Positions 1 to 64,000 of a stretch of DNA of 64,000 bases are shown here, in pieces. The stretch is from NCBI GenBank assembly GCA_030789695.1, contig CM061138.1, positions 184,303,051 to 184,367,050 of the forward strand, in the 5' to 3' direction. Each line of letters starts with the position of its first letter. The stretch's first letter is position 1. The notes under the pieces are model-generated. The model had not been told where the DNA came from and did no database searches. It was given only the letters and a program-made list of their open reading frames with translations. A program made the position numbers and the translations under genes. The stretch is from Scilla litardierei (taxonomy: Eukaryota; Streptophyta; Magnoliopsida; Asparagales; Asparagaceae).

Positions 1-2
1 AC

Positions 3-665
3 TACCCGGTGGACTTTGTTGTGTTGGACATTCTTGGACCTCAAACCAAAACACCAACCCCCATCATTTTAGGTATACCATTCCTAGCCACAAGCAATGT
101 TATAATCAATTGTAGGGATGGTCAACTTAAAATCTCTTTTGGCAACATGACCCTTGACTTGAACATTTTCAATGCTTGTAAATTGCCATCGGGGGATGGT
201 GAGTTTGAGGAAGCTTGCATGATTGAGACTCTAGTTGAAGAGCATTTTGATACGGAGTTTGTTGAAGCGCTTGATTTTGTTGATCATTTTTGTGAAAATA
301 TTGACACCGAGTTTTTTTCGCAGGAAGTTGGCACGATGACTAAGTGGATGCCATCTTTTGAGCCATTACCGTTGGATACACCTTGCCAAAGGCCATCAAA
401 GCTGGAACACCCATCCTTGGATTTGAAGCCGTTGCCGCCATATTTGAAGTATGCATTTCTTGGGGAATCCGGCACATTCCCCGTGGTAATATCGTCTAAA
501 CTTTCCAATGAGCAAGAAATACAATTGCTAGATGTGCTTAAAACTCACAAGGGGAAATTGATTGGACAATTGTCGACATTAAAGGTATTTACCCTCTCAT
601 TTGTAAGCACCACATCTACTTATAGGATGACACCAAACCTACTAAAGAAATGCAACGTAGGTTAA
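3..665 (+). pseudogene. Athila pol fragment: end of aspartic protease and linker to RT
   Basis: The frame is open from the window edge. Early residues PIILGIPFLATSNVIINC match the C-terminal protease core of Ty3/Gypsy pol (the ILGxPFLAT strand followed by a basic strand). The catalytic DTGA-type triad is upstream of the window. The rest is the acidic linker seen between protease and RT in Athila. The frame ends at a TAG at 663-665, while RT resumes in another frame from about 650, so a frameshift separates the two. No independent start codon is expected because pol is translated as a polyprotein. Confidence 0.75.
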
Positions 666-1348
666 ATCCTAACCTAAAGGAAGTGGTAAAAGGTGAAATC
701 ATTAAGCTTCTTGATGTGGGTATTATATACCATATCATCGATAGTAAATGGGTTAGCCCCATTCAAGTTGTACCTAAGAAATCGGGGCTAACAGTTATTA
801 AAAATGAAAACAATGAGCTAGTCCCTATGCGAGCCACCACGGGATGGCGCATGTGCATTGACTATAGGAAGCTTAATTCTAAGACCCGTAAAGACCACTT
901 CCCTCTCCCATTTCTTGATCAAATCCTAGAGAGAGTGGCCGGACACGAATATTATTGCTTCCTTGATGGCTATTCCAGTTATTATCAAATTGAAATAGCA
1001 CCCGAAGAACAAGAGAGGACCATCGTCACTTGTCCTTTTGGCACTTTTGCATTCCGGAGGATGCCATTTGGTCTATGTAATGCCCCCGTAACCTTTCAAC
1101 GTTGTATGCTTAGCATTTTCCATGATATGGTTGAAAAGATTGTGGAGGTATTCATGGATGATTTCTCTGTGTATGGTAGCTCATTTAATAATTGTTTATC
1201 TAACTTGGCTTTGGTGTTAGATCGGTGCATCGAGAAAAACCTTCTCTTGAATTGGGCGAAATGCCATTTCATGACAACCGAAGGCTTAGTCCTCGGTCAT
1301 ATTGTATCCAAGGAAGGTATGCACGTGATAAAGCCAAGATCGAGGTAA
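650..1348 (+). pseudogene. Athila reverse transcriptase core
   Basis: This frame holds most of RT. Visible motifs in order are KWVSPIQVVPKKSG, WRMCIDYRKLN, HFPLPFLDQ, FGTFAFRRMPFGLCNAP and the catalytic FMDDFSVYG box, whose paired aspartates are intact, then LNWAKCHF and LGHIVSKEG. In the family it copies the genomic RNA into cDNA inside the virus-like particle. The frame is lost near 1325-1335, where a one-base deletion throws translation into a stop at 1346-1348. The element is therefore not autonomous although the active-site motif survives. Confidence 0.88.
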
Positions 1349-1686
1349 TAGAAAAGCTACTCACTTCTCGTTGTGTAAGAGATATTCGATCATTTCTTGG
1401 GCATGCAGGTTTTTATTGGAGGTTCATAAAAGATTTTTGTTCTATATCTCAACCTCTTTGCATGCTTTTGAACAATGATATAAATTTTGCTTGGAGTAAT
1501 GATTGTCAACTTGCTTTTGAGAAGTTGAAAAGTTTGCTCACATGTTCACCTATTCTTCAGGTGCCAGATTGGACATTACCCTTTGAAATCATGTGCGATG
1601 CTAGTGATTATGCGGTTAGTGCCGTGCTTGGACAACGCAAGGAATGTCCCTGTGGTGATTTACTATGCAAGCAAGAGCATGAATGA
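1330..1686 (+). pseudogene. Athila RT connection domain and start of RNase H
   Basis: This continues the upstream RT in a shifted frame. It carries IRSFLGHAGFYWRFIKDF, the Gypsy RT-RNase H connection, then CDASDYAVSAVLGQR, which contains the first catalytic aspartate of RNase H. A second frameshift near 1645 sends the frame to a stop at 1684-1686, and the RNase H continues in another frame. It is decayed coding sequence of the same polyprotein. Confidence 0.8.
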
Positions 1687-2404
1687 GGCTCAACGAAACT
1701 ACACCACCACGGAAAAGGAGCTTTTAGCCGTTGTCTTCGCGTTGGAGAAATTTAGGAGCTACATATTAGGATTCCCAATTACAATCTTCACCGACCATGC
1801 CGCTCTTAAATATCTCCTTTCCAAGAAAGATGCTAAGCCTAGACTAATCCGTTGGATTTTGCTCTTGCAGGAATTCAATATCGCCATCAAGGACAAGAAG
1901 GGAGCAGAAAATCATGTTGCCGATCACCTTTCACAGTTAACGATGAGCATGGAGCCAGCAACCATCTCATTGAATGATTTATTTCCAGACGAACATCTTT
2001 TTACGGTCTCCCACACACTCCCAAGGTATGCCGACATAATACACTACTTGGTCACCGGTAAGACTCCTTCTACTTGGTCTCGCCAAGATTACACAAGGTT
2101 CATCTTTGAGGTAAAATCTTTCTTTTTCGATGACCCTTACCTTTACAAGTATTGTAATGACCAAATAGTAAGGAGATGCATACCCGACCATGCGTTTGAT
2201 AGTGTTTTACACTTTTGCCATGAAGGTGCGTACGGTGGTCATTTTTCCGCCCAAAAGACCGTAGCAAAAATTCTACAATGTGGTTTCTATTGGCCTAGCA
2301 TGTTTAAGGACACTTATACATATTGTAAATCATGCTTAGCTTGCCAAAAGTTGGGGGGAATTACTAAAAGAAATATGATGCCGCTAAACCCATTCTTGAA
2401 TTAG
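1645..2404 (+). pseudogene. Athila RNase H and integrase zinc-binding domain
   Basis: The frame has VIYYASKSMNEAQRNYTTTEKELLAVV, with the RNase H catalytic glutamate in TTTEKELLAV, then FTDHAALKYL with the next aspartate, and the usual VADHLSQL end. It is followed by the integrase HHCC module: LHFCHEGAYGGHFSAQKT with two histidines and CKSCLACQ with two cysteines. RNase H removes the RNA template; HHCC stabilises the integrase multimer. The frame stops at 2402-2404, where a shift moves the integrase core to another frame. Confidence 0.82.
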
Positions 2405-2856
2405 AAATCTTCGATTGTTGGGGCATTGATTTTATGGGGCCATTTTTCACATCCTTTGGGTACACATATATTTTGCTTGCTATAGATTATGTATCTAAAT
2501 GGGTTGAGGCTATTCCTTGTAGGACCAATGATGCGGCTATCGTGCTTAAATTCATGAAAGAAAATATTTTCGCACGATTTGGGATGCCAAATGCTATTAT
2601 AAGCGACAGAGGGTCACATTTCTGCAACCGCCTCTTCGCAAGCTTAATGAAAAAGTTTGGGGTGAAACACAAGGTCTCCACACTATACCACCCCCAAACC
2701 AATGGAAAAGTGGAGTTAGCGAATCGGGAGATCAAGAACATACTCCAAAAGATGGTGAATCCATCAAGGAAAGATTGGAGTATGCGTCTTCCCGAAGCAT
2801 TGTGGGTGTACCGTACCGCCTACAAAATGGTTTTAGGATGTCCCCATATCGCTTAG
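2401..2856 (+). pseudogene. Athila integrase catalytic core
   Basis: The core runs from [12 protein letters not shown] to about residue 150. The D,D-35-E residues are recognisable: D in GIDFMGPF, D in IISDRGSHF and E in [13 protein letters not shown]. Integrase inserts the cDNA into the chromosome. A single-base deletion near 2840 breaks the frame, which ends at 2854-2856, while the homologous sequence [10 protein letters not shown] continues in the next frame. Confidence 0.83.
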
Positions 2857-3314
2857 TTTTTGGAAAATTTTGCCACTTGCCCATTGAGCTTGAACATAAA
2901 TCTTTTTGGGCAATTAAAAAGTTTAATTGTAAAATTGACCCCTCTTCTCGTAAATTGCAGTTAGTGGAGCTCGAAGAGATAAGGAGAGAGGCATACAACA
3001 ATTCCAAGCTTGTGAAGGAGAGGCTTAAATGCGCCCATGATCGAATCACCTTGAGGAGAGAATTCACCACGGGGGAGAAAGTGCTACTTTATGACTCAAG
3101 ACTTCATCTCTTCCCCGAAAAGCTTCGTTCGAAGTGGATTGGACCTTTCATTGTTCGGGAGGTGTTTCCACATGGCGCGGTGACCATTGCCAACCCACAA
3201 AACGGCAATGAATTTAAGGTGAACGGCCAACACTTAAAGCACTATCAAGAGCCGTGGAGCAGAGACGAGTACACCATGGAGCTTACGGAACCACCGTCGG
3301 GTGGAACCAACTAG
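2826..3314 (+). pseudogene. Athila integrase C-terminal part
   Basis: It begins in the overlap with the integrase core frame at [20 protein letters not shown] and ends at 3312-3314. It includes the [19 protein letters not shown] segment, which corresponds to the DNA-binding SH3-like C-terminal domain. No chromodomain follows, as expected for Athila. The stop falls after PPSGGTN. Downstream there is no envelope-like ORF of any length. Confidence 0.78.
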
Positions 3315-4345
3315 GTGTGTTCACTCCAAAACTTTCCTATCTAGTAATATGTAGTAATGAATAACTCTTGCTCAAGCTTTCTTATCCTAGTTTATCCATC
3401 TTCATGCGTATACTTCATCTCACCCTTCAAACATTGAGGACCATGTTCATTTTTAGTTGGGGGGTGTGGACTAGGATCTAGAAACTTCTTGAGCATCTTT
3501 TTATTATTTTCATCCTTTTTTTGTGAATAAATTGAATAAAATATAAAAAAAGATTTCCATCCATCACCAACATTTCTACAACCCATAGCTTTTTTGCTTG
3601 GACCCATTGATTAAATGTGGTGATCCTTCCCAACTTTGGTAAAAATGTATTCTAGAAGTGGATTTTGGCAAATTAGGGTGTGTTGTACTCTATGTACTAA
3701 GGGCAATTAATTATTTCTCTACATGCTTACACTTGGCCCTTTAACTTGAAGCTCATGATAATTATCACCCATTTGAAACCCTATAGTGATGTAGAAACCT
3801 TGGTATCAACGATCAATTGATTAAGCTTTAGGAATTTTAAAAAAATCCGGCTAGGTTTATATTCATGGATCCCAAGATAGTGACTTGAAAGTTGGAGTTG
3901 CTCAAATGAATGCTATCAAATGCTACAATAATAAGTGCACTTGTGCACATTTGAATAAGGCATTAACTTTTGCCATGGTACTTCGAATAAGGCAAAAATT
4001 GCCATGAAATTTGAGTAAATGCATAAATTTGAACCATAACTCATTTCCATGATCTTTTGAGGGAGCAGGTGTTATATCCCATAAGCTCAAGAGTTTCCAA
4101 GGATCTTACATCATGAGATTGTGACATATTAAGGGATATACTAAGCTTAGGTGTGGATGGTGGAGTGTGTAAGAGGCATGAGGTTATTGTCTTAGGGAAG
4201 AGTGTATAGACTTGAGACCTTTGCCCTTATATATATGATTTCAACACCCTTTAGTAATGCCAATAACCCATGGATGGAATCAACATTGTATTTTGGGATT
4301 GGTCACTTATTTTGCTAGGGACTAGCAAAACGCTAGTTGGGGGTG
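3315..4345 (+). other. Athila 3' non-coding region between pol and LTR
   Basis: About 1 kb without a credible ORF. At 3430-3468 is the string ACATTGAGGACCATGTTCA followed by a G-rich tract (TTAGTTGGGGGGTG). The Athila-type element at 24004-30420 has the same pair at 26672-26712 on the minus strand, so this is a conserved lineage landmark and possibly an extra polypurine tract. The rest is AT-rich with no other structure I can support. Confidence 0.7.
4331..4345 (+). promoter_or_regulatory. Athila polypurine tract
   Basis: CTAGTTGGGGGTG lies directly before the inferred LTR start TGATTATG. The other Athila-type element has GCTAGTTGGGAGGTG immediately before TGATTCTGG on the minus strand, where the LTR boundary is proved by a TSD. 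The tract primes plus-strand DNA synthesis. Confidence 0.8.
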
Positions 4346-4550
4346 TGATTATGAATAAATATTTCATATTCTAACCTCATAATCATCTCGTCTTGTACAT
4401 ATAATCCATGGAATCATGCTCTCTTAACTACGTTTACGCTAAATCATCATTTGTGAGCATATGATTTTATTCTTGCACAATTTCACTTCCCTAAGCATTA
4501 TAAATGTCTATTATATTTATAGGGATTTTTCTGGAATTTTCAGGTGTCCC
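4346..4550 (+). repeat. Athila 3' LTR, first segment
   Basis: These are the first 205 bases of the 3' LTR, starting TGATTATG right after the PPT. It is interrupted at 4551 by Tekay-like element A; the last five bases (GTCCC) are repeated at 14990-14994 after that element. Confidence 0.82.
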
Positions 4551-5339
4551 TGTCACGCCCCGCTTCCCAAAACAGCGGAGGCGAAGCGTGACTAGGCCCG
4601 CTTAGGCCAGAGCTATGGAGCCCTGACCCAATAAGCGTCTGTGTGGTACCAAGACGAAGGTACAGGTCCCTGCATGTTAGTACAGAACAATAAAAGTACA
4701 AGAAGGAAAGAACATCACATTTCATTCCAACATATCAAGAGTACCAAGTCTCAACGCCCGAAGGGCTACAACAACAGAAAAGTAAATATAATGGTGCAAG
4801 CACCCAACCTAGACAAGGAAACAAAAGGTGCTACGCACCCAACTAAAAGTAATAAACGTCTCTGGAAACTGCAACGAGGAGTCTCTAGCTCTGGTCCTCC
4901 TCGGGGTCATACTCATGATCGATGCTCTCTGGCTCCACGTCAGCTGGCAAGTCAGTCTCCTCAACGTACTCTGGCTCAATCCCTGACGTACAGCACCAAA
5001 AGAAGGAACTGTACGTCAGGTAAGGTCTACAAGAAAAGGTTAGACCAAACTGCAAGTGCACCAATTACTTAACAACGTTTTACTGGTTGATTAACATGCT
5101 GAGGTTTTAACAACAGAAGTACACGCTACAGGAAAGTAAACACGACAAGTAATGGTCGTAGCGAGTGCTACCGACCATGGGACTAGCCTACAGGTGTCAA
5201 GACAAGATAGAACACAGAAAGCCAGACACGATAAGACAAGACACGAAAGGGTTCATGCCTGTTCGGTTCGAGGGGGATCAGACCCTCTTGCTGCTTGTAC
5301 GCTCAACCCTACCCCAAAAACCCCAAGAATCGTGACAGG

Positions 5340-5520
5340 ACAAGGGATCACTTGCTCTAGCTTGACAAGTGCCCTATTGCTCTCTGAGCTGTGTATCAAT
5401 ACATGGGATCACCTGCTCTAGCTTGACAGGTGCCCAATTGCCCATCGGGCTGTGAACTAGTACAAGGGATCACTCGCTCTGGCTAGGCGAGTGCCCTATT
5501 GCCCAGCGGGCTGTGCAAAC
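5340..5520 (-). repeat. Three-unit ~61-bp tandem hairpin repeat, Tekay-like A 3' LTR
   Basis: Units start at 5340, 5401 and 5462. Each holds a 6-bp stem with an 11-nt loop (CACTTG/CAAGTG, CACCTG/CAGGTG, CACTCG/CGAGTG) and then a 4-bp stem with a 3-nt loop (GCTC/GAGC, GCCC/GGGC, GCCC/GGGC). Stems differ between units but stay complementary. The repeat lies in the transcribed R/U5 part of the LTR. Confidence 0.9.
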
Positions 5521-6634
5521 GGAACGGGACAAGACACGACAAAACAGGAGGGGTTGTACTATGGTGTCCACAACTCACGCACGCACATGTCAATCCTATG
5601 ATGTCAAAATTGTTGTTGTTGGACTCAGATTTCGTTGTCAAATCTGAGCTATCAGGGCGTCCCGGACGCTATCATTTCACGTCCGGTTCTCGTGGTTCAA
5701 AATGTCTAATCTAGCAAGACTAGGGCCTATGCATGGCCAAGAGCGCAAGTGGTACACTTGCCTGTGGTGGCGAGTGCGTCGTCTCCCTGGTACGCCTCGT
5801 CTAAACGTCTCGTCGGCGGAAAAGCGTCTGAAAATCGTGACACGGCGATGGTGTTAGTTCACGATTCAGAATTCCTATTAGGGTTGTGTCTAGGTTTTCG
5901 GGACTAACCTAATCGTCAAAAATCACATTTTTAATGTATTTAGCCTAGTTGACGATCTACCCTATGTGCACATGCGAGAAGTCCATTCGTCGATTTATCT
6001 ATGGTTGCACAACGTTTTAAAGAGGAGCGGAAAGTAAATTTAATTTGATTAGGTTGCTGATTTTAATTAGGGTTTGATTATCTATTGTGTGAGTTACTAC
6101 GAATTTAGGGGACCAACCTGAAAATGACGATTGCACGAAGATCCGGCGTCAGATCTGGAAAGGTGGAAACTTTGCGTCGTCTGAAAATTCCTAGGCCGTG
6201 GGTAGCGCAGCAAGGAATGTTGATTGTTGATGATGACGTTGGCCTCCGAAGGTGATGACAAAGATCTTGGCGTCTCTCGGGGTCGTCGTCGCTAGAACTG
6301 AGTTTGGATCGTCACGCAAAGAGACGGTGGCCGGAGCTTGGCCATGGGTCTCAGATCTGAGAGGGTGGCCGGCTGTTTGTGGGAAAACAGGAAGGAGAAG
6401 AAGAAACAGGAGAAAGAAAGAGGAAGGAGGAAGAAGGAAGAAGATGAAGATGAAGGGGAGGAAGACCTTGGAGAAGGTGGGGGCAAAGGAGGAGGAAGGA
6501 GAGGCAAGGAAAGGGAAGGAGATGAGTTGGGGAAACAAACAACTCAAAACAATGAGGAGGAATGAAGAGCAGCCGCACGTTTAAATAAGAAAACGAAACG
6601 GCGGCTAGGTCAAAACTAGGGTTTCGGGGGTCAG

Positions 6635-7166
6635 TTAGTCGGTCTGAGAAGGGTGGTTGACCGACTAGTTTGGGAACTAGTCGGTCGGTCGTCTAACTGT
6701 GACCGACTAAAAGGCAAACAGAGAACAGTGTCGGTACATGGTTGGTAGATTTAGTCGGTCTATGAAGGCTCGTCGACCGACTAGTTTGCAACCTAGTCGG
6801 TCGGCCAGTGTTCATTGACCGACTAAAGGGTAAAAGTGGTCGACAGGAAGTTTTGAAAATTAGTCGGTCTGAGAAGAAAACTTAACCGTCTAGTTCGTCA
6901 ACTAGTCGGTCGGTATTCGTTCTTAAACTGACTAAAAATAAACAGTTACTCGACTGCATGAAATGATCTCTAACTTAGTCGGTCTGCGAAGAAGTGTTGA
7001 CCGACTAGTTTGGCAACTAGTCGGTCGGTGGATGAACTTAGACCGACTAAGGGTAAACAGTAACTCAAGGAAAAAACCTGACAGAAATTAGTCGGTCCAT
7101 GAAGAGTTTCTGACCGACTAGATTGACATCTAGTCGGTCGGGCCTTGTTCTTGAACCGACTAAAAT
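6635..7166 (-). repeat. Five-unit ~113-bp palindromic repeat, Tekay-like A 3' LTR
   Basis: Units start at 6635, 6751, 6860, 6975 and 7088. Each contains four TAGTCGGTC half-sites in alternating orientation: TTAGTCGGTC, 14 nt, GACCGACTAG, a short loop, CTAGTCGGTCGGT, about 15 nt, ACCGACTAA. The half-sites are conserved; the spacers vary in sequence but little in length. The inner stem changes from CTAGTT/AACTAG to CTAGAT/ATCTAG in unit five, a compensatory pair. Confidence 0.9.
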
Positions 7167-7367
7167 GCACACCAAGTCTCCAAATGGAGTGCAAAGCTTC
7201 GGGATGGGTTCTAGGGACTCCTAAGATGGGTCCGGCTCCAAGAAAAGAGCGTCATGAAGCACTCTCAGCTCCAGATAGGGGAAAGAATACGGAAAAGAAA
7301 AGAAAGAATACGAACAATCACACATATATATAAATAAATATCATCATACAAAAAACCAGCCGTTACA

Positions 7368-7380
7368 TCCTACCCACCTT
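7368..7380 (-). promoter_or_regulatory. Tekay-like A polypurine tract
   Basis: The minus strand reads AAGGTGGGTAGGA directly before the 3' LTR start TGTAACGG. Element B has the equivalent tract at 33704-33718. Confidence 0.8.
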
Positions 7381-7407
7381 AATAAAATTCCGCCCTCGGA
7401 ATTTCTA

Positions 7408-8319
7408 TCAGAATAGGTGAGGGTAACGCTCTCTCATCTCATCCTCTCTCTCCCAGGTGGACTCTCCAGGTGATCCGTGATGCCACATCACTCTCACCAG
7501 GCCGACTACCTTATTCCTCAACTGCTTCTGTCGACGGTCCAAAATCTGCACGGGCTGCTGGTCATATGTCAAGTCCGGACGGACCGTGATCTCCGAGAAA
7601 TCCACCGTGTGCGATGGATCACTGACGTACCGACGTAATTGAGATACGTGGAAAACGTCGTGAACCCCCACCAAAGATGGTGGTAGAGCAAGGCTGTAGG
7701 CCACTGCTCCCACACGCTCCAGCACATCGAAAGGTCCGATGTACCTCGGACTCAGCTTCCCATTCTTCCCGAATCGAATAACTCCGCGGTTCGGAGAAAT
7801 CTTCAGGAAGACGTGGTCTCCAGGCTGAAACTCCAAAGGTCTCCTCTTCTTGGCATCCGCCCAATGCTTGAAATGATCCTGAGCAACTCTGAGCTTCTCC
7901 CTGATGTCTCTCATGACATCCACAGCTTCCACTATCATCTCTGGACCCAACAGCTCCCGATCTCCAATGTCATCCCAGCTTAGTGGCGATCGACATTTCC
8001 TCTCATATAAGGTAGCAAACGGCGCCATGCCAATGCTCGCCTGGTAGCTGTTGTTATAAGAAAACTCCACCAAATGGAGATGGTCCTCCCAAGATCCCTT
8101 CAAATCGAGCGTGCAAGCTCGCAGCATATCCTTTAGAATCTGAATAGTCCTCTCGGATTGGCCATCAGTCTGCGGGTGGTACGCCATGCTGAAACTCAGA
8201 CTCGTACCCAAATGCTCCTGCAGACTTCTCCAAAACTGAGATGTGAACCTCGTATCTCTGTCAGACACGATGCTCACGGGGACCCCGTGCAAGCGTACAA
8301 TCTACTGCACGTACACGGC
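7408..8319 (-). pseudogene. Tekay-like A integrase core end, C-terminal domain and chromodomain
   Basis: It starts after intron 2. It includes [15 protein letters not shown] and [15 protein letters not shown], which hold the second catalytic aspartate and the glutamate of integrase, then the [12 protein letters not shown]3-like domain and [14 protein letters not shown]. The C-terminus [15 protein letters not shown]...[15 protein letters not shown] is a chromodomain of the Tekay/Del type, thought to steer insertion to heterochromatin. A TAG near the 5' end of this exon, where copy B has GAG, interrupts it. Confidence 0.85.
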
Positions 8320-8377
8320 CTACGTCACAACTAACCCAAGGAGGAAAATCAAAATGAAGTAAAAGAAGAAATTTTAT
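8320..8377 (-). other. Degenerate intron 2 inside integrase, copy A
   Basis: 58 bp, aligned with the 55-bp intron at 34666-34720 of copy B. The acceptor (...ACGTAG) is intact, but the donor reads AT instead of GT, so this copy probably cannot splice here. Without removal the frame runs into stops. The sequence is U-rich on the transcript, like plant introns. Confidence 0.65.
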
Positions 8378-9328
8378 CTCTAGATACTTCCTCGCCAAAG
8401 CTTCCGTAGACTGGCCCACTCGTAAAGGAATGAAATGCGCAGACTTAGTCAACCGATCAACGATCACCCAGACTGCGTCGTTCTGTTTCGGGGTCCGAGG
8501 TAAACCAGTCACGAAATCCATCGTAATATGTTGCCACTTCCACTCCGGAATAGGAAGCGGTTGTAGCAACCCAGCAGTACGACGGTGCTCGGCCTTCACC
8601 TGTTGGCATATCAAACACTTGGCAACGCTCCGTGCCACACTCCTCTTCATGCCAATCCACCAGTAATTCAGTCGAAGGTCCTTATACATCTTGATGCCAC
8701 CATGATGTATAGAATAAGGCGAGCTATGAGCCTCGCTCAAAAGCTCCTCCCGAACATCACCCGCAGGTACGCAGAGTCTGCTGCCGTACCGCAGCGAACC
8801 ATCCTCATGAATCACAAACTCCGCACGTAATCCAGCTTCAACCTGCCTCCTGATCCTCTGCAACTTCGGATCTCCTGCCTGTGTTGCCTTGATCCGATCC
8901 ACGATCGTGGACTGAATCTGTAAATTCATGAAAGAATGAACCACACCAGGTAGGACAACCTCCAAATCCATCTCCTTCAGCCCCTGCTGAATCCTCCAGT
9001 CAGCAGTATGCATCAAAGCAGTAGGAAGTCTACTCAAGGCATCCGGCACTACGTTCACCTTCCCCGGATGATACTGCAGATCTATCTCATAGTCAGCCAT
9101 GAGCTCCAACCATCTTCTCTGACGCATGTTGAGCTCCTTCTGTGTGAATATGTACTTCAAACTTTTGTGATCGGTGAAAATTTTCACGCTCTCACTCAGT
9201 AAGAAGTGCCTCCAAATCTTCAATGCAAAGATCACCGCTGCCAACTCCAAATCGTGCGTTGGGTAATTCTTCTCGTGCGTCCTCAGCTGGCGAGAAGCAT
9301 ACGCGACCACATGGCCATGCTGATGCAG
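8378..9328 (-). pseudogene. Tekay-like A RNase H and integrase N-terminal half
   Basis: It carries [33 protein letters not shown] and [11 protein letters not shown] (RNase H), then the HHCC-type zinc module ending [11 protein letters not shown], then [24 protein letters not shown] with the first integrase aspartate. It ends LARKYLE at the donor side of intron 2. A TGA at 9329-9331, where copy B has a cysteine codon, separates it from the upstream RT segment. Confidence 0.87.
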
Positions 9329-9331
9329 AAC

Positions 9332-9767
9332 TCATCCTAAGCCCTTCCCTGATGCATCACAATATACTTCGAAACCTCCGCTTTGATCCGGTACTGCCAA
9401 AACTGGTGCTGAGGTCAACCTCGCCTTCAAGATACTGAAAGACTCCTCACAAGCATCAGACCACTGAAACTCCACATCCTTCCTCGTCAGCTTCGTCATC
9501 GGCTCAGCAATCTTCGAGAAATCCTTGATGAACAGCCGATAATAGCCTGCTAAACCAAGGAAGCTCCTGATGTCGGATGCTGACTGCGGAGTCGGCCAAT
9601 CTCGAACTGATCTGACCTTCTCCGGATCCACAGATATGCCATCACCGGACACCACGTGTCCCAGAAATGCGACTCTGTCCAGCCAGAACTCGCACTTGCC
9701 ATACTTGGCATACAACTTGTGTCGCCTAAGCGTCTCCAACACTGTCCTCAGATGACAGCTGTGCTCC
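9332..9767 (-). pseudogene. Tekay-like A RT thumb/connection and RNase H start
   Basis: Contains [30 protein letters not shown] and [20 protein letters not shown], the normal continuation of Gypsy RT, and [15 protein letters not shown], the start of RNase H. A one-base deletion near 9768, relative to copy B, causes the frameshift that separates it from the RT palm. Confidence 0.85.
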
Positions 9768-10808
9768 TCTTAGACTTCGAGTAAATAAGAATGTCGTCGA
9801 TGAAAATCACAACAAACTTATCCAAGAAGTCGTAGAAAATCAAGTTCATAAGGTTCATGAACACAGCTGGAGCATTAGTCATGCCGAAAGGCATCACCAC
9901 AAACTCATAGTGCCCGTACTTCGTCCGGAAAGCTGTCTTCGGAATGTCATCTTTCTTCACCTTCAGCTGATGATATCTGCTCCTCAAATCCAACTTCGAG
10001 AAAACTCTCGAACCTCCCAGCTGATCAAAAATGTCGTCGATGCGCGGCAGCGGATACTTGTTCTTCACGGTGACAACATTCAATCCTCGATAATCCACGC
10101 ACATCCTGCGTGACCCATCCTTCTTCTTCACAAGCAACACAGGTGCACCCCACGGTGACACACTAGGGTGGATGAAACCCTTCCGCAACAACTCATCCAA
10201 CTGCTTCCGCAGCTCCTCAAGCTCCGCGGGAGCCATCCGATACGGCGCCTTCGATATCGGCTGCGCACCCGGCATCAGATCGATACCGAACTCCAAAGCC
10301 CTGTCGGGTGGCAGACCCGAGATATCCTCCGGAAAGACGTCGTCAAAGTCTTTGACAACCGCTGGTCGGTCGATCTCCATCTCCATCTGCAACGCTGCAA
10401 CGATCGGCACCTCCGGCTTGGCCCAAAATCTGATGGGCCCAAGTGACTCATCTTTGCTGCGGAACTCGAACTCCGGATGGCCTGGAATCTGGAAAACCAC
10501 TCTCTTGCCGTGACAATCGATCGAAGCGTGGAAATCTCCCAGCCAATCGATGCCCAGGACGACATCGAAATGCGGCAGATCGTGGATAATGAAATCTGCA
10601 TATAACTCATGTCCGCTAACCACTAAGGGAATCGACCGACATCCCAGGTTCACAGTCACCACTCCGTTCCCTGTGGTGATGTCCCAACACTTAGGAAGTG
10701 TGTGGGAAGGAATGGAGTGCTTTGTCATAAACCTCCGGGATATGATGCATATGGATGCACCAGAGTCAAACAAAGCCAAAGCAGGGTGAGAGGACACAAG
10801 AATGGTGC
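9768..10808 (-). pseudogene. Tekay-like A protease and RT palm
   Basis: Starts at the acceptor of intron 1. Protease: [18 protein letters not shown] with the catalytic DSG, and [65 protein letters not shown] and the active-site [13 protein letters not shown]. About 345 residues are open until the frameshift near 9768. The upstream codons 10809-10869 that keep the frame open lie in the intron and are not expected to be translated. Confidence 0.88.
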
Positions 10809-10927
10809 CTAAGAAAACAAGGGGTCTAAGGTCAAACACTACTCTAACAATCAAACAAACAAACAACACTTACAAGACTAGCAATTCAATATAGTTATGA
10901 AAAGGAACGACTATGTCAAGATGTTAC
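10809..10927 (-). other. Intron 1 between gag and pol, copy A
   Basis: 119 bp on the minus strand, bounded by GCAG/GTAACATC and TTTTCTTAG/GCACC. Removing it joins the last Gag codons (...GVIAG) to [16 protein letters not shown] in frame, with the split codon GGC. Without splicing Gag ends four codons later at TAG. Copy B has an intron of 112 bp at the identical place. Confidence 0.8.
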
Positions 10928-12037
10928 CTGCAATCACCCCATTCAGCTCCTCAGTCTCCACAGCAGTCATAGTATAGGCCGGCCTCGGAGGCTGCACCGC
11001 TCGCTGGTACAGCTGCCTCTGTGGCACCAAGGGTGGTCCACGAATGGCAGGTCCTCTCTAAACTGGGGCAGACGCCCTCATCTGCAACGGGGCTGGCGCT
11101 CCAACAACAGCACTGCGGGCTCTCGGACAATCCTTCGCAGCATGCGAAGCATCGCCACAAAGTAGACACAGACCCAGCTTCCTCCTACAGTTGGTCTGAA
11201 CATGCCCAGGCTTGCCGCAGAAATGGCATGGACCCTTGCTCTGCTGCTGCACTGGTGCTCCAGGTCTCTTGAATGGCACAGTCTAGACTGGCCTCATCAT
11301 CGGCCTGGCAGGTGGCCGGTACTGCTCCATAGGGCGCTTTCCTCTGTCCTCTGGAGTGTCAGGCAGGTGCGAAATCGTCTCATGATTCTTTGCAGCATCT
11401 AACACCTCACTCATAGTCGAGAAACTAGCAGAGGACATGGAAGCCTGGACCTTCGGACTAAGTCCCTGACGGAACCGCTCAGCTCGGTTCTCCTCCTTCT
11501 TCACCATGTGCGGGGGCAAAACGGCTTAGCATCTCGAACTCAGCCTCATACTCATCGATCGTCTTCTTGAATAGCTGCCTTGGTGACGTACTTCTCCTTG
11601 AACATGTGGCGAAAAGTCTTCCACTCTACAGGCTTCTACAGACGCCTCTCCTCAATGCGCCACCAGTTTTGGGCAATCTCAGTCAGCTGCATCTTCGCGA
11701 TCTCCACCCGAGTCTCATCTAGAATCTTGGTAGCAACCAACTTCTCCTCAGTGCGCTGGATCCACTCATCAGTACCCAGAGGTCCTTCCTTCCCAGAGAA
11801 GGTCTTCGGCTGAAGCTCGTTGAACTGTTTCACTCCTGGAGCAGCTCGTGGAGCAGGCGGAGGTGGAGGTGGTGCAACAGGTGGGGCCCGGGCAGCACGG
11901 TTGGACTGCTGCACTAGCTGATGCTGCACCTCAAGCATCTCTCACATTACACCAAGGAACTGACGGAACTCTCCGCCCTGGTCTTCCTGAATCCCATCTC
12001 CAGCGCTCCCCGATCGGGTAGTACGTCGCCCTGCCAT
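10928..12037 (-). pseudogene. Tekay-like A gag
   Basis: The start is taken at 12037 (MAGRRTTR), 104 bp after the PBS. Visible blocks are a proline run (PPPPPPAPRAAPG), FNELQPKTFSGKEGPLGTDEWI and NWWRIEERRL of the capsid, then VKKEENRAERFRQGL, and two zinc knuckles CHFCGKPGHVQTNC and CLLCGDASHAAKDC. Gag forms the virus-like particle and packages RNA. It is broken by a TGA where copy B has AGG, a TAG where B has GAG, a frame disruption near 11520-11630, and two TAG codons where B has CAG. Confidence 0.85.
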
Positions 12038-12140
12038 CCTATTGACAAAAAGACGTAGGTTAGACTCGTACAATGTTTGAATATCAAAGTGAATGTCCTT
12101 ACTCTTACTGTTCTGTACTTGCAGGAAAATTGGGACGTGG

Positions 12141-12158
12141 AACCTGCATGGGCCACCA
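12141..12158 (-). promoter_or_regulatory. Tekay-like A primer binding site (tRNA-Ile type)
   Basis: The minus strand reads TGGTGGCCCATGCAGGTT, starting 8 nt after the LTR end. It is complementary to a tRNA 3' end with acceptor ATGGGCCACCA, which from memory of plant tRNAs is tRNA-Ile. Copy B matches the same tRNA over 25 nt into the T arm. Confidence 0.7.
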
Positions 12159-12955
12159 CTAAAACTTGTCACGCCCCGCTTCCCAAAACAGCGGAGGCGA
12201 AGCGTGACTAGGCCCGCTTAGGCCAGAGCTACGGAGCCCTGACCCAATAAGCGTCTGTGTGGTACCAAGACGAAGGTACATGTCCCTGCATGTTAGTACA
12301 GAACAATAAAAGTACAAGAAGGAAAGAACATCACATTTCATTCCAACATATCAAGAGTACCAAGTCTCAACGCCCGAAGGGCTACAACAACAGAAAAGTA
12401 AATATAATGGTGCAAGCACCCAACCTAGACAAGGAAACAAAAGGTGCTACGCACCCAACTAAAAGTAATAAACGTCTCTGGAAACTGCAACGAGGAGTCT
12501 CTAGCTCTGGTCCTCCTCGGGGTCATACTCATGATCGATGCTCTCTGGCTCCACGTCAGCTGGCAAGTCAGTCTCCTCAACGTACTCTGGCTCAATCCCT
12601 GACATACAGCACCAAAAGAAGGAACTGTACGTCAGGTAAGGTCTACAAGAAAAGGTTAGACCAAACTGCAAGTGCACCAATTACTTAACAACGTTTTACT
12701 GGTTGATTAACATGATGAGGTTTTAACAACAGAAGTACACGCTACATGAAAGTAAACACGACAAGTAATGGTCGTAGCGAGTGCTACCGACCACGAGACT
12801 AGCCTACAGGTGTCAAGACAAGACAGAACACAGAAAGCCAGACATGACAAGACAAGACACGAAAGGGTTCATGCCTGTTCGGTTCGAGGGGGATCAGACC
12901 CTCTTGCTGCTTGTATGCTCAACCCTACCCCAAAAACCCCAAGAATCATGACAGG

Positions 12956-13136
12956 ACAAGGGATCACTTGCTCTAGCTTGACAAGTGCCCTATTGCTCTC
13001 TGAGCTGTGTATCAATACATGGGATCACCTGCTCTAGCTTGACAGGTGCCCAATTGCCCATCGGGCTGTGAACTAGTACAAGGGATCACTCACTCTGGCT
13101 AGGCGAGTGCCCTATTGCCCAGCGGGCTGTGCAAAC
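12956..13136 (-). repeat. Three-unit tandem hairpin repeat, Tekay-like A 5' LTR
   Basis: Same repeat as in the other LTR, with units at 12956, 13017 and 13078. The third unit has a single change (CACTCA facing CGAGTG) that breaks the terminal pair, which looks like post-insertion decay. On the transcript the array would lie about 1.1 kb downstream of the TATA box. Confidence 0.9.
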
Positions 13137-14200
13137 GGAACGGGACAAGACACGACAAAACAGGAGGGGTTGTACTAGGGTGTCCACAACTCACGCACGC
13201 GCATGTCAATCCTATGATGTCAAAATTGTTGTTGTTGGACTCAGATTTCGTTGTCAAATCTGAGCTATCAGGGCGTCCCGGACGCTATCATTTCACGTCC
13301 GGTTCTCGTGGTTCAAAATGTCTAATCTAGCAAGACTAGGGCCTAAGCATGGCCAAGAGCGCAAGTGGTACACTTGCCTGTGGTGGCGAGTGCGTCGTCT
13401 CCCTGGTACGCCTCATCCAAACGTCTCGTCGACGGAAAAGCGTCTGAAAATCGTGACACGGTGACGGTGTCAATTCACAATTCAGAATTCCTATTAGGGT
13501 TGTGTCTAGGTTATCGGGACTAACCTAATCGTCAAAAATCACATTTTAATGTATTTAGCCTAGTCGACGATCTACCCTATGTGCACATGCGAGAAGTCCA
13601 TTCGTCGATTTATCTACAGTTGCGCAATGTTTTAAAGAGGAGAGGAAAGTAAATTTAATTTGATTATGTTGCTGATTTTAATTAGGGTTTGATTATCTAT
13701 TGTGTGAGTTACTACGAATTTAGGGGACCAACCTGAAAATGACGATTTCACAAAGATCCGGTGTCAGATCTGGAAAGGTGGAAACTTTGCGTCGTCCGGA
13801 AATTCCTAGGCCGCGGGTAGCGCAGCGAGGAATGTTGATTGTTGATGATGACGTTGGCCTCTGAAGGTGATGACAAAGATCTTGGCGTCTCCTGGGGTCG
13901 TCGTCGCTAGAACTGAGTTTGGATCGTCACGCGAAGAGACGGCGGCCGGAGCTTGGCCGTGGGTCTCAGATCTGAGAGGGTGGCCGGCTGTTTGTGGGAA
14001 AACAGGAAGGAGAAGAAGAAGCGGGAGAAAGAAAGAGGAAGGAGGAAGAAGGAAGAAGGAAGAAGATGAAGATGAAGGGGAGGAAGACCTTGGAGAAGGT
14101 GGGGGCAAAGGAGGAGGAAGGAGAGTCAAGGAAAGGGAAGGAGATGAGTTGGGGAAACAAACAACTCAAAACAATGAGGAGGAATGAAGAGCAGCCGCAC

Positions 14201-14210
14201 GTTTAAATAA
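14201..14210 (-). promoter_or_regulatory. Putative TATA box, Tekay-like A 5' LTR
   Basis: The minus strand reads TTATTTAAAC, about 50 bp downstream of the palindrome array and directly upstream of a long CT-rich stretch typical of plant core promoters. The same box is at 6580-6588 in the other LTR. Confidence 0.55.
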
Positions 14211-14256
14211 GAAAACGAAACGGCGGCTAGGTCAAATCTAGGGTTTCAGGGGTCAG

Positions 14257-14785
14257 TTAGTCGGTCTGAGAAGGGTGGTTGACCGAATAGTTTGGGAACT
14301 AGTCGGTCGGTCGTCTCACTATGACCGACTAAAAGGTAAACAGAGAACAATGTTGGTACAGGGTTGGTAGATTTAGTCGGTCTATGAAGGCTCGTCGACC
14401 AACTAGTTTGCAACCTAGTCGGTCGGCCAGTGTTCATTGACCGACTAAAGGGTAAAAATGGTCGACATGAAGTTTTGAAAATTAGTCGGTCTGAGAAGAA
14501 AACTTAACCGACTAGTTCATCAACTAGTCGGTCGGTATTCGTTCTTAAACTGACTAAAAATAAACAGTAACTCGACTGCATGAAATGATCTCTAACTTAG
14601 TCGGTCTGCGAAGAAGTGTTGACCGACTAGTTTGGCAACTAGTCGGTCGGTGGATGAACTTAGACTGACTAAGGGTAAACAATAACTCAAGGGAAAAACC
14701 TGACAGAAACTAGTCGATCCATGAAGAGTTTCTGACCGACTAGATTGACATCTAGTCGGTCGGTCCTTGTTCTTGAACCGACTAA
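14257..14785 (-). repeat. Five-unit palindromic repeat, Tekay-like A 5' LTR
   Basis: This is the counterpart of 6635-7166 with scattered substitutions, several in the half-sites (for example GACCGAATAG in unit one). It lies in U3, immediately upstream of the TATA-like box on the minus strand. Confidence 0.9.
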
Positions 14786-15031
14786 AATACACACCAAGTC
14801 TCCAAATGGAGTGCGAAGCTTCGGGATGGGTTCTAGGGAATCCTAAGATGGGTCCGGCTCCAAGACAAGAGCGTCATGAAGCACGCTCAGCTCCAGATAG
14901 GGAAAAGAATACAGAAAAGAAAAGAAAGAAGACGAACAATCACATATATATATAAATAAATATCATCATACAAAAAACCAGCCGTTACAGTCCCGAAAGG
15001 GACTAAATCAACTCAAGAAGAGGAGTGCATA

Positions 15032-15422
15032 ACAGGTGCCTGCTGAAGCAAAGAAGTCGCCTGAATACCCAACAGTCGACTGCCTAAACAACGGCAGTCG
15101 CCTACCTTTAAAGAATTGAAGCTGGAGAAGCCGAAGCCCAACTACAGTTGACTGTAAGAGTATTGACAGTCGACTGTAATCTCATACAGTCGCCTGTCAT
15201 CTTCGCATCAGTTGACTGATATTTCAGATTTCTGAGGGAGCAAAATGAGCCAACTCTCTGTTATTTTGACATTTCTGCAGCAGGCGACTAAAGAACAGAA
15301 AACAGTCGCCTGTGGATCACACAGTCAACTGTGATATTTTCAGACAGTCGCCTGCCCCCTTTTGGAAGCAATAAGAATTTTCTGCCATCAGTCGACTGCC
15401 ATTTATTCGATAGTCGACTGAT
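15032..15422 (+). repeat. Array of CAGTCGACTG-type palindromes in Athila U3
   Basis: About 13 copies of a 10-bp near-palindrome occur in 390 bp: CAGTCGACTG, CAGTCGCCTG, CAGTTGACTG, CAGTCAACTG and one-base variants, separated by irregular 10-50 bp spacers. The array ends about 120 bp before the TATA box, so it sits where enhancer elements would be. The same motif family fills the Sirevirus LTRs in this window. Confidence 0.9.
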
Positions 15423-15540
15423 CGGGGGTTTTCGACCGCAGTCTGGGTTACGAGAAACAGGTTTTTCTTAACCCGATTCCTCTCCAGTTGCTGTGAATCG
15501 TTGGATGAGGATTTGGATGGATGAGATGTAACCCCTAAGG

Positions 15541-15550
15541 GATATAAAAC
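15541..15550 (+). promoter_or_regulatory. Putative TATA box of Athila LTR
   Basis: GATATAAAAC lies about 120 bp downstream of the palindrome array and upstream of a GA-rich leader (15565-15590). The position fits the U3/R boundary of the LTR. Inferred from sequence only. Confidence 0.6.
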
Positions 15551-16663
15551 ACTACTATTCAGATGTAATAAGAGGGGAGAAGGAAATAGAACTTAATCTT
15601 TTGCTATTTTTAGGTCATCTTCTTCCTTGAGAAGGGGATTAGGGTTTTTGAGAGTTCTGAGTTTTTTCTGATTTCGTTTTTTGCTATTGCTGAGACTGAT
15701 TGCTGATTGAAGAACCTTGTATTTGGTGACAAATCTCCAACTCTCTTTCTAATACATACTTGCTTTCATCCTTTGCATAAAACTATGTCCATTTTCATGA
15801 ATGCTGATTTAGTCTTTGATATGCTAGGCTAGATTCATTGTGTGGGTGTTTTGGATTGATGTAGGATGTATTGATTGCTTTGCTAATGTTAATTTCCAGC
15901 ACCCCTTGTTAATCCATGTTGTTGGGTGAATTAAACTTATGAGTAATTGGGTTTGATACTATCCATGGAGGATCCGAAGAACGGTGGTGCTTCGTAATTG
16001 TTGCATCTATGTATCCAATGGGTATTGCATATCTTGAATTGAATGCAAGACCCATTCAATCCATATTTCATAATTTAGAAGTTTAATTCATCTATCAATT
16101 CAAATTGTTAATTGGGTTGTGACCCATCTATTGAATTGTACATTACCAGAAGGGGCCGCAGAACGGTGGTTGTGCGCTGCGCACCACAACCTATATGCAC
16201 TACTCTCACATACCTTGAAATGGGTGTAAGCGTGATTCAGGAGCTATTAATTAAGGGAAGAACCCAGTTAGCAATTACTCTTGGTGCACCCCATATGTGC
16301 TTAATTGAGTATTCCCCGATCCTCATACCTTGAAATGGATGAGCGATCGAGTTATCATGGAATTAATATTTAGCAGAGCAACTGAATAATCCTACTGATA
16401 TCCTCAACACCCGCACTCTTTCTCTCCCTTGCATCCAAACCTTAGGACATTACCCTAACTCTAGGGTGTTTAGATAAACCAACTCTCCAAACAATCATTC
16501 ATCCCCATAGGGTGGTAAGAATCCTCAACCATTCTTTACATGCTGTAACTATTTGTGTGAATTTGCAGATTAGTTCCGTCTCTGTGGATACGATTCCGTA
16601 CTTACCGGGTATATTATTTGCCGACCTCGTACACTTGCGAGTATCACCTTTCTGGGAGAGTCA

Positions 16664-16858
16664 TGCATGAAGCTCGGCCCATCTACCAAGCGGTCGACGA
16701 CCCTCGAGCGACTTGGGATCATTCGTCTCCAGGATCGAGTTCTTAGGTGTATAAGCCTCTATAAAAAACCCCATTAACTTGTAATCAGCGTACCCTTGAT
16801 TCCCGGCTATACAAATTTCATTGTTAGGTGGATTTTACCCGCAATAGTAACTAATAAA
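16664..16858. other. Unassigned 195-bp flank between Athila and Sirevirus
   Basis: No ORF or repeat seen in the window matches it. It contains CTCTATAAAAAACCCC (TATA-like), so it may be a scrap of another LTR or older host DNA. The first five bases, TGCAT, would be the right TSD of the Athila element. Confidence 0.4.
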
Positions 16859-17314
16859 TGTAAGGACCCTGGCTATTAGGAAAACACTAGAAAGTGGGTT
16901 GAATAGTGTTTATAAAATTTAAACGATAGTTATACCAATTTAAATCCCTAACCAACAATAAATGCGGAAATATAAATTAACCCAAAATAAAACAAGCTAA
17001 CACAAAGGATGTTTCAAGGGTTCGGATTACCCAAGTCCAATCCCGACTTGTTCGCGGTAATCCTACGTTCCTTCCACCCGGATACCTCCGAATACTCAAG
17101 TTAGAACCTTAACTTGAGGTTTCCTTTAAACCCTCTTGTAGCAACCCTACAAGTGTAATCGAACAACAATAGATGTCCTTGAATCCTATAACTTGGAATC
17201 AATCAAAACCACTCTCACAAACCGATAGTGAAATCGAAATACGAGATAATGAAATTCGAAATGAAAAACACTTACAAACATATATGCCTTGAAGTATAAC
17301 TTGAAGGAGCAAGT

Positions 17315-17346
<32 letters not shown>

Positions 17347-17540
17347 TGATGTCTCTTCCAGAAGAGAGTGAAGCACTTTCTCTTATCACCACCAAATGCC
17401 TATCAACTTTGATTCTGGGTTGGAGAGCAAGAGAGAATGAAATTCTAGGGCTTGGAAGGAATTGAGGACTTGAGAGCTTAGAGATGAGATCAATGAAGTC
17501 TTAAGGGTTTCAAGAGCTCTCCAATGGAATAGTAGGAGAC

Positions 17541-17550
17541 CGTTTTATAA
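17541..17550 (-). promoter_or_regulatory. Putative TATA box, Sirevirus LTR
   Basis: The minus strand reads TTATAAAACG in this LTR and TTATAAAATG at 46555-46563 in the other. It is followed about 200-230 bp downstream by the GT/GC dinucleotide tract. Confidence 0.6.
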
Positions 17551-17634
17551 GTTCTCTAAACCCATCAATCAAAATACCCAAAACCCCCTTTGAAATCCGT
17601 CTGGAAAATGCTAACGAATAGAAAATATGTGGCA

Positions 17635-18275
17635 GACAGTCGTCTGATGAAGAACTCACATTCGCCTACTGCACCGTGTCAGATGGTATGTGAGAATTCA
17701 AACAGTAACTTACCACGTAGGATAGTCGACTGATGAAGGTCTGACAGACGCCTGTAAACGAACAGGCGACTTAAAAACCTTATATAGACGACTGATATCC
17801 TAAGTGAGTAAGTGGTGAAAACTCAGGAAATATTGGGAGGATAGGACAGGCGACTGTAGAAGCATATACAAGCGACTGTGCCATGTGCAGGTGCCTATAA
17901 AACCTTCTTACATCGCCTGTAGAAGTAAGTGCAAAAGTTGTCAAAACTTGTGAAGTTTGATAAGTTGGGACATGCGACTGTAGAAGCATATACTGGCAGC
18001 TGTAAATTCTTCTTACATTGCCTGCGGACGCAAGTGCAAACGTTGACAAAACTTTGGAAGACTGAGCTAGGAAAGACAGTCGACTGTTTAACGAGTCACA
18101 TGCGCCTGTAGCTGGATAGGCGACTGTTCAAAGTATAGAAATCGACTGAAGATATTAATAGCAGAAAGTCCAGAAGAGAAAGTGAAAAAGTATGTGCATA
18201 ACATGCAACTGGAGAAAAAAATCTCAGGCACCTGTATGGAGACATATGCCTGTAAATCATTTAGCAGTCGCCTGT
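17635..18275 (-). repeat. CAGTCGACTG-type palindrome array, Sirevirus 3' LTR
   Basis: About 20 copies of CAGTCGACTG, CAGGCGACTG, CAGTCGCCTG and decayed forms, often followed by TGTAGAAG or ATGAAG. The array ends ~85 bp upstream (minus strand) of the TATA box. Many copies carry single substitutions, consistent with an old insertion. Confidence 0.88.
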
Positions 18276-18582
18276 ATGAACTCCACACAGCACATGCTTG
18301 AGAATAAAGAGTTGGAGGCCTAGGAATTGAGTTCTAATGATTTCCTAGGATAGAATGAAAGATGTGTGTGCGCTCCAACATAATTCTTCGTGAAGCTACA
18401 ATCTTCATCTTCGATCATCCAATCCATTTTACGAGCTTTGATTGATCCTTGAGTGACATCCATTGCTAATTGATCTTCATGATATGCTTAGGCAATGGAT
18501 TAACTGCAAGTATGGGATTAGTCACAAGTATTTGTGTTTGCTCATCAACAAAACCAAGTAGGAAGAAACCCAATACTCAACA

Positions 18583-18600
18583 TTCTCCCCCTTTTTGGTG
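18583..18600 (-). promoter_or_regulatory. Sirevirus polypurine tract
   Basis: The minus strand reads CACCAAAAAGGGGGAGAA directly before the LTR start TGTTGAGT. The preceding GTCATCACC context is the standard Sirevirus 3' junction. Confidence 0.85.
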
Positions 18601-19200
18601 ATGACAAACAAACATAAACAAAAAGATTGCTTAAAGAATACTTACTCCCCCTATATAGATGCCAATCAAGTCAGTCAATATAAGTAAGGGCAACTATTGA
18701 TCAATTAAAGCAAATATGTAAGATATGCATGAATGAGATGATTTCAAGATTAGAAATTTAGGATTTTAGAATCCAAGTTCATTATATCTTACTCCCCCTG
18801 AATCTAAGGTAACTTCAATCTTAGATTCAAGTTTAGATTATATTTACCACAAAATTATGATTTGTTTATTTCTCTCCACCTATGACATTATCCGAAAAGA
18901 GGGAGTAGAAAAACAACAACAATAGTGCCAAATAAGAACTAAAACAATCATGAGAGTCTAAAGAATGTGTTACATATTCAATGTGATACCAAAATAAAAT
19001 GGAGAAAACACGAAAGTGCATCACACTGATATATATATCAAATACTCATCAATAAAAGAAATTTTAGTTGACTAAAGGAATGGAAGTCCAATATCAACAT
19101 TTCATTATGCAACAAATCTCATCACACACGATATATATAAGAAAAGCATATAGAGAGACAATTGCATACCATATATATAATGATCACAATAGATAATATA
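18601..19200 (-). other. Sirevirus 3' non-coding region with extra PPT-like tracts
   Basis: AT-rich, no ORF. Two further minus-strand AGGGGGAGTAAG tracts lie at 18642-18652 and 18789-18799, so the element has at least three PPT-like modules in about 220 bp. Multiple PPT copies are known in Sireviruses. Confidence 0.6.
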
Positions 19201-19771
19201 TGTTAGTTCTTGGGTTCAAGACTAACGTTGTTTTGATGACGATCAATACATTATGTTAGTGTGCTAATCAATCTTATGTTTTAGTCTCAGTTTATCTTAA
19301 TGATTATATGTTGATGAGACAAAGCATAATGCTTGGAGGATATTACAAGGGATATCTTAAAGACCTCCAAGAGTGATGGTGTGCTCAAGCTTGGATGAAG
19401 TCAGGAAGATCATCTAATGAAGCCAAAGCTTAGAGCATGATGATGGATGGACATCTAGAGGAGCAACGACAAAGCTTGGAGCTTGATGAAGGGAAGATCA
19501 TCAAGGAGTGCCAAAGCTTGGAGATGATGGGGAGCATCAAGGTATCGTGAGCTTGAAGACTTAGACTCTATGAGATGCAATTTGTAATCCATATAATTTC
19601 ATTTTCTTACATTTCTCTTTTTGAGTCTAGGATTTTTGTAATGCCTTGATAGATGGTCATACTCTCATGCATTTGCATTTAACCATCTTAGTGAGCCTTA
19701 GGATTATCATAGAATTCAACCCAATAGGTTCATCTAGCCCAAAGACTCATTTGGAGTCTCTGGCTCTCCTT

Positions 19772-20395
19772 CTGTCGCCTGCTGAAGGTTTTACAGTCGA
19801 CTGGGTGATTCCAGTCGCCTGTCGAGCCTTCTACAGTCGATTGTGATGCATAGCTCAAGTCAACCTTTCTATTGACTCTTTTTGAGCTTTACGCATCAGT
19901 TGACTGATGTTCAATTTACAGTAGCATGTGAATTGGTCGACAGTCGACTGTGTGCTTCTTGCATTTTCTGGGCTTCATCCCAATTGCAAGACAGTCGCCT
20001 GATGAAGTTTTTACAGTCGCCTGTATATTTACAGTCACATGTGAAATGGCTATCAGTCGTCTGAAAGGCGTAGGTGTGAAATATGCATCTCTCTCTGTTT
20101 TTCTCCATCATATGCAGCAGTCGGCTGATGAAGGATATACAGTCACCTGTCTATTTTACAGTCGACTGTACTTTGGTCATCAGTCACATGTATGCATACT
20201 GGGAGTAGAAACTGCATCTCTCTGTTTTTCTTCCATCCCTGCTGCAGTCACCTGATGAAGGTTATACAGTCGACTGTCTACTTTTCAGTTGCCTGTGTAG
20301 TCTTCTACAGTCGACTGTCCTGGCTCAGATTATAGCCATTGGGATTTTTCTAGCCGTTGAACAGTCGACTGTCATTTGTTCATCAGTCGACTGTC
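19772..20395 (+). repeat. CAGTCGACTG-type palindrome array, solo LTR
   Basis: More than 20 copies, about nine of them the exact palindrome CAGTCGACTG, the others CAGTCGCCTG, CAGTCACCTG, CAGTCACATG, CAGTTGACTG. Many are followed by ATGAAG(G), and many are preceded by TA. This is the cleanest example of the motif in the window. Confidence 0.9.
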
Positions 20396-20862
20396 TGGAC
20401 CATAAACTGCCAAAATCTAGCCGTTGCAGATTTCTTCCCTTTGGGGTTTTGGCTGGTTTTATGGGTTCCTTTGGGCTTCCTTTATGTAGGAGTTGGCTTA
20501 GTTCATTTAGAACTCTTGGTCATTATTGAATATCTTTAAGAATCAATAGCCACTCCTAATCTCTCCCATTTCCCTCTCATGAGCACATTTCTCTTCATGC
20601 ATTGAAGCTAGCTCATAGGGAATTTCTCCAAGGGATTTCAATCTCATTCCTTTCTTGGAGATCATCTTTCATATCTTAATTTTCATACTCTCAAGTGAGA
20701 AGTGTTAGGATTCATTCCTAGAAGAGAGAAAGATCATCAAGTGCAATCAAAGCCAATCTCAAGCACTTGGTCATTCACTTGCATGCCTTCTTCATCGTAT
20801 TGGTAAGATCATATGAAGGCATATGTAAGTGTTGTTTCGTTTTGTTTGTTGTTCGAAACCCT

Positions 20863-21028
20863 AATTCTCTGTGTGGGAATTAGTTATTCTCTTAGCGGGA
20901 ATAGGATATTCTCTTAGTGGGAATAACTCTCTTTGTGGGAGTAACTCTCTTTGTGGGAGTTTGGTGTCCTAGTATAGGGCTAACCCTAATTCTCTGAGTG
21001 GGAGTTAGTAATTCTCTAGGTGGGAGTT
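20863..21028 (+). repeat. Seven-unit tandem hairpin repeat, solo LTR
   Basis: Each unit is a 5-bp stem around a 9-nt loop of the form TCTNNGYGG or close to it. Stems: AATTC/GAATT (20863), TATTC/GAATA (20885, 20907), AACTC/GAGTA (20925), AACTC/GAGTT (20943), AATTC/GAGTT (20988, 21010). Further decayed units follow to about 21127. Stem bases change together while the loop is conserved. It lies in the presumed transcribed leader. Confidence 0.85.
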
Positions 21029-21638
21029 TGACCCCGGTGTAGGGTTGGTTGGGTCCTTGTGTAGGGCAAAATTCTCTTGGTGAGGTATCTCCTTGTGAGA
21101 TTTGTATTCACTTCTCTTTGCGGGAATTATAGTGAATATTGGTGTGGCTGGACGTACCCAAGTTTTGGGGAATCAGGGTAAAATCCTTATGTTTGCGATT
21201 GTTGTTGTTGAGCACTCTGTTTATTTTCTGCTGCTTATTGTGCTTTAATTTTAGTAACTTTTAAGAAGAGCCATGTCCTTGTATATTGTAGGAGAAGCGA
21301 GACCTGACAATTGGTGCATTCTTAAGCACTTCTCTCGCTCTTATTCCTGGTGGTCTAATTAAGCACTTTGCTTGCTATTACACTATTCACCCCCCTCTAG
21401 TGTGTGTAGCCCCGCAGGGTCCCTTACAATAGAGACTGAATATGAAGCAACCTCGCTCGCGCGTGTGTGTAAGAAATACATGGAGTAAAAAGACTAACCA
21501 CTTCACATACAAACAAAAGTATGACCATCATCATACACCATCCAAAAGAGTGACTAACATTTATACAAGTGTTATAAGCACAAATACTAAACATACATCA
21601 CAAAAAATACAACACATCCATAGATAGACACTCAAACC

Positions 21639-22383
21639 CTAACAAAAAGAAGTCCTAAGGTGAGTAGTGTCAATGCTCCATCCGTCAATTTGGATGACAG
21701 TGGGATCCGAAGAGCGGCCATAACAACGGAACATCAGTCTAGCAGAGCGACGAGTAGGGTACACAAGAGCCTTCTGCTTTGATGACGATGCACCACCACA
21801 AGCAGGGATCTCCACATGATCAGGCACTGAAGACTGACCAAAAGTAGCAGTAACAGGCTCTGAGAGCTGAACATCAGTAGAAGGAGGCTGGGTGACCTCG
21901 ACAGGAGGGGCCTGAGCATCATCTAGAGGATGAGGAACAACAATCTGAGTGACATCCTCGGAAGGAGGGAGCATAGCCTGGAGAGAGGCTGGAACTGGGA
22001 AGCCGTGATACAAAAACGACTTGTAGTAAAGCTCAAGCAGAATAAATAGTTTCTGATCCATGTCAGAGACTTTCAGATCAAGAGCAGTCACTTGCTCATT
22101 CAACTGAATGAGGAGGGGATCTGAAGAAGTGTCTGAAGGAGGCGGAGTTATTGGGTTAGCAGGATGTGAAGGAGAGGGCTCAGACTCAGATACAGAAGGA
22201 GGAGGATCAGCGACAGATATCCCCAAAAACCCATCGGGAGAAGAAGAGGACCAAGCACTCTAAGAGCAGGGTGAGGACGGAGAAGCCGTATGCGAAGAAA
22301 CTTCGAAACGACGTATGTAAAAGGTAATCGAGGGATGTTTCCTCAAGGGTTTGAACCATGAAGTAGCATTTTTGGGGGGCCAT
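21639..22383 (-). pseudogene. Unidentified ORF in the envelope-like position of the Sirevirus
   Basis: Starts MAPQKCYF at 22383 and reads to 22207; a shifted frame then continues from about 22226 to a stop at 21639 (195 residues). It lies between RNase H and the PPT, where Sireviruses may carry an extra ORF. The second part has a Ser/Pro-rich stretch, a possible short coiled coil (LNEQVTALDLKVSDMDQKL) and an RRSARL basic motif. I cannot name a function; no transmembrane pattern supports an envelope protein. A TATA-like element and a palindrome array lie upstream. 21434-21638 holds nothing I recognise. Confidence 0.45.
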
Positions 22384-22596
22384 GAGCAAAAATCGACTGA
22401 AAAGAATGATTAGGGCTAAAAAATGAAAGAGACAAGAGAGATTATACCTAAATCGACGAAGGAGGAGAGCTCGATCGTCAGATTGAAGAGGAAAAACGAA
22501 GATTGGAAACTCAAATCGACGGAAGGAAAGGACGCTCGCTCTCGATTTGAAGAGGAAGAACGATTCAGATGAGAAAGAAAAATCAAGGGTCTCGAT

Positions 22597-22603
22597 CATA
22601 TAA
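22597..22603 (-). promoter_or_regulatory. Possible internal TATA box upstream of the Sirevirus 3' ORF
   Basis: The minus strand reads CTTATATGATC about 215 bp before the MAPQ start. The CAGTCG palindrome array begins ~80 bp further upstream, the same order as in the LTR promoters. Inference only. Confidence 0.35.
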
Positions 22604-22680
22604 GAGGAGGAAGCATTCAGGGCCGTTAGATCGAAAAACGAACGGCTTAAATTAGATCAACGAACCACCACAGAGATTGA

Positions 22681-23005
22681 CAGTCGACTGATAAACAACC
22701 GTCAGTCGGCTGGCCAAAACTATACAAAAATGATTAACCAAATAGACAGTAGCATGTAGTGGAAAATACAGTCGCCTAGAATTTGATAGGCGCCTGGTAA
22801 ATCCAATACAGTCGCCTGGCCGAAAGTCATTACTTTGACAGAAATGAGAGAAGAACTCAAGTTCAGAGGGAGGCGCCTGAAAAATAAATTTCAGTCGCCT
22901 GTTGGAGAGACATGCGCCTGGAAAATTCACATCAGTCACCTTGCCGAATGATAACAATATGTGTCAAAAATATAGAGATGGGACAGGCGACTGTTGAAGT
23001 AAATA
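22681..23005 (-). repeat. CAGTCGACTG-type palindrome array inside the Sirevirus internal region
   Basis: About 11 copies: CAGTCGACTG at 22681, CAGTCGGCTG, CAGTCGCCTG, AGGCGCCTG and CAGGCGACTG among others, in 325 bp. It is located outside any LTR, between RNase H and the 3' ORF. 23006-23320 is AT-rich with no other feature. Confidence 0.85.
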
Positions 23006-23320
23006 CAGTCGTCTGACCTGGTCTTGAAATGAAGAATTGAGCTGATTTCAAGGGTTTTGAGAATACTCACCCTTAGAACTATACTCTAACTACTCTAATA
23101 ACATCAATACACTATCATCAACATATAAATTAACATTCAAATCAAGTATATTGAACCAATCATAAAAATCAACAAAAAATTTCCAATAAATCTTGTTGAA
23201 AACATATGTGAAAATATGACATAAATGAACATGAGATGTGAGAATGATCAGATGAGCTCAAAATAGGTTATAATATATACACATGAGCTCCTAAATCTCA
23301 GATTCACTCATAATCCCTAA

Positions 23321-24003
23321 TTATCCACGCAACCTCTCAAATGAGTCTTCTTTATGAGTTTTAGTGAAGATGTCGACGATTTGTTTTTGGGTTTCAATGT
23401 ACTCTAAGATGATGTCCTTCTTAGCTACATGATCACTTATAAAATGGTATCTCACTTCTATGTGTTTGGTACAGGAGTGGTGTACCGGATTTTTGAAAAG
23501 ACATATTGCACTTTGGTTATCAACCATGATAGGAAAAGTATCACAATTGACACCATAGTCTTTGAGTGTGTGTCTCATCCAAAGGACTTGTGCACATGCA
23601 AGCCATGCGGCAATATATTCCGCTTCGGTCGTGGATAATGATACCGAGTTCTGTTTCTTGGAAAACTAAGAAACAAGAGAATTTCCTAGAAAATGGCAAG
23701 TGCCACCATTACTCTTCCTATCGGATTTACATCTGGTAAAATTGGCATCACTATATGAGATTAACTCATATGTGCTAGACTTAGGGTAAAGTAACCCATA
23801 ATCTAGTGAATGATTGAGATAACGAAAAATTCGTTTAACTGCAATCAAGTATGACTCCTTTGGTCTAGCTTAATATCTTGCACAAAGACATACAGAGAAC
23901 AAAATATCAGGCTTACTAGCAGTTAATTAAAGTAAGCTACCTATCATACCTTGATATAGATGAATGTCTACATCTTTCCCGTTCTCATCCTTTTGTAGAT
24001 GGG
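23321..24003 (-). pseudogene. Sirevirus RT C-terminus and RNase H
   Basis: Minus-strand blocks: AVKRIFRYLNHSLDYGLLYP (RT-RNase H junction), SYSDANFTRCKSDRKSNGG with an RNase H aspartate, TTEAEYIAA with the glutamate (in another frame), and VDNQSAICLFKNPVHHSCTKHIEVRYHF. Frames are broken by stops at about 23664 and elsewhere. The 5' end is cut at the ATGGG target site by the Athila-type insertion. Confidence 0.82.
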
Positions 24004-25623
24004 TGACTGGTCCAAAATGTTTCAGTTTAAATTCCCAAGTATAGGAAGTCGGTCAAGTAGTAAACCTGGTGAGTCCAGGGTCGTATTCCACAGGGACAAA
24101 CTATTCGACAAATTTTACAATCTAAAACTTGCTTGGAAATGATAATGAAGTATGAACCACCCTTTGAAGGTGAATTTTTGGTTGGGTTTTTGATTTTAGA
24201 TAAAACGGGTACGAAAAATAACGTGAAAAGTGATACGGTAAAAGTGTGAGTGTGTTGTGTTTTCGTTAGTGTTGTAGGGTAAAATGGTAATTTTTCTTCA
24301 TGGATGACTCAATCCCTCATCCATGCCAAGGTATAGGGATCGGAAGATTTATCTTTAAAAGAACGGTAATTTTTAGCAAAATTTCATTAACGTTGAATCT
24401 GTCATTTTTCAAGACAATGACGTATAAATAGATGAACCTCGCGGTTCATCACCCTCCTTGGGCCCCTCTACGGGTTTGTGCACGTAGACGATGCCTCGCG
24501 GCATGTCATCCTAAGCGGATTCCTCACGGATAATGCGAAATTAATTAAGAAAGCGAAAACCGACATTTTCAACGTTTTTAGATTATTACAGTTGCTATGA
24601 AGAAATTAAAACATGAAACCCATCAATACTAACTATTACACAACACAATCACATGAATTTCAGCTAGCCATGGTAATAAAAACAACGATTTTCATTAATA
24701 CAAACATCGTTTAATACAAACTTCAATATAAAACTAATTAAAACATAGAAAAGTGGAAGGAAATCACCCAAAATGTTGCCAAAACGATGCCCAAACGTCT
24801 CCAAACTTCTCCCATAGCTGCTCCAACACATCTGGAATTTAGGGGAGAAGCCCCCAAAACTTGTTTCACTCAAATCGGAGGTTGGATGCCAAAGTTATAA
24901 GCCAAATACACATATATATATGATTTTTAGGCTTATTGGGCTTGCGGGTCTGCTGGCTGCAGACCCGCAACCCAATCAATAGGTCAAAGTATACAAACGG
25001 GTCAAATGGGGCTTGGCGGTCGCCGCCCGCGTGGCAAACGCGGGCGGGCGCCCGCCTGTGTGGACAGGCGGGTTTGACCCGCCTGTTGAACAGGCGGGCC
25101 GCCCGGCCCGCCTGGGAACAGGCGGGCTTTGACCCGCCTGTTGAACAGGCGGGCCGCCCGGCCCGCCTGGGAACAGGCGGGCTTTGACCCGCCTGTTAAC
25201 AGGCGGGCCAGCGCCCGCCTGTCACAGGCGGGTGGGCCCCGCCTGACACAGGCGGGTGGGCCCCGCCTGACACAGGCGGGTGGGCCCCCTGTGGGCCCCG
25301 CCAATTTTAAATATTTTTATTTTTTTATTTTTTTTCTTCTTTTCCAATATCTTTACTGGGCCTTTTTAATCTCCAAAAATTGCTCCAATCTCCGAAAAAT
25401 ATGGAAAAATAGCCGTTGGATTCGGAAAATTACAAGCTTCTCCTGAAAAATAAAATGGAGACAAAATTAGGCCCAAAAATGGTATTTTGCGTATAAACAA
25501 GCGATATGCACTAAAATTAAATGATATTTCAAGTATACATGTATTAGAGACCAAATAGACATTAAATATACGCAAAATACAATCAAATGCGGGGCAAATA
25601 AACGCAATATTTTTCCAGAATCA
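24004..25623 (-). repeat. Athila-type element 3' LTR
   Basis: 1,620 bp, TGACTGGTCC...CAGAATCA on the plus strand, nearly identical to the right LTR. It is longer because it has extra copies of the GC-rich hairpin repeats at 25018-25301. A TATATATATG box on the minus strand lies at 24911-24921. Confidence 0.92.
25018..25301 (-). repeat. GC-rich hairpin array, Athila-type 3' LTR
   Basis: Stems of CCCGCCTG/CAGGCGGG with variable loops, plus one CCCGCGT/ACGCGGG variant in which both arms changed. A 55-bp unit (25076-25130, 25131-25185) is duplicated, and a ~25-bp unit containing GCCTGACACAGGCGGG is present two to three times. ORFs encoding repeated Arg/Ala/Pro here are artefacts of the GC-rich repeat. 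Confidence 0.92.
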
Positions 25624-25640
25624 CACCTCCCAACTAGCTT
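25624..25640 (-). promoter_or_regulatory. Athila-type polypurine tract
   Basis: The minus strand reads AGCTAGTTGGGAGGTG immediately before the LTR start TGATTCTGG. Confidence 0.85.
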
Positions 25641-26928
25641 TTTGCTAGTCTCTTAGCAAAATAAGCGAATATTCCAAAAATACGTTATACACCCAGAAAA
25701 TGAATTAAGAATAATATTACCCAACAAAGTTTAATAACTATCATGGGTTCTCATGGACTAATGCAAAAATCTACAATTTTTATCTCAATCCACACATATC
25801 CGGTATTGCACAAATGTAATTCATTAATCAATAGGTAATCACGTGTCCTAGATGTAAATTTCTTAGGATTAGGCCATCACAACATCCATATCACAACATC
25901 ATGATCTTGAATCTACTCAAAAATATCTCATCTCTTTTTGTATATTTTTCTCTTTTTTCTCTTTTTTTATAAACTTTTTAGAGCAATCCATGTAACGAGC
26001 GTTAGGTCAATGACTCCCAAACCAGACGGTCATATGGCATTAGGTTTGAAAACCCCTCAGACTTAATAACTCGAAATGTCTAAAGATTATTATGCACTCC
26101 CCCATACTTCCTTTTCGGCGCGAATACCCATGCTTCCTGAGGCACGAGGGCCCGGCTACTAAAAGAAGTTGGAAGAACGGTGCATTTTATTCATTTTTTT
26201 GCTTTTCTTTGTCTTTTTTTTGACATGAGACAAGTTTGAGTAAAATTCTCCATCATATACTAATCAACAAGCTTGTGTATGTGGTTGGCCTTTATCCTGA
26301 GAATTTATAACCTTCTTCACATAATTACCAATTCATAAACGCATACGTGATATGAAATTGCCTAAACCAAACAATAGTTTCATGAGATTACAATTGCGGA
26401 TACATGCACCAATTTACATGAAAGTCATGATAATTTAAAATTCTACGCAGGGGTAAAACATTCTTAATCTATTTTACAATAATGAATAAGGGTGTTCAAT
26501 TTAGACATGTTGGAATTTTCACTTCAAATGGACATATAAAGATGGTTTGGGTAAAAACACAACACTCTTTTTTATTATACAAGCATATGAAATTTTTTTT
26601 AAACAATATTTCTTTATGCAAACTATATAGGTTGTTTATGCAGAACATATATATTTTATTGTTTACTACTTCCTCTCCCCAACTTAAAATGAACATTGTC
26701 CTCAATGTTTAAAGCGTGGTAGAATACAATTTGGAGATCAGAATATATGAATGCATAAACAAAAAGCTTCCCTTTCAAATATATAACAACGTATAAGGGT
26801 AAAAAGGGAAGAGATCATCGTAGCCTCCCAAATGGAGGATCACTGATACCAATCGGTGGAGGTATTTGTTCCAGAAGTTCCTTGTGTATATCATCCGTAT
26901 GTGCGCGAGATGGCGACGCCAAAGGTAA
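25641..26928 (-). other. Athila-type 3' non-coding region
   Basis: AT-rich without a credible ORF. It contains the lineage landmark at 26672-26712 (minus strand ACATTGAGGACAATGTTCA then AAGTTGGGGAGAGG) that also follows integrase in the Athila element at 3430-3468. Confidence 0.7.
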
Positions 26929-27537
26929 TTATGCAAAAGTATCCATCCAATTAGTGCTAGGCGTCACGTATGGTGAAGGTGCAAACTCCATCACAAATGG
27001 AGGATCCAGAATATCCAGCAGAGGTGGCATCTGCACGATCAGCTCCGTGCGCTCCTCAGCCAGCTGCTGCGAAATCAGGCCTCCACCGGCCTTCTTGGAT
27101 TCCAGCAATGCAACTCCCAGACGAGCTGCATCAATCCAAGCGTTGTCCACATGCCCTGTAACAAAAGTGTTCCATAATGGGTCGTCAATATTAACTAAAT
27201 AATTTAAATTCAATGGACGACATTTTGAATCAACAGTATATGGAAGTGAAATTTGTGATTCAATAATATAGGGCATGGAACTGTGGGAACTCCCCTGATG
27301 TGTGTCGCTAAGCTCGATCTGATACTCTGCCTCGTGAGGATGAAGTGTCTATGTCAGTTGATCTGGAGGATAGGACAGCACTGGTTCAACGTAGATCATC
27401 TCGTAATCACCATCAATCTCGTCCTGCGGTGAAAGAAGTGAAAACTGCTGCATGGAAGTATGAAGAATGTATGGCTCGGGCTCCATCTCGGTCTGTAAGC
27501 TCGCTCCCTCGCATATATCCTCCTCGTCATCATCAAA
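26929..27537 (-). pseudogene. Unidentified domain downstream of Athila-type gag
   Basis: Same frame as gag, separated from it by TAA (27538-27540) and interrupted by TAG at 27349-27351; the last open part is 26929-27276 (115 residues, with SKKAGGGLISQQLAEERTEL). It may be the C-terminal part of a longer Gag or a separate product. I recognise no catalytic motif; it replaces the whole of pol. Confidence 0.5.
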
Positions 27538-28293
27538 TTAGATTTCCTCATGATCAATACGCACAACATCATCCATCTCCTCTTGCTCCTCAAGTGGTGG
27601 TTGTTCATCCTCTTTCTTTTGGCTCCAATGTTCCCCATCAATATGATCGTCAAGTTCTTTCATAGGGTCACAATGGATGGAGCCCTCAGGCGGAACGTCA
27701 GGCTGACTGTCGACCTGTTGGAGTGCAAACTCATACTCAGCAAGATCATTCAAGTACCAACATGCTTCCTCGGTCGAATAAGCAAAGAATTCTCCATTAC
27801 AGCTTGTCTGCACGAAATCCTGCGCAGAAGGCAGTAATCCCATGTAGAAGATCTGTAGGAGATGATCATCGTGGAAGCTGTGGTATGGACATGCAAGCAG
27901 CAAATCATTAAACCTCTGCCAAGCTTGATAGTATGCCTCCTCGTTAGTTTGAGCAAAATTCGCTATTTGGTGCTTCGTGGCCTGCCGCTCCTGTACCTGC
28001 GCAAAGAAGAGAGGAAAAAATACTCGAAGAAATTCAGCCTGAAATGACAACCAAGTAAAATTTGAGTCAAAAGGCAATGCTTCAAACCAATGCATAGCAA
28101 AATCTCTCAAAGAATATGAGAAGTATCGAAGAAATAAGTCATTAACGCATGCATTCCCACCAAATAAAGTGCGGCAAATCGTTTCAAACTTTTGTAAATG
28201 TAAATGTGGGTTCTCCTCATCCGTACCATGGAAAACTGGTAGGATTTGAATTAACCCCGAAAGAAAGTCTGAAATGATTGCATCACTATCCAT
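27538..28293 (-). CDS. Athila-type Gag (retrotransposon gag domain)
   Basis: 251 residues from MDSDAIISDF. The gag core is clear: PVFHGTDEENPHLHLQKFETIC, LRYFSYSLRDFAMHWFEALP, FLRVFFPLFFAQVQERQATKHQIANF and AYYQAWQRFNDLLLACPYHSF, matching the capsid region of Athila Gag. It ends in an acidic tail (HWSQKKEDEQPPLEEQEEMDD). No zinc knuckle is seen. The start is the first ATG after the leader. The TAA at 27538 may be the natural end or a mutation, since the frame stays mostly open beyond it. Confidence 0.8.
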   Translation of the reverse strand: MDSDAIISDFLSGLIQILPVFHGTDEENPHLHLQKFETICRTLFGGNACVNDLFLRYFSYSLRDFAMHWFEALPFDSNFTWLSFQAEFLRVFFPLFFAQVQERQATKHQIANFAQTNEEAYYQAWQRFNDLLLACPYHSFHDDHLLQIFYMGLLPSAQDFVQTSCNGEFFAYSTEEACWYLNDLAEYEFALQQVDSQPDVPPEGSIHCDPMKELDDHIDGEHWSQKKEDEQPPLEEQEEMDDVVRIDHEEI

Positions 28294-28850
28294 TAAAAAA
28301 GATTTTTTTTAGTTGTACAATTTTTTTTGGATAATAGAAAAAAGATTTAAAGAAAAGTAAAAGTAAAAAAAAAAGTAATAAAAGTAAAAGGTAAAAGTAA
28401 AAAAAATTAAAATATAAAGAAAATAAAATATATTAATTTTTTTATTCTAGAAAGTAAAGTAAAAAATTTTAAAAAAGTAAAAGTAAAAGTAAAAAAAATA
28501 AAAGTAAAAAAGTAAAAAGTAAAAAGGAAAAGTAAAAAAATGATAAAATAAAAATATAAAGAAAACAAAATATATTAAAATGTTTTTTTGGATTTTAGAA
28601 AGAAAAGTAAAAAAAGTAAGAGTAAAAAATAAAATAACAAAAAATGACTTAAAAATGAAAAATAAAGAAATTTTAAATCACACACTAAGAAGATGGAACA
28701 CTCTAACCAGTAAAATAAAAGAAAACGTAACAAAAAATAATAACTAAAGGGAAAAAAACTAAAAATACGGATATACAAAGAATATATACATACAAAGTGG
28801 ACAATTCTCCCCAAAAGTTCCAAGCTAATTAGAAATCGTAGAAAAATATA
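28294..28850 (-). repeat. Low-complexity leader of the Athila-type element
   Basis: Extremely A-rich on the plus strand, built from AAAAGTAAAAGT-like units (28300-28760), so the transcript leader between PBS and gag would be U-rich. The ORF 28575-28823 inside it is an artefact. Confidence 0.85.
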
Positions 28851-28852
28851 GA

Positions 28853-28869
28853 CCCCGGCAACGGCGCCA
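28853..28869 (-). promoter_or_regulatory. Athila-type primer binding site (tRNA-Asp)
   Basis: The minus strand reads TGGCGCCGTTGCCGGGG, six bases after the 5' LTR end, complementary to the 3' end of plant tRNA-Asp, the usual Athila/Tat primer. Confidence 0.88.
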
Positions 28870-28875
28870 AAAACT

Positions 28876-30420
28876 TGACTGGTCTAAAATGTTGCAGTTT
28901 AAATTCCCAAGTATAGGAAGTCGGTCAAGTAGTAAACCTGGTGAGTCCAGGGTCGTATTCCACAGGGACAAACTATTCGACAAATTTTACAATCTAAAAC
29001 TTGCTTGGAAATGATAATGAAGTATGAACCACCCTTTGAAGGTGAATTTGTGGTTGGGTTTTTGATTTTAGATAAAACGGGTACGAAAAATAACGTGAAA
29101 AGTGATACGGTAAAAGTGTGAGTGTGTTGTGTTTTCGTTAGTGTTGTAGGGTAAAATGGTAATTTTTCTTCATGGATGACTCAATCCCTCATCCATGCCA
29201 AGGTATAGGGATCAGAAGATTTATCTTTAAAAGAACGGTAATTTTTTAGCAAAATTTCATTAACGTTGAATCTGTCGTTTTTCAAGACAATGACGTATAA
29301 ATAGATGAACCTCGCGGTTCATCACCCTCCTTGGGCCCCTCTACGGGTTTGTGCACGTAGACGATGCCTCGCGGCATGTCATCCTAAGCGGATTCCTCAC
29401 GGATAATGCGAAATTAATTAAGAAAGCGAAAACCGACATTTTCAACGTTTTTAGATTATTACAGTTGCTATGAAGAAATTAAAACATGAAACCCATCAAT
29501 ACTAACTATTACACAACACAATCACATGAATTTCAGTTAGCCATGGTAATAAAAACAACGATTTTCATTAATACAAACATCGTTTAATACAAACTTCAAT
29601 ACAAAACTAATTAAAACATAGAAAAGTGGAAGGAAATCAACCAAAATGTTGCCAAAACGATGCCCAAACGTCTCCAAACTTCTCCCATAGCTGCTCCAAC
29701 ACCTCTGGAATTTGGGGGAGAAGCCCCCAAAACTTGTTTCACTCAAATCGGAGGTTGGATGCCAAAGTTATGAGCCAAATACACACATATATAGGATTTT
29801 TAGGCTTATTGGGCTTGCGGGTCTGCTGGCTGCAGACCCGCAACCCAATCAATAGGTCAAAGTATACAAACGGGTCAAATGGGGCTTGGCGGTCGCCGCC
29901 CGCGTGGCAAACGCGGGCGGGCGCCCGCCTGTGTGGACAGGCGGGTTTGACCAGCCTGTTGAACAGGCGGGCCGCCCGGCCCGCCTGGGAACAGGCGGGC
30001 TTTGACCCGCCTGTTAACAGGCGGGCCAGCGCCCGCCTGACACAGGCGGGTGGGCCCCGCCTGACACAGGCGGGTGGGCCCCCTGTGGGCCCCGCCAATT
30101 TTAAATATTTTTATTTTATTTTTTTTCTCTTTCTTCTTTTCCAATATCTTTACTGGGCCTTTTTAATCTCCAAAAACTGCTCCAATCTCCGAAATATATG
30201 GAAAAATAGCCGTTGGATTCAGAAAATTGCAAGCTTCTCCTGAAAAATAAAATGGAGACAAAATTAGGCCCAAAAATGGTATTTTACGTATAAACAAGCG
30301 ATATGCACTAAAATTAAATGATATTTCAAGAATACATGTATTAGAGACCAAATAGACATTAAATATACGCAAAATACAATCAAATGCGGGGCAAATAAAC
30401 GCAATATTTTTCGAGAATCA
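28876..30420 (-). repeat. Athila-type element 5' LTR
   Basis: 1,545 bp; the TATATATG box is at 29785-29793 on the minus strand, about 90 bp downstream of the hairpin array (29882-30097). Few substitutions separate it from the left LTR, so this is a fairly recent insertion. Confidence 0.92.
29882..30097 (-). repeat. GC-rich hairpin array, Athila-type 5' LTR
   Basis: Same array as at 25018-25301, with one 55-bp unit instead of two and one fewer short unit, so copy number has changed since insertion. One arm reads CCAGCCTG instead of CCCGCCTG. Confidence 0.92.
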
Positions 30421-30720
30421 ATGGGTTGTCGTACTCATGGGAGTCCGCTTACTTGAAGACAATTCCATCCCGAATCGCTTGATAAGCTCCACAGTGTACT
30501 TTATTTGATGTATGAAAGTCCAATCATTCATTTCCCAAATTTATAGTCCAAGAAAGTAGTTGAGATCACCCATATGGCTCATGTCGAATTCATCCTTCAT
30601 AGACTTAGAAAATTCTTGGCGAAGACTAAAGTTAGTAGAACCAAATATTATATCGTCTACATAAACTTGAATTAAAAGGATGCCATTTTTATAATCTTTA
30701 ATGAAAAGAGTCGAATCAGC
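30421..30720 (-). pseudogene. Sirevirus RT palm fragment
   Basis: 300 bp of Sirevirus trapped between the Athila-type element and Tekay-like B. It encodes DSTLFIKDYKNGILLIQVYVDDIIFGSTN with the catalytic YVDD box, and DEFDMSHMGDLNYFLGL, in the correct orientation to join 23321-24003 and 41533 onward. Confidence 0.85.
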
Positions 30721-31538
30721 TGTCACGCCCTGCTTCCCAAAAAGGATGGAGGCGAAGCGTGACTAAGGCCCGCTTAGGCCGGGGCTGAGAGCCCAGACCC
30801 AATAAGCATCTGTGGTATTCCAAAACGAAGGAAACAGGTCCCTGCAAGTTAGTACGGAACAACAAAAGTACTGAAAGAGATATCATTTCATTTTATTCCA
30901 AATAAAACATCCAAAGTACTGAGAGTCTAAAATTGCCCGAAGGGCTACAACTGTAGAAAAGAGAAACTACCGGTGCAAGCGCCCAACCTAATCAAGAAAA
31001 CAAAAGGTGCTACGCACCCAAACTAAACTGGAACAGAACTCTGGATCAGGAACGTGAGGCCTCTAACTCTGGTCCTCCTCTGGGTCGTACTCCAGATCAA
31101 CGTCCTCCGGCTCTCCGTCTGCTGGCAAGTCTGCCTCGTCGACGTACTCTGGCTCAACACCTGACGTACATCACCAAAAGAAGGAACTGTACGTCAGGTA
31201 AGGTCTACAAAAAGGGTTAGACCAAACTACAAGTGTATTAACTTTTAGATAACGTTTTACTGGTTGATTAGCATGCTGGGGTTATAACTGAGTAACAAAC
31301 AGAAGTAACACAGCAGAAAGTAAAGCACAGCAAGTATTAGTCGTAGCGTGTGCTACCAACTACGGGACTAGCCTACAGGTGTCATGACAAGTCGGGACGT
31401 GACGGAACAAGACGGGACAAGACAAGTGAGACACGAAAGGGTTCACACCCTACGGTTCGAGGGGGATCAGACCCTCTTGCCGTGCGCACGCTCAACCCAA
31501 CCCCAAACCCCAAGGAAAGACAAGACAAGACAAACAGT

Positions 31539-31705
31539 ACAAGGGATCACTCGCTCTAGCTTGGCGAGTGCCCTATTGCCCGCAGGCTGTGTATCCGTAC
31601 AAGGGATCACTCTCTCTAGCTTGGAGAGTGCCCTATTGCCCGCAGGCTGTGAATCTGTACAAGGGATCACTCGAAGAGTGCCCTATTGCCCCTAGGCTGT
31701 GCAAG
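31539..31705 (-). repeat. Tandem hairpin repeat, Tekay-like B 3' LTR
   Basis: Units at 31539, 31599 and 31659 with stems CACTCG/CGAGTG and CACTCT/AGAGTG. The third unit has lost most of the loop (CACTCGAAGAGTG). The second small stem is GCC/GGC around CGCA or CCTA. Confidence 0.9.
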
Positions 31706-32569
31706 AAGGGACGGGACGTGACAAGACGGGAATGGTTATTCTAGGGTGTCCACACACACGCACACACATGATAGCCTTACGATATCAAAAGTTGTTGTTG
31801 TCGGGCTCAGACTTCGTCGTCAAGTCTGAGTCGTCAGGAGTCGTCCCGGACGTTATCATTTCACGTCCGGTTCTTTTTGTTCACAGTTATCAATTCTAAC
31901 CAACTAAGGCCTAAGCACGGCCAAAAGTGCAAGTGGATACACTTGCCTGCGATGGCGAGTGTGTCGTCCTCTCGAAGCGTCTCGTCCAAGCATCTCGTTC
32001 GCAGAAGTCCGTCTGAAACAGTGCCGTGGCGACGGTGTCAGGTCTCAATTTCATCAAATCCTATTAGGGTTCGTTTCTTGGTTATCGGGACTATCCTATT
32101 CGTCAAAAGTCACTTTTTCGATGTTTCAGCCTAATCGACGATCTAATCCTATGTGCACAGTCAACAAAGTCCATTCATCGATTTTCTAGATGTGTACAAC
32201 GTTTTATTGGTGCTGGAAAATAAATTTTAGTTCAAGTTGACGATTTTTAGTTTACGGTTCAGTCAGCTATTGTGGGGGTTTCTACGAGTTTCAGGGAACC
32301 AACCTGAACCGGAGTTTGTCGTAGATTGGAAGTCGTGTCTGAACGGAGAACTCCTCAGCTTCAGATCTGGTCCTCGCACGATTTCCCAAAAGTTGAAACT
32401 TGCGACAAAGGCCTACGACGTGTCGCAACGTCGTAGAGGGTAAATCCGCGAAGTAGCACACTCAAGTAGGGCCCACAGCAGTGCTAGGGGTCAATGGGGG
32501 ACCCACAACACCTCTGGAGAACTTGGGGGGCCCACCACAGGAGTTGGTGTGGGAGATTCAATGTTGCGA

Positions 32570-33030
32570 CGAACTGTCGTCGGTCGGACACCGTCGGTGC
32601 GGGGGTTTCTCTCGGTCAGACCGAGAGAAACTCTCGGTCGGGCGTGATGCAGCGCAGTGGAGGCGGGGGCTTGTGCGGTGCGAGGGATTCCCTCGGTCAG
32701 ACCGAGCGGATCTCTTGGTCGGACACGGCAGGGTGCGGGCGTGCAGCGCTTGGGGCAATGCGGAACGGCCTCTCGGTCGGTGCGGGCGATGGCTTCGGTC
32801 GGGCGCTAGCGGGTGCGGGGCGGATGCGGAGCGGCTGCAACGAAGCGCTGCAGCGTGCGGACGAAGCGGGGTGCGGGCTGTTCTCTCGGTCGGAGCGGGC
32901 GATCTCCTCGGTCGGAGCGGGGGCGCTGCGGGTTGCAACATTGCAACTTGCAACGAAGCGGAGCGGAGCGCGGGTGCGGGGCTTGGCCTCGGTCAGACAC
33001 AGCCCGATGCGGTGGCGGCGGTCGGTCGTA
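32570..33030 (-). repeat. CTCGGTC-type GC-rich palindrome array, Tekay-like B 3' LTR
   Basis: About ten CTCGGTC or TCGGTCGG motifs in 450 bp, including two palindromes CTCGGTCAGACCGAG. The context is very GC-rich. Unlike the other families, on the minus strand it lies downstream of the TATA-like box. Confidence 0.82.
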
Positions 33031-33703
33031 CACTGGGGCTGCTGTCGCAACATTGCGACGAATGTTGGGAAGGTGTTTTTGACGGCTAGGGTTTGTGTGA
33101 TGCGGAAATAACCTAGCCTAGGGTTTATTTAAATAGAAATGAGCTAGGGTTAGGGTTAGGGTTTTAAGAAAAATAATTAAAATAATTAAAATAATTTAAC
33201 CTCTCCCTCACGCAAGTTGTGTGCGGCCAAAAATTCTGAAATTTGGTCAAAAAATTCTTTAATACGTTATTATAATATAGGAATTTTATCATAATTAAAA
33301 CACTTATAAAAATAGGTTTTAAAATTATTTAAAACTTTATAAAAAATAGAAAATAGGTCAAATTAAGCCTAAAAATTGTAAAATAATTATGGGGTGATCG
33401 GAACAACGAAAGAAAGAGAGTGAAGAAGACGGATCTAAATTTCAATGTCGAGAGACGACACTAAAAATAGAAACGTCTCGTGTCAAAACAGAAAGTCGCG
33501 ACGTCACATCAAATAAGATAGTATCGCGGAATAACGACTCGAGATATGTCGTTTCAAAGTTGTTCCACAATCTAATACTTTCAGAGACGATCACGACAAC
33601 ATATCACACAATAATGTTCAAAATCAAATAATGTCTAAAATAAACACGTGCACGATCAAGAGCACGTGCACAAAGAAAGTACGATCGGAAACCGACCGTT
33701 ACA

Positions 33704-33718
33704 TCCTCCCTAACTTAG
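33704..33718 (-). promoter_or_regulatory. Tekay-like B polypurine tract
   Basis: The minus strand reads CTAAGTTAGGGAGGA directly before the LTR start TGTAACGG. Confidence 0.8.
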
Positions 33719-33744
33719 AAATGATTCCGTCCTCGGAATCAACA

Positions 33745-34665
33745 TCAAGCTTCGTTGGGGAAAAGATGCGGGAATCGCTCTCTCATATCATCCTCACGCT
33801 CCCAGGTGGACTCTCCAGGTGATCCGTGACGCCACATCACTCTCACCAGGTCGACAATCTTATTCCTCAACTGCTTCCGTCGACGGTCCAAGATCTGCAC
33901 AGGCTGCTGGTCATATGTCAGGTCCGGGCGAACTGTAATCTTTGAGAAATCAACCGTGTGTGACGGATCACTGACGTACCGACGTAGCTGCGATACGTGG
34001 AATACGTCGTGAACCCCCTCCAAAGATGGTGGCAGAGCAAGGCGGTAGGCCACTGCTCCCACACGCTCTAGCACATCAAATGGCCCAATATACCTCGGAC
34101 TCAGCTTTCCCTTCTTCCCAAAACGAATAACTCTGCGGTTCGGAGAAATCTTCAGGAAGACGTGATCTCCAGGCTGAAACTCCAAGGGTCTCCTCTTGGC
34201 ATCTGTCCAATGCTTGAAGCGATCCTATGCAACTCTAAGCTTCTCCCTGATGTCTCTCACGACATCCATAGCTTCCACTATCATCTCCGGACCCAACAGC
34301 TCCCGATCTCCGATGTCATCCCAGCTCAGTGGCGATCGACATTTCCTTCCATATAAGGCAGCAAACGGTGCCATGCCAATGCTCGCCTGGTAGCTATTGT
34401 TATATGAGAACTCCACCAAGTGAAGATGGTCTTCCCATGATCCCTTTAAATCAAGCGTACAAGCTCGCAGCATATCCTCCAGAATCTGAATAGTCCTCTC
34501 GGACTGGCTATCAGTCTGCGGGTGGTACGCCGTGCTGAAACTCAGACTCGTACCCAAATGCTCCTGCAGACTTCTCCAGAACTGAGATGTGAACCTCGTG
34601 TCTCGGTCAGACACAATGCTCACGGGGACTCCATGTAAGCGTACAATCTCCTGCACGTACACGGT
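33745..34665 (-). pseudogene. Tekay-like B integrase core end and chromodomain
   Basis: It starts at the acceptor of intron 2 with [21 protein letters not shown], then [15 protein letters not shown] (catalytic Glu context) and, after an in-frame TAG at 34225-34227 where copy A has CAG, the [10 protein letters not shown] domain, [14 protein letters not shown] and the chromodomain ending WEREDDMRERFPHLFPNEA. The single stop is the only lesion I see in this exon. Confidence 0.87.
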
Positions 34666-34720
34666 CTATGTTACAACCAAATCAAGAGGAAATTAAAAGA
34701 GAAGTAAAGAAGAAATTTAC
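34666..34720 (-). other. Intron 2 inside integrase, copy B
   Basis: 55 bp on the minus strand, donor GAG/GTAAATTT, acceptor AACATAG/ACC, strongly U-rich. Splicing joins LARKYLE to TVYVQEIV in frame, restoring the normal integrase alignment; retention gives a stop after about 12 codons. It is very short for a plant intron, so removal needs RNA evidence. Confidence 0.68.
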
Positions 34721-36433
34721 CTCCAAATATTTCCTTGCCAAAGCTTCCGTAGACTGGCCCACTCGGAATGTGATAAAGTGCGCAGACTTGGTCAACCGAT
34801 CTACGATCACCCAAACTGCGTCGTTCTGCTTCGGGGTCCGAGGTAAACCAGTCACGAAGTCCATCGTAATATGTTGCCACTTCCTCTCCGGAATAGGAAG
34901 CGGTTGCAGCAACCCAGCAGTACGATGGTGCTCAGCCTTCACTTGTTGGCATATCAAACACTTGGCAACGCTCCGTGCCACACTCCTCTTCATGCCAATC
35001 CACCAGTAATTCAGACGGAGATCCTTATACATCTTGGTGCCTCCAGGATGTATAGAATATGACGAGCTATGAGCCTCACTCAACAGCTCCTCACGAACAT
35101 CACCTACAGGTACACAGAGTCTGCTGCCGTACCGCAGCGAACCATCCTCATGAATCACGAACTCCGTCCGTAGTCCAGCTTCAACATGCCTCCTGATCCT
35201 CTGCAGTTTTGGATCTCCTGCCTGTGCTACCTTGATCCGATCCACGATCATGGACTGAATCTGCAAATTCATGAATGAACGAACCACACCAAGTAGGACA
35301 ACCTCCAAATCCATCTCTCTCAGCTTCTGCTGAATCCTCCAGTCGGCAATATGCATCATCGCAGTAGGAAGTCTACTCAAGGTATCCGGCACTACGTTCA
35401 CCTTTCCCGGATGATACTGCAAATCAATCTCGTAGTCAGCCATGAGCTCTAACCATCGCCTCTGACGCATGTTGAGCTCCTTCTGCGTGAAGATGTATTT
35501 CAAGCTCTTGTGATTGGTGAAAATCTTCACACTCTCACCTAGCAAGAAGTGCCTCCAAATCTTCAGTGCAAAAATCACTACTGCCAACTCCAGACCGTGC
35601 GTCGGGTAATTCTTCTCATGAGTCCTCAACTGACGAGAAGCGTACACGACCACGTGGCCATGCTGCTGCAAGACGCATCCTAGGCCCTTCCCTGATGCAT
35701 CACAATAAACTTCGAAGCCTCCGCTTCGATCCGGTACTGCCAACACCGGTGCCGTGGTCAATCTCGCCTTCAAGATACTGAAGGCCTCCTCACAAGCATC
35801 TGACCAAAGAAACTCCACGTCCTTCCTCGTCAGCTTCGTCATCGGCTTTGCAATCTTCGAGAAATCTTTGATGAGCCGTCGATAATATCCTGCTAAGTCA
35901 AGAAAACTCCTGATGTCTGACGCTGACTGCGGAGTCGACCAATCTCTAACTGCTCTGACCTTCTCCGGATCCACAGATATGCCATCGTCGGACACCACGT
36001 GTCCCAGGAATGCGACTCTGTCCAGCCAGAACTCGCACTTGCTATACTTGGCATAAAGCTTGTGTCGCCTCAGCGTCTCCAGCACTGTCCTCAGATGACA
36101 GCTGTGCTCCTCCTCAGACTTCGAGTAAATAGGAATGTCGTCAATAAAGATAACGACAAACTTATCCAGGAAGTCGTAGAAAATCAAGTTCATCAAATTC
36201 ATGAACACAGCTGGAGCATTGGTCACGCCAAACGGCATGACCACGAACTCATAATGTCTGTACTTCGTCCGGAAAGCTGTCTTCGGAACATCATCCTTCT
36301 TCACCTTCAACTGATGGTACCTGCTCCTCAAGTCCAACTTCGAGAAGACTCTCGAACCTCCAAGTTGATCAAAGATATCGTCGATGCGTGATAGCGGATA
36401 CTTATTCTTCACGGTGACAGCATTCAGCCCTCG
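34721..36433 (-). pseudogene. Tekay-like B RT, RNase H and integrase N-terminal half
   Basis: About 570 residues in one frame: [27 protein letters not shown] (active-site FIDD intact), [39 protein letters not shown], the zinc module [11 protein letters not shown] and [13 protein letters not shown]. RNase H has FTNH where copy A has FTDH, a possible loss of a catalytic aspartate. It is preceded by a TAG at 36434-36436 (copy A has TAT). Confidence 0.88.
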
Positions 36434-37152
36434 CTAGTCCACGCACATCCTGCGGGACCCATCCTTCTTCTTCACGAGCAAAACTGGTGCACCCCATGGT
36501 GACACACTAGGGTGGATGAAACCCTTCTGCAGCAACTCATCTAACTGCTTCCGCAGCTCCTCGAGCTCAGCGGGAGCCATACGGTACGTCGCCTTCGATA
36601 TCGGCTGCGCTCCCGGCATAAGATCAATACCAAATTCTAGAGCTCTGTCGGGTGGCAGACCCGAGATATCCTTCGGAAAGACGTCGTCGAAATCTCTGAC
36701 GACTGCTGGTCGTTCGATCTCCATCTCCATCTGCATGGCTGCAACAATCGGCACCTCCCGCTTGGCCCGATATCTGATGGGCCCAAGCGACTCATCTCTG
36801 CTGCGGAACTCAAACTCCGGATGGCCTGGAATTCGGAACACCACCCTCTTGCTGTGACAGTCGATCGAGGCGTGGAAATCTCCCAACCAATTGATGCCAA
36901 GAACGATATCGAAGTGTGGCAGATCGTGGACAATGAAATCTGCAAAGAGCTCGTGTCCACTGACCACCAAAGAAATCGATCGACATCCCAAATTCACTGT
37001 CACCACTCCGTTCCCTGTGGTGATATCCCAACACTTAGGGAGTGTATGGGTGGGAATGCAGTGCTTTGTTACAAACCTCCAGGATATGATGCACATAGAT
37101 GCACCGGAGTCGAACAAAGCCAAGGCTGGGTGAGAGGATACTAGAATGGTGC
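36434..37152 (-). pseudogene. Tekay-like B protease and RT N-terminus
   Basis: Begins at the acceptor of intron 1. Contains [18 protein letters not shown] (protease DSG), [26 protein letters not shown] and [12 protein letters not shown], ending at the TAG at 36434-36436 within the conserved CVDYRGLN motif. Confidence 0.88.
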
Positions 37153-37264
37153 CTAAGATATAAACAACTATGGTCAAACCAAGCTACTCTAACACGCAAT
37201 TCAAACAAGCAACACAAATAATAAGATCTAATCTATGAAATGAAAGACTAGAATCAAGAGTTAC
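37153..37264 (-). other. Intron 1 between gag and pol, copy B
   Basis: 112 bp, donor GCAG/GTAACTC, acceptor ATATCTTAG/GCACC. Position, phase and flanking codons are identical to copy A. Retention ends Gag as VIAGNS-stop; splicing yields VIAG joined to [13 protein letters not shown] in frame. Confidence 0.82.
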
Positions 37265-38409
37265 CTGCTATAACTCCATCCAGCTCCTCAGTCTCAACAG
37301 CTGTCATGGTATACGCCGGCCTCTGGGGCTGTGCTGCTTTCTGAAACATCTGCCTCTGTGGCGCCAAAGGTGGTCCACGAGCAGCAGGTCCTCTCTGAAC
37401 TGGAGCAGGTGCTCTCATCTGCAGCGGGGCTGGCGCTCCAACTACAGCATGACGAGCTCTCGGACAATCCCTCGCAGCATGCGAGGCATCTCCACAAACT
37501 AAGCATAGGCCCATCTTCTTCCTGCAGGTGGCCTGAACATGTCCAGGCTTTCCGCAGAAGTGGCACGGGCCCTTGCCCTGAATCTGAACTGGTGCTCCAG
37601 GCCTCTTGAATGGTACTGTCTGAACTGGCCTCATTGTCGGCCTAGCAGGTGGCCGGTACTGCTCCATGGGACGCTTCCCCTTATCAGCTGGAGGGTCAGG
37701 TAGGAGCGAAATAAGCTCATGATTCTTCGCAGCATCCAGCACCTCCCTCATCGTCGTGAAACTCGCCGAAGACATAGAAGCCAGAATCTTCGGACGCAGT
37801 CCCTGACGAAAGCGATCAGCTCTCTTCTCCTCCTTCCTCACCATATACGGGGAAAACGGCTCAGCATCTCAAACTCAGCTTCATACTCCTCGACGGTCAT
37901 ATCCCCCTGCTTCAGATCTATAAAATTGCTCAGCAGCTCCCTCCTTGCAGACTTGGTTAAATACTTGTCCTTGAACATCGATCTGAAGGTCTTCCACCCC
38001 ACTGGCTTCTCAAGACGCCTCTCCTCGATGCGCCACCAGTTCCTCACATTCTCCATCAGCTGCATCTTCGCTATCTCCACCCGGGTATCGTCAGGAATCT
38101 TCGCAGCAACTAACTTCTCCTCCGTGCTCTGGATCCACTCGTCAGTAGCTAGGGGTTCCTCCTTCCCCGAAAATGTCCTTGGCTGGAGCTCGTTGAACTG
38201 CTTCACTCCTGGAGCAGCTCGTGGGGCAGGTGGAGGAGGTGGTGGTGCAACTGGAACAGCCTGACAGCACGCTGGGACTGCTGAACCAACTGATGCTGAA
38301 CATCCAGCATCTCCCTCATCACACCCAGAAACTGACGAAAGTCTCCGCCCTGGTCCTCCGGAACTCCATCTCCTGAGTTCCCCGATTGGGTAACGCGTCG
38401 TCATGCCAT
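37265..38409 (-). pseudogene. Tekay-like B gag
   Basis: Start at 38409 by alignment with copy A; codon 3 is TGA. A one-base loss near 38265 and another near 37843 shift the frame, giving open parts 37838-38404 and 37254-37844. Visible: PPPPPPAPRAAPG, FNELQPRTFSGKEEPLATDEW, RNWWRIEERRLEKPVGW, MTVEEYEAEFEMLSRF and two zinc knuckles CHFCGKPGHVQATC and CLVCGDASHAARDC. The reading frame into the intron donor is intact. Confidence 0.86.
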
Positions 38410-38498
38410 CCTATTGACAGAAACACAGAGATTAGACTCGTACGATTACTGGATGATAATAAAATGAATTTCAATACTTTGATTGTTCCGTATTCGTA

Positions 38499-38523
38499 GG
38501 TTCGAGACCTGCATGGGCCACCA
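38499..38523 (-). promoter_or_regulatory. Tekay-like B primer binding site (tRNA-Ile type)
   Basis: 25 bases starting 8 nt from the LTR end are complementary to a tRNA 3' end, comprising acceptor ATGGGCC-A-CCA and a full T arm (GCAGG TTCGAGA CCTGC). From memory this fits plant tRNA-Ile; the perfect T-arm folding shows it is a tRNA match. Confidence 0.78.
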
Positions 38524-39350
38524 CTAAAACCTGTCACGCCCCGCTTCTCAAAAAGGACGGAGGCGAAGCGTGACTAAGGCCCACTTAGGCCGGGGCTGAG
38601 AGCCCAGACCCAATAAGCGTCTGTGGTATTCCAAAACGAAGGAAACAGGAACCTGCAAGTTAGTACGGAACAACAAAAGTACTGAAAGAGATATCATTTC
38701 ATTTTATTCCAAATAAAACATCCAAAGTACTGAGAGTCTAAAATCACCCGAAGGGCTACAACTGCAGAAAAGAGAAACTACCGGTGCAAGCACCCAACCT
38801 AATCAAGAAAACAAAATGGTGCTACGCACCCAAACTAAACTGGAACAGAACTATGGATCAGGAACGTGAGGCCTCTAACTCTGGTCCTCCTTTGGGTCGT
38901 ACTCCGAATCAACGTCCTCCGGCTCTCCGTCTGCTGGCAAGTCTGCCTCGTCGACGTACTCTGGCTCAACACCTGACGTACATCACCAAAAGAAGGAACT
39001 GTACGTCAGGTAAGGTCTACAAAAAGGGTTAGACCAAACTACAAGTGTATCAAATTTTAGACAACGTTTTACTGGTTGATTAGCATGCTGGGATTATAAC
39101 TGAGTAACAAGCAGAAGTAACGTAGCAGAAAGTAAAGCGCAGCAAGTAGTAGTCGTAGCATGTGCTACCAACTACGGGACTAGCCTACAGGTGTCATGAC
39201 AAGTCGGGACGTGACGGAACAAGACGGGACAAGACAAGTGAGACACGAAAGGGTTCACGCCTTACGGTTCGAGGGGGATCAGACCCTCTTGCCGTGCGCA
39301 CGCTCAACCCAACCCCAAACCCCAAGGAAAGACAAGACAAGACACACAGT

Positions 39351-39516
39351 ACAAGGGATCACTCGCTCTAGCTTGGTGAGTGCCCTATTGCCCGCAGGCT
39401 GTGTATCCGTACAAGGGATCACTCTCTCTAGCTTGAAGAGTGCCCTATTGCCCGCAGGCTGTGAATCTGTACAAGGGATCACTCGAAGAGTGCCCTATTG
39501 CCCGCAGGCTGTGCAA
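39351..39516 (-). repeat. Tandem hairpin repeat, Tekay-like B 5' LTR
   Basis: Counterpart of 31539-31705. In unit one the right arm reads TGAGTG (a G-U-compatible change opposite CACTCG). Unit two keeps CACTCT/AGAGTG. Confidence 0.9.
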
Positions 39517-40379
39517 GAAGGGACGGGACGTGACAAGACGGGAATGGTTATTCTAGGGTGTCCACACACACGCACACACATGATAGCCCTACGATATCAA
39601 AAGTTGTTATTGTCGGGCTCAGACTTTGTCGTCAAGTCTGAGCCGTCAGGAGTCGTCCCGGACTCTATCATTTCACGTCCGGTTCTTTTTGTTCACAGTT
39701 ATCAATTCTAACCAACTAAGGCCTAAGCACGGCCAAAAGTGCAAGTGGATACACTTGCCTGCGATGGCGAGTGTGTCGTCCTCTCGAAGCGTCTCGTCCA
39801 AGCGTCTCATCCGCGGAAGTCCGTCTAAAACAGTGCCGTGGCGACGGTGTCAGGTCTCAATTTCATCAAATCCTATTAGGGTTCGTTTCTAGGTTATCGG
39901 GACTATCCTATTCGTCAAAAGTCACTTTTTCGATGTTTCAGCCTAATCGACGATCTAATCCTATGTGCACAGTCAACAGAGTCCATTCGTCGATTTTCTA
40001 GATGTGTACAACGTTTTACTGGTGCTGGAAAATAAATTTTAGTTCAAGTTGACGATTTTTAGTTTAGGGTTCAGTCAGCTATTGTGGGGGTTTCTACGAG
40101 TTTCGGGAACCAACCTGAACCGGAGTTTGTCGTAGATTGGAAGTCGTGTCTGAACGGAGAACTCCTCAGCTTCAGATCTGGTCCTCGCACGATTCCCCAA
40201 AAGTTGAAACTTGCGACGAAGGCCTACGACGTGTCGCAACGTCTTAGACGGCAAATCCTTGAAGTAGCACACTCAAGTGGGGTCCACAGCAGTGCTAGGG
40301 GTCAATGGGGGACCCACAACACCTCTGGAGAACTTGGGGGGCCCACCACAGGAGTTGGTGTGGGAGATTCAATGTTGCG

Positions 40380-40840
40380 ACGAACTGTCGTCGGTCGGAC
40401 ACCGTCGGTGCGGGGGTTTCTCTTGGTCAGATCGAGAGAAACTCTCGGTCGGGCGTGATGCAGCGCAACGGAGGCGGGGGCTTGTGCGGTGCGAGGGATT
40501 CCCTCGGTCAGACCGAGCGGATCTCTCGGTCGGGCACGGCGGGGTGCGGGCGTGCATCGCTTGGGGCGATGTGGAGCGGCCTCTCGGTCGGTGCGGGCGA
40601 TGGCTTCGGTCGGGCACTAGCGGGTGCGGGGCGGATGCGGAGCGGCTGCAACGAAGCGCTGCAGCGTGCGGACGAAGCGGGGTGCGGGCTGTTCTCTCGG
40701 TCGGAGCGGGCGATCTCCTCGGTCGGAGCGGGGGCGCTGCGGGTTGCAACATTGCAACTTGCAACGAAGCGGAGTGGAGCGCGGGTGCGGGGCTTGGCCT
40801 CGGTCAGACACAGCCTGATGCGGTGGCAGCGGTCGGTCGT
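40380..40840 (-). repeat. CTCGGTC-type GC-rich palindrome array, Tekay-like B 5' LTR
   Basis: Counterpart of 32570-33030 with a handful of substitutions, for example CTTGGTCAGATCGAG where the left LTR has a perfect palindrome. Confidence 0.82.
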
Positions 40841-41532
40841 GCACTGGGGCTGCTGTCGCAACGTTGCGACGAACGTTGGGAAGGTGTTTTTGACGGCTAG
40901 GGTTTGTGTGATGCGGAAATAACCTAGCCTAGGGTTTATTTAAATAGAAATGAGCTAGGGTTAGGGTTAGGGTTTTAAGAAAAATAATTAAAATAATTAA
41001 AATAATTTATTTAAAACAAATTCACTCTCCTCTCCCTCACGCAAGTTGTGTGCGGCCAAAAATTCTGAAATTTGGTCAAAAAATTCTTTAATATGTTATT
41101 ATAATATAGGAATTTTATCATAATTAAAACACTTATAAAAATAGGTTTTAAAATTATTTAAAACTTTATAAAAAATAGAAAATAGGTCAAATTAAGCCTA
41201 AAAATTGTAAAATAATTATGGGGTGATCGGGACAACGAAAGAAAGAGAGTGAAGAAGACGGATCTAAATTTCGATGTTAAGAGACGAAACTAAAAATAGA
41301 AACGTCTCGCGTCAAAACAGAAAGTCGCGACGTCACATCAAATACGATAGTATCGTGGAATAACGACTCGAGATATGTCGTTTCAAAGTTGTTCCACAAT
41401 CTAATACTTTCAGAGACGATCACGACAACATATCACACAATAATGTTCAAAATCAAATAATGTCTAAAATAAACACGTGCACGATCAAGAGCACGTGCAC
41501 AAAGAAAGTACGATTGGAAACCGACTGTTACA

Positions 41533-42137
41533 TCAGCTTCATCTATTTTAAAACCTAAGTCCAAAAGGAAGATTTTGAGTCGATTATACCAAGCTCTAGG
41601 AGCTTGTCTCAACCATATAACGCTTTCTTAAGTTTGAAAACATGGTACATAAATTTTTCATGAATGAAACCGGGTGGTTGAGAAACATAAACTTCTTCAT
41701 TAACGATACCATTTAAAAATGCACTTTTAACATCCATTTGAAATAATTTAAAATTTTTATGAGATGCAAAATATAAAAGCAACCTAATAGCTTCTAATCT
41801 AGCTACAGGGCACAGGATTCTTCGAAATCAATACATTCCTCTTGCCGGTAGCCTTGAGCTACTAACCTTGCTTTGTTCCATGTGATGACATCGTTCTCAT
41901 CGGTCTTGTTCCTAAAAATCCATTTGGTCCCAATGACTTGGTGACCATTTGGAAGAGGAACGAGCTCCTAAACTTCATTTCTTTCAAATTGCATGAGCTC
42001 CTCTTCCATTGCAACTATCCACGAGCTATCTTCACAAGCTTCTTGAATGTTCTTTGGCTCAATGGTAGAGACAAATGCACAATGAGAGAATTCATCAATC
42101 CTTGACCTTGTTTCGACACCCACACCAATGTCTCCAA
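41533..42137 (-). pseudogene. Sirevirus RT N-terminal part
   Basis: The minus strand, in several frames, gives EELMQFERNEV, GTKWIFRNKTDENDVITWNKARLVAQGY and the region leading to FKWMLK, the usual start of Copia RT. Stops and frameshifts are frequent. It is interrupted at 41533 by Tekay-like B with TSD TCAGC. Confidence 0.75.
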
Positions 42138-42960
42138 TTATTTGGTCAAGTGGGTGATTACGAACGGTCGGATAAGCTCTGGGAATACCTGGATCACTTG
42201 GAACATCCTCAACATTTTCATTTGTATTGTTAGTCTCAAAAATAAAATCATTAATTTTAACATTACTAATAGAATCACATAAGACATCTGCACTATCACC
42301 GACAACATGATGAATATCAAAATCTTCATAAAATGAAACGTGTAGTGATTCCTCGATCGTTGAAGAGATTTTGTTACATATCCGGTAGGCTTTACTACGT
42401 GTGGAATATCCAACAAAGATTCCTTCATCGGATCTTGGCTCAAATTTATCTAAGTTACCATATATGTTCTTTATAAAACATTTTGAACCAAAAACACGAA
42501 AATATTTAACTTGCGACCTTTTATCATAAAATAATTCAAAACAAGTTTTATCATCACAAAACTTAGTAAAAAATTCATTCTCGAATTCTTCTCGATGATA
42601 ACTACGAATAGCGATAATGGTGGTTCCTAAGAAATTTTGAATTCTCTTTGCAAATATAGTAAACTATTCAAAAGCTTCATTATTATTGTTTAAAAATGAA
42701 ACCCAAGTAAATCTAGAGAAGTCATCTACGACGACTAATCCCTAATGAGCATTACCTAAAGATGCGGTTCTAGTTGGTCCAGATAAATCTAAATGATGTA
42801 ATTCTAGGGTCCTATTAAAAGTAATGCCATCTTTAAGTTTAAAAGACGATTTACTTAGTTTACCTCTTTGGCATGAATCACAAAAGTTTTTCTTACTAAA
42901 AACAATCTTCGGAAAACCTTTAACAAGATCATGCTTAGCTAACTTTATAAGTGCTTAAAA
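42138..42960 (-). pseudogene. Sirevirus integrase, decayed
   Basis: Fragments in three frames: HRRFGHVHF of the HHCC module near 42960, a CDSCQRGK-like segment, VVVDDFSRFTW of the core, VFGSKCF and PRSDEGIFVGYS of the C-terminal part. The short ORF 42138-42443 is a shifted frame of this region. No continuous product is possible. Confidence 0.7.
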
Positions 42961-43380
42961 TGAACATGACCAAAACGGCGATGTCATAATAGTTGTTCAT
43001 TTGTTTTCGCAACTAAGCAATGTTCTATGGTTTTAGGCAAGTTCAAATAATTAATATTTTTACGCCTAATACTGGTAAATAAAACATGAGAATCAATATC
43101 AACAATATTGCAAATGCCCACTCTAAAGTTAACCTTGTAACCCTTGTCACAGAGTTGACTAATGGTGATAAGATTATGATATAAACCACTAACTAAATAA
43201 ACATTAGTAATAAGTGGTTTGGAAGGATTACCGACTTTGCCTACTCCAATGATGGTTTCCTTTTGATTGCCTCCAAAAGTAACCGTTGCACCATCTTTGA
43301 TGCGAACCACTTCAGAGAGCAATCTGGGATTTCCCGTCATGTGATTGTAGCATCCGCTATTAAGTATCCATCCTTTTTAG
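42961..43380 (-). pseudogene. Sirevirus protease end and GAG-pre-integrase region
   Basis: The minus strand encodes GWILNSGCYNHMTGN followed by VYLVSGLYHNLITISQLCDKGYKV. In Copia the motif is normally a D-S-G protease site before the CxxHM block; here the catalytic aspartate codon reads AAT (Asn), which would inactivate the protease. The open frame from 43340 ends at 42984. Confidence 0.78.
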
Positions 43381-43477
43381 AGCCAATATGTCTATTATTG
43401 CTCTTTTTCTTGTTCTTGGGTAGCTACATAGTATACCATAAGCTCGTGGTGCCCAATCTTTGTTGGGTCCAAGGGGA

Positions 43478-44356
43478 TTAGCCCTTTGGAAACCAAGTCC
43501 AAGTGGACTTTGGCTTCCTAACATAGTTACCACTATTTATCACATCGCTAAAATAAGCATTGACATGAGCATTCATATCATTTATGCTAGTATTCTTTGG
43601 ACCCCAAATTGTGTATGTTTTAGGTGTCCTTTTCCTAGTTGCATGCACATTTGGTTGAGATCTATGTGGTGCATTCTTCCTAGGAGTATGCGATCTAGTA
43701 TATGAAGGTGGAGGTGGATAAGCATGAGACATATATGGGTTATATGCAAATTGAGGAGCATGCATATTATATGAAGCATATGGAGCATGCATGTGATGTG
43801 GTGGATGTGCATGAGCATACATGGGAGGATTATGTGTATGAACATATGAATGTGTAGGAGCACGTGCATGAGTATTTCTTAAGTGTGAGTTTGCACGTAC
43901 CCGTAGGTGTGGAGCATAAAATGTGCCATAAGTGTCCACATGCAAAGTAGGAGATTTCCTATGTGTTTGAGTATTGGTGTAAATATAGGCATGTCCTTTC
44001 TTTTGGTTTCCACCCTTAGTGGGTTTCTTGCCAAAAGAAGGAGAGTGTGAAGTGGTGGCCTTCTTGGTAGGTTTGCTACCAATAGTGTTTTTGACACCAC
44101 TCGTGGATGCACCGGAGGATGGCCTCACAAAATCTATAGTTACACCATTATATGATGTGTGAGTTTTAGATGCATTTGCTTCCACATAACCAAGTCCAAC
44201 ACGATGTGTGGCCGGAAATTGGTTTGAAAGCAATTCATCCAATTGCCCTTTCCCTTTGTTAAATCTCTTAACTTGGGAGGACATGAGCTCATATTTCTCC
44301 ATAAGAGAAGAAATATTAGTATCCAAAGTAGACACACGTGTTTTGAGCTCGTGCAC
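43478..44356 (-). pseudogene. Sirevirus Gag C-terminal extension
   Basis: 292-residue open frame between the CCHC knuckle and protease. It starts with a predicted coiled coil (MHELKTRVSTLDTNISSLMEKYELM), then RFNKGKGQLDELL, a Lys/Thr-rich stretch, then a His/Tyr/Pro-rich low-complexity segment (HAPYASYNMHAPQFAYNPY) and ends KSTWTWFPKG before protease. Long variable Gag extensions of this type are characteristic of Sirevirus. Confidence 0.72.
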
Positions 44357-44406
44357 TTGGGTTTTAAGAGAATCATTCTCAATACCCAGTTGTGTGTTTT
44401 GTGAAG

Positions 44407-44943
44407 CTAGATCAACACTATTTTTATATAACCTTGATCTAGTTGAGATTTGATGGAATTCACCTCATTTCTCATAGTGCCACTTTGAGAAACCAAATTG
44501 ACTTTCTCAAGTGTAAGTGTGTCAACAATGGTGTCATTGTTGGTAATGCATGGCATGGATGACTTACTAACATTAGATTTCTTCAAATTAGTATATCTAA
44601 GCATAAGAGATTGATACTTAGAAAATAATTCTTCGTTAGCAATACGAATTTTATCCATGGTTACCTCGGGTTCATCATGCTCACTATCACTCCCATCGGA
44701 GAATGCATCTTCTCGGACCATGAAGCACATATGTGCACTCTTACCCTTCCCATCCTCGGATTCACTCGAGGAATCTCCACTTGAGTCATCGAAAGTCCCA
44801 ACAAGTCCTTTCTTCTTGTCCTTCTTAAATTTGTTGGACTTGTGGTATTTTGGTGCTTTCCACTTTTCTTTGTTTCTTAGCATTGGGCAATCCTTTTTGA
44901 TGTGTCCCGGCTTGTTACACTTAAAACAAAGAGACGATAAATG
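44407..44943 (-). pseudogene. Sirevirus Gag nucleocapsid region with CCHC knuckle
   Basis: The frame open from 44943 contains CFKCNKPGHIKKDCP, a complete CCHC zinc knuckle at 44887-44928, then MLRNKEKWKAPKYHKSNKFKKDKKK and an acidic serine-rich tract (DDSSGDSSSESED). The knuckle binds genomic RNA. A stop near 44944 and another at 44407 bound the segment. Confidence 0.78.
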
Positions 44944-44949
44944 TTAGTG

Positions 44950-45760
44950 GAATCAAATTTAGATTTGGAAGGGAATTTTCCTTTATGAAAGAAGCGTTGG
45001 AACTTCTTCGCCATTTACACCATTTCTTCCAACTCCATTTCATTCTCGGATTCATCACTATCGGAGGATGAAGAAGTAGCCTTGAAGGCTAACGCTTTCT
45101 TCTTGGCCTTCGTTGGGTTCATCATTGCTCTAATCTTCATTCAGTTCTCCCTTCTTAATTCGTTAGACATGAGAGTACCGATGAGATTCACCACGGTATA
45201 GTTGTTCATGCCATTGACCTCCTCAATGGCAATTGCCCATTTTTCCCATTTGAGGTCATTCCCATGATTATCTTTATCACCTTTTCTTGTTGAGTGTATA
45301 CTAGACCGAGAGCTTCAAGCTCATTGGTGATGTCGGTGAAACGACCATACATCGTTGCAATGTTCTCACTTTCTAATATATGAAACATGTCGAAATTTTG
45401 TATAGCAACATATAATTTTGACAATTTTACCTTGTTCATTCTCTCGTAGGTGACGATGAGATGGTTCCATATTTGATATGCACTCTTACATGTGCATATC
45501 TTATTGAACCCATCCGGATCCAATGCGCAATGAAGAGCATTCATTACATTGGCATTATTCACCTCGACGGACTTCTCGACGGGAGTCCATTTGTCAAAAT
45601 CTTCTTCAATGGGTTCAACGTACTCCTTACGGAGGGTTCTCCAAAGAGAAGCACTCCTTAGGAATCCGACACTTCCAAATAGCCAAAATTCATGACATTG
45701 AAACGCGGATGACGAATTGTTGATTGTCCTTGGAAAACGGTAGAAGCACCATCACGATCG
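44950..45760 (-). pseudogene. Sirevirus Gag capsid region (UBN2-type)
   Basis: The main open part 45206-45562 encodes VMNALHCALDPDGFNKICTCKSAYQIWNHL and FDMFHILESENIATMYGRF, the typical Copia Gag core. The N-terminal part (45563-45760) is split by a stop and a frameshift. The downstream part 44950-45205 includes an acidic stretch rich in Ser/Asp/Glu. The ORF start near the PBS cannot be placed with confidence. Confidence 0.75.
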
Positions 45761-45826
45761 TGATTGTTGTATGAAGGAGGTTGAGGAACGTTGTTGTTTG
45801 TTAGATGCTATAGCTATAAATCTTGT

Positions 45827-45838
45827 GCTATGATACCA
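45827..45838 (-). promoter_or_regulatory. Sirevirus primer binding site (initiator tRNA-Met)
   Basis: The minus strand reads TGGTATCATAGC, two bases after the 5' LTR end. It differs by one base from the canonical TGGTATCAGAGC. Confidence 0.82.
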
Positions 45839-46290
45839 ATTGTAAGGACCCTGGCTATGAGGAAAACACTAGAAGGGGGGTTGAATATTGTTTATAAAAT
45901 TTAAACGATAGTTATACCAATTTAAATCCCTAACCAACAATAAATGCGGAAATATAAATTAACCCAAAATGAAACAAGCTAACACAAAGGATGTTTTAAG
46001 CGTTCGGATTACCCAAGTCCAATCTCGTCTTGTTTCCGGTAATCCTACGTCCCTTCCACCCGGATACCTCCGGATACTCAAGTTAGAACCCAAACTTGGG
46101 GTTTTCTTTAAACCCACTTGTAGCAACCCTACAAGTGTAATCGAACAACAATAGATGTCCTTGACACCCATAACTTGGGATCAAGCAAACCCACTCTCAC
46201 AAACCGAGAGTGAAATCGAAATACGAGATAATGAAATTCGAAATGAAAAACACTTACAAACACCTATGCCTTGACATAGAACTTGAAGGA

Positions 46291-46298
46291 GCGCGCGC

Positions 46299-46347
<49 letters not shown>
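46291..46347. repeat. (GC)n(GT)n dinucleotide tract in Sirevirus 5' LTR
   Basis: About 11 GC units followed by about 17 GT units, 57 bp of unbroken alternating purine-pyrimidine. The left LTR has only a GT tract (17321-17346). ORFs running through it are artefacts. Confidence 0.95.
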
Positions 46348-46349
<2 letters not shown>

Positions 46350-46649
46350 AGTGATGTCTCTTCCAAGAAGAGAGTGAAGCCCTTTCTCTTGTCACCACCA
46401 AATTCCTAGAGGCTATCAACTTTGATTCTAGATTGGAGAGCAAGAAAGAATGAAATTCTAGGGCTTGGAAAGAATTGAGGGCTTGAGAGCTTAGAGATGA
46501 GATCAATGAAGTCTTAATGGTTTCAAGAGCTCTCCAATGGAACCGTAGGAGACCATTTTATAAGTTCTTTAAACCCCTCAAGCAAAATACCCAAACCCCC
46601 CTTTGAAATCCGTCTGGAAAGAGCCAACGGATAGAAAATACGCGGCAGA

Positions 46650-47285
46650 CAGTCGACTGATGAAGAACTCACAGTCGCATGCTGCACTATGTTAGAGGGT
46701 AGGTGAGAATTCAAACGGTAATTTACCACGTAGGACAGTTGATTTATGAACGTCTGACAGGCACCTGTAAACCAACAGGCGACTGAGAAACCTTATACTG
46801 CTATCCTAAGTGAGTAAGTGGTGAAAACTCAGGAAATGGGAGGACGGGACATGCGACTGTAGAAGCATATACAGGTGACTGTGCCATGGGCAGGCGCCTG
46901 TAAAACCTTCTTACATCACCTGCAGAAGCAAGTGCCAAAGTTGTAAAAACTTGGGAAGTTTGACAAGTTGAGACAAGCGACTGTAGAAGCATATACATGG
47001 AACTGTGCCATGGACAGGAGCCTGTAAATTCTTCTAACATCGCCTGCAGATGTAAGTGTAAAAGTTGACAAAACTTTGGAAGACTGGGCCAGGATAGACA
47101 GTCGACTGTTTAATGAGTCACAGGCGCCTGTAGCTTGTCAGGCGACTGTTCAAGGTACATCAGTCAACTAAAGATATTAATAGCAGAAAATCCAGAAGAG
47201 CAAGTGAAAAAGTATGTGCATACTGGAGAAAAAATCTCAGGTGCCTGTATGGAGACAAGCGCCTGTAAATCGTTCAGCAGTCGCA
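46650..47285 (-). repeat. CAGTCGACTG-type palindrome array, Sirevirus 5' LTR
   Basis: This is the counterpart of 17635-18275, with the same order of motifs but many independent substitutions (for example CAGTCGACTGATGAAG here, CAGTCGTCTGATGAAG on the left). Comparing the two shows which copies have decayed since insertion. Confidence 0.88.
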
Positions 47286-47602
47286 TGTATGAACTTAACA
47301 CAGCACATGCTTGAGAATAAAGAGTTAGAGGCCTAGGAATTAAGTTCTAATGCTTTCCTAGGATAGAATGAAAGATGTGTGTGTGCTCCAACATAATTCT
47401 ACTTCTAAGCTACATTCTAGAAAGAAAGAAGAAGAGAATAAAAGAATACATTTGGTTTGCCTCTCTTCTTTCTATGGGAAGATGTAGAAGTCTTCTTGAA
47501 GCTACAATTTTCATCTTCGATCATCCATTCCACTTTACGAGCTTTGATTGATCCTTGAGTGACATCCATTGCTAATTGATCTTCATGATATGCTTTGACA
47601 AT

Positions 47603-49320
47603 TGACGCACCCGAAACCTACACCTAGGTTCCACCTGGCGGTGTCACGATCGCCAGGCGTGGTATGGCCCCTAAGCTTCAATTCCGGGCTCAATCCGTAA
47701 GCGGACGGTGTCGAGTTATAGTATAAATGATATCGAATCCCACATGGACGGTGATAGTGTCAATGGATTCTCAGTTTATTTCTAAGTCTTGAAGTGAGAT
47801 AGCTATCGGGGTGAAAGATTTGGTTGGGGTGTTGTTGTTGTAATACTAATAAAAGAGACTAGGGCGTTAGGGATCACCACTAGGATCGTTGGAGATCGAC
47901 GTTGGAATAGGATCCTTGCATTGCATTAGGGCTAGGGAATTAATCTCCCAATTTGTACCACTCTTGTGGGTAAGAATTGCGGGGTATTTCGGTGGCTCTC
48001 GTTGACGCAATGACGGTAGCCGTCAACGTAGCAATATAGTTCATCGATGGATCCCCTCATGACACGAGCCGGGCATGGTCACGAGCCTTGGTTGGATCCA
48101 CCGATTTCTCTATTCGAATCCCTAGATACCCCTTAAGCACATCAATTCCACAGACCGTGGGCATGATCTTAGTACGGGTTATCTATGGATTTGGTAGGAT
48201 CTACCGAAATACTTCCCTAAGTCCCCAATTCAATGTAGGGATCCAGATCTACATTTTTCCCCTAGGATCCTAGGGCTAACCCATCAACCCTAGAAAGAAT
48301 CTACTCAAACATAGCGATGGCGACAAATAAAATGCAATTTTTAGATACGAACACATCATCGCGGATTAATAAAATGGAGATAAAAACTTACAGCGAGAGA
48401 TGAAGAGAATAGACGAACAACAGATCCAGAAAAACCCAGATTCCAATACGCAAGCGCAGATGAGAACCCAAAATATTAATCTCTCAATTTTAATCTAAAA
48501 GTATCAGATGTTTTTAATCTAAAAAAAACCCAATACAAAATCGCCTAAGCTCCTGTCAAAACTATTCAAAAAATCTCAGAATGAAATCTGCCTCCTCCAG
48601 ACTCTCAGCTCCCAGAGCTTTCAGTGCAAAAATCGTGCGCATCGCGGCTTCAGAAAAATTTCCAAAATAGCCATGGAATTACCGACCGAGTAGGCGACTC
48701 GGCCGAGCAATGCGCTGCTCGTTCGGTCGCTCGGATCGAGCAGAGGAGCTGCTCGACCGAGCACTACAGGGAATTGAAAATCTTCGAAATTATCGCTCTG
48801 CCTACCCGGATCGAGTCAGCTCTGCTCGGTCCGAGTAGGGGTCGACTCGGTCAGCTACTCGGGTCGTGTTGCTCGACTGCTTCAGCTGTGGAATTTGAGG
48901 CTGCTCGACCGAGCAGATGAACTGCTCGATCCGAGCCAGCCCGTTTCAGGTCCTCTTCTCAAATTGAAGCTGCTCGGTCGAGCAGCTGAATTTCTCGGAC
49001 CAAGCAGTCTGGGAAACTATCTCCAGGTGCAGCTGGGGTGTCCCTCTTTCCTCTGCTCTCTCTCTTCTCCTCCAATGGCTCCAGAAGTGTGGCGAACTCC
49101 TCCAGAGCCTCGCCAATGAGCTCACGAGCATATCGGATGTGTCCATACCCAAGTGGGGTCCCAAATCGCTCCAAAATCCCTGAAAACTCATAAAACACTA
49201 CGAAACTCGAATATATGTCAGAAATGCAATATCGTAGTGAAATGTGGGATTTGGATGCGAAAATGGCATGAGATGCAATGAAATGATGAAATGAAAATAG
49301 TAGAAAATATGGACACATCA
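47603..49320 (-). mobile_element. Solo LTR, Gypsy (Tat/Athila-like), nested in the Sirevirus 5' LTR
   Basis: 1,718 bp, TGACGCACCC...GACACATCA, between ACAAT (47598-47602) and GCAAT (49321-49325), an imperfect TSD. The flanking Sirevirus LTR is continuous across it when compared with the left LTR. In minus orientation it starts TGATGTGTCCATATTTTC. Its end region includes a segment about a GGGATTCGATATCATT string reminiscent of Tat/Athila LTR ends. No coding sequence. The lineage is tentative. Confidence 0.72.
48685..49010 (-). repeat. GCTCGACCGAGC-type palindrome array in the solo LTR
   Basis: At least ten half-palindromes or palindromes: GCTCGACCGAGCA, CTGCTCGGTCGAGCAG, CTGCTCGATCCGAG, GACTCGGCCGAG, CTCGGTCCGAG. 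The spacers are unrelated host-like sequence. The motif differs from CAGTCGACTG but has the same design: short, CpG-centred, mirror half-sites. Confidence 0.85.
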
Positions 49321-49430
49321 GCAATGGATTAACTGCAAGTAGAGGATTAGTTACAAGTATTTATGTTTGCTCATCATCAAAACCAGATTCAAAAGCTAAT
49401 CAAAGGGCAAACGAGATAATAAGCATAGTT

Positions 49431-50957
49431 GTAATACCCTATTTTCATGTATACGAGTATTATGTACGAATTTTTGATCGTATTTGTACGTGTATAATTT
49501 TTGTGTATTTCTATAAATTTTTCCTACTTTTTATAATGACGAAAACTATTTTTAAATGATTTTAAGCATTATTAGATTAATAATGTGTGAAGTATTTGAA
49601 AGAATACATGGTATTTAGGTAGTATGGAGTATTGTTCAATGTATTTATATTTTTCCTAAAAACAAAAAATCCTTAGCATGACACCTCACCTCTCTTAGGT
49701 GTCATTAGTTAGGACACTCTTTACATGATGTTGCCACATTAGTGTACACTTGTCATGCTCCTACATATAACCATGATAGTGAGGATTATGATGGATTTTA
49801 ATAAAGAAAAGAAAAGAAATAAAAAGGAAAAGAAAGAAGAAAACCCAAAGGAAAACCCCATGGCTTCACTCTCTTTTGCTCTCTTGGTGGAAGCTTGAGG
49901 CAAGAAGGCCATTTGGCTAAATGCAAGAGTGGACTTGTACTTGCAAGGAGAGACTTTGGAGGAGGCTTGGACATCAAAGATGTTAACTTTGGGTGAGGTA
50001 AGAGTTTATAACTCTCCTTCTTTTCATTGGAATACTATATTTGAGATTGATATGCTTGTAGTTGTTGTATTGTAGTTGTAGGTGTGTTGTGTTATGGTTG
50101 TTATTGTGTTGTTATTGTTGTTGATGTTGTGTATTGTGAACATGATGTCTTTTTATAAATTCAGTTTATAATTCAATCAAGCATAACTTTCCATATACTT
50201 CTCCAAAAATTATGATTTAAGATAATAATGAAAGCTATTCAAGTTGGGTACCACTTTCATGTTGAGGCTAAAGTAATAATTAGACTGTAAATAGGTTAAA
50301 CTGCTTATATGTATCAGGGTGTCATTTTTGGGCAGATTCTGCACTAGTGTGTTGTTTAGACCATAACTTTCACCCCAGAGATCCAATTACTATGATCTTA
50401 GATATTTTGGAAAGCTTATAAAGTTAGATACAGCTTTAATTTAGAGACCATATTCTGTCTACAATTGGACTAAAGTAGACAATCTTTAACAGGGTGTCAA
50501 TTCTGGACAGAATTGCTGTTTTCAGTTCCATCAGTGAATTCAACTACGCACAACTTTTTATATAATCCTTCATAGATTATGTTCTAATATAATTTGGAAA
50601 TAATATTTAGTCCTCTCCAAGTTTCATGTTGGGACCATTCTCAGAGTTTGCCTATAAATAGCCTGTAATTGCTGATATTCATATGTTTGTCAGTTTTGGG
50701 CAGATTTTTCCACTCTGCATTGTCCAGACCATAACTTTCTCCACAGTTGTCCAAATATTGTATTAATAGATAATATGGAATCCTCGTTAAATTGCCTACA
50801 ACTTTTATGTTGAAACCTAAATCAGATTCTGACTGCAATTGACTGATATCAACTGATCTTTCCTGCATGATAATCCAGAATCAGGACAGATTCTGGACTT
50901 GTTGATCTATATAAGTCATTACTAATAGCTCAGTTGCCTAACAATTATGATTCTTAT
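49431..50957 (+). repeat. Probable Gypsy LTR fragment, truncated by the LARD
   Basis: Starts TGTAATACCC, a common 5' LTR start of plant chromoviruses. It has a purine-rich leader (49800-49860), then CATGGCTTCACTC and a degenerate tandem repeat from about 50180. It stops at the LARD LTR at 50958. No PBS or coding domain is visible, so the lineage and even LTR status are tentative. The short ORF 50641-50868 is not supported. Confidence 0.5.
50180..50957 (+). repeat. Degenerate ~183-bp tandem repeat
   Basis: About 4.3 units. The shared anchor (CATAACTTTC, then an AAATTATGAT-like block, then TTCATGTTG, then CAGATTCTG) recurs with AACTTT at 50185, 50365, 50552 and 50733 (spacing 180, 187, 181). 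Units are strongly diverged, so this is an old array, cut at 50957. Confidence 0.75.
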
Positions 50958-51285
50958 TGTAGGGATATATGCCCTCAGATCATTTGTATTTGATGCAAAT
51001 GATAATTTAAGCTTAGATAGGGACTAATTTGCATTTGATGCAAAAGAGATTAAATGTGTTTTAAATTGTTTAAAACAATATTTAATAAAATAAACACAAG
51101 GAAAAGTTTACCGATAAGACGGGTTCGTCCCGCTCTAAACGCAGGTTCGAACCGTGTCAAAAACGGAGTTCAAACGAGCCCTATAAGTCTATTTAAAGTG
51201 TTAAATAGAAGGCCCATAGTGAACAGCCCAAAAGAAACCCAGATTATATCCATGGGGTATCCCAAAGTGGGGCCCACGCACAGGC

Positions 51286-51575
51286 CTACTGACGCGTACG
51301 TCAGCCTGCATCAGCAGGCTGACACATGCGTCAGCGGGGCCCACCCAGCTGACGCGTGCGTCAGCCTGCTGACGCAGGCTGACGCCCGCGTCAGTTGACG
51401 CGGGCAACAAATCCTCACGGGCCCGCATTATGATGCGGGCCCGCCCCTTTTTTCCGCGCAACAAAAGGCCGCCCGCATAGTGCGGGCGGCAGGTGGGCCC
51501 CGCCCGCACTTGTGCGGGCGGTCACAGCGTGCAGCGCACGTGGGGCCCACGTGGTGGGCCCCACGAAAGGGTTTT
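51286..51575 (+). repeat. GC-rich palindrome cluster, LARD LTR 1
   Basis: GCTGACGCGTGCGTCAGC and related CTGACGC/GCGTCAG units to about 51405, then GGGCCCGCAT/ATGCGGGCCC, GCCGCCCGCA/TGCGGGCGGC and GGGGCCCACGTGGTGGGCCCC. Potential hairpins in U3. Confidence 0.85.
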
Positions 51576-51867
51576 CTGAAACCCTCTTCCTGGCGGCTGA
51601 ACCTTTGTGCGAAAATGTGGTCTTGGGCTGATTTTTGGACACTGAATTGGAGGGTCAAACGAACTCCGATTGACGAACGGTTTTTTCCTATGCGTTCACC
51701 ATTGAACGCCCTTCGTATTGATAGGTTGTATCAATCATGAAGTTCAACGGTGAGAGAGTTAAAATTCACGGAAGTTTAGCCTTTGTGAAAGGCAAACTAA
51801 ATTGAATTATTTAACTCCAACTTTAGTCCCACATCGGAAAATGAGTAGAGGGGAGGGGTCAGCCGCC

Positions 51868-51877
51868 TATATAAATA
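51868..51877 (+). promoter_or_regulatory. TATA box of LARD LTR 1
   Basis: TATATAAATA in the context GCCGCC...GGGG. An identical box lies at 58504-58513 in LTR 2. The best TATA box in the window, roughly 300 bp after the palindromes. Confidence 0.72.
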
Positions 51878-52507
51878 GGGGTATGCACTCTTCCTCTAAA
51901 CTCGTCCCAAGCTCTAGATCTGAGCGGCTCTCGTAAATGTTGGAGCACGCTCGGATCTAGGCTAAAATAATATTCTCTATCTCCCTATAAATTTCTGCCT
52001 TACTCTTGAGGGCTCTAGCAAAGCCGCAACGGAGTTCGGATTCAGATCCGAAATCTAGGCGAAGGTTTCACTCGCGTGAAACTTTCTTCTGCGCGTGGTT
52101 GGCTCGGCGACATGTGATTGATCGCCTCGGGATGCGGAGCGGTTCGAGGAGCAGTTCGGGGAGCAGTTCAAGGAGCGGCTCGGCGTGGGACGGGAGCAGC
52201 TCGGAAGACGGTGCGGAACATCTCGCCTGCCCCAGGGTTGAGATTCCGGGTATGTGTTTAATTAGCATTAGTTTAATTTAATCGCAGTAGGTTAGATCCT
52301 TCTTGGGATGGTCAGATCCATCCCAAGTTGGCATAGATCTTGGCTAAGGGTCTTGGACCTTAGGGCTAAGTTAAAAATGTTTTAACTGCATGTTAATTAG
52401 ATTAACGTAAGTTTTATTCTTCCGCTGTTCTTTTCTATCTATGTTCCGTCCGACTTAGGACGGGACTAGAGTTTTTGTGCCCTAAGGGTCCCGCTAAAAC
52501 CCTACAG

Positions 52508-52519
52508 TGGTATCAGAGC
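52508..52519 (+). promoter_or_regulatory. LARD primer binding site after LTR 1
   Basis: TGGTATCAGAGC one base after LTR 1, complementary to initiator tRNA-Met. Confidence 0.9.
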
Positions 52520-53142
52520 CAGTTTTGCGTAGCCGATCTAGCACTGCGATTTTATTAAACTTTAAAATGCTTTTTAAATACTTTTAAAAATGGTTTTAAA
52601 GTTATGAGATAATTTTAAAATAAATTCTTTTTCGAATCTTTTAAAATGATTTAAAATTTATGAGATATTTTTTAAAAATGATTTTAAAAGAATTTGAGAT
52701 GTTTAATTATTTTATATGATAAAATTTTAAACGTGGAAAAAATTTAAAATGGTGTTTTAAATTTATGTGATAAATTTAAAATTGATTTTAAGGCTTTAAA
52801 TTTATGCGATAAGTTTAAAATGTTTTAGATGTTTAAAAATTGTATATGATAAATTTTTGAACATGGAAAAATTTTAAAATGGTGTTTTAAATTTATGTGA
52901 TAAATTTAAAATTGATTTTAAGGCTTTAAATTTATGCGATAAGTTTAAAATATTTTAGATGTTTAAAAATTGTATATGATAAATTTTTGAACATGGAAAA
53001 TTTTTAAAGTGATGTTTTAAATTTATAAGATAATTTTAAAACTGATTTTAAAATGTCCAATATTGTTTATGCGATAAACTTTAGTCTATTTAATTTTTAA
53101 ATAGTAGTACACTTTTTATGCGATAAAATTAGTGTAATTTTA

Positions 53143-53229
53143 ATGGCTAGTTCATCTTGTCCCTTATTTGATTACACAAGACAACCCTTTAGGTTAGCCA
53201 TTAAGAAATCATTAAAATTTATTAATTGA
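53143..53229 (+). pseudogene. Possible Copia gag start remnant
   Basis: A 28-codon ORF, MASSSCPLFDYTRQPFRLAI..., in the place where gag should begin, about 630 bp after the PBS. Copia Gag often starts with MASS-like residues, but the match is too short to be sure. The copy is at 59779-59865. Confidence 0.25.
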
Positions 53230-56200
53230 ATTTTAATGACATGCTATGTTTTAATAAAACATTAACAATGCTTCAAGACCTAATTCCTGATTAGGGTAGC
53301 TCCTTTAATGAAAATTTTAATTTTTATTATTGAATCATTAAAGGACTTCGCTTTTAGCGTTGTTAATAAAATTTATTAAAATCCTAATAACGATTAGGAC
53401 AGCATGTGAACCTTATAGTTGATAAGGACTTAATAAAAGTTATTAAACAAATCCTAAAATTTTGAATTTAAGGATGCAACTAGTTGATAGGATTAATTAG
53501 TTGTTAATAAAAGCTGTTTAGTCTATGGAACACATACAAAAATGACAAGCTTCATTCAATGGACCATGATCCAGTCAATGTGCTTGGCTAAGAGTTCTGG
53601 GTCAACCCTTGCTAGTACAAGGGGCAGTGATCCTGGCTTAGTCAATTCCCTGGCTGTGTTCCGTTGGACCGCAATGTCGCGAATCATGATTGTATGACAC
53701 CCTGGACTATATCTAGTCAATGCGTTATAAATCTTATTAAAGATTAATTCGTATCCCTCCTTGATTTTGGAGCTTGGTAACTCAAAGAAGACAATTATAG
53801 TTGTTGAGTCTCCTCAAGCTGTGACTTGTTTTTCTTTAAGGAACAAACTCCAACATACATGTGATGTAGTCTAGACTTGACCCAAATCGATGCGTTGGGT
53901 CTCCTCGAGTATCGATCTAAGTCAAATCTGGACACGAAATCAAGGGTCTGACTAGACCAGTCATTATGATTTGTTGAGTCTCCTCAAGATCATAAGTGAC
54001 TGTGGGTAAAAACGATAGGGAGTCACATGTGATGTGATTGACTAAGAGTTAGTCTACCAATTATGGAACCGATCAACTTGTTGAGTCTCCTCAAGGTTGT
54101 GAGGTTCAGGATGATTGGATCCCTCTTTCACTAATTTTTAATTCGATTAAATCGTTCGTTATTAAGCTTTAAAACGATCGTAAAATTAGTGGGAGGATAT
54201 AGATAGATGAAAGCCATTCTACCTATATTTAATTTTGAACATATGCAAAAACTAGGGCAAGACTATGTTTACCGAAGGAATCAAAATATAATATTGGAAT
54301 AAGTTAACTGGTCAAATAGTTGATTGATTGAATATCAAGTCAAATTCTAATTGATGCAATTAAACCATATTCTCGTTGACATTAAATGACCTTCTAAAGA
54401 ACAGACTTAAGAAATATGATTTCATTAAGTTCTGGGTCCAACAAATAAATTAAGCTACATGTCACTCTTCTCTATATGAGGCAGCTTGAACATATAGGAT
54501 ATTCGAAGTATGTTTCTCCCTACAACTTGTCGAGCTACCCTCAAGGTTGTATGGACAAACAATTCCGATCCGCAAAGTTCGAAAATTCGATCAAACCGTT
54601 TGAGTCGAATACGAGTGCATGAGCGGTGCAAGACTATGTATCCCAACCGGATCTTGAGACAAGCAACTTCTTGAGCTAAACTCGAGATTGCAAAGCTCAA
54701 GCGTTTGGATACATAAGATGCTTGCATAGTTATTTGTGTTGGGTTAATTAATATCTAAATGTGATTTAGAAAAGGAAGAAGGCACTCCGGAAAGTCAATT
54801 GAGAAAGTTAGTTTAATTTATCATTAGTAAAGGCATAAGTAGGAGGAAATGAAAATGTGATATATTTTGATGTCACGATTTCAGAATAAATAGTTATGCA
54901 AAAACGTCTAACACATTTTTTTGGACGAATGTCGTCACCTTGCTTCGGAAGCAATGTTTTGTGTTAAGTAATTTGTAATAACTATATATATATATATTAA
55001 ATGTTAATATATAAATACACAAGATAGTAGCAAACTTATATGGTAAAATAGACTAGGCCGTATCGAGAGACTAAGCTTCACAAGTCACATAAAGAGGGGT
55101 CTGACCTCTCGTATTATGAAGTCTACGGACACTTGTGAGTCTTATCCTCTTAGATAAAATTGGCCGAAACCCATCTGTGAGACAGTGGGAGAATGAGTTG
55201 TCGAACTCAGTCTAGTACATACTGATGTACCCGAGTCTAGATCAACCAAAAATCAGTTATTCGTATATTTTATTAAGACACGTGTTCTTGATGAAACACA
55301 AGTCTGAAATAATAAAGAACGAAAAGACAAAAGTATTTAAACTGATTCGATTAGATCGAATGGCTAAATACTAGGCTACATAAAATCTTGTGTAATTAAA
55401 AGAAAATGTGATTTTCTCTCAGGTCAAGTCTGTTAACACATCAGTGTGTTAAAAGGTATGAATCACACTTAGTTAGACTCGGTGCGATCCATAACAAGTG
55501 ACTCTGAGTTAAGTCCTTCCTCTGGGTTAAGTCCCAGATAGTAATGCCTAGGTTTTGATAATGTTCTATGAGGACATTATCAATAAGATATTCATTAAAT
55601 CAAGCATTAGGAAGTTGTATAATTACTCGAATCTCGTGAGACGAAGAGTCGAGTTAGACATCATAACTGATGATGACTTAGTCAACTTCCGGGATGAAAT
55701 TCGGAGAAGTAACTCCGATTTTAAAAACTTGATGCAACCAGAATAGGTTCGTGTGCGTAATTAAATTTTGGAATTTAGTTTACGTGCCCAAGGAAAATGT
55801 TTCCTCACTTACTGCAAGTAAATCTTTAAGTTGAAAGATTGGTGCAGAAAAGAAAAATAGTGAAGTGCAATCATGTTGGTCGAGAACGGTTTTTGCATAC
55901 TAATTCCTATAAAACGGATTATAATGAAACCGTTTTCCACCAGCAGATGTGTACAGAACTACTCGGACCAAACTCGATGTAAACGCTTAAGTTGACCATG
56001 AAAATTGGAGTATTCACTTACAAGTTCGTTTTTCTAAATATGATTTAGACGGACCAACTTATATGAATTAACCAGATAATTTTCAAGGTCAGTGGGAGCA
56101 TGTAAATTACATGTGAGGCATCAAATGGATGGAACATATATTTTGACAAAGTGATCAAAAGAGTTTGATTCTTTATCAGAAATAAATATGAGCCATTTGA

Positions 56201-56359
56201 AATGACCAGTAACTGATTTAAATGATTATCGTAAGGTACGATGAATTGGATAAGATCCAAGTAAATTAAAATATTATGGATTCTGAAAGACCAAATGAAT
56301 TATTTGAATGAGATTCAAATGGTTGGTCTAAACATAGAAACCCTTAAGTCTATAATGTA

Positions 56360-56454
56360 GACGGTTTTAGCAGATCCACTCATGAAGGCTCTACCACATG
56401 AAGTCGGGAAAACTTATGTGTAAAAACGGTATGAGATACCGAGATAAATGGGCC
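56360..56454 (+). pseudogene. Copia RNase H C-terminal remnant in the LARD
   Basis: Reads ADPLMKALPHEVGKTYV-stop at 56370-56423, matching the usual ADPLTKxLP end of Copia RNase H, followed by MGLSASGR at 56448-56471. It sits directly before a PPT-like tract, exactly where the end of pol belongs. The copy is at 62996-63090. Confidence 0.7.
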
Positions 56455-56474
56455 TGAGTGCAAGTGGGAGATGT
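56455..56474 (+). promoter_or_regulatory. Internal, former polypurine tract of the LARD
   Basis: TGAGTGCAAGTGGGAGATGT, identical over 20 nt to the functional PPT junction at 57597-57616. The following TGTTGAGAGATG could be the start of a former LTR. The copy is at 63091-63110. Confidence 0.65.
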
Positions 56475-57596
56475 TGAGAGATGATACCCTCGAGGCTATC
56501 TATTTTCATGTGTGCATAGCACAAACATCTTGTTCGAAATAACAGTAAGCTGTTTGGTAATAATTTATCTAAGTTATGTTATAATGTAGTTAACATTAGA
56601 TATTAACTTAGGTAAAGTCCTGAGACTTTATGCAAGGTCAAACAGGTATCGAGATGAGTATCTCGATCATGGAGAAATGTTTGACCGTCTGTAGCATAAG
56701 TCTAAAAAGGGTTCGTGGTCGTAGATGTTTCGAGACTAGGATATCGAAACATCGGATAGACCATTGTGTCTTAGTCTTCACCGTATAGCGGTGGCGATGA
56801 TCTCATGATCGCTTGACTTGGCGAAGTCGTTGACAAGACACAGGTGCTCATTAGAGAATGAGTTCACTGAACGATCCACAAGAGTTATCATATGGTTATA
56901 TTGACCAATCTGTCAATGATGACTCTGAGTGATGATAGGCTAGTTGGTCTTTTGACTTGAGGTCATTTTGACGAACCTGTGCGTGAACGGTGCCACTTAG
57001 ATCAAATGACCTAGCTTTGAGGCAAGCCACGTCGAAAGGTCTTTGATTGGGTGACACTTGAAGCGTATGAGGAGAGTAATGACCAAGAGAGGATTCGTCT
57101 CTCCCGGTCAATGGGAGTTAGTGTCGTAGGGTTAGTTCGATCTTTGGTAAAAACTCTGGCCAGAGTATGTTGGAACAAGTCCAACATGATTTGACTAAAG
57201 ATTGATAGAAACTAACCGGAGTCAAGTTATTGGGGTTGACAGTTTAACCGTACCCTAGACTTGATCTACATGACATAGTTTAGACGAAGAGACTATAACT
57301 GCGGAATTCATCACGGAAACAGTCAGGGTGGTCCCGACAATACTCATGTCAATGAGTTAACCACATAATGATGATTCCTGAAGCAGGGACGGCAGCCACT
57401 GCTCGTGGTCACTGCCGTATAGGGCTTCGAGCCCAACTTGTTGTAAGGGTCAGGCTGTAGGGTCTCACACAGAGTGCGATCTTTCGTCTAGTAATAGGTA
57501 GAAATGAGTTAGGGAGAATAATTTGCATTTGATGCAATGGATAAAATATTGCAAAAGATGTTTGCAATAATCTCCAGCATTCGGAATAAATGATCA

Positions 57597-57613
57597 TGAG
57601 TGCAAGTGGGAGA
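57597..57613 (+). promoter_or_regulatory. Polypurine tract before LARD LTR 2
   Basis: TGAGTGCAAGTGGGAGA directly before TGTAGGG. The GTGGGAGAT form is typical of Ty1/Copia, which supports a Copia origin. Confidence 0.82.
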
Positions 57614-59142
57614 TGTAGGGATATATGCCCTCAGATCATTTGTATTTGATGCAAATGATAATTTAAGCTTAGATAGGGACTAATTTGCATTTGATGCAAA
57701 AGAGATTAAATGTGTTTTAAATTGTTTAAAACAATACTTAATAAAATAAACGCAAGGAAAAGTTTACCGATAATACGGGTTCGTCCCGCTCTAAACGCAG
57801 GTTCGAACCGCGTCAAAAACGGAGTTCAAACGAGCCCTATAAGTCTATTTAAAGTGTTAAATAGAAGGCCCATAGTGAACAGCCCAAAAGAAACCCAGAT
57901 TATATCCATGGGGTATCCCAAAGTGGGGCCCACGCACAGGCCTACTTACACGTACGTCAGCCTGCATCAGCAGGCTGACACACGCGTCAGCGGGGCCCAC
58001 CCAGCTGACGCAGGCTGACGCCCGCGTCAGTTGACGCGGGCAACAAATCCTCACGGGCCCGCATTATGATGCGGGCCCGCCCCTTTTTTCCGCGCAACAA
58101 AAGGCCGCCCGCATAGTGCGGGCGGCAGGTGGGCCCCGCCCGCACTTGTGCGGGCGGTCACAGCGTGCAGCGCACGTGGGGCCCACGTGGTGGGCCCCAC
58201 GAAAGGGTTTTCTGAAACCCTCTTCCTGGCGGCTGAACCTTTGTGCGAAAATGTGGTCTTGGGCTGATTTTTGGACACTGAATTGGAGGGTCAAACGAAC
58301 TCCGATTGACGAACGGTTTTTTCCTATGCGTTCACCATTGAACGCCCTTCGTATTGATAGGTTGTATCAATCATGAAGTTCAACGGTGAGAGAGTTAAAA
58401 TTCACGGAAGTTTAGCCTTTGTGAAAGGCAAACTAAATTGAATTATTTAACTCCAACTTTAGTCCCACATCGGAAAATGAGTAGAGGGGAGGGGTCAGCC
58501 GCCTATATAAATAGGGGTATGCACTCTTCCTCTAAACTCGTCCCAAGCTCTAGATCTGAGCGGCTCTCGTAAATGTTGGAGCACGCTCGGATCTAGGCTA
58601 AAATAATATTCTCTATCTCCCTATAAATTTCTGCCTTACTCTTGAGGGCTCTAGCAAAGCCGCAACGGAGTTCGGATTCAGATCCGAAATCTAGGCGAAG
58701 GTTTCACTCGCGTGAAACTTTCTTCTGCGCGTGGTTGGCTCGGCGACATGTGATTGATCGCCTCGGGATGCGGAGCGGTTCGAGGAGCAGTTCGGGGAGC
58801 AGTTCAAGGAGCGGCTCGGCGTGGGACGGGAGCAGCTCGGAAGACGGTGCGGAACATCTCGCCTGCCCCAGGGTTGAGATTCCGGGTATGTGTTTAATTA
58901 GCATTAGTTTAATTTAATCGCAGTAGGTTAGATCCTTCTTGGGATGGTCAGATCCATCCCAAGTTGGCATAGATCTTGGCTAAGGGTCTTGGACCTTAGG
59001 GCTAAGTTAAAAATGTTTTAACTGCATGTTAATTAGATTAACGTAAGTTTTATTCTTCCGCTGTTCTTTTCTATCTATGTTCCGTCCGACTTAGGACGGG
59101 ACTAGAGTTTTTGTGCCCTAAGGGTCCCGCTAAAACCCTACA
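57614..59142 (+). repeat. LARD LTR 2
   Basis: 1,529 bp. It differs from LTR 1 by seven substitutions and one 20-bp deletion, all within its first ~400 bp; I find no difference in the remaining ~1.1 kb. Confidence 0.92.
57943..58211 (+). repeat. GC-rich palindrome cluster, LARD LTR 2
   Basis: Same cluster as 51286-51575 but with the first palindrome altered (TTACACGTACGTCAG) and one 20-bp unit missing near 58005. Confidence 0.85.
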
Positions 59143-59143
59143 G

Positions 59144-59155
59144 TGGTATCAGAGC
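59144..59155 (+). promoter_or_regulatory. LARD primer binding site after LTR 2
   Basis: TGGTATCAGAGC one base after LTR 2. A PBS after an internal LTR shows a second internal region begins here. Confidence 0.9.
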
Positions 59156-62100
59156 CAGTTTTGCGTAGCCGATCTAGCACTGCGATTTTATTAAACTTTA
59201 AAATGCTTTTTAAATACTTTTAAAAATGGTTTTAAAGTTATGAGATAATTTTAAAATAAATTCTTTTTCGAATCTTTTAAAATGATTTAAAATTTATGAG
59301 ATATTTTTTAAAAATGATTTTAAAAGAATTTGAGATGTTTAATTATTTTATATGATAAAATTTTAAACGTGGAAAAAATTTAAAATGGTGTTTTAAATTT
59401 ATGTGATAAATTTAAAATTGATTTTAAGGCTTTAAATTTATGCGATAAGTTTAAAATGTTTTAGATGTTTAAAAATTGTATATGATAAATTTTTGAACAT
59501 GGAAAAATTTTAAAATGGTGTTTTAAATTTATGTGATAAATTTAAAATTGATTTTAAGGCTTTAAATTTATGCGATAAGTTTAAAATATTTTAGATGTTT
59601 AAAAATTGTATATGATAAATTTTTGAACATGGAAAATTTTTAAAGTGATGTTTTAAATTTATAAGATAATTTTAAAACTGATTTTAAAATGTCCAATATT
59701 GTTTATGCGATAAACTTTAGTCTATTTAATTTTTAAATAGTAGTACACTTTTTATGCGATAAAATTAGTGTAATTTTAATGGCTAGTTCATCTTGTCCCT
59801 TATTTGATTACACAAGACAACCCTTTAGGTTAGCCATTAAGAAATCATTAAAATTTATTAATTGAATTTTAATGACATGCTATGTTTTAATAAAACATTA
59901 ACAATGCTTCAAGACCTAATTCCTGATTAGGGTAGCTCCTTTAATGAAAATTTTAATTTTTATTATTGAATCATTAAAGGACTTCGCTTTTAGCGTTGTT
60001 AATAAAATTTATTAAAATCCTAATAACGATTAGGACAGCATGTGAACCTTATAGTTGATAAGGACTTAATAAAAGTTATTAAACAAATCCTAAAATTTTG
60101 AATTTAAGGATGCAACTAGTTGATAGGATTAATTAGTTGTTAATAAAAGCTGTTTAGTCTATGGAACACATACAAAAATGACAAGCTTCATTCAATGGAC
60201 CATGATCCAGTCAATGTGCTTGGCTAAGAGTTCTGGGTCAACCCTTGCTAGTACAAGGGGCAGTGATCCTGGCTTAGTCAATTCCCTGGCTGTGTTCCGT
60301 TGGACCGCAATGTCGCGAATCATGATTGTATGACACCCTGGACTATATCTAGTCAATGCGTTATAAATCTTATTAAAGATTAATTCGTATCCCTCCTTGA
60401 TTTTGGAGCTTGGTAACTCAAAGAAGACAATTATAGTTGTTGAGTCTCCTCAAGCTGTGACTTGTTTTTCTTTAAGGAACAAACTCCAACATACATGTGA
60501 TGTAGTCTAGACTTGACCCAAATCGATGCGTTGGGTCTCCTCGAGTATCGATCTAAGTCAAATCTGGACACGAAATCAAGGGTCTGACTAGACCAGTCAT
60601 TATGATTTGTTGAGTCTCCTCAAGATCATAAGTGACTGTGGGTAAAAACGATAGGGAGTCACATGTGATGTGATTGACTAAGAGTTAGTCTACCAATTAT
60701 GGAACCGATCAACTTGTTGAGTCTCCTCAAGGTTGTGAGGTTCAGGATGATTGGATCCCTCTTTCACTAATTTTTAATTCGATTAAATCGTTCGTTATTA
60801 AGCTTTAAAACGATCGTAAAATTAGTGGGAGGATATAGATAGATGAAAGCCATTCTACCTATATTTAATTTTGAACATATGCAAAAACTAGGGCAAGACT
60901 ATGTTTACCGAAGGAATCAAAATATAATATTGGAATAAGTTAACTGGTCAAATAGTTGATTGATTGAATATCAAGTCAAATTCTAATTGATGCAATTAAA
61001 CCATATTCTCGTTGACATTAAATGACCTTCTAAAGAACAGACTTAAGAAATATGATTTCATTAAGTTCTGGGTCCAACAAATAAATTAAGCTACATGTCA
61101 CTCTTCTCTATATGAGGCAGCTTGAACATATAGGATATTCGAAGTATGTTTCTCCCTACAACTTGTCGAGCTACCCTCAAGGTTGTATGGACAAACAATT
61201 CCGATCCGCAAAGTTCGAAAATTCGATCAAACCGTTTGAGTCGAATACGAGTGCATGAGCGGTGCAAGACTATGTATCCCAACCGGATCTTGAGACAAGC
61301 AACTTCTTGAGCTAAACTCGAGATTGCAAAGCTCAAGCGTTTGGATACATAAGATGCTTGCATAGTTATTTGTGTTGGGTTAATTAATATCTAAATGTGA
61401 TTTAGAAAAGGAAGAAGGCACTCCGGAAAGTCAATTGAGAAAGTTAGTTTAATTTATCATTAGTAAAGGCATAAGTAGGAGGAAATGAAAATGTGATATA
61501 TTTTGATGTCACGATTTCAGAATAAATAGTTATGCAAAAACGTCTAACACATTTTTTTGGACGAATGTCGTCACCTTGCTTCGGAAGCAATGTTTTGTGT
61601 TAAGTAATTTGTAATAACTATATATATATATATTAAATGTTAATATATAAATACACAAGATAGTAGCAAACTTATATGGTAAAATAGACTAGGCCGTATC
61701 GAGAGACTAAGCTTCACAAGTCACATAAAGAGGGGTCTGACCTCTCGTATTATGAAGTCTACGGACACTTGTGAGTCTTATCCTCTTAGATAAAATTGGC
61801 CGAAACCCATCTGTGAGACAGTGGGAGAATGAGTTGTCGAACTCAGTCTAGTACATACTGATGTACCCGAGTCTAGATCAACCAAAAATCAGTTATTCGT
61901 ATATTTTATTAAGACACGTGTTCTTGATGAAACACAAGTCTGAAATAATAAAGAACGAAAAGACAAAAGTATTTAAACTGATTCGATTAGATCGAATGGC
62001 TAAATACTAGGCTACATAAAATCTTGTGTAATTAAAAGAAAATGTGATTTTCTCTCAGGTCAAGTCTGTTAACACATCAGTGTGTTAAAAGGTATGAATC

Positions 62101-64000
62101 ACACTTAGTTAGACTCGGTGCGATCCATAACAAGTGACTCTGAGTTAAGTCCTTCCTCTGGGTTAAGTCCCAGATAGTAATGCCTAGGTTTTGATAATGT
62201 TCTATGAGGACATTATCAATAAGATATTCATTAAATCAAGCATTAGGAAGTTGTATAATTACTCGAATCTCGTGAGACGAAGAGTCGAGTTAGACATCAT
62301 AACTGATGATGACTTAGTCAACTTCCGGGATGAAATTCGGAGAAGTAACTCCGATTTTAAAAACTTGATGCAACCAGAATAGGTTCGTGTGCGTAATTAA
62401 ATTTTGGAATTTAGTTTACGTGCCCAAGGAAAATGTTTCCTCACTTACTGCAAGTAAATCTTTAAGTTGAAAGATTGGTGCAGAAAAGAAAAATAGTGAA
62501 GTGCAATCATGTTGGTCGAGAACGGTTTTTGCATACTAATTCCTATAAAACGGATTATAATGAAACCGTTTTCCACCAGCAGATGTGTACAGAACTACTC
62601 GGACCAAACTCGATGTAAACGCTTAAGTTGACCATGAAAATTGGAGTATTCACTTACAAGTTCGTTTTTCTAAATATGATTTAGACGGACCAACTTATAT
62701 GAATTAACCAGATAATTTTCAAGGTCAGTGGGAGCATGTAAATTACATGTGAGGCATCAAATGGATGGAACATATATTTTGACAAAGTGATCAAAAGAGT
62801 TTGATTCTTTATCAGAAATAAATATGAGCCATTTGAAATGACCAGTAACTGATTTAAATGATTATCGTAAGGTACGATGAATTGGATAAGATCCAAGTAA
62901 ATTAAAATATTATGGATTCTGAAAGACCAAATGAATTATTTGAATGAGATTCAAATGGTTGGTCTAAACATAGAAACCCTTAAGTCTATAATGTAGACGG
63001 TTTTAGCAGATCCACTCATGAAGGCTCTACCACATGAAGTCGGGAAAACTTATGTGTAAAAACGGTATGAGATACCGAGATAAATGGGCCTGAGTGCAAG
63101 TGGGAGATGTTGAGAGATGATACCCTCGAGGCTATCTATTTTCATGTGTGCATAGCACAAACATCTTGTTCGAAATAACAGTAAGCTGTTTGGTAATAAT
63201 TTATCTAAGTTATGTTATAATGTAGTTAACATTAGATATTAACTTAGGTAAAGTCCTGAGACTTTATGCAAGGTCAAACAGGTATCGAGATGAGTATCTC
63301 GATCATGGAGAAATGTTTGACCGTCTGTAGCATAAGTCTAAAAAGGGTTCGTGGTCGTAGATGTTTCGAGACTAGGATATCGAAACATCGGATAGACCAT
63401 TGTGTCTTAGTCTTCACCGTATAGCGGTGGCGATGATCTCATGATCGCTTGACTTGGCGAAGTCGTTGACAAGACACAGGTGCTCATTAGAGAATGAGTT
63501 CACTGAACGATCCACAAGAGTTATCATATGGTTATATTGACCAATCTGTCAATGATGACTCTGAGTGATGATAGGCTAGTTGGTCTTTTGACTTGAGGTC
63601 ATTTTGACGAACCTGTGCGTGAACGGTGCCACTTAGATCAAATGACCTAGCTTTGAGGCAAGCCACGTCGAAAGGTCTTTGATTGGGTGACACTTGAAGC
63701 GTATGAGGAGAGTAATGACCAAGAGAGGATTCGTCTCTCCCGGTCAATGGGAGTTAGTGTCGTAGGGTTAGTTCGATCTTTGGTAAAAACTCTGGCCAGA
63801 GTATGTTGGAACAAGTCCAACATGATTTGACTAAAGATTGATAGAAACTAACCGGAGTCAAGTTATTGGGGTTGACAGTTTAACCGTACCCTAGACTTGA
63901 TCTACATGACATAGTTTAGACGAAGAGACTATAACTGCGGAATTCATCACGGAAACAGTCAGGGTGGTCCCGACAATACTCATGTCAATGAGTTAACCAC
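59156..64000 (+). other. LARD internal region 2, non-coding, cut by the window end
   Basis: Copy of 52520-57364 at a constant offset of 6,636 bp; I noticed no differences on the stretches compared. The right LTR lies outside the window. Confidence 0.85.

Follow-up and report, generated by a model that had tools for sequence, protein, structure and literature searches.

Two related Ty3/gypsy elements in the window

Within the window, i.e., the whole stretch of 64,000 nucleotides analyzed here, two related Ty3/gypsy LTR elements were distinguished, copy A (positions 4551-14989) and copy B (approximately 30721-41532), both lying on the minus strand. The LTRs of copy A (5′ LTR at 12167..14989, 3′ LTR at 4551..7367, both minus strand; 2.8 kb, 97% alike, K2P of the pair 0.028) have TG...CA ends and are accompanied by a GGGAC target duplication on both sides of the element. 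For copy B (5′ LTR at 38532..41532, 3′ LTR at 30721..33703, both minus strand; 3.0 kb, 96% alike, K2P of the pair 0.030), the TG...CA ends and a GCTGA target duplication were read by eye from the flanks. With the substitution rate of 1.3e-8 used for dating, both copies were inserted about 1.1 million years ago. The usual initiator-tRNA-like primer site, TGGTATCAGAGC, was not seen beside the 5′ LTRs (12140-12166 and 38500-38531, minus strand), where both copies contain TGGTGGCCCATGCAGG.

The encoded domains follow the order Gag (PF03732), protease (RVP_2), RT, RNase H, integrase and SH3/chromodomain-like, and the coding part is interrupted by two putative introns, intron 1 at the gag/protease border and intron 2 in the integrase core. 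In copy B, gag (37265..38410, minus strand) is open from 38410 and contains the capsid domain PF03732, a zinc knuckle match under the cut-off and a private 1-nt frameshift; a comparison of the Gag tail of this copy with the protein collection gave no homologue. The pol part between the introns of copy B (34721..37152, minus strand; protease, RT, RNase H, integrase H2C2 and the start of the core) and the part after intron 2 (33745..34650, minus strand; remaining integrase, SH3_Tf2-1 and a chromodomain-like match) have one internal stop each. The pol ORF of copy A that directly abuts intron 1 (9748..10808, minus strand) runs unbroken from the protease (RVP_2) into the start of RT, and the part after intron 2 (7408..8304, minus strand) encodes the remaining integrase, SH3_Tf2-1 and a weak chromodomain-like match. 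The score of PF00385 at the integrase C-terminus is 24.7 bits in copy B and 17.2 bits in copy A, both under the curated cut-off of 25.1.

Stops and frameshifts are present in both window copies, which are therefore decayed. A C-run in gag, near 11525 in A and 37850 in B, is shifted by +1 and -1, respectively; since all of the 14 family copies (out of 30) that matched the search for this run have one common 8-nt spacing, the two shifts are private to A and to B. The A/B family most likely belongs to the Tekay/Del clade of chromoviruses, a placement based on structure and on a chromodomain match that falls slightly short of the cut-off: it shows the PR-RT-RH-INT order, LTRs of 2.8-3.0 kb and 5-bp duplications, and lacks the single continuous gag-pol ORF that is typical of this clade.

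Besides copies A and B, the window contains a 6.4-kb direct repeat (50958-57364 and 57614-64000; 99.6% identical, 249 bases apart), each copy of which carries 130-bp tandem units and one perfect TGGTATCAGAGC; it represents either a very recent duplication or an unusually sized LTR pair. The region 24004-30420, in which a repeat pair (24004-25623 and 28876-30420, 93%) surrounds a gag ORF (27538-28308, PF03732) and no pol ORF appears in the list of ORFs of at least 130 aa, looks like a gag-only, non-autonomous LTR element. A further direct repeat of 1.6 kb (16856-18404 and 45838-47418) is 87% alike and its copies are separated by 29 kb.

The putative intron between gag and protease

Intron 1 of copy A (10809..10927, minus strand; 119 nt, GTAAC...TCTTAG, phase 1) is read in the sense direction as ...GTG ATT GCA G/GTAACATC...TGTTTTCTTAG/GC ACC ATT CTT..., where the slashes mark its borders, and its length leaves a remainder of 2 when divided by 3. 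A branch-site-like TTGAC motif, kept in the family, is located at 10831..10835 (minus strand). The homologous intron 1 of copy B (37153..37264, minus strand; 112 nt, GTAACT...TCTTAG) interrupts the same codon. The first-pass annotation had given the exact coordinates of the 119-bp GT...AG segment, leaving the minus strand unstated. Its further claims, that excision joins Gag (VIAG) to the protease (TILVSS) in frame through a split codon and that a retained segment stops Gag four codons in, agree with our results: the split codon encodes glycine, and Gag of copy A read through the unspliced intron gives G-N-I-L-T-stop. The segment, described there as having a U-rich 3′ end, contains 46% T versus a mean of 25% in the internal region.

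Neither the T nor the AT content of intron 1 was reached by any of the 4,444 (A) and 4,491 (B) non-overlapping windows of equal length in the internal region. In the alignment of A with B, the adjoining exons are nearly gapless and indels are concentrated inside intron 1. When the internal alignment was divided into 60-column blocks, at least 2 gap columns together with a T content of at least 0.36 occurred in the pol part only at intron 1 and in one integrase block, and also in one block of the 5′ leader.

Conservation of intron 1 in the family

The host assembly (3.68 Gb) was searched with a 301-nt region around intron 1, and 40 matches of 3,119 candidates were scored, covering the query at 95-100%. 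All 29 distinct copies (28 of the 40 scored, including copy A, plus copy B) have GT...AG ends and intron lengths of 112-123 nt. Since the segment formed part of the query, this set is biased. A less biased one was obtained with a pattern comprising the acceptor and the protease start only, which gave 1,039 genome matches (0 for the backwards control) and misses sub-lineages; the first 30 matches listed were taken. GT was found at the aligned donor column in all 30 of these acceptor-selected copies, with donor variants GTAAC, GTAAT, GTATA and GTATT and lengths of 109-119 nt, so that intron 1 spans 109-123 nt over all copies read. The columns GTA, TTGACC and TCTTAG were invariant (the final TTAG being fixed by the selecting pattern), the A of TTGAC lies 22-24 nt from the acceptor in 30/30 copies, and the T content of the intron is 43-52%. 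In 19 further copies, all of them free of intron 2, the motif reads TTGAC in 17 and GTGAC in the other two. The distance to the acceptor falls within the 20-40 nt in which a branch site is sought, and the donor (GTAAC or GTATA) deviates at +5 from the usual consensus GTAAG. U-richness is a described property of plant introns (PMC3735527).

The segment evolves like noncoding DNA between coding flanks. Across the 30 copies, intron 1 holds 172 gap cells, compared with none in the final 90 nt of exon 1 and a single one in the initial 105 nt of exon 2, and substitutions per site and copy amount to 0.09 and 0.06 in the exons versus 0.13 in the intron. Pairwise differences by codon position in the flanks (0.08/0.09/0.25 and 0.05/0.05/0.17) make third positions about three times as variable as first and second ones. 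Intron lengths are spread over all three remainders modulo 3 (11/8/11 copies), and in 32/32 sequences read unspliced a stop in the Gag frame occurs at codon 4-18. Additional exon stops, as decayed copies would show, were found in 5/32 sequences within the last ~29 Gag codons and in 2/32 within the first ~34 pol codons. Moreover, intron 1 has sub-lineages of its own.

Relatives are continuous at the junction

Among the best 120 of 7,979 relatives of the pol ORF, an LFDSG-type motif was found in 53, and 51 of these have enough upstream residues for the comparison; in 46/51, [VIT]xG is placed exactly 11 residues before the motif, as it is across intron 1 here. In the same set, the 11-residue spacing is kept by 33 of the 34 relatives that extend upstream beyond the junction by at least 30 residues and hence are continuous there. 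The database proteins nearest to the pol ORF bear no clade label. A palm Gag-PR-RT protein gave 97 matches in the host genome (68 of 117,451 candidates scored); 29 of these extend in a single frame from residue 1-5 to residue 645-647 at 49-57% identity, and 16 of the 29 are free of stops. As both the relatives and other host families are continuous at the junction, the insertion is particular to the A/B family, and the predicted excision of intron 1 restores the homologous reading frame without the loss of a residue. The first residue of four database proteins (P0011, P0013, P0069 and P0070) coincides with the gag/protease junction residue; a gene caller may have produced this effect (e.g., by choosing a GTG start), or other families may be broken there.

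Two queries against IMG/VR contigs retrieved no relatives. Among GTDB genome contigs one relative was found, L001 (NZ_SWBM01000019.1, 3173 bases), which is continuous at both intron sites, has a stop ~20 codons before the gag/protease junction, and shows the same integrase residue spacing, unbroken, as that across intron 2. This plant-like Ty3/gypsy gag-pol in a bacterial genome record, of very low coverage (cov 0.2), is probably contamination.

A second putative intron in the integrase core

Intron 2, which is absent from the first-pass annotation, lies in the integrase core of both copies, where it separates KYLE from EIVRLHG. In copy B (34651..34720, minus strand) it comprises 70 nt with GTAAAT...GTGCAG ends and divides RKYLE/EIVRLHG in phase 0; in copy A (8305..8377, minus strand; 73 nt) it is degenerate, with the donor mutated to AT. 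Forty regions were fetched 2.2-2.8 kb downstream of intron-1 acceptors, and both flanks of intron 2 were found in 31 of them and not in the remaining 9. The intron is present in 29 of the 31 readable copies (69-79 nt; 26 with GT-AG ends and 3 with a mutated acceptor), its lengths modulo 3 are distributed as 11/10/8, its T content is 36-49%, and a branch motif was matched only by a loose pattern. The acceptor side gave 1,506 genome matches and the backwards control 0. The other two readable copies lack intron 2 exactly, keep intron 1 and read KYLEEIVRLHG in frame; no partial deletion of intron 2 was seen among the 31 readable copies of the 40 fetched. If kept, intron 2 would cut the integrase core. 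The losses of splice sites (3/29 intron-2 acceptors, the intron-2 donor of copy A and one intron-1 donor) are as expected of decay.

Exact intron-free copies and their phylogeny

The exact intron-2-free junction has 58 matches in the genome, and the exact intron-1-free junction has 2 (backwards controls 0 in both cases). As these copies were counted by exact pattern, both numbers are lower bounds, i.e., at least 58 and at least 2. One of the two intron-1-free copies is A-like and the other B-like, and both read VIAGTILV in frame. A first pattern for the intron-1-free junction gave 0 matches in the host genome; it required an exon-2 stretch that differs in both real intron-1-free copies, and the idea that intron 1 was never lost was rejected once a pattern anchored nearer to the junction had found these two. 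One of them keeps intron 2 and the other lacks both introns, so that all four combinations of presence and absence of introns 1 and 2 occur in the genome. The first-pass annotation had proposed a spliceosomal intron placed exactly between gag and pol. This proposal is supported by splice signals kept across sub-lineages, noncoding evolution, sharp borders, uninterrupted homologues with equal spacing and the two exact intron-free copies. Nor does the segment behave as a random insertion in family members, a possibility raised there as well: the members without it lack it exactly.

A maximum likelihood tree was constructed from 60 rows and 434 exon columns, including 27 of 30 loci cut from the 58 intron-2-free matches and the two intron-2-free copies found first (the rows L107, the same place as L079, L109, the same as L098, and L129, a long branch, were dropped). 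The presence of intron 2 changes 11 times on this tree (10-11 in bootstraps), at least 4 changes are forced by well-supported (starred) branches, and none of 200 bootstraps gave a single origin. Resolution of the tree is weak (of 56 inner branches, 8 are starred and 23 open), and template switching between copies could carry one loss to several branches and so inflate the number of changes; for these two reasons, the 11 changes do not equal the number of splicing events. All 13 sampled copies of one starred clade are intron-2-free, which indicates that the intron-2-free form went on multiplying.

The copy lacking both introns belongs to this clade. Among 20 further intron-2-free copies examined, including the other 12 of the clade, 19 keep intron 1 (18 with GT...AG ends and one with a mutated donor) and one was unreadable; hence the loss of intron 1 within the clade is derived, as its 12 other members keep it. 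In total, intron 1 is readable in 22 of the 58 intron-2-free copies and kept in 21. One intron-2-free copy, for which a long frame had been reported, was suspected of lacking intron 1 too, which was rejected on inspection of its intron 1. The exons of the intron-2-free copy L098 are 98% like those of the intron-bearing L077 and L084.

The share of intron-free copies is ~0.2% for intron 1 (2 beside 1,039) versus ~4% for intron 2 (58 beside 1,506), and, as the two patterns differ in stringency, only the order of magnitude of this contrast counts. The scarcity of intron-1-free copies suggests that RNA free of intron 1 either seldom arises or is seldom copied. Scattered losses at one exact junction in different sub-lineages fit reverse transcription of spliced RNA, and exact excision of this kind is most likely what such reverse transcription would have left behind.

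Splicing model and alternative explanations

We consider the A/B family to be a high-copy Ty3/gypsy chromovirus family with two spliceosomal introns, the splicing of which would make Gag-only versus Gag-Pol RNA, and we give this reading a probability of roughly 0.83. The host spliceosome would remove intron 1 and intron 2 from part of the transcripts, independently of each other. RNA keeping intron 1 would yield only Gag, terminated at codon 4-18 of the read-through, removal of intron 1 would join the protease and the rest of Pol to give Gag-Pol, and removal of intron 2 would be needed for a whole integrase. RNA keeping intron 1 would nearly always be the one copied into DNA, so that intron 1 would be maintained, and RNA without intron 2 would be copied more often than RNA without intron 1. 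From this anatomy we infer a splicing-based control of the Gag to Gag-Pol ratio, which would replace the solutions based on a frameshift, a stop or a single ORF by which Gag is produced in excess over Pol. Exact removal of introns 1 and 2 is documented at the level of genomic copies only.

The contrast between the two introns allows a more far-reaching and tentative proposal, which is possible rather than probable, namely a two-step splicing program that sorts RNA by fate. Retention of intron 1 would mark both the Gag mRNA and the genome, the spliced Gag-Pol mRNA would almost never be reverse-transcribed, and intron 2 would gate the integrase, its loss being compatible with amplification; intron 1 would then perhaps carry or adjoin a packaging signal. 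If this holds, the genome is a countable fossil record of retrotransposon splicing.

A rather unlikely alternative, although the foremost of those that compete with the proposed control, accepts splicing and makes intron 1 a passenger: most mRNA would be spliced to Gag-Pol, Gag would be released by proteolysis, and unspliced RNA would be the packaged genome. It accommodates intron 2, which has no obvious role in the Gag:Pol ratio and yet is present and repeatedly lost, as well as the single frame that other host families use across gag-PR-RT, also described for Beta chromoviruses (PMC3605345). The position of intron 1 at the usual point of Gag/Pol separation and the Gag-frame stop at codon 4-18 in every one of the 32 sequences speak for a function instead, and so does the far greater rarity of intron-1-free than of intron-2-free copies, which, at unequal stringency of the patterns, fits selection keeping intron 1. 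That the segments are not spliced at all, being intergenic or decayed spacers with an independently started Pol, is very improbable. Such spacers would resemble the two ORFs of Bianca, on average 172 bp apart (PMC6317226), and the intron-free copies would be microhomology-mediated DNA deletions: AG/G stands at both ends of each segment, and a deletion between these triplets could in principle give the same product as splicing. Deletion across AG/G would, however, predict partial deletions too, and none was found in the 31 readable copies of 40. Against unspliced spacers stand also the retention of GT, TTGAC and AG despite indel differences between the segments of the copies, the homologous frame given by the junction with zero residues lost, the losses at the same junction in different sub-lineages, and the integrase core, which intron 2 would otherwise cut.

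Improbable, but less so than unspliced spacers, is an old intron-free state, i.e., a single gain of the introns, with intron-free segments then distributed through recombination with a lineage that lacks them. The continuity of other host families at the gag/PR junction, the well-known template switching of LTR elements and the tree itself, which is weakly resolved and counts changes while being blind to gain versus loss, would all be compatible with it. The intron-free copies nevertheless share their exons with intron-bearing neighbors (as L098 does with L077 and L084), the copy lacking both introns falls inside a clade in which the 12 other members have intron 1, and the introns have their own sub-lineages.

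Comparison with known systems

To our knowledge, little is established about the way in which single-ORF Ty3/gypsy elements of plants produce an excess of Gag over Pol, and the A/B family would represent a separate chromovirus solution to this problem, with an intron at the gag/protease border (in Ogre, another border is used) and an integrase intron. A single genome offers more than 1,000 copies and dozens of exact intron-free ones, from which one can estimate, by DNA alone, what fraction of the spliced RNA is copied back into DNA; whether intron retention plays a role in packaging the genome becomes directly testable through the contrast between introns 1 and 2. There is also a warning for annotation, as tools built for a single ORF would take families of this kind for broken polyproteins.

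The introns of the A/B family are short and noncoding and their removal gives one frame, which differs from CRR, the rice centromeric chromovirus. CRR is a Gypsy element with spliced transcripts, but its splicing removes RT and makes two ORFs (PMC3735527). The spliced Gypsy cases named in the same source are Ogre, CRR and the env of Bagy2 (PMC3735527), and a 2025 review describes plant LTR elements as generally without introns, with Ogre and EVADE among the notable exceptions (PMC12786077). In Ty1/copia elements, splicing favors Gag over Pol, as described for BARE1 (PMC3735527) and for the short-Gag isoforms of EVD (PMC7730604). The spliced RNA of BARE1 makes Gag only (PMC3735527), whereas the anatomy of the A/B family suggests the reverse, Gag only from unspliced RNA and Gag-Pol from spliced RNA. 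Bianca, also of Ty1/copia and thus of another superfamily, has two ORFs with a short separating region, on average 172 bp, for which the section describing it reports no proven intron (PMC6317226).

Tekay/Del chromoviruses, e.g., Bongo of Beta vulgaris, share with the A/B family the Protease-RT-RH-INT order, LTRs of mostly 2.6-3.0 kb and 5-bp target duplications, and they have a chromodomain (PMC3605345), at the place of which the A/B copies show the match under the cut-off. Beta chromoviruses, Tekay included, are described with one continuous gag-pol ORF (PMC3605345), unlike the A/B family with its two introns. According to the classification of Neumann et al., most plant groups have one ORF, and Bianca and Ogre are named with two separated ORFs (PMC6317226). 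The novelty of the intron for Tekay/Del elements, suggested by the first-pass annotation, is consistent with both the continuous ORF of Beta chromoviruses (PMC3605345) and the single ORF of most plant groups (PMC6317226), and the open-access literature searched showed no intron either in the gag-pol of a Tekay element or in the integrase of a plant chromovirus.

The closest parallel is Ogre, a Ty3/gypsy element of the Tat lineage, in which, as proposed from DNA for the A/B family, an intron of the gag-pol region is removed from part of the transcripts to give the whole polyprotein (PMC6317226, PMC3735527). Ogre is a non-chromovirus with its intron between GAG-PROT and RT (PMC6317226), whereas the A/B family has the intron between GAG and PROT, a chromodomain-like match and a second intron in the integrase. 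The features defining Ogre, an intron between PROT and RT and no chromodomain, were thus not those found here, and by analogy the A/B family would work like Ogre, yet it is not an Ogre. The principle is known from Ogre, and the lineage, the position of the intron and the second intron appear to be new.
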